Source of the DNA: a virus
Length of the DNA: 20,897 nucleotides
Virus record (IMG/VR): IMGVR_UViG_3300043420_000385
Span: 1 to 20,897 of that record
Reading direction: 5' to 3' (one strand)
Shown piece after piece: positions 1 through 20,897 of the stretch (position 1 is the stretch's first letter; every line of letters starts with the position of its first letter). A program made the translations under genes and the position numbers. The notes below the pieces were generated by a model. That model had not been told where the DNA came from. It made no database searches and saw only the letters and a program-made list of their open reading frames with translations.

Positions 1-3000
1 GCGGCGCCGTTAGCGGTGACGGGGATAGCAGGGACCAGCGTCTCTCTGCCGCCGATCTTGGCGAACTCCAGGAGTGAATACGGTGCAACTTCAGCCCAGA
101 ACTCACGCCATGGCGTGGCTTCTGCGATGACACCATCCATGAACAGCTGCGTGCCAAGGCCGTTGTTTTTGCAGAACCGCTTGGCTAGGGCAAGTGCATC
201 CCAGTCAACACCTGATTCCTTGGCGTATTTGCCGATGCCGTCGTTGCCGTCGAGGATGGTGTCGGCAAAGATGTCCGGCGCATAGGAGCTGCTGCCGCCG
301 CGACTGTATTGCCCTGTGGATTCGTTGACGATCCAGCAGCTTTTGCCCTCCAGCACGTAGGCGGTAATGGCACGCAGATCCTGCACGCCACGGCCGGAGA
401 AGACACCAAATGCCATGGTGCTCATGTCGCCGTACTTGCCGGCGGTAGAACCCAGCTGCTGCTCCGTTACGGCAGTAATGCTGAACTCAGGGCCGTTTTC
501 AAAGCTGAACTGAATCTGCGTGTCGCTTTTGACGGAAAACAAATCCCATTCGTTGGTGTACCAAGGCCCGCGTTCCTCTAGGGCTGGCTTCAGGTTGCCG
601 GGTTGCACTCCAACCTTGTCGCCGATCCACCAGAACTCGTTGCCGCCATGGGTGACGCGGCTGCGTTTGCCGCTGTTTTCAATGAAGGCGAAGGTGGTCT
701 GCCCGGAATTGCGGATCTCAGAGCCGATGTCAGAGATCGGCTCCAGCTTGAAATCACGCTTTGCTGCAGTGCCGCCTTGGAAGTTGAGCTGGATGTAGTG
801 CTCCTGATCACTGGCACGCCTAGCGCAAAAGATCACAGGCGGTGAGGAGTAGGTGCGGGTGCCGGTGGTGCGATAGAGCACCTTGAAGAACGCCATGCGG
901 CCTTTGATGCCGTTGTCGCTCAGCTTGTACGCCTCTGGTGCATCCTTGCGGCCGTACTGCTTCTGCCTGCCATTGATGCGCCGGAACAGGCGTGTCTTGA
1001 GGGAAAACTTGACATAATTACAACTGGTTACGGTTTGATAGGCGGCGCTGTCTGCCTTGACTAGGCATTTGGTGTAGAAGTGATCATCGGTTGCCCTGAT
1101 CAGCTCCTCCCAGTTTTTGGTGACGTATTTGACGTACTTAAGCGCTTCTTCCTTTTCGCGGATGAGTTCACGGAAGAAGTCACGCACCGCCTGCGTGCCA
1201 ATGACATCTGCTGTTTGCTCGCCGCTGATGTCACGCAACCGCTGCTTCATGTACTTGATACCGCCGGCATAGCGGTTGCCGAACAGGCGGAATGGGCCCC
1301 TGGCATTACGGATAAATGAGATGTAACCGTCTGCAATACGCTCCAGGTCGTCGCTGATGAGGTTCTCCCTAGCTTCCTTGAGGTCGTCGATTTGGTTTTC
1401 AAGGTCAGCAACCTTCTCTGATGACGCCTTGAAATCAGTGCCTTTGCCCTTGAGTAGGCCGGCGCCGTTTTCCGATTTCTTAAAACTCTTCTCTAGCTTT
1501 TTCTCCAGTTGCTTTGAAAGGTCACGGATTTGCCCTTTGATCAGTCGAGCGATCTTGGTGCGGCGTGCCTCGCGGCGTAGATCCTTCTTGTACTTACCTG
1601 CTGCGATCTCATCCCGGAGCTGCCTAGCTTGCTCTAGGTCGTCTTCCAGCTCAGCCCGCAGTTCTTTAGTGGATAGCTTGTCAATGTTCGCCATGTAAGC
1701 CTCAAAGGCTTTCTTGGTGTAGGCGATGGATCCACCTCTGTAGATCCTGCGCTCTTTGCGTTTGTCCAGCTCATCACGCCAGACGATGGTGCGCCTGCCG
1801 GAGAAGTCATAGCGGATGCCATCAAAGCCAAAAGCAATCGCCTGTGGCTTTACATTCTCCAGTGCATCCTCTTCGGTGTCGGTGATCTGCCGAAGGCGAC
1901 CTACATAGGTGCCGATGCCACGGTCCAGGGTTCCGAAGCCAGATCGCGTCTCCTCTTCGTATGGCTCTTTCAGCAGCTCTTCGGCTAGCTCCAGCGCCTC
2001 TAGGTCTTTCTCGTCGTATTCCTTTGCCTTCGTGCGGTTGTATTCCGTGTAAGGGCGCCGGCCTGAATCAATGCACTCAAATGTGGCCTCGATCTGGTTC
2101 TTGTCTAGGTCAACCGAATCGGAGATGGACTGCAGCTTGAACTTGGCCGTTCCAAGCATGTAGGTGCTGCCAAGATCCAAGGCATCAACGTATTGATAAC
2201 GCAGTTCCTTGGCCGCCTCCCTAGCGATGTTTTGATCGCGGTTTGGCGCCTTGGCTAGTACCAAGGTGAAGCGTTCGCCGACATTCCAGCGGTTGTTGCC
2301 GCCTGTGCTCCAGCTGCCGCCGCGAATGGTTACACCGTTCTCAACGCTTCGGGTGCGACCTGACCGGCGGCGCTCCTTGACAAGGACGTTGATGGGGATC
2401 GGGTCGTAGACGCCGCAGGTAACGAGTGAGCTGGGCGAAAATGCCTGGCTGTAGCCGTCGCGGCGTACACCGCCATCCAGGATCTGACACACCGGGGCGG
2501 ATGCCGGTGCGCCGTCGCGGCTTGGATCCTTGCCATCGCCGAGCACTTTGGAGTTGAAGCTAGGGCGGCCGTTTTGGTCGTAGTACAGCCACGTCTTGGC
2601 GGGGCTGAAGTCATCGAGGGGTAGCTGGCCGAATGCAACACGGTCGTAGTCAATGCGTCTGATGTTTGCGGCACCAAGGATCAGCAGTAGCTGCATGAAC
2701 TGCGAGTTGCCGTAGCTTTCGACGCTGCTCCACACCAAGGATGTGCCGACGCGCACGGCACCACGCGGGTTGTGGCTGGTGTTGCAATAGACCAGATTCA
2801 CCACATCGCCATAGGCGGCGAGTTCTTGCGCTGAGTTGAAGCCGTAACGCGGGCTGAAACGCTGCTCTCTGGCCTGGCGTTGATCACGCCTACCGCCACC
2901 TGATGGCCTCGGCGCCAAGAGCACAGCAGCCACCTGGAAGATGGCGCCGATGATGGTAAGGACTAGGGCGGTAACGGCATAGGTGGTGGCTGTGATCTCT

Positions 3001-3137
3001 GCGCGGATTACGGCGTCGCGCTCCTCAGGTGAGCTGACGTAATCCAGCTGCAGCGCCAGGAACTCCAGGTATTCCTCTTCCGTAACCCCCAGGGTGCGGA
3101 TCAGTTCGTGCTCGTAGGGCAGCAGGCGACGGGTCAT
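1..3137 (-). CDS. J-like tail tip / host-specificity protein, partial (C-terminus outside window)
   Basis: Open frame from an ATG at 3137 running off the left edge, so about 1045 residues are visible and the C-terminus is missing. Its size and its position as the last gene after the M-L-K-like genes fit the central tail tip protein, which forms the distal hub and binds the host. Seen in sequence: a charged N-terminus; a strongly hydrophobic, membrane-like helix at about residues 51-75, followed by Pro/Gly and a basic stretch; a mixed alpha/beta hub region to about residue 450; a highly charged Lys/Glu-rich coiled-coil stretch at about 480-600; then a beta-rich part containing Trp-rich strands. 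The ATG overlaps the stop of the upstream gene (ATGA) and has no clear ribosome site, so translation is probably coupled. The family call rests mainly on context and architecture, because receptor-binding tips diverge quickly. Confidence 0.75.
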   Translation of the reverse strand, partial: MTRRLLPYEHELIRTLGVTEEEYLEFLALQLDYVSSPEERDAVIRAEITATTYAVTALVLTIIGAIFQVAAVLLAPRPSGGGRRDQRQAREQRFSPRYGFNSAQELAAYGDVVNLVYCNTSHNPRGAVRVGTSLVWSSVESYGNSQFMQLLLILGAANIRRIDYDRVAFGQLPLDDFSPAKTWLYYDQNGRPSFNSKVLGDGKDPSRDGAPASAPVCQILDGGVRRDGYSQAFSPSSLVTCGVYDPIPINVLVKERRRSGRTRSVENGVTIRGGSWSTGGNNRWNVGERFTLVLAKAPNRDQNIAREAAKELRYQYVDALDLGSTYMLGTAKFKLQSISDSVDLDKNQIEATFECIDSGRRPYTEYNRTKAKEYDEKDLEALELAEELLKEPYEEETRSGFGTLDRGIGTYVGRLRQITDTEEDALENVKPQAIAFGFDGIRYDFSGRRTIVWRDELDKRKERRIYRGGSIAYTKKAFEAYMANIDKLSTKELRAELEDDLEQARQLRDEIAAGKYKKDLRREARRTKIARLIKGQIRDLSKQLEKKLEKSFKKSENGAGLLKGKGTDFKASSEKVADLENQIDDLKEARENLISDDLERIADGYISFIRNARGPFRLFGNRYAGGIKYMKQRLRDISGEQTADVIGTQAVRDFFRELIREKEEALKYVKYVTKNWEELIRATDDHFYTKCLVKADSAAYQTVTSCNYVKFSLKTRLFRRINGRQKQYGRKDAPEAYKLSDNGIKGRMAFFKVLYRTTGTRTYSSPPVIFCARRASDQEHYIQLNFQGGTAAKRDFKLEPISDIGSEIRNSGQTTFAFIENSGKRSRVTHGGNEFWWIGDKVGVQPGNLKPALEERGPWYTNEWDLFSVKSDTQIQFSFENGPEFSITAVTEQQLGSTAGKYGDMSTMAFGVFSGRGVQDLRAITAYVLEGKSCWIVNESTGQYSRGGSSSYAPDIFADTILDGNDGIGKYAKESGVDWDALALAKRFCKNNGLGTQLFMDGVIAEATPWREFWAEVAPYSLLEFAKIGGRETLVPAIPVTANGA

Positions 3138-3511
3138 TGATCTAACCACACGTACTGAAGATTGGGCTGCGGCGGAGCATGAACAACACGTTGCCCTGGG
3201 GCGATGAAGATCACGCCGCAATCCGTAGCGGTACCTAGGGCAGCAGTTGCTTGACCCACAAACAAAACAGACGCCCCAGGCTTTGACACTGTAAGGCGGG
3301 TTCCGCACTGCAGCAGCCACCGCGCAACACGCCGCACCGGCAGCGTCTCCTGGGTGTATTCGTGGTAGACCCAGCCGAACCGATCGCGGTAATCCGCTAG
3401 CCCCATGCGGGTTTGCACTTCACCCATGAGCTGAAAGCAGTCGGTGTAGCCAGTCCCATCCCTTGGGGCGTGGTTCCAGCGGTACTCCAGGCCGATGAGG
3501 TCTGCGAACAT
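3134..3511 (-). CDS. NlpC/P60-like tail tip assembly protein (gpK-like)
   Basis: A 125-residue protein from ATG 3511. A start 13 codons upstream is possible but would lie inside the preceding gene. The N-terminus has the pattern of NlpC/P60 (C40) cysteine peptidases: a GLEYRW start, an acidic and glycine stretch, then TDCFQL with the presumptive nucleophile Cys25. In known phages this protein sits at the tail tip and either cuts peptidoglycan or helps tip assembly, as lambda gpK does. The C-terminal half has the expected run ending GQRVVHA, but the position where the family normally has His in an HVGI-type motif appears to read DCGV (Asp97, Cys98), so catalytic activity is doubtful. It lies one base after the L-like gene and overlaps the J-like gene by ATGA. 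The fold assignment is by motif only. Confidence 0.7.
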   Translation of the reverse strand: MFADLIGLEYRWNHAPRDGTGYTDCFQLMGEVQTRMGLADYRDRFGWVYHEYTQETLPVRRVARWLLQCGTRLTVSKPGASVLFVGQATAALGTATDCGVIFIAPGQRVVHAPPQPNLQYVWLDQ

Positions 3512-3512
3512 C

Positions 3513-3980
3513 TCAGCGCAGGTACAGGTCAGCGTTGAGGGGCAACACACCTACGTTGTCTACGGTCAGCGTGCGACCGGGGAATCTGGCGCCAACACTA
3601 TCCATGCTGGAGCGGAACCGCAGCTCGACGGTGGTGTCATCAAACGCCGCGCCAGTACCGATGTAGAACTCAGTGAACTTGGTTGCAATGCTGCCGTTGG
3701 GGTTCAGCCATGCGGTTGTCAGCGCCAGTTCGCTAAGGCGGTTGCCATCACCAGCCTCGACAAACCGCACTACCGCCTCCTGGTTGGGGAACAGGATACT
3801 GAGCTGGTTGTTTTCACCGTTGAGGCTGGCTAATGCACCGCTGGCCTGGAAGGGCATGAATGCATAATCAACGCCAAGCAGCGTGCGTGATTCCTGCACA
3901 AAGTAGTTCTGATACAGGTGCCGAATACCAGTGGATGCCAGCAGATCCATGAATTGGCAGATGCGGATCTCAGTTGCCAT
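3513..3980 (-). CDS. Minor tail protein, gpL-like position
   Basis: A 155-residue protein with ATG 3980. It lies directly after the M-like gene and before the NlpC/P60-like gene, which is the place of lambda L, a tail tip component. The protein is mixed alpha/beta, with an N-terminal segment of hydrophobic and aromatic residues and a C-terminal half carrying ELRFRSSMDS and a closing FPGRTLTVDNVG strand pair. The strand-rich C-terminus suits a ring-forming tip protein. I see no cysteine cluster typical of the iron-sulphur version of lambda gpL. There is no Shine-Dalgarno sequence before the ATG, so translational coupling to the upstream gene is likely. It may belong to the DUF1833-type tail proteins; that is a guess from length and position. 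Confidence 0.6.
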   Translation of the reverse strand: MATEIRICQFMDLLASTGIRHLYQNYFVQESRTLLGVDYAFMPFQASGALASLNGENNQLSILFPNQEAVVRFVEAGDGNRLSELALTTAWLNPNGSIATKFTEFYIGTGAAFDDTTVELRFRSSMDSVGARFPGRTLTVDNVGVLPLNADLYLR

Positions 3981-4369
3981 TAGATCGACAGGTCACCAAG
4001 GAACGAGATCGAAACTGAGCTGATCCCAGGGAATACTGATTGCACCTGCGGTGGACCGCCGTATTCCCAGAGAATCCCCAAGGGGGATTGGATCAGGCCG
4101 CGCAGGGTGATGTTCATGCCTGCGAAGATGGTGTCAGGCAACAGGAAGCGGCTGAAGCCACCGCTGCTGTCGTTGTAGTGCCTGATGATCTGCACCACGG
4201 TGCTGTCTGGCACGTTGTTGAAGTCCAGGCTCAGCTCAAAGCTATGCGGCTTGTTGCCGAAGCTGCGCTTTACGGTGGCGCCTGATAGTGCCCGGTACGT
4301 CCGCGTCGGGTACGTTCCAGGCGTGAACTGGCGCGTAGATGGCGTCAGGGAAGGGAAGACTCTGGCCAT
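3980..4369 (-). CDS. Minor tail protein, gpM-like
   Basis: A 129-residue protein whose ATG overlaps the tape measure stop codon (TGATG). It is predicted to be nearly all beta structure, with a typical tip-protein run: a basic N-terminus with FTPGTYPTRTYRALSG, then SFELSLDFNNV, a short helix, and a RFLLPDTIF strand near the middle. Proteins of this size directly after the tape measure are the first ring of the tail tip (lambda gpM or distal-tail-like). The strict order tape measure, M-like, L-like, K-like, J-like supports the role. There is no independent ribosome binding site, so it is probably translated by ribosomes finishing the tape measure gene. Confidence 0.65.
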   Translation of the reverse strand: MARVFPSLTPSTRQFTPGTYPTRTYRALSGATVKRSFGNKPHSFELSLDFNNVPDSTVVQIIRHYNDSSGGFSRFLLPDTIFAGMNITLRGLIQSPLGILWEYGGPPQVQSVFPGISSVSISFLGDLSI

Positions 4370-7300
4370 CAGCGCATACCGACCTGTGCCCTGGTGCGTG
4401 GGCTATTACGCATCTTATCGAGCGTCATGGACATGCCACGTTCGGCGCCCTCTTTGCTGGCGCGTTTGCGGGTTTCGGCCATCGCCACCTCAAGCTGCTC
4501 GCGGCTGACGTATTCGACACCGTTGATGGTGGTGGTCTCGAACTTCAGGTTCAGCATGGGCGCCTGCTGCTGCGCAGGGGAGCGGCCCATCATCTCGCGC
4601 ATCCGATCTGCATCCTGGGGGCTGCGGACCTGGGTGACGCCAAGGCGGCCATCAGGTGTGCGGCGCAGCGGCAGGATCGCCTCGGGGCCGGCTTCACCCA
4701 TGAGCCCCGGCGCAAACGTGCCACCCTTGGCGTAGCGGAACAGCGTTGGTGCATTGACGATGCCGCCCTTGGCGTAACGCTCCACAGGGCCTTGGGGGGT
4801 GAAGGCGTTGCCTTTGGCGCTGGGTGCAGGGATGCTAGGCAACGTCACATTCGTGGCTGTGTCTGCGTACTTGCCAACATCGGCCATGTTGGCGCCGCCG
4901 CCCGTGGCACCCCCCAGGGCCTTCAGGATCGTCTGGAGGGTGATCATGACTAGCTGCTTGGCGATGATCTGCATAGCCATCTGAATGAAAGCTTGGCCGA
5001 TCGCCTCAAAAGCGTCGCTGAGTGCTTGTCGGATGGATCCGACACCTGTGATTACTGAGGTGACGGCAGCCGACATTGCAGTAGACATCGCCTGCTCAAT
5101 GGCCTGAGCGCCTTGGATGACAATTTGCTCAATGTCAACCATTTTCGCCAGTTCGCGACGTTGCTGCCCCAGGTATGTACGGAGTGCTACACCACGTTCT
5201 GTCTGGGCTTTTGCCAGGTTGTTGACGATCTCTGTCTGCCTGCTATACGAGTCATTGATCTTCTGTATAGCCGTGTTTATAGTCTCCAAGACCTCTGGGT
5301 CGTTGATGATTTTTTGCGCTTCAAGCAAGGGAGCAAGCGCGTCACCCTGCTCTTGGTATAGGCGCAGTTTCTCCATCTCAGCTTCAACAAACTCGGAGCG
5401 CATACCCGTTTCTTCTACCTGGAGCCTTGCTTGGTATGCGTCGTAGTTCTGCTCCAAAGCGTAAGTCTGATCGTCCAGAGACTTGGTAGTCTTTTGGATA
5501 AACTCCGCAACGCTGAGTTTAGTTGCGTCCTCTGCATTTTTGCGCTCAATCGCAATTAGCTTCTCTTGCTGAGCGACGTTCTCCTTGGCCTGAGCAACTG
5601 AACCCTCGGCAGCAACATCGCGGCGAATCTGCGTTGCACCACCTGGGGCTCCAGTCGCTGCAGGGACGTTGGCAACGTCGCCACCGAAGAAACGGTTGAG
5701 TGCTGTTGTGCGGTGCGGTCCCATGGCGGCCACGCCGCTTTGTGGAGAGGTACCAAAAGCGTCACGACCACCTAGGGATGCCTTTGGGTTACCCCCAAGC
5801 ACCGTCCTGTACAGCGTCAGAAGATCGGCCCCCTGGGTGGACATGCCCACACCACGGAACCGCTCCTGGAAGTAGCGCACCACCGGACCGGTGATTTGCT
5901 CCTCAAAGCTCTGGCCTTGGTATGCCCCATAGGCCTTGCGCTCACTAGGACCAAATTGAATAAGGCCCATGTGCCGCCCACCTGCACCGCCCCACTGCGA
6001 CGGGTTGTAGGTGCCGCCTGTTTCAAAGCCGATGATCGTGGCGAGATCCAGGGGGTTGATACCGAGCTTCTGTGCTGCGGCGACAAGGGCACGGGTTTGG
6101 CTACCTCCACCAGCCGGAGCCGCTCCCCTTCCACCAGCAAGCCCAGAAGTGCCCGCTGGGGCGCCGCTGATCCCCTGGGATGTGACACGCTCCATCCGCT
6201 GGGCAGAGATGAGTGCCTGACGACGCAGGCGAAGTTCTGCCTCCAGCTCGTTACTGCGGGCTTTTCCCGCCTCAACCTGCTGAAGGAGGTCGGTGAGGGC
6301 TCTTGCCGACTCCGCTCCACGTCCTCGGAAAGTACTGGCCCATAGATTGCGTTCCCGCTCCTCCAGCTCCCGCCGCAGCTCGTATTCGCGCCGGACGAGA
6401 TCCATCTTGTTGCGGAACCGCAGATCGTCCAGCTCAATGCCTTGACGCATCAACGCTTCGTCAAGACGCTGCTGCTCTGCAGCGAGGCGGGCTGCCTCAT
6501 CTCGGGCTTTACGTGAAGCCTCGTCTTTATCCTTGGTGGGGTCTGTGGGAAACTCAAAGGGCTTAGCGGGAGAGCCAGTACCCACGGTGCCCATAAGGCG
6601 ACCAAGCTCTTTGCGGCGCTCAATGAGATTGTTGAGTGCGGCTAGCTCCTTGTCTGCTTCAGCTCGCGCAACTAACAGTTCGTCCGCCTTAGGCTTCTTG
6701 GTCGAGAATAACTTTTTGGCCTCCGCGCTTAACTCTTGCAACTTTGTCTGTGCTTTACCTGCAACAATTTGCTGCTTGGCGACAGCCTCGTTTGTTTCTT
6801 CTAGGTCACGGATAAGCTGCTGCCTGTCCTGAGGCCCAACAGCGGAACCCTTATACCTAGAGCTAATAAAATCTTCCACAGAAGGGAGATCTGTGACTTC
6901 CTGCTTCAGGCGCTTAATTCGCTCAAGATTGCTTATAACTTGCGCTATACCTTGGATGGCGATAGTCAGAACGATAGGAACAGCCAGGGACGCAGCGAGT
7001 GCTTTTACTGATGCTCCAAGTGCCAACAAACGTGTTTGCGCCGCAGCGGCCTGAGCAGTCATCGTGCCCATAGCTCCCCGCATTGCAAGTAACGCAGTCA
7101 CAAACGGACCACGCAACGCTATGTACGCTTTGGTCGCTAAGACCGAAGCGCCAAACGCGAGAGCCAGTTTTCCAAGTCCCACCAACGCTGGACCAACGGA
7201 GATGGCAAGGTCTAGGAACGCCTTAGCCGCACCGGCCAGCCCCTTGGCTAGTTCCACAAGCTGGGTTTCGTTATCAGAGAGGAAACGGCTTAGCGTGTCC

Positions 7301-9210
7301 TGAAACTCGGCACCAATCGGCTGCAAGGCCTTACCGATCTCCTCTTGCATCCTCGCCCAAGTTGTAGCAAGGCGGCGGCCGGCTGCTTCGCTGCTCTGCG
7401 ACATCAGCACCACGTTCTTGCCGTAATCACTACTGGCAAGACGCACAAACTTCATGAAGTCGTTGAGCGAAACTTGTCCCTTTTCCAGCATCTTGTCCAG
7501 TTCTGCTGGAGTTTTGCCAATAGATTCGGCAAATAGGGTGAACGCACCTGGGAGACGTTCACCTATCTGGCCCCGGAGTTCTTCGGCAGAAACTTTTCCT
7601 TTAGAAAATATCTGGGCGGTAGCAAGTAGAGCGCCGTCTAGGTCAGCCAGTGTTCCACCTGTACCCAGGATGGCGCTGGAGATACCCATAAACGCTTCCT
7701 GTGCTGCGTTTACGTTTCCTCCGGCACCGATGACAGACGCCGCCAATCTGGTGAAGTTCCTAGTGACCTGCTCCTGCGGGATTGCAAGTGCCCGGGATGT
7801 TTGGTCAATGAAGGCGAGGCTCTGCTGATAGGCGGCGCTGTCCTCAACCACACCGCTCAAGGCGCGGCGTTGTTGGTTGATGGCGGCGGCGTACTCGGCA
7901 GCAGCACCAGCCGCTTGGCGTAAGCCCGCAACCTGGGCGCCGATCGCCGCACCAGCGAACGCACCACCAACACCACCTAGGGCGCCACCCGCAACGCCAC
8001 CTAGGAAGCCCTCAGGGCCGCCGAAGATGCCACCGGAAATGGCAGCACCCGCGATCTGGGTGAGGCCTTGGGCGCCTAGGCCGCGTTTCTTTGTAACCTT
8101 GTCCTGCTTGAGGGCCAGACTATCAAGCCGCGTCTCTAGCGTCTTGATATTCCTGGTGGCATTCTCAAAGGCAGCAGAAGACGGGTCTACCGCTCTGCGC
8201 AGAGCAACCCAGGCATTACGCTGTTCATCCAACGATTGGATGGTGCTATCGGAAGTGCGTTTTACGTCGCGCAGACGCTTGAGTGCTTCTTCATACGGCG
8301 TAGATACAGTTTTTGTACTAGATTTGCCTACCTGCTCCTGCGTAATTTTAAGAGAGTTAAGACGCTGCTGTAGTGCAGCCACTCGCCGACTAGCTGTATC
8401 AAAAGCAGCTGAGTTCGGGTCTACCACCTCGCGCAACATAGACCAAGCATTCAACTGCTCCCTCAGGGAAGCGATAGTATTGTCTGAACGCTTAACAACC
8501 TCACCCAAGGCCGCCCTAGCTTTCTCATAGGGAGAGACATCTACTTGTACTTCGGGAACTTTCTTCTGGGTTATAGAGAGGCTGTCAAGACGCTCTTGTA
8601 GTGTTTTTACATTGGTTGTAGCCTGCCTAAAGGCATCCGATGAGGGATCAACAACGCTCCTAAGTCGTTGCCATGCACTCCGCTGTTCCTCTAAGGAACT
8701 AATCGTGGTATTGGAACGCGCATTTACCTCATTGATGGCAGCAATCGCCTCGTCGTAGGCTGTTGGTGCTACAACACCTGTGGCACCCGCTGGTACATAA
8801 GCCTCCGTGGGCTTATTCAAGTACCTAGAACGCATCGCTGCATTAGCAGCGTTTTGCTGGGCTGTAGCTGCCTTTGTGGCCCTGTCGGCAACTGTCTCGT
8901 ACTTAACAGATAGCTGCGCTAATTCGCTATTGACACTGCCAATGTCTTGCGTTAGCTGCTTGTACAAAGGCGAGTGAAGGGTTGCCTGCTCTCTGACCCC
9001 CTTAAGTGCAGCTTCTAGTCCCTTTAACGTCGCTTCGCTGCTCTGCGCTCTTTTGGCATAGCTAAGTATCCCCTCCCTGGCTTCCGCTAGAACGGCATCA
9101 CTCTGATCAACCGTAGAGGCGAGGCCTTTAAACGCACTCTTTAACTTGGCAAGCTCCTCATAGCCCTTAATACCCAGGGTGACCAGGATGTCTTGTACCT
9201 GCTTAGCCAC
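4369..9210 (-). CDS. Tape measure protein with internal lysozyme-like domain
   Basis: A 1613-residue protein starting at GTG 9210, eight bases inside the chaperone reading frame. It sets tail length and is ejected with the DNA. Visible layout: helical N-terminus; three tandem repeats of about 77 residues (about 152-372); a Gly/Ala-rich membrane-like stretch (about 380-440); the classic tape-measure core with SAEELRGQIGERLPGAF near residue 541; hydrophobic segments at about 660-760; long charged coiled coils (about 795-1010); a lysozyme/transglycosylase-like domain (about 1038-1177) with candidate catalytic Glu1063 in GFETGG; more coiled coil; a membrane-like stretch (about 1365-1430); and the common C-terminal motif KGG...GLMGEAGPEAILPL near 1500. 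Using the usual rule of about 0.15 nm per residue, a tail of roughly 200-250 nm is implied, less if the enzyme domain is folded. The call is very secure. Confidence 0.96.
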   Translation of the reverse strand: MAKQVQDILVTLGIKGYEELAKLKSAFKGLASTVDQSDAVLAEAREGILSYAKRAQSSEATLKGLEAALKGVREQATLHSPLYKQLTQDIGSVNSELAQLSVKYETVADRATKAATAQQNAANAAMRSRYLNKPTEAYVPAGATGVVAPTAYDEAIAAINEVNARSNTTISSLEEQRSAWQRLRSVVDPSSDAFRQATTNVKTLQERLDSLSITQKKVPEVQVDVSPYEKARAALGEVVKRSDNTIASLREQLNAWSMLREVVDPNSAAFDTASRRVAALQQRLNSLKITQEQVGKSSTKTVSTPYEEALKRLRDVKRTSDSTIQSLDEQRNAWVALRRAVDPSSAAFENATRNIKTLETRLDSLALKQDKVTKKRGLGAQGLTQIAGAAISGGIFGGPEGFLGGVAGGALGGVGGAFAGAAIGAQVAGLRQAAGAAAEYAAAINQQRRALSGVVEDSAAYQQSLAFIDQTSRALAIPQEQVTRNFTRLAASVIGAGGNVNAAQEAFMGISSAILGTGGTLADLDGALLATAQIFSKGKVSAEELRGQIGERLPGAFTLFAESIGKTPAELDKMLEKGQVSLNDFMKFVRLASSDYGKNVVLMSQSSEAAGRRLATTWARMQEEIGKALQPIGAEFQDTLSRFLSDNETQLVELAKGLAGAAKAFLDLAISVGPALVGLGKLALAFGASVLATKAYIALRGPFVTALLAMRGAMGTMTAQAAAAQTRLLALGASVKALAASLAVPIVLTIAIQGIAQVISNLERIKRLKQEVTDLPSVEDFISSRYKGSAVGPQDRQQLIRDLEETNEAVAKQQIVAGKAQTKLQELSAEAKKLFSTKKPKADELLVARAEADKELAALNNLIERRKELGRLMGTVGTGSPAKPFEFPTDPTKDKDEASRKARDEAARLAAEQQRLDEALMRQGIELDDLRFRNKMDLVRREYELRRELEERERNLWASTFRGRGAESARALTDLLQQVEAGKARSNELEAELRLRRQALISAQRMERVTSQGISGAPAGTSGLAGGRGAAPAGGGSQTRALVAAAQKLGINPLDLATIIGFETGGTYNPSQWGGAGGRHMGLIQFGPSERKAYGAYQGQSFEEQITGPVVRYFQERFRGVGMSTQGADLLTLYRTVLGGNPKASLGGRDAFGTSPQSGVAAMGPHRTTALNRFFGGDVANVPAATGAPGGATQIRRDVAAEGSVAQAKENVAQQEKLIAIERKNAEDATKLSVAEFIQKTTKSLDDQTYALEQNYDAYQARLQVEETGMRSEFVEAEMEKLRLYQEQGDALAPLLEAQKIINDPEVLETINTAIQKINDSYSRQTEIVNNLAKAQTERGVALRTYLGQQRRELAKMVDIEQIVIQGAQAIEQAMSTAMSAAVTSVITGVGSIRQALSDAFEAIGQAFIQMAMQIIAKQLVMITLQTILKALGGATGGGANMADVGKYADTATNVTLPSIPAPSAKGNAFTPQGPVERYAKGGIVNAPTLFRYAKGGTFAPGLMGEAGPEAILPLRRTPDGRLGVTQVRSPQDADRMREMMGRSPAQQQAPMLNLKFETTTINGVEYVSREQLEVAMAETRKRASKEGAERGMSMTLDKMRNSPRTRAQVGMR
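5680..6099 (-). other. Lysozyme-like (lytic transglycosylase) domain inside the tape measure
   Basis: Residues about 1038-1177 of the tape measure. The order is typical of lysozyme-like folds: a helix AAAQKLGINPLDLATIIGFETGG carrying Glu1063, a short loop, then GLIQFGPSERKAYG (the Gly-hydrophobic-Gln-Phe turn of this fold), and later helices ending NRFFGG. It is flanked by Gly/Ala/Pro-rich linkers, so it looks like an inserted module. Tape measure enzymes of this type open the peptidoglycan layer during DNA entry. Activity is inferred, not shown. Confidence 0.75.
8095..8757 (-). repeat. Three tandem ~77-residue repeats in the tape measure N-terminal part
   Basis: Three copies, at about residues 152-220, 228-294 and 306-372. 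Each runs: Tyr-Asp/Glu-x-Ala start, a helix, S(D/N)(N/S)TI.SL.EQ, AW..LR..VDP(S/N)S.AF, then a helix with L..RL(D/N)SL.(I/L).Q. Conservation is at the protein level; the DNA has drifted, so the duplication is not recent. The AW...VDP.S.AF core is nearly constant in all three. Confidence 0.9.
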
Positions 9211-9885
9211 CCCGTTTGCCCCCCTGGTCCTTGTGAAGCTCGTTCAGCGCTGCGATCTCCATGACTTGGATGTCGTCCAGCATGGTGCGGCGATCCTCAA
9301 CATCATAGAGGTCAAATAGTCCGCCGGAACACACCAAAACTTCGTAGCGCAGACCCGTGTAGCCCGCCATAGAGACGGTCCACTGGGTCTGCATACGAAG
9401 GAACATTGACACCGAGTCCCAGTTCTCGTCCCACACCACGCAATGCTCCTCCTGGGGCTCGGAAGAGACGGGGATGGAGATGCCGAACGCTTTGGCGTCG
9501 TCCTGGGATTTGTCCTCGATCTTCTTGCTGCCAGACGCCCAGTACCTGGCAACCTCCTTTAGTTTCCCTGGCGGGCTCCCTCAAACGTCTCCGTGTAGGC
9601 CTTGAGGACACCCCGGATCCAGTACGGGTCGTCCACGAACTCCTTCAAGGTGGCCAAGGAGAAGGGGATGGGCTGGCCGTCTTCGTCGGTGATGCCTTCC
9701 CAGTCCACCATGATGGTCTGGAGCAGCTGCGCGTCGCCCTTTTCGCTCAGCTTGCTGAACTCCTTACGTCCCACACGCTTGAATACTGCGTCGAACGAGG
9801 AGGAGTCAAAGGTGCCGCCATCACTGGGCTCCTCGATGGTGACAGGCCATTTGAAGGTTTTGACCTTCTTGCGGACAAACGCCAT
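9203..9885 (-). CDS. Tail assembly chaperone fusion made by -1 frameshift (gpGT-like)
   Basis: The product read from ATG 9885 to base 9562, then shifted back one base at G_GGA_AAC and read from 9562 to the TAA at 9203-9205: 108 plus 119 residues, 227 in all. The downstream part has no good start of its own (only a GTG at 9439) and is open back through the shift site to a TGA at 9581-9583. Its C-terminal 75 residues, with WDENWDSV, MQTQW, GLRYEVL and a final helix containing MEIAALNE, match the pattern of the DUF1799 phage proteins found after tail chaperones. By analogy with lambda, the short product coats the tape measure and the fused T part recruits the tail tube protein. The two products are needed in a fixed ratio. 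Confidence 0.88.
9529..9551 (-). promoter_or_regulatory. Candidate frameshift-stimulating hairpin
   Basis: A six-base-pair stem TGCCAG/CTGGCA (9546-9551 with 9529-9534) with an 11-base loop, starting 10 bases after the slippery heptamer. The distance is a little longer than the usual 5-9 bases and the stem is short, so it may be helped by other pairing. Between heptamer and stem lies AAAGGAGGT (9552-9560), a perfect match to the anti-Shine-Dalgarno sequence of 16S rRNA. Confidence 0.45.
9559..9885 (-). CDS. Tail assembly chaperone, short form (gpG-like)
   Basis: The 108-residue zero-frame product. The chosen start is ATG 9885 (MAFVRKKVKTFKWPVTIEEP). A TTG ten codons upstream is less likely because it lies only six bases from the terminator stem. 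The protein has a basic N-terminal strand followed by a helical, acidic second half, the usual form of phage tail assembly chaperones of the FKWPV type. It sits between the tail tube gene and the tape measure, exactly where lambda G is. The stop TAA follows the slippery site directly, a common arrangement that favours slippage. A weak ribosome site (CCCCAGGTAC) precedes the ATG. Confidence 0.9.
   Translation of the reverse strand: MAFVRKKVKTFKWPVTIEEPSDGGTFDSSSFDAVFKRVGRKEFSKLSEKGDAQLLQTIMVDWEGITDEDGQPIPFSLATLKEFVDDPYWIRGVLKAYTETFEGARQGN
9562..9568 (-). promoter_or_regulatory. -1 ribosomal frameshift slippery heptamer
   Basis: On the minus strand the bases read G_GGA_AAC in the zero frame (codons CAG GGA AAC TAA), a canonical X_XXY_YYZ heptamer close to the G_GGA_AAG of lambda G/T. 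Re-pairing gives GGG AAA, and the new frame continues CTA AAG GAG for 119 residues. The zero-frame stop TAA is the very next codon. Confidence 0.92.
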
Positions 9886-9920
9886 GTACCTGGGGATAGC
9901 TTGGTTGTACAGCAAAATAT

Positions 9921-9944
9921 AGCCCAGGTTTTTACACCTGGGCT
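9921..9944 (-). terminator. Hairpin terminator after the tail tube gene
   Basis: The perfect nine-base stem AGCCCAGGT/ACCTGGGCT with a six-base loop is followed on the minus strand by ATATTTTG, a short and impure U tract. It lies 25 bases past the tail tube stop and about 36 bases before the chaperone ATG. A partial terminator is likely, since the downstream tail genes must still be transcribed and I see no strong promoter after it. Confidence 0.7.
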
Positions 9945-9968
9945 TTGTACTACAACCTACCCCTGGGT

Positions 9969-10904
9969 TTAGGTGTAGATCAGGCTGAACTCGTCGTTCC
10001 CAGTAGTGCTGGGCACGAACGTCACAGGGACGCTCAGCATGTGGATGCCGTCCTGATCGGTGTACGAGGGATCACCAATGTCCACCTTGGTGGAGGCGAA
10101 GTCCACGATGTTGCCTGCGGTCTGGCCGTGCTGGAACAGCAGGTTACCCAGGGTGCCGTCGCTCAGAGCTGCGGTGAAGTAGTCCTTGGCGGCGATGGTG
10201 GGGGCCTCGATCACCACAGTGCCGGTGCTGGCACGATCGGTGATGAGCACCTCCTTGTTGCAGGAGATCAGCTCGCGGTAGACCAGGGTGTTGCCCAGGT
10301 CGAATTCCACGGACTGCATACAGCCGGCGTAGCTGAGCAGCTCAAAGCCCGTGGTGTTGCCGTTCTTGAACACCACAGGGGTGGACTGGTTGGCGTATGT
10401 CACCGAGGGCAGCGCCGTGTCGGTCGGCGCGTTGTAGATCCCAGTGAAGGTGAAGTTGATCTGGGGGATCTCACCCACGGCACCGCTCAGGGTGAAGGTG
10501 CCCCTGGCGCCCGTGACCTTGTGCAGTACACCATCAATGTTGTAGTAGATGGTGATGCTGGAGAACAAGGCGGAGACCGGGGCGTAGGTCACCGAAACAC
10601 CTGCGGAAACAGTCTCGCTCAGCCCACAGGCCTGCAGGGCTTTGCCGTACTGAGGGGCAGTACCGGCAGCGCCACTGCCAGCCAGTTCCACGCTGAAGGT
10701 GCATTCAACCCTGGTGTTGGCCAGGAGTTGCTCGGATGCACCCAGGTAGGGGCGGATCAGGTCACGACTTACAACGTCGCTCTGCAGGGGCACAATGTTC
10801 AGGTCGCGCACCAGCACGGCATCGGTCCCCGTGGGGGTGGGATCAGTGCCGTAGGTGCCTTCCGTCTCAATCAGGATGAGACGCTTCCGTGTTAGGAGCG
10901 GCAT
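9969..10904 (-). CDS. Major tail tube protein
   Basis: A 311-residue protein from ATG 10904, with a ribosome site GAGG nine bases upstream. It is almost entirely beta-strand with Thr/Ser/Val/Gly-rich composition, as expected for the tube protein that stacks as hexameric rings around the tape measure. The N-terminus KRLILIETEGTYGTDPTPTG and the segment with VRDLNIVPLQSDVVSRDLI match the common siphophage tube protein with a short conserved start on Thr-Tyr-Gly. The C-terminal part (about residues 210-311) could be a second Ig-like lobe. It is preceded by the terminator-type and small proteins, and followed by a hairpin terminator and the chaperone pair, as in lambda V then G/T. The gene overlaps the preceding small gene by 38 bases. 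Confidence 0.9.
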   Translation of the reverse strand: MPLLTRKRLILIETEGTYGTDPTPTGTDAVLVRDLNIVPLQSDVVSRDLIRPYLGASEQLLANTRVECTFSVELAGSGAAGTAPQYGKALQACGLSETVSAGVSVTYAPVSALFSSITIYYNIDGVLHKVTGARGTFTLSGAVGEIPQINFTFTGIYNAPTDTALPSVTYANQSTPVVFKNGNTTGFELLSYAGCMQSVEFDLGNTLVYRELISCNKEVLITDRASTGTVVIEAPTIAAKDYFTAALSDGTLGNLLFQHGQTAGNIVDFASTKVDIGDPSYTDQDGIHMLSVPVTFVPSTTGNDEFSLIYT

Positions 10905-11079
10905 CTGTGGTTACCTCGGGAATCTCTGGGGTGGTGCGGACTTCTTCCGCAGGGTACGTGCGAAAAACCAGCGTCCGAAGGCCGGTCTCAGGATCCAGGA
11001 GGTAGGAACCACCCTGCCCCTGGTACACGTCTTCAACAATAGGTGCAGGGGGTTGATACAAAGAACGACGGCGACTCAT
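10867..11079 (-). CDS. Small conserved-context protein, function unknown
   Basis: 70 residues from ATG 11079, overlapping the tail terminator gene by ATGA and the tail tube gene by 38 bases. The N-terminus is basic (MSRRRSLYQPPAPIVEDVYQ), the middle has a short strand pair SYLLDPETGLRTLVFRTYP, and the C-terminus is acidic and Pro/Thr-rich, likely disordered. Both overlaps and the constrained reading frame argue that it is real. Its place between tail terminator and tail tube genes suggests a role at the head-proximal end of the tail, but no family is recognised. Confidence 0.65.
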   Translation of the reverse strand: MSRRRSLYQPPAPIVEDVYQGQGGSYLLDPETGLRTLVFRTYPAEEVRTTPEIPEVTTDAAPNTEASHPD

Positions 11080-11507
11080 GGCGTGGCATCCAGGGCAGCG
11101 ACTTGGGTGCGGTACTTGATGTCGTACTCGCAGGAGATCAACCCGGCAGGCTGATCGGCTTCAATCAGGTTAAACGTCGTCTGTGATGGCTGAACATCAA
11201 TCGCCAAACCACCCAGGGTGAGGTCAGCCATTAGCTTGCTATGTAGTGACACCATCGTGGGGTCAGCCAGGCTGTCGGGCACCGTTCCACGCACGATGAT
11301 GGTCACACGCACCCGCAACAGCGCATCCAAGGTGGGCAGGCTCGTCTGCTGCGTGTAGGTGATGCTGAGGGGCTCGATCACCAGGGCGGGGGTTTCGCTG
11401 CGCCCCATCGCCTCAACCCTGGAGCGCCAGATACGTGTACTTACGCCTGCTGTACCCGCCAGGGTGGTGGCAATCTGGGCCAGGATTTGTTCGTTCTTAC
11501 TTGCCAC
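11076..11507 (-). CDS. Tail terminator / minor tail protein U-like
   Basis: 143 residues, GTG start at 11507. It has the order of gpU-type tail terminators: an N-terminal helix with ILAQIATTLAG, a turn with VSTRIWRSR, then strands ALVIEPLSI, an LRVRVTIIVRG strand, a helix HSKLMADLTLGG, and the ending LISCEYDIKYRT. This protein caps the finished tail tube and makes the joining surface for the head. The position just before the tube gene agrees. No normal Shine-Dalgarno site is seen; instead an inverted repeat ends exactly at the start codon, which may control translation. Confidence 0.85.
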   Translation of the reverse strand: MASKNEQILAQIATTLAGTAGVSTRIWRSRVEAMGRSETPALVIEPLSITYTQQTSLPTLDALLRVRVTIIVRGTVPDSLADPTMVSLHSKLMADLTLGGLAIDVQPSQTTFNLIEADQPAGLISCEYDIKYRTQVAALDATP

Positions 11508-11539
11508 GACCTATGCGCTAGTTGGATCTAGCGTAGGTC
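11508..11539 (-). promoter_or_regulatory. Imperfect inverted repeat touching the gpU-like start codon
   Basis: On the minus strand GACCTACGCTAG pairs with CTAGCG-CA-TAGGTC: two six-base-pair arms with a two-base bulge and a six-base loop. It covers the stop codon of the 48-residue gene and ends at the base before the GTG start of the tail terminator gene. There is no U tract, so it is not a normal terminator. A translational control hairpin or a protein-binding site is possible. Confidence 0.5.
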
Positions 11540-11674
11540 GGACCAGGGGTCAGGATCCGTCTTGCCGGAGAGGATGATCAATGCGCGGCGGTAGTAATGC
11601 GTATCGGTCTTGCCCGCACTTTCCAAGGCGTGTTTGACCTTTAGCCACTTCTCCCTGGTTTGCGCATCGACCAT
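11528..11674 (-). CDS. Small protein (48 residues), function unknown
   Basis: The chosen start is ATG 11674, two bases after the fibre gene stop, with GGAGG ten bases upstream. A longer version starting upstream would lie inside the fibre gene. The protein is helical and basic, with DAQTREKWLKVKHALESAGKT followed by HYYRRALIILSGKTDP. It resembles short proteins I associate with phage tail regions, but no function is known to me. The good ribosome site and tight spacing support that it is expressed. Confidence 0.6.
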   Translation of the reverse strand: MVDAQTREKWLKVKHALESAGKTDTHYYRRALIILSGKTDPDPWSDLR

Positions 11675-11676
11675 GC

Positions 11677-12519
11677 CTACAATGCCTCCAAGGCGGTTAC
11701 ACGCTGCTCTAAGTCTGTAAGACGCGAGGAAACTTGCCACCGATTGTTAGCGTCACTCCACGTCAACACATCGCCGTCTTGGGTGCTGCCGTTTGCTTGG
11801 ACATCGTGTAGATCGGCAAGACGCCGCCCCGTGTCCCACCGCACCATGAGGATGCCCTGGGTGGTGCTAGACACCACCGCAGCCACGGGGAGCTTCAGGT
11901 TTGGCGCTTGGGGTTCAGTTGCGGTTAGACCACCTGGGACCGCAGGATTGCACCACAGGATTGCACCTTCGCTGTACGTCCTGGTGTCGATGCCGCGTAT
12001 CTTGCCAAACGTGGTCACAAACCCATCAGCGCCTGCGGCGATGGCCTTGGTGGTGATGCCAAAGAACACATAACCTGGGTACGTGCCATCAGCAACCATG
12101 GGGGCAACCAGGAGGCGCCCACTATTGCCCAAGGTGCCGGCGAACATCACGGCGGTGCCGATAGGGATGGTGCTGGCGGTGCTGTTGCGGCATAGGGATA
12201 GCTGCTCCTGACCTACCTGCAGGGTAATGCCATTCCCTTTACCCAGGTCCAGGGTTTGCTCATCAGCGTTCCAGGTAAGCTGCCCCTGGTCTGCAGTAAG
12301 GCCTGCATCCAAGGTGAAGCCCAGGCTGTTCAGCGTCCTTGGGTCGGAGTTGAGGTGGCCGTAGGGAAGGGCGGACCAGGCTGTTACGCCATCGCCCACC
12401 TTGATGCGCTTGGTGTCGGTCTCGTACCCAGGCTCATTTGCCCCTAGGACTGGGTTGGCTAGGGTCCACTGAGTCTGGGTGCCAGCGCGAAAGTGGATGC
12501 GCTGCGGCGTCGTGCTCAT
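11677..12519 (-). CDS. Fibre protein with Mtd-like N-terminus and C-terminal coiled coil
   Basis: 280 residues from ATG 12519 (ATGA overlap with the joining-protein gene; strong site GGAGG six bases upstream). A start 12 codons further upstream is less likely. Domains: residues about 4-55 carry IHFRAGTQTQWTLANPVL...PGYETDTKRIKVGDG..WS.LPY, the N-terminal domain known from phage tail fibres such as the Bordetella major tropism determinant; a short repeat region; a beta domain at about 110-225 with GDS-like loops and FGKIRGIDTRTYSEGAILW, a module common in phage adhesins; the tether motif LADLHDVQ...QDGDVLTW..ANNRWQV at about 232-264; and a last coiled coil. No variable C-type lectin end or template repeat for diversity generation is seen. 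Confidence 0.8.
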   Translation of the reverse strand: MSTTPQRIHFRAGTQTQWTLANPVLGANEPGYETDTKRIKVGDGVTAWSALPYGHLNSDPRTLNSLGFTLDAGLTADQGQLTWNADEQTLDLGKGNGITLQVGQEQLSLCRNSTASTIPIGTAVMFAGTLGNSGRLLVAPMVADGTYPGYVFFGITTKAIAAGADGFVTTFGKIRGIDTRTYSEGAILWCNPAVPGGLTATEPQAPNLKLPVAAVVSSTTQGILMVRWDTGRRLADLHDVQANGSTQDGDVLTWSDANNRWQVSSRLTDLEQRVTALEAL

Positions 12520-12947
12520 GGCGTACCTCCATCCACCTGGGGCGTATTCACCCAATCGGTGCCGTCGTTGATCAGCAGATCACCCTGGGCCTGGTTGGCG
12601 ATGGATACGTCGGTGAGGTCTTGCAGCTCAAACTCCCTGGGATTGCGGCCCACGACGGTGCCGTCTGGCGGGATACGCATCAGCATCAGATCGCAAAATG
12701 CCCCATCATCTAGGCGCATCACTTCGCGCACGGTGTAGTTGACGCCATCAACGGCCACGGTATCCCCGTAAACCAAGCCGCCAAACAGCGCCGTTTTGCA
12801 GGTGAGCTTGTAGTCGGTGGTCAGTACCACGCCGTCAGCCACAATCTCACTGGGCATATCCATGATTCCCAAATCAGAAACGGCGCCCGCTGTTACCTGA
12901 ACGCCGAAGTCTGCAAGGAATAGATCCAGGTCTTCGGTGAATGCCAT
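12516..12947 (-). CDS. gpFII-like head-tail joining protein with fibre-type C-terminal extension
   Basis: 143 residues from ATG 12947. Residues 1-95 fit the lambda gpFII / Phage_attach type: F..DLDLFLADFGV at the start, GI.D.PSEIV, a strand YKLTC, GD.VAVDGVNYTVREVMRLDDGAFCDLML. This fold sits on the head connector and meets the tail terminator. Residues about 107-143 are unusual: ELQDLTDVSIANQAQGDLL..DGTDWVN, a repeat motif normally found in tail fibres. The same type of motif ends the next gene. This suggests a fusion that lets the connector ring bind or present a fibre. Its start lacks a good ribosome site. Confidence 0.7.
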   Translation of the reverse strand: MAFTEDLDLFLADFGVQVTAGAVSDLGIMDMPSEIVADGVVLTTDYKLTCKTALFGGLVYGDTVAVDGVNYTVREVMRLDDGAFCDLMLMRIPPDGTVVGRNPREFELQDLTDVSIANQAQGDLLINDGTDWVNTPQVDGGTP

Positions 12948-12986
12948 GTACCCATGCTAGGGCACATGGCAGCACCTATCTGGGGA

Positions 12987-13955
12987 TTAGATCAGCGTAT
13001 CCACCGCAGCTAGAACCTGGGTGCCGACAAGGTTGCCACTGCTGCCGCCAAAGGCGAGGAATGCCAAGGATTCGCTGAGGTGGGTGGTCTCAACATCTAG
13101 GGACTGTTCCTCCTGCACCAGGGCGCTGAAGCCGCTGGCGGTGACACCAGTGATGCGGCTGTTGGCGGTATCGGCGCCGTTGAAGGATGCCACCTTGGTG
13201 AATAGGGTGGGTGCCTTGGTGAAGGACTGCGCAAAGCCCAGGTTGTTGTTGGTCTGGTTCACCGTCTCTGGGGTGAGGCCACCTTGGATCAGGGTGTCGC
13301 CCATGGTGGTGGCATTGCCGCTGAATGCGAGGTAGCCAATGCTTTCGTAGACGTGGGTTCCGGTGTTCTTGGCCTCCTCCTCTTGCATGGTGACGCGGAA
13401 ACCACTGCCGGTGATGGCATCGGTGCGGGTCGTCACCCAGTCGGCACCATTGGAGGTCTGCACCTGGGTCATGACCGAGGTGTTGGCGCCCATGTTGGGC
13501 AGTGCCACGGTGTCGAAGCCGGCGCTGCTTAGGCGGTTGGTCTGGATGTTACCGGCGGTGAACACCATCCCGCCGACGTTCCAAGTACCGGCCTCGACCA
13601 CCATGTAGCTCAGGTTTTCAAAGACGTGGAGCCCGTCAAGGTAGGCGGGTTCCTGTAGCGAGAACTCAAAGCTCTGGGCGCCGACATTACGCAAGCGCAC
13701 GGCGACGGGCTGGCCGCCGTTGAAGGTGGGATCCGAGAAGATCACCACGGGGTTGACGTAGGCGTTCTGGAGCGTGACGCGCTGCCAGTTGTGGTTGCCG
13801 GCAATGGTGCCGTATTCGCCAAAGACTGAGGCAGGGGTGGGGGTGGGTTCCGGGTCGGGCGTCGGGGTGGGGGTGCGGTCGCGATCCCGGTCGTAGCGGT
13901 CGTAGTCGCGGTCGCGGCTGGCAAGGGTGTCCACAGGGGTAAAGCTACGTGCCAT
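12987..13955 (-). CDS. Lectin-like fibre protein with three tandem repeats on a charged/Pro-Thr stalk
   Basis: 322 residues. Residues about 13-27 alternate Arg and Asp with Tyr (RDRDYDRYDRDRDR), then residues 28-41 are Pro-Thr/Asp repeats, an extended stalk. Three repeats of about 85-90 residues follow, at about 44-123, 125-213 and 218-304. Each has a strand ending in Gln-Glu (SLQEP, TMQEEE, LVQEEQ), a turn with His, and then a hydrophobic ES(I/L)(G/A)(Y/F)LAF or FENLSYMVVEAG strand. This is the pattern of H-type-lectin-like beta-sandwich repeats that bind sugars. The middle and last copies are most alike. It probably forms a trimeric adhesin; attachment to head, neck or tail cannot be told. 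A weak AAGGA site lies 13 bases before the ATG. Confidence 0.78.
   Translation of the reverse strand: MARSFTPVDTLASRDRDYDRYDRDRDRTPTPTPDPEPTPTPASVFGEYGTIAGNHNWQRVTLQNAYVNPVVIFSDPTFNGGQPVAVRLRNVGAQSFEFSLQEPAYLDGLHVFENLSYMVVEAGTWNVGGMVFTAGNIQTNRLSSAGFDTVALPNMGANTSVMTQVQTSNGADWVTTRTDAITGSGFRVTMQEEEAKNTGTHVYESIGYLAFSGNATTMGDTLIQGGLTPETVNQTNNNLGFAQSFTKAPTLFTKVASFNGADTANSRITGVTASGFSALVQEEQSLDVETTHLSESLAFLAFGGSSGNLVGTQVLAAVDTLI
13833..13919 (-). repeat. Low-complexity repeat coding for Arg-Asp and Pro-Thr stalk
   Basis: Short imperfect repeats of CGGTCG-type units (13875-13919) code for alternating Arg/Asp with Tyr. Next to them lie GGTGGG-type units (13833-13874) coding for Pro-Thr/Asp/Glu. Such tracts can change length by slippage and so alter stalk length. 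Confidence 0.75.
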
Positions 13956-14024
13956 GAGAGTTTAGGATTCCTTAAGGATCACCGCCTGGGGTGGCGGCGT
14001 TGCGGAACCATAGCACAGGGCTGC
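13956..14024 (-). other. Intergenic 69-base spacer with palindromes
   Basis: Contains the perfect ten-base palindrome TCCTTAAGGA (13969-13978) and a stem CCGCC/GGCGG (13982-13986 with 13993-13997). Neither is followed by a U tract, so a terminator is not supported. The palindrome overlaps the AAGGA likely used as ribosome site by the lectin gene. No clear promoter is visible. Confidence 0.35.
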
Positions 14025-15818
14025 TTAGCCAGTGATCGCCTGGAGGGTGGCGTTAGGCAGGCGACGGTCGAAGTAGGTGAGGCGGCTGATGGTGCCGTTA
14101 AGCTCCTTGATGGCAGTGCTGTTTAATCCGCCAATATCTAGTTTGTTGACGGTTGGCAGTACAACAGTGTCACCTTGAGATGGGACAGCTCCATTATATG
14201 ATACTGCTGCCGAAGAGCTTGAATACGCGCCTGCGGCGACTCGTCTTAAAGTTGAAACAACTGGGATCAAAGAAACAGAGCTAGCGCCACTTTCCCGAAC
14301 CAATAAGTTGCCCAGTGTTGCTGTTAAGAATCCAAGCTCAATGCGATTGTTATTAGTTCCATCTGAGACTGCGGCTATCGTTTGGAAGTCAGAAGCTGGA
14401 ACAACTGCTAAGTTAGTGGCGTCCGCAAACACCGTCCCCTCATCCTGCCGGTACCAGCTGGAGAAGTTAGCCCCAGTGATCGAGGCCACGTCAGCACTGC
14501 GGGTGACCGCTGCGGTGGTGGTGGGGATGTAGCTTGTTGGGAAGGCTCCGGCTTCGATCTGGGCGCCCCAGCATTCAAAGCCCTCGCCAGGATCTCCATA
14601 TATTGCTACAGCCAGACTGCCACCAGCACCGCTATTTGCGGTCAAGCTAATTCTGTACCAGCCGTCTGGAAACTCTTCAATGGAAGACGCAATTATGTTG
14701 GCATTAGTAGGTGTTAACACTCCATTGAGAAATTGAGAGTAATATCCAAAAATATTTGCCCGTACTGGTACAGTTGCCGAGTTATTCTTTAACCACACGC
14801 TAAACGTATGATCAGTTGAAGCACTTACGCTAACAAAGTCATTGGGACCGTAGAAAACACCAGAAGGTACTACTGTTGTCGCTGTAAATGTTCCATCTGG
14901 AGCGGTTGCGTTGTTAAGAGTCAATACGCCGCTGGCTGAATTATTTATTCCCCAAATGCCAGCGAGTCCTATTTGCTGGCTATTCGGTAGCAGATTAGTC
15001 CTCTGCTCCTCCACCAACAACCCCAGGCTCTCACCAGTCTCCGGGTCATGATCAAACCGTGGAGCGCCGGAGATGCTAGATGTGGTCTTGACGTATTCGC
15101 CTACGGTGGAGGATTGTTCGAGCTGAGCGCCCCAGAGGTAGATGCCGCTGGTGCCGTCTCCTGTGTATGTTCTGGTGCTAGAGGCTGTGCCTGTACATAG
15201 CTGGAGATATGCACTGGTTGTCGCTCCCGCCGAAGTGCCAGTAACGCTACACCGATACCACCCATTACCAACATTCTGAATAGATGCCGTGCCGCTTGTT
15301 ACTTCACCTGGCGTTCCGTTAGACAGGTTAAACACTGCGCGGCCACCAAGCAATACGCTGGCGTTTATTTCAAGGTTGCGCGCTCCGTTTGCCCTTTTTA
15401 CATATACAGAGAATGTTGCGTCGCCTGCAGAGGCCGTTAGGTTTTGGGAAATACGATGCAACGCCGATGCAGTCGTGTCTTCTGTAATCAAATCAGCGGT
15501 TACTGTTCCGTCTGGGGCTATTGTTGCATTAACGGTAGAACCACTACCAAAAGCTAATATGTTTTCTCGGAGCCACGTCGTCGAAAAATCCTCCGACTGC
15601 AGCAGCAGATTCACCACCGAGTTCTTAATCAGCCCATCGCTGCCCACATACGTCCCGATACCATTACCACCCCTGGTGAAGTCAATTAGGTTCTGGCCGC
15701 TGACGTTATCGTTCAGGGTTTTGCTAGAGGCAAAGCGTAGGTCCAGGGTTGGCGTACCAGCCTGGGAGTAGAGGAGATCGTCGCCCGTCCCTGGGGCACC
15801 AGTGATTTTCCAGGTCAT
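14025..15818 (-). CDS. Large spike protein: two carbohydrate-binding-like modules plus LamG-like end
   Basis: 597 residues, ATG overlapping the previous stop by one base (TAATG), ribosome site AGGAG nine bases upstream. Layout: short N-terminal attachment part with LDLRFASSKTL and FTRGGNGIGTYVGSDGLIK (about 20-68); module 1 (about 71-245: LLLQSEDF..TTWLR, APDGTVTADL, FSVYVK, VGNGWYRCSVT, GIYLWGAQLE); a connecting strip GAPRFDHDPETGESLGLLVEEQR (about 251-273); module 2 (about 275-440, with DGWYRISLTANSG, CWGAQIEAG, SYIPTTTAAVTR); and a LamG/concanavalin-like domain (about 455-597). These modules occur in phage spike proteins thought to bind surface glycans. Module 1 appears to break the usual N-terminal strip, which in the neighbour gene runs directly from YVGSDG to PRFDH. 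The DNA of the modules is visibly richer in A and T than the joining strips. Confidence 0.85.
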   Translation of the reverse strand: MTWKITGAPGTGDDLLYSQAGTPTLDLRFASSKTLNDNVSGQNLIDFTRGGNGIGTYVGSDGLIKNSVVNLLLQSEDFSTTWLRENILAFGSGSTVNATIAPDGTVTADLITEDTTASALHRISQNLTASAGDATFSVYVKRANGARNLEINASVLLGGRAVFNLSNGTPGEVTSGTASIQNVGNGWYRCSVTGTSAGATTSAYLQLCTGTASSTRTYTGDGTSGIYLWGAQLEQSSTVGEYVKTTSSISGAPRFDHDPETGESLGLLVEEQRTNLLPNSQQIGLAGIWGINNSASGVLTLNNATAPDGTFTATTVVPSGVFYGPNDFVSVSASTDHTFSVWLKNNSATVPVRANIFGYYSQFLNGVLTPTNANIIASSIEEFPDGWYRISLTANSGAGGSLAVAIYGDPGEGFECWGAQIEAGAFPTSYIPTTTAAVTRSADVASITGANFSSWYRQDEGTVFADATNLAVVPASDFQTIAAVSDGTNNNRIELGFLTATLGNLLVRESGASSVSLIPVVSTLRRVAAGAYSSSSAAVSYNGAVPSQGDTVVLPTVNKLDIGGLNSTAIKELNGTISRLTYFDRRLPNATLQAITG

Positions 15819-16837
15819 TACATTGCACTCCTAATAGCGGTGATCTGAGCGGCACTAAGGGCAGCGGGGAAGACCATCACCCGCTCGGCGGTGTAGCCCT
15901 CCTGCAGGACGATGTCGCCACCGGATTCAATGGCACTCCCCTCTGGTTTGGCGACCATGGTGTAGGTGCCGGTGAGGACTCCGGTGCCGTCGATCACGGC
16001 AGAATCAGCGGTGCGCGTGACGGCCGTAGTGGTCGTGGGGATGTAGGTGCTGGGGGTGCCTACTTCGAGCTGGGCGCCCCAGAGATAAATACCGGAGGTG
16101 CCGTCGCCTGTGTAAATAGAGGTACCAGCCTTGGCAAGCATAACAACAGCATTTGTTAAAGTGTCCGCCGTTGTAAGTGTATTTACGCATCTATACCAGC
16201 CATTGCCGACTGGTGTGATGCTGCCTTCTGTGCCCACTCCCTCGATAAGAACATCTCCCGTGGAAAGATCAAAAGACACATTCTTCTGTCCTCCCCCTGC
16301 GTCAAGTCTCAAGAATAACTGGCTTCTTTCCGCCGCCTTTGCGTACACTGAAAATGAGTACAGAGAGGAAGAAAGTCCAAGGCTTCCTAGGTAGATAATG
16401 TGGTTGGCGTTGATTGTTGCATCTTCTACCACTTTATCTGCGGTCAGAGTGCCATCAGGTGCAACCGTTGCGTTGGCAACTGACCCAGACCCAAACGGAA
16501 GCGTTCTTACTCTAATCCAATTTACATTATCAAACTCCTCACTCCTGAGCAGCAAATTCTCCCTGCTCCCCTCCACCAGCAACCCTTTACTAATCCTTGT
16601 TACCGGGCCATGATCAAACCGTGGCACGTTGGTGGTCGCCCGTTGGATGTACCCATCCGAGCCCACGAAGGTGCCCTGGTTACCACCAGTGAAGGTCAAC
16701 TTATCCGTAAGACTTACCGCCTCTGTCTCGCGTTTATCGCGGGCAAACCTATAGTCAAGCGTCGGTGCAACACCAGCGATGGCCTGGGGCCGCAGGCCGT
16801 TATCCAGCGTCAGCCCCGCCCCGATCTTAAGGCCCAT
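15818..16837 (-). CDS. Spike protein with one carbohydrate-binding-like module
   Basis: 339 residues, ATG overlapping the previous stop (TGATG) and preceded by GGAGGTGATC, a very strong ribosome site. Layout: N-terminal strip with APTLDYRFARDKR, LTFTGGNQGTFVGSDGYI, VPRFDHGPVTRISKGLLVEGS (about 24-91); one module (about 94-275: LLLRSEEFDN..W, VAPDGTLTADKVVEDA, FSVYAKA, VGNGWYRCVN, GIYLWGAQLEVG, STYIPTTTTAVTR); and a short C-terminus ending in the helix LSAAQITAIRSAM. It is a paralogue of the next gene and probably forms part of the same adhesive apparatus. No enzyme site is visible, so it likely binds and does not cut glycans. Confidence 0.82.
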   Translation of the reverse strand: MGLKIGAGLTLDNGLRPQAIAGVAPTLDYRFARDKRETEAVSLTDKLTFTGGNQGTFVGSDGYIQRATTNVPRFDHGPVTRISKGLLVEGSRENLLLRSEEFDNVNWIRVRTLPFGSGSVANATVAPDGTLTADKVVEDATINANHIIYLGSLGLSSSLYSFSVYAKAAERSQLFLRLDAGGGQKNVSFDLSTGDVLIEGVGTEGSITPVGNGWYRCVNTLTTADTLTNAVVMLAKAGTSIYTGDGTSGIYLWGAQLEVGTPSTYIPTTTTAVTRTADSAVIDGTGVLTGTYTMVAKPEGSAIESGGDIVLQEGYTAERVMVFPAALSAAQITAIRSAM

Positions 16838-17178
16838 CAGATCACCTCCGGCTCGGGTTCAGTCGCAGGCTCCTCGCCTGCTGGATCCTCGACTGGTGCA
16901 TCAGGCTCCGGTTCCGGCTCAGGCAGAACGATCGCATCAGTACCATCATACGCCGGGTTGGGTGATCCATCGGCCAGGAACTTCGGCTCCAAGGCACCCA
17001 CGTAATACGGGCCGACCTTGTAGGTCTCGCATCGTTGCCGCAGCGTTTCGATCACGCTGGCAGCGAAATACTCCTCGGCGGTGGCGGCAGCCGTTGCGCC
17101 AGTGCTGGAAACAATCAAGAACTCCGCCTGCAATGCAGGCAGCAGTTCATTGGGCACTGAGATGGTGAAGTCAGCCAT
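16837..17178 (-). CDS. Small structural-region protein with acidic Pro-Glu tail
   Basis: 113 residues from ATG 17178. A compact helical N-terminal half (MADFTISVPNELLPALQAEF..., then TAEEYFAASVIETLRQRCETY) is followed by a strand-poor segment with KFLADGSPNPAYDG and an extreme Pro/Glu/Asp-rich tail from about residue 85 to the end. The tail is likely disordered. No family is recognised. The overlap with the strongly translated spike gene suggests a partner or chaperone for the spike, which is only inference from position. Confidence 0.65.
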   Translation of the reverse strand: MADFTISVPNELLPALQAEFLIVSSTGATAAATAEEYFAASVIETLRQRCETYKVGPYYVGALEPKFLADGSPNPAYDGTDAIVLPEPEPEPDAPVEDPAGEEPATEPEPEVI

Positions 17179-17180
17179 GG

Positions 17181-17927
17181 TTAAGATGCGGTGGATTTGA
17201 GGACAGCAAAGCTGATCACCACAGCTTCGGATAGGCTGCCTGTAGTGATGTTACGCACGGTGATCAAACAACTACCAGCACCAGGCCGGCAGTCGAACAC
17301 GTAAGCGCCAGCGGTGCCGCCTGAGCTGTGGTTGACGATCAATAGATCCGTAGCGTCGATCCGATCGTTCGTCAACGTGAAACTCACCGCCGCACCAGCC
17401 GCCAGCGTGGCGTTATTCATCGTGATCTGACCGGCGGGCTTATTCAGCGTCACGCCAGTGCTTTTGTTCGTCGCCTGGGTGACGGTGCCGCCTGCACCTG
17501 CGGCATACCCAAACCGCAGCGTGGTGCGCAGGCCATCGGTGGTGTTAAATGTCAGGCTGCTGCTGGCCGCCAGCGCACCACCGGAGTTGTAAGCCACCTG
17601 ACCACTGGCGCCAGGGATCAGGGCCGCCGTACCCGAGGCATCAGGGAAGTAGATGGCCCTGTTAGCCGTTGGCGTGACGAGTTGGAGCGTCGTAGTGTAC
17701 GTGCCACCGTCGTCTAAGTTCAGGTCGCCGACTACATCAAGCTCATTATCGACGTAGTTCCACTTCAGCGCTGACGTGGAGCCGAATGCGCCGGCAAGGT
17801 TGTATTGAATCTCGTAGTCATTGCCCACAGGTTGCCCTGTACCGCCCTGCACGCCAGGCACGGCAACTGCTACCTGTACATCAGACTGCGGGACAAGCGA
17901 TAGTTGAACGACACCACTGCTGGTCAT
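17181..17927 (-). CDS. Fibre-like structural protein with conserved beta C-terminal domain
   Basis: 248 residues from ATG 17927, two bases after the upstream stop. The N-terminal part has a fibre-type strip (GNDYEIQYNLAGAFGSTSAL) followed by a segment LNLDDGGTYTTTLQLVTPTA and IYFPDASGTAALIPG that is repeated in the gene at 19136-19816. The C-terminal domain (about residues 143-248: GAGGTVTQATNKSTGVTLN, ITMNNATLAAGAAVSFTLTN, NITTGSLSEAVVISFAVLK) is a beta domain often seen at the end of phage fibre proteins, probably the trimerising tip. Cys213 and Cys220 could form a disulphide. It belongs to the fibre block. Confidence 0.75.
   Translation of the reverse strand: MTSSGVVQLSLVPQSDVQVAVAVPGVQGGTGQPVGNDYEIQYNLAGAFGSTSALKWNYVDNELDVVGDLNLDDGGTYTTTLQLVTPTANRAIYFPDASGTAALIPGASGQVAYNSGGALAASSSLTFNTTDGLRTTLRFGYAAGAGGTVTQATNKSTGVTLNKPAGQITMNNATLAAGAAVSFTLTNDRIDATDLLIVNHSSGGTAGAYVFDCRPGAGSCLITVRNITTGSLSEAVVISFAVLKSTAS
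17586..17726 (-). repeat. Duplicated fibre segment, copy 1
   Basis: Codes for DLNLDDGGTYTTTLQLVTPT through GASGQVAYN. The partner copy is at 19499-19639. The two copies are alike in protein and partly in DNA (for example the shared stretch around CCGTCGTCTA). Confidence 0.8.
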
Positions 17928-17929
17928 AG

Positions 17930-18517
17930 TCAGTTCCGCGAGTAGGTACGCTCAACCGTGGCGATGCCCTTAAGGAAATAATACCGGCTGCCGCCGCTGG
18001 ACGTAAAACTTACGTCGTAGCCGTAGCGTCCGGGGTTCATTGCTGCAGATGTCGCAGGCGGCACCGCCAGGGACACAACACCATTGGTGGCATCAGACAG
18101 CGTGCAGGTCATCGTTGCTTCCTGCACATCGGTGAGGAGGCCGTAGATGTCTGCATCGACGGTGTAGCCGGTCAGGTCCATCGGTTGCGCAACGTAGAAC
18201 GTGCCCGTTGCGGTGCCGCTTAGCGCAATCTCGCTACCACCCAAGGTGGCCGACACCTTGAAAGCATCAGTGGTGAGGCCCGATGCGATGACGTAGTAAA
18301 CGGTGTTCAGCGCCAGCCCGCAAGGCACCTCGGTGTAGGTGCCTGTGAACACCACCTTGTCGCCGGCAACCAAACCGTGACAGTCGCAGGTAAAGGTGCC
18401 CACACCAGCCGCCACCGTGATGGCGCCTAGGGTTTGGCGATTCTCCGTGACACGCACCGACGTAGACCACGTTGCGTTTTGCAGGATCGTGATGTCGTGG
18501 CTGGCGGGGTAGATCAT
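17930..18517 (-). CDS. Beta-sandwich structural protein with an inserted domain
   Basis: 195 residues, ATG overlapping the upstream stop (ATGA), ribosome site GAGGT close by. The outer parts (residues 1-28, SHDITILQNATWSTSVRVTEN, and about 110-195, QPMDLTGYTVDADIYG through YGYDVSFTSSGG and FLKGIATVER) look like one beta-sandwich protein of the type common in phage neck/tail regions. Residues about 29-109 (TFTCDCHGLVAGDKVVFTGT, NTVYYVIASGLTTDAFKVSA, IALSGTATGT) are a separate small module, seen widely in phage structural proteins, that interrupts it. Function is unknown; it is part of the fibre block. Confidence 0.7.
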   Translation of the reverse strand: MIYPASHDITILQNATWSTSVRVTENRQTLGAITVAAGVGTFTCDCHGLVAGDKVVFTGTYTEVPCGLALNTVYYVIASGLTTDAFKVSATLGGSEIALSGTATGTFYVAQPMDLTGYTVDADIYGLLTDVQEATMTCTLSDATNGVVSLAVPPATSAAMNPGRYGYDVSFTSSGGSRYYFLKGIATVERTYSRN

Positions 18518-19125
18518 GCTGCCACCTCTGCCGTGGGTCGAGAATAGAATAGGATCTCCCCAGGACGGGCGGCATCTAGCAGTCCTAGGTTCACCAGCAG
18601 CTCCAGGCCGGCGATAGCGCGGGGATCATCCAAGGCCACCAGGGGGGAGGCGAACAGTTCATCCAAAAGGGCGCGGACCTGGGCGGCTTGGGCGTTATGA
18701 GCCTCTGCTGCGTCAATTTCAGCCTGATTGGTGGTTGCGATTGCAGCCATGTAGCTATCGACCACAGCTTGATACATCGCCGTCTCTTCTGCCGTTGGTT
18801 CTGTCATCAAGGCATAGGCGGCCACCATATCGTCATACGCCTGCTGTTCTTCAGCGGTTGAAACACCAGGGATGGGGTCTGGTACGGATACGGTGTCCTG
18901 GGCGGCGGCGAGGATATTGCCGTACTCCTGGGGTGTGAAGCGTCCCACAAAGGCTGCGCTGGTGATGATGCCATAGCTATTGGCATCGGCAAAACGGTGA
19001 CCGTCCTGGGTGAGAAGGAAGGTGCAGTAGTCCTTGGGGGACATCTTGGCAGTATTAGAAGCAAACACCAGCCCGTCAATAACACGAGGGGCGGTGATAA
19101 CAATGGTCAGGGAATCAAGCGCCAT
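18514..19125 (-). CDS. Helical structural-region protein, function unknown
   Basis: 203 residues from ATG 19125, with GAGG eight bases upstream. The N-terminus is beta-like (LDSLTIVITAPRVIDGLVF), followed by a conserved-looking strip with ITSAAFVGRFTPQEYGNILA, a long Ala/Glu-rich helical middle (about 85-150) and a compact C-terminal helix pair with DDPRAIAGLELLVNLGLLDA and ARPGEILFYS. The ends look like those of small proteins linked to fibre genes in other phages, but I cannot name the family. The ATGA overlap with the next gene ties it to the block. Confidence 0.65.
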   Translation of the reverse strand: MALDSLTIVITAPRVIDGLVFASNTAKMSPKDYCTFLLTQDGHRFADANSYGIITSAAFVGRFTPQEYGNILAAAQDTVSVPDPIPGVSTAEEQQAYDDMVAAYALMTEPTAEETAMYQAVVDSYMAAIATTNQAEIDAAEAHNAQAAQVRALLDELFASPLVALDDPRAIAGLELLVNLGLLDAARPGEILFYSRPTAEVAA

Positions 19126-19135
19126 GGGTCAATCC

Positions 19136-19816
19136 TCAAATGGTGATGCGGAGTTCGCCAGTGGCGGTTTTATAAACGTCACCAGCAACTAAGCCACCGG
19201 AGATGGCCGCTGCATTGTCTGCGTAAGTAGGAAGACCTGGTGCCTTGATTAAGCCTCCTTTGCCGACGTAGAAACGTCGTGTCGCACCAGCGATGAAGTC
19301 AAGAAAAGCACTGCCTGTTGCACTTGCGCTATCCGTTATGGTGAGCTTCAGCCCCGTGAATGTCACCCCAGCGTTATTCCACGTCTGGCTGAGGTTGATG
19401 ACAGGCGCATCTGCCGTGACGGTCTTGCCGCCGACAGTCAATGCACCAGCAGTGGCGTTATACGTGAGGCCGCTATCGCCAGCCTGGACGCCTGCGTTGT
19501 TATAAGTCAGCTGCCCTGAGCTGCCCGCTACTAGGGCAACGGTGCCCGTAGCGTCGGGGAAGCTGATCGTACGGTTAGCAGTGGGCGTCACCAACTGGAG
19601 CAGGGTGGTGTAAGTACCGCCGTCGTCTAGGTTGATGTCACCGCCGACACCCAGCTCCTTGGCGGTGTCGTCCCAGGTCAGATCGGATGAGCCGGCAAAG
19701 CTGCCGCTATCGTTGAACTGCACTTGGGTGTCGGAACCGCCAGGCGCGGAGCCTGCACCGCCAGCGCCTACTTCATCTAGGCCGGCGCCGAGAAGAGGGT
19801 TGAACTTATATGCCAT
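19136..19816 (-). CDS. Fibre-like structural protein
   Basis: 226 residues, ATG overlapping the upstream stop (TGATG). After a Gly/Ala-rich start it has the fibre strip GGSDTQVQFNDSGSFAGSSDL, then the segment INLDDGGTYTTLLQLVTPTA..ISFPDATGTVALVAG shared with the gene at 17181-17927, then a beta region with WNNAGVTFTGLKLTITDSAS, and the C-terminal motif LPTYADNAAAISGGLVAGDV followed by YKTATGELRITI. That ending is very common at the tip of phage fibre proteins, where it helps trimerisation. It is probably a fibre or whisker subunit. Confidence 0.78.
   Translation of the reverse strand: MAYKFNPLLGAGLDEVGAGGAGSAPGGSDTQVQFNDSGSFAGSSDLTWDDTAKELGVGGDINLDDGGTYTTLLQLVTPTANRTISFPDATGTVALVAGSSGQLTYNNAGVQAGDSGLTYNATAGALTVGGKTVTADAPVINLSQTWNNAGVTFTGLKLTITDSASATGSAFLDFIAGATRRFYVGKGGLIKAPGLPTYADNAAAISGGLVAGDVYKTATGELRITI
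19499..19639 (-). repeat. Duplicated fibre segment, copy 2
   Basis: Codes for DINLDDGGTYTTLLQLVTPT through GSSGQLTYN. It pairs with 17586-17726. Confidence 0.8.
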
Positions 19817-20010
19817 CAGCCTAGGCTCCAGTACACGGAGGTCACGTTGTTACTGCCGTCGTAAGTCAGATTTAAAGTGCCGACGACATCACCGCTGGCC
19901 CCACCGCGTTTGTACACGACCTGGGTGAGGTTGGACCCGGTGTACGTGAACGCTGCATAATCCGACGTGGAGGGAGCAGCAAAGCCGCCGATATGTGGGG
20001 TGCCGCTCAT
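19816..20010 (-). CDS. Small fibre-block protein (64 residues)
   Basis: 64 residues from ATG 20010. The C-terminal half (TQVVYKRGGASGDVVGTLNL then TYDGSNNVTSVYWS) is a beta-hairpin module of a kind seen in phage structural proteins. It is the first gene after the head terminator. No ribosome site is visible before the ATG, so initiation may be weak. Function is unknown; it may be a small fibre or head-attachment piece. Confidence 0.65.
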   Translation of the reverse strand: MSGTPHIGGFAAPSTSDYAAFTYTGSNLTQVVYKRGGASGDVVGTLNLTYDGSNNVTSVYWSLG

Positions 20011-20037
20011 GACGCGAGCCCAGGCGTAGTTGCGATC

Positions 20038-20065
20038 ATTCTAAACCTGCGGGCAATGATGAAAA
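20038..20065 (-). promoter_or_regulatory. Candidate sigma-70-type promoter for the fibre block
   Basis: On the minus strand TTTTCA (-35, four of six consensus) and TAGAAT (-10, five of six) are separated by 16 bases. It lies just past the terminator stem and partly inside its U tract, and would give a leader of about 20 bases to the 64-residue gene. Judged by eye only. Confidence 0.3.
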
Positions 20066-20072
20066 CAAGAAA

Positions 20073-20092
20073 AGCCCAGGTTTCCCTGGGCT
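20073..20092 (-). terminator. Hairpin terminator after the decoration gene
   Basis: The perfect eight-base stem AGCCCAGG/CCTGGGCT is closed on the minus strand by a GAAA (GNRA-type) loop, and followed by TTTCTTGTTTT. It begins 24 bases past the stop of the decoration gene. It is stronger than the terminator at 9921-9944 and shares its stem sequence. Confidence 0.85.
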
Positions 20093-20115
20093 CTGCGCTT
20101 TTGTGCTTACGCCGC

Positions 20116-20526
20116 TCAGGCGTACTTCTTGGCAGCCACAGCGTTGATGCTGTAGGTGTGGGTCGAAGTTGAGGTGGTGGACACTGCCTTGATCCAACGC
20201 TTAGCAGCGCCCTTGGGGAAGACAAGGTACTGCTTAGAGGCGGAGGTGGAGACCTGGGCGAAGGCGACAGCGCCGGAGGCTTGCTCAACGCCGCCACGGC
20301 TGAAGACCGTGGTGACATCGCTGTAGCTGCCGCCCTCGGTATCGCTGGACTGCAGTTTCACATCCAGGGTGGAGGTGCCGCCGTTCTCGACATCAAGGAT
20401 GACGATCACATCGCCCTCGTACTCCTGCATGTCAACGGCGGTGCCGTCAAGGTCAGCGGTGCGGGCTGCGGTGGGGGCAAAAGCAAGGTGCGACAGCTTG
20501 CTCAGGCCCGTGGAAAGGATGGCCAT
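20116..20526 (-). CDS. Probable head decoration protein
   Basis: 136 residues from ATG 20526, with a strong ribosome site (AGGAG six bases upstream) fitting a high-copy product. The N-terminus is short and extended (MAILSTGLSKLSHLAF), then beta strands VIVILDVENGG, LDVKLQSSDTEGGSYSDVT, and a tail ending THTYSINAVAAKKYA. The STLDVKLQSSDT...GGSYSDV pattern is common in phage capsid-associated beta-sandwich proteins. The place just after the capsid gene and directly before a terminator fits a decoration protein on the capsid surface. A minor head protein is the main alternative. Confidence 0.7.
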   Translation of the reverse strand: MAILSTGLSKLSHLAFAPTAARTADLDGTAVDMQEYEGDVIVILDVENGGTSTLDVKLQSSDTEGGSYSDVTTVFSRGGVEQASGAVAFAQVSTSASKQYLVFPKGAAKRWIKAVSTTSTSTHTYSINAVAAKKYA

Positions 20527-20529
20527 GAT

Positions 20530-20751
20530 TTACTCCTGGGGGGAAGTGGGGGACTTGCTGCGCCGCGTGCGGGGAGCAGGCGCTTCCTGGGGGGCGGGCT
20601 CCTCGGGGGCAGGAGGCGCAGGCGCGTCTACCACCTTGGCTTTGCCCGTACCAACCAGGAGATTGGCATCGGCAACGTTGAGTTCAAGCAGGGAGCCCAC
20701 CGAGATGGACTCCCCGTTGATCATCACGTTGCGGAGGATTTCAACGTGCAT
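20530..20751 (-). CDS. Small head-region protein with Pro-rich tail
   Basis: 73 residues from ATG 20751, 11 bases after the capsid stop. Residues 1-42 form a small beta domain (ILRNVMINGESISVGSLLEL, NLLVGTGKAKVVD), followed by a Pro/Ala/Glu-rich linker and a basic Arg/Lys/Ser end (TRRSKSPTSPQE). Similar small proteins follow capsid genes in many phages, but the role is unknown. Confidence 0.7.
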   Translation of the reverse strand: MHVEILRNVMINGESISVGSLLELNVADANLLVGTGKAKVVDAPAPPAPEEPAPQEAPAPRTRRSKSPTSPQE

Positions 20752-20762
20752 GACTACTTAGA

Positions 20763-20897
20763 TCAGGTGCCGTAGCAGAGGGCAGCAGGCTGCTTCACTG
20801 CAACGTCCAGATCCTGGTGAGCGATCACGCGGACGGTGCCGGCGGTGGCGCCCGCATAGGGATCCACCATCAGATCCAGGCCACTCCACATGCCCAT
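20763..20897 (-). CDS. Major capsid protein, C-terminal fragment
   Basis: The last 44 residues plus TGA of a gene entering from the right edge. The visible part contains WSGLDLMVDPYAGATAGTVR, then a short strand VIAHQDLDVAV, ending KQPAALCYGT. The DPY..ATAGTVRV...QD.D.AV..P pattern is the usual C-terminus of an HK97-fold major capsid protein, which builds the icosahedral shell. The following small protein and probable decoration protein fit this assignment. Upstream parts are not in the window. Confidence 0.8.
   Translation of the reverse strand: MGMWSGLDLMVDPYAGATAGTVRVIAHQDLDVAVKQPAALCYGT

Follow-up and report, generated by a model that had tools for sequence, protein, structure and literature searches.

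Nine closely packed genes between the cement and stopper genes

The DNA analyzed here (the window) comes from an IMG/VR virus record and spans 20,897 bp, with every gene on the minus strand (Table 1). In the direction of transcription, the small gene g01 and the cement gene g02 are followed by a block of nine closely packed ORFs (g03 to g11, encoding 64, 226, 203, 195, 248, 113, 339, 597, and 322 amino acids, respectively), then by the stopper gene g12, the fiber gene g13, a small gene, and the tail terminator gene, 3' of which lie the tube, chaperone, tape measure, and tail-tip genes. A sequence-only reading had proposed an adhesin-rich block of nine genes between the capsid gene and the head-tail joining gene, bordered by genes for a decoration protein and a gpFII-like joining protein. 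The proposed limits (positions 12987 to 20010) matched the ORF positions exactly, and both borders were borne out: the g02 family profile matched the cementing protein of phage BPP-1 (3j4u_H; E = 4.2e-7), and g12 matched the Pfam family Phage_attach (PF05354; E = 5.6e-10; 40.1 bits versus a cutoff of 26). A PDB sequence search with g12 gave no useful match. The capsid gene, which that reading had also invoked, is not within the window, which ends at position 20897; the order major capsid protein gene, g01, cement gene was seen in relatives (L178, with g01 and g02 88 to 91% identical). The additional fiber gene g13 (Mtd_N) stands beyond the stopper gene, outside the block, and counterparts of 202 to 212 amino acids occupy its place in many relatives. 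An apparent stopper-fiber gene fusion in one contig (L159) proved to be a one-base frameshift. Base composition did not clearly set the block apart (GC content of 50 to 62% inside versus 56 to 62% around it), and megablast found no close phage DNA relatives.

Table 1. Features of the block and its flanks in the window
Feature	Position (strand)	Description	Match or support
g01	20530..20751 (-)	73 aa; small head-module gene, capsid-cement interval in relatives	phrog_2616; 88% identical copy in L178, MCP-cement interval
g02	20116..20526 (-)	Capsid cement (decoration) protein; left block border	Family profile versus PDB
Terminator-like hairpin 3' of g02	20071..20094 (-)	10-pair stem and U-rich tail	Fold z = -3.4
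g03	19816..20010 (-)	64 aa; small protein 5' of fiber gene in most cassettes	phrog_26903
g04	19136..19816 (-)	Fiber; N-terminal anchor MAYKFNPLLGAGLD	phrog_18251 and tail-fiber families
g05	18514..19125 (-)	203 aa; 3' of fiber gene g04	phrog_25252; 64% relative at same place in L088
g06	17930..18517 (-)	195 aa; fiber-anchor-like	phrog_1084 (E = 7e-18) and tail-fiber families
g07	17181..17927 (-)	Fiber; C-terminal lectin-like foot (about residues 140 to 248)	phrog_18251 (E = 8e-59)
g08	16837..17178 (-)	113 aa; hallmark gene, fiber-tagged lectin interval	Ribbon-helix-helix-like model
g09	15818..16837 (-)	Slot A adhesin; tag MGLKIGAGLTL	Homologue of RcGTA head-spike fiber
g10	14025..15818 (-)	Slot C adhesin; tag MTWKITG; repeated glycan-binding modules	
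g11	12987..13955 (-)	Lectin-like; last block gene	H_lectin (E = 0.006, below cutoff)
g12	12516..12947 (-)	Stopper/head closure, gpFII family	PF05354; phrog_82, PHROG head closure Hc1
g13	11677..12519 (-)	Second fiber; Mtd_N domain; stopper-terminator interval	PF18454 (E = 6.7e-12)
g15	11076..11507 (-)	Tail terminator	phrog_4204 (E = 9e-34)

Fiber and glycan-binding proteins encoded by the block

The earlier assignment of fibers to the block was upheld for g04 and g07, both of which matched phrog_18251 and tail-fiber families. The small gene g03 has counterparts at the same position in S-SRP02, S-CBS4, KBS-S-2A, S-CBS1, and S-LBS1, and the N-terminal anchor of g04 (MAYKFNPL) is common to S-CBS4 gp054, KBS-S-2A, and S-SRP02 p004. 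Taken together, g05 to g07 suggest a second, stacked fiber unit. The family matched by g06 has a further, weak match (E = 0.003) to the R4C-type adaptor of contig L126, in the Ig-like domain at its N terminus. The C-terminal domain of g07 was modeled with AF2 (pLDDT = 89.6) as a beta-sandwich like Helix agglutinin and the C-domains of pyocins and tailspikes (VIA Z of about 6.5). This domain was also considered as an RcGTA-type spike base; profile and fold searches gave no such match, and the model resembles a lectin foot. In the KBS-S-2A/MED4-184 lineage, the C-terminal domain of g07 is found as a stand-alone protein encoded directly 3' of the major capsid gene (L006, positions 19926 to 20291; L005, positions 19926 to 20291; L074, L081, and L082, near position 9950) and is a candidate capsid decoration protein. 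The g08 protein has 30 invariant columns across 17 sequences; in the AF2 model (pLDDT = 84), most Foldseek candidates realigned by VIA were ribbon-helix-helix proteins, but with Z < 5.

The two proteins called glycan-binding-like spikes, g09 and g10, indeed matched phrog_5939 and the head-spike fiber of the gene transfer agent RcGTA. By phmmer, residues 3 to 295 of g09 aligned with residues 4 to 287 of the 325 residues of Rcc01080 (6tb9_F3; E = 9.4e-39). Three stretches of g10 matched the same protein (E = 1.9e-24), with a weaker match to the baseplate proteins 8env gp45 and 9b45 gp46. The domain that g09 and g10 have in common with the head spike (about residues 50 to 260) occurs also in baseplate and tail-fiber proteins of many phages; hence, the homology of g09 gives good support for predicted glycan binding and only moderate support for a location on the head. 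The description of g11 as lectin-like drew only a subthreshold H-type lectin match, and a PDB sequence search gave no useful match; an 85% relative lies at the same place in L088.

The block is an optional insertion

Relative L095 is 97.0% identical to the window over 835 bp spanning g01, g02, and the hairpin, and no more than 15 bp beyond the hairpin its sequence joins a stopper gene that is 80.5% identical, with the block missing. Given this near-perfect empty site, the 7.2 kb as a whole is a feature that is either present or absent. Among the 61 related contigs in which the cement and stopper genes were both measurable, the gap between them was 0 to 97 bp in 51 and 0.6 to 4.4 kb in 10. The hairpin 3' of g02, which L095 retains, looks like an intrinsic terminator, so that the insertion would fall where the transcription unit of the head genes gives way to that of the neck genes. 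The stopper protein of the window carries an extra C-terminal tail with a fiber-type motif; this tail is present in cassette-bearing relatives and absent (92 amino acids) in most empty-site relatives, a covariation for which linkage alone could be an alternative explanation.

Two other features of this region were observed. A 12-pair inverted repeat (minus strand, window positions 12940 to 12990; fold z = -3.4) lies over the start codon of g12 and is absent from L095; translational control is possible. In the close relative L093 (positions 6272 to 9959), the site 3' of the stopper gene holds extra genes encoding 151, 86, 819, 64, and 96 amino acids, which are absent from the window.

Cultured relatives and a retroelement at the same site

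The cultured relatives of the window phage, a phage of aquatic cyanobacteria, are the cyanosiphoviruses S-CBS1, S-CBS3, and S-LBS1 (49 to 63% identity in the stopper and 41 to 59% in the tube protein). Their gene order is terminase, adaptor, portal, capsid, cement, site 1, stopper, site 2, terminator, and tube. At site 1, where the block lies in the window, S-CBS1 and S-CBS3 carry a small g03-like gene and a gene whose product has the annotation major tropism determinant (Mtd) and in S-CBS1 matches Pfam mtd_2nd (E = 5.5e-24); S-LBS1 carries a fiber gene at site 2. Both S-CBS1 and S-CBS3 have a separate fiber gene at the tail tip. The Mtd locus of S-CBS1 and S-CBS3 and the fiber genes of S-LBS1, S-H1, and KBS-S-2A resemble the window block in having the same g03 and MA[YI]KFNP anchor and in lying between the capsid/cement (or adaptor) gene and the stopper or terminator gene. 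They comprise fewer genes, however, and the C-terminal part of their fibers is an Mtd-like lectin or another fiber domain, whereas the window has stacked, tagged lectins.

Contig L126, a relative of S-CBS1 and S-CBS3 as judged by its stopper and site-2 fiber, holds at site 1 (positions 6914 to 9756) a complete diversity-generating retroelement (DGR) with a reverse transcriptase and a 117-bp template/variable pair, in which all 19 differences fall on template adenines (19/19). The target of this DGR begins with a g04-type anchor; at this site, relatives have such anchors on Mtd-like as well as on DGR-diversified proteins. Because the DGR of L126 is aimed at an anchored protein, the site-1 locus is likely to have a role in tropism. 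The Mtd of phage BPP-1 is a tail-fiber protein. The resemblance to the BPP-1 system lies in relatives, which at this site have Mtd-type domains and a true DGR; the window differs from it in that neither a reverse transcriptase nor a template/variable repeat pair was found there.

The cassette occurs in several phage types

Across phages, a core order was recognized, with gaps: g03, an anchored fiber (M.[YI].FNP[FL]), g08, and three slots for adhesins (slot A, slot B, and slot C). This order was found in the siphoviruses KBS-S-2A, S-CBS4, L088, L097, and the window phage and in the podovirus S-SRP02; the genes of the window that fit it are g03, g04, g08, g09 (slot A), and g10 (slot C). With g08 as the hallmark, the cassette was found in 95 contigs (64 nonredundant), and 40 of the nonredundant contigs could be placed; no g08 was found in bacterial genome contigs. 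The cassette lay among head-neck genes (5' of the stopper gene, in the stopper-terminator interval, or among portal and capsid genes) in 21 of the 40 and beside tail-fiber or lysis genes in the other 19, among them S-CBS4 and S-SRP02. Head-neck insertion was seen in at least three different, unrelated backbones: the S-CBS1 type, the KBS/S-H1 type, and a T7-like podovirus (contig L019/L232), in which the cassette is in the portal-capsid interval. Some phages with the cassette have neither head nor neck proteins in common with the window phage; to work there, the cassette would have to supply an adaptor of its own or rely on a docking site of a general kind. Together with the empty sites, these results make it probable that the block is a host-recognition cassette that is optional and moves horizontally.

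Short tags keep their order while the domains behind them are exchanged

Sixty-six slot proteins entered the tag analysis; since the contigs are related, the counts given here are not independent events. In the 25 contigs with at least two slots (10 AC, 8 ABC, 5 AB, and 2 BC), slot A preceded slot B and slot B preceded slot C without exception. Seven C-terminal families were distinguished, and each of the three largest, one of which is a laminin-G/ConA lectin (Pfam Laminin_G_3 in L089), was found behind all three tags. The domain family of g09 and g10 was found behind tags A and C. Thus, the order of the short N-terminal tags is constant, and what changes is the sugar-binding domain attached to each. 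Of 42 distinct slot N termini, 11 showed an alternating hydrophobic pattern of five points (L3, I5, A7, L9, and L11 in g09), compared to 3.1% of other ORFs and to a mean of 0.5 (maximum of 4) in 1,000 shuffles; in the slot C tag, this pattern is incomplete. In the literature searched (open papers only), no description of a tag-and-slot cassette was found.

Possible place of the cassette proteins on the virion

The sequence-only reading had taken gene order as a guide to virion position and had proposed head fibers or neck whiskers, with movement of the block around the genomes of related phages as evidence to the contrary. Evidence of this kind was found in part. With 19 of 40 placeable cassettes at the tail-fiber end, genome place alone cannot give virion position, and that part of the argument does not hold. 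From the sequence comparisons, we would give the cassette proteins of the window phage about an even chance of being on the head or neck and a smaller one of being on the tail, the rest falling to a place elsewhere or to proteins not incorporated into the virion.

Head spikes or neck whiskers, which would hold the particle on glycans before the tail engages, have precedents. The RcGTA head fiber docks through residues 2 to 10 (IALGLGLGL) on a jellyroll base, a pentamer seated on the capsid (PMC7296036), and the head spikes bind the capsule (PMC7296036; PMC10218006). The near end-to-end homology between g09 and this fiber includes the N-terminal docking region, where both have alternating hydrophobic residues, and a glycan-binding role is expected for g09 as well. 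RcGTA (GhsA Rcc01079 and GhsB Rcc01080; 6tb9), however, has one fiber, whereas the window encodes several tagged proteins in a cassette with predicted fiber stems. The second precedent is cyanophage A-1(L), whose five neck fibers (gp80 to gp82) are likewise multiprotein fibers with a distal carbohydrate-binding module; A-1(L) differs in being a myophage with neck-fiber genes located away from the structural genes, and the host was not bound by this module (PMC10966104). Neither gp80, gp81, nor gp82 was among the matches listed when g07 and g09 to g12 were compared with PDB sequences. The fiber-like motif in the stopper tail of cassette-bearing phages also favors a head or neck place, although it may reflect mere linkage. 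Against such a place stands the portability of the cassette to phages with no head or neck proteins in common, which means that it cannot rely on the cement or stopper protein of the window. Moreover, a base protein, which in RcGTA is the jellyroll protein GhsA, encoded next to the fiber and fixed to capsid pentons, was not found by profile, fold, or window-protein sequence searches: no window protein matched by sequence the GhsA candidates, which were small genes 5' of GhsB-like genes in alphaproteobacteria, and the RcGTA base was not among the matches listed for the g07 C-domain model. On balance, the evidence for and against a head or neck place appears evenly poised. In Rhodobacter capsulatus SP108, three loci (L236, L237, and L238) hold relatives of the RcGTA head-spike fiber that are 79 to 83% identical in the matched parts.

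Alternatively, the proteins may attach to the tip or side of the tail, as common receptor-binding proteins do, with their genes out of place; the head/neck boundary would then be no more than a site that tolerates insertion and offers suitable late expression. The terminator-like hairpin, which marks a transcription boundary at the site, is consistent with this, as are the cassettes beside tail-fiber or lysis genes (in L202, directly 3' of an S-CBS1-type tail-tip fiber), the resemblance of the g07 foot to pyocin and tailspike C-domains, and the occurrence of the g09/g10 domain in baseplate proteins. Gene order can mislead, as in A-1(L), where the neck-fiber genes are far from other structural genes (PMC10966104). 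However, S-CBS1 and S-CBS3 already possess a separate tail-tip fiber, head-neck insertion has occurred in several unrelated backbones, including podovirus L019, and g09 is homologous over nearly its full length to a head-spike fiber. We consider a tail location a tentative alternative.

That some small unassigned proteins of the block are missing head-tail connectors, as had also been suggested, is highly improbable: although no gp10- or gpZ-like gene was recognized between the stopper and terminator genes, none of the block genes matched the HK97 gp10 or gpZ families, relatives have an adaptor gene 5' of the portal gene (L009 versus R4C adaptor 8gtd, E = 9.8e-10; L126 versus phrog_5774, E = 1.7e-57), the stopper and terminator are assigned, and the neck set of empty-site relatives is thus complete without any block gene, which refutes a general connector role.

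A possible adhesin platform

In the model that we propose, the cassette would have been inserted at the head/neck gene boundary, 3' of the cement gene and the terminator-like hairpin. The g04 and g07 proteins would form fiber stems, with g03 as the small protein encoded 5' of the first fiber and g08 as a putative small partner or assembly protein; g09, g10, and g11 would be the glycan-binding proteins. By analogy with the nine N-terminal residues of the RcGTA fiber, the tags may dock the adhesin tips onto a shared base, and the cassette proteins, carried on the virion, would bind reversibly to cyanobacterial surface glycans. A more far-reaching version, which we regard as rather unlikely, is a plug-in adhesin platform of aquatic siphoviruses and podoviruses, in which short N-terminal tags resembling the five-point peptide of the RcGTA head fiber attach exchangeable lectins, each in its set slot, to one symmetric base. 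The virion would then bear several different glycan-binding arms on its head or neck, open to replacement or to diversification by a DGR, with the tail left unchanged.

Receptor-binding proteins are usually sought at the tail end of phage genomes. In several cyanosiphoviruses, a main host-recognition locus would instead lie between the head and neck genes, in a cassette that moves from one virion type to another. Should its proteins belong to the head or neck, these phages would have a second, rapidly exchangeable hold on cells or mucilage; should they belong to the tail, the common practice of predicting virion position from the order of genes breaks down in this case. The exchange of tags and domains offers a simple experimental route to the docking of such parts. 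Between slots B and C, a gene judged by eye to be HNH-endonuclease-like was seen in two contigs (L006, positions 24077 to 24745; L017, near position 3540) and is a possible motor of the spread of the cassette.
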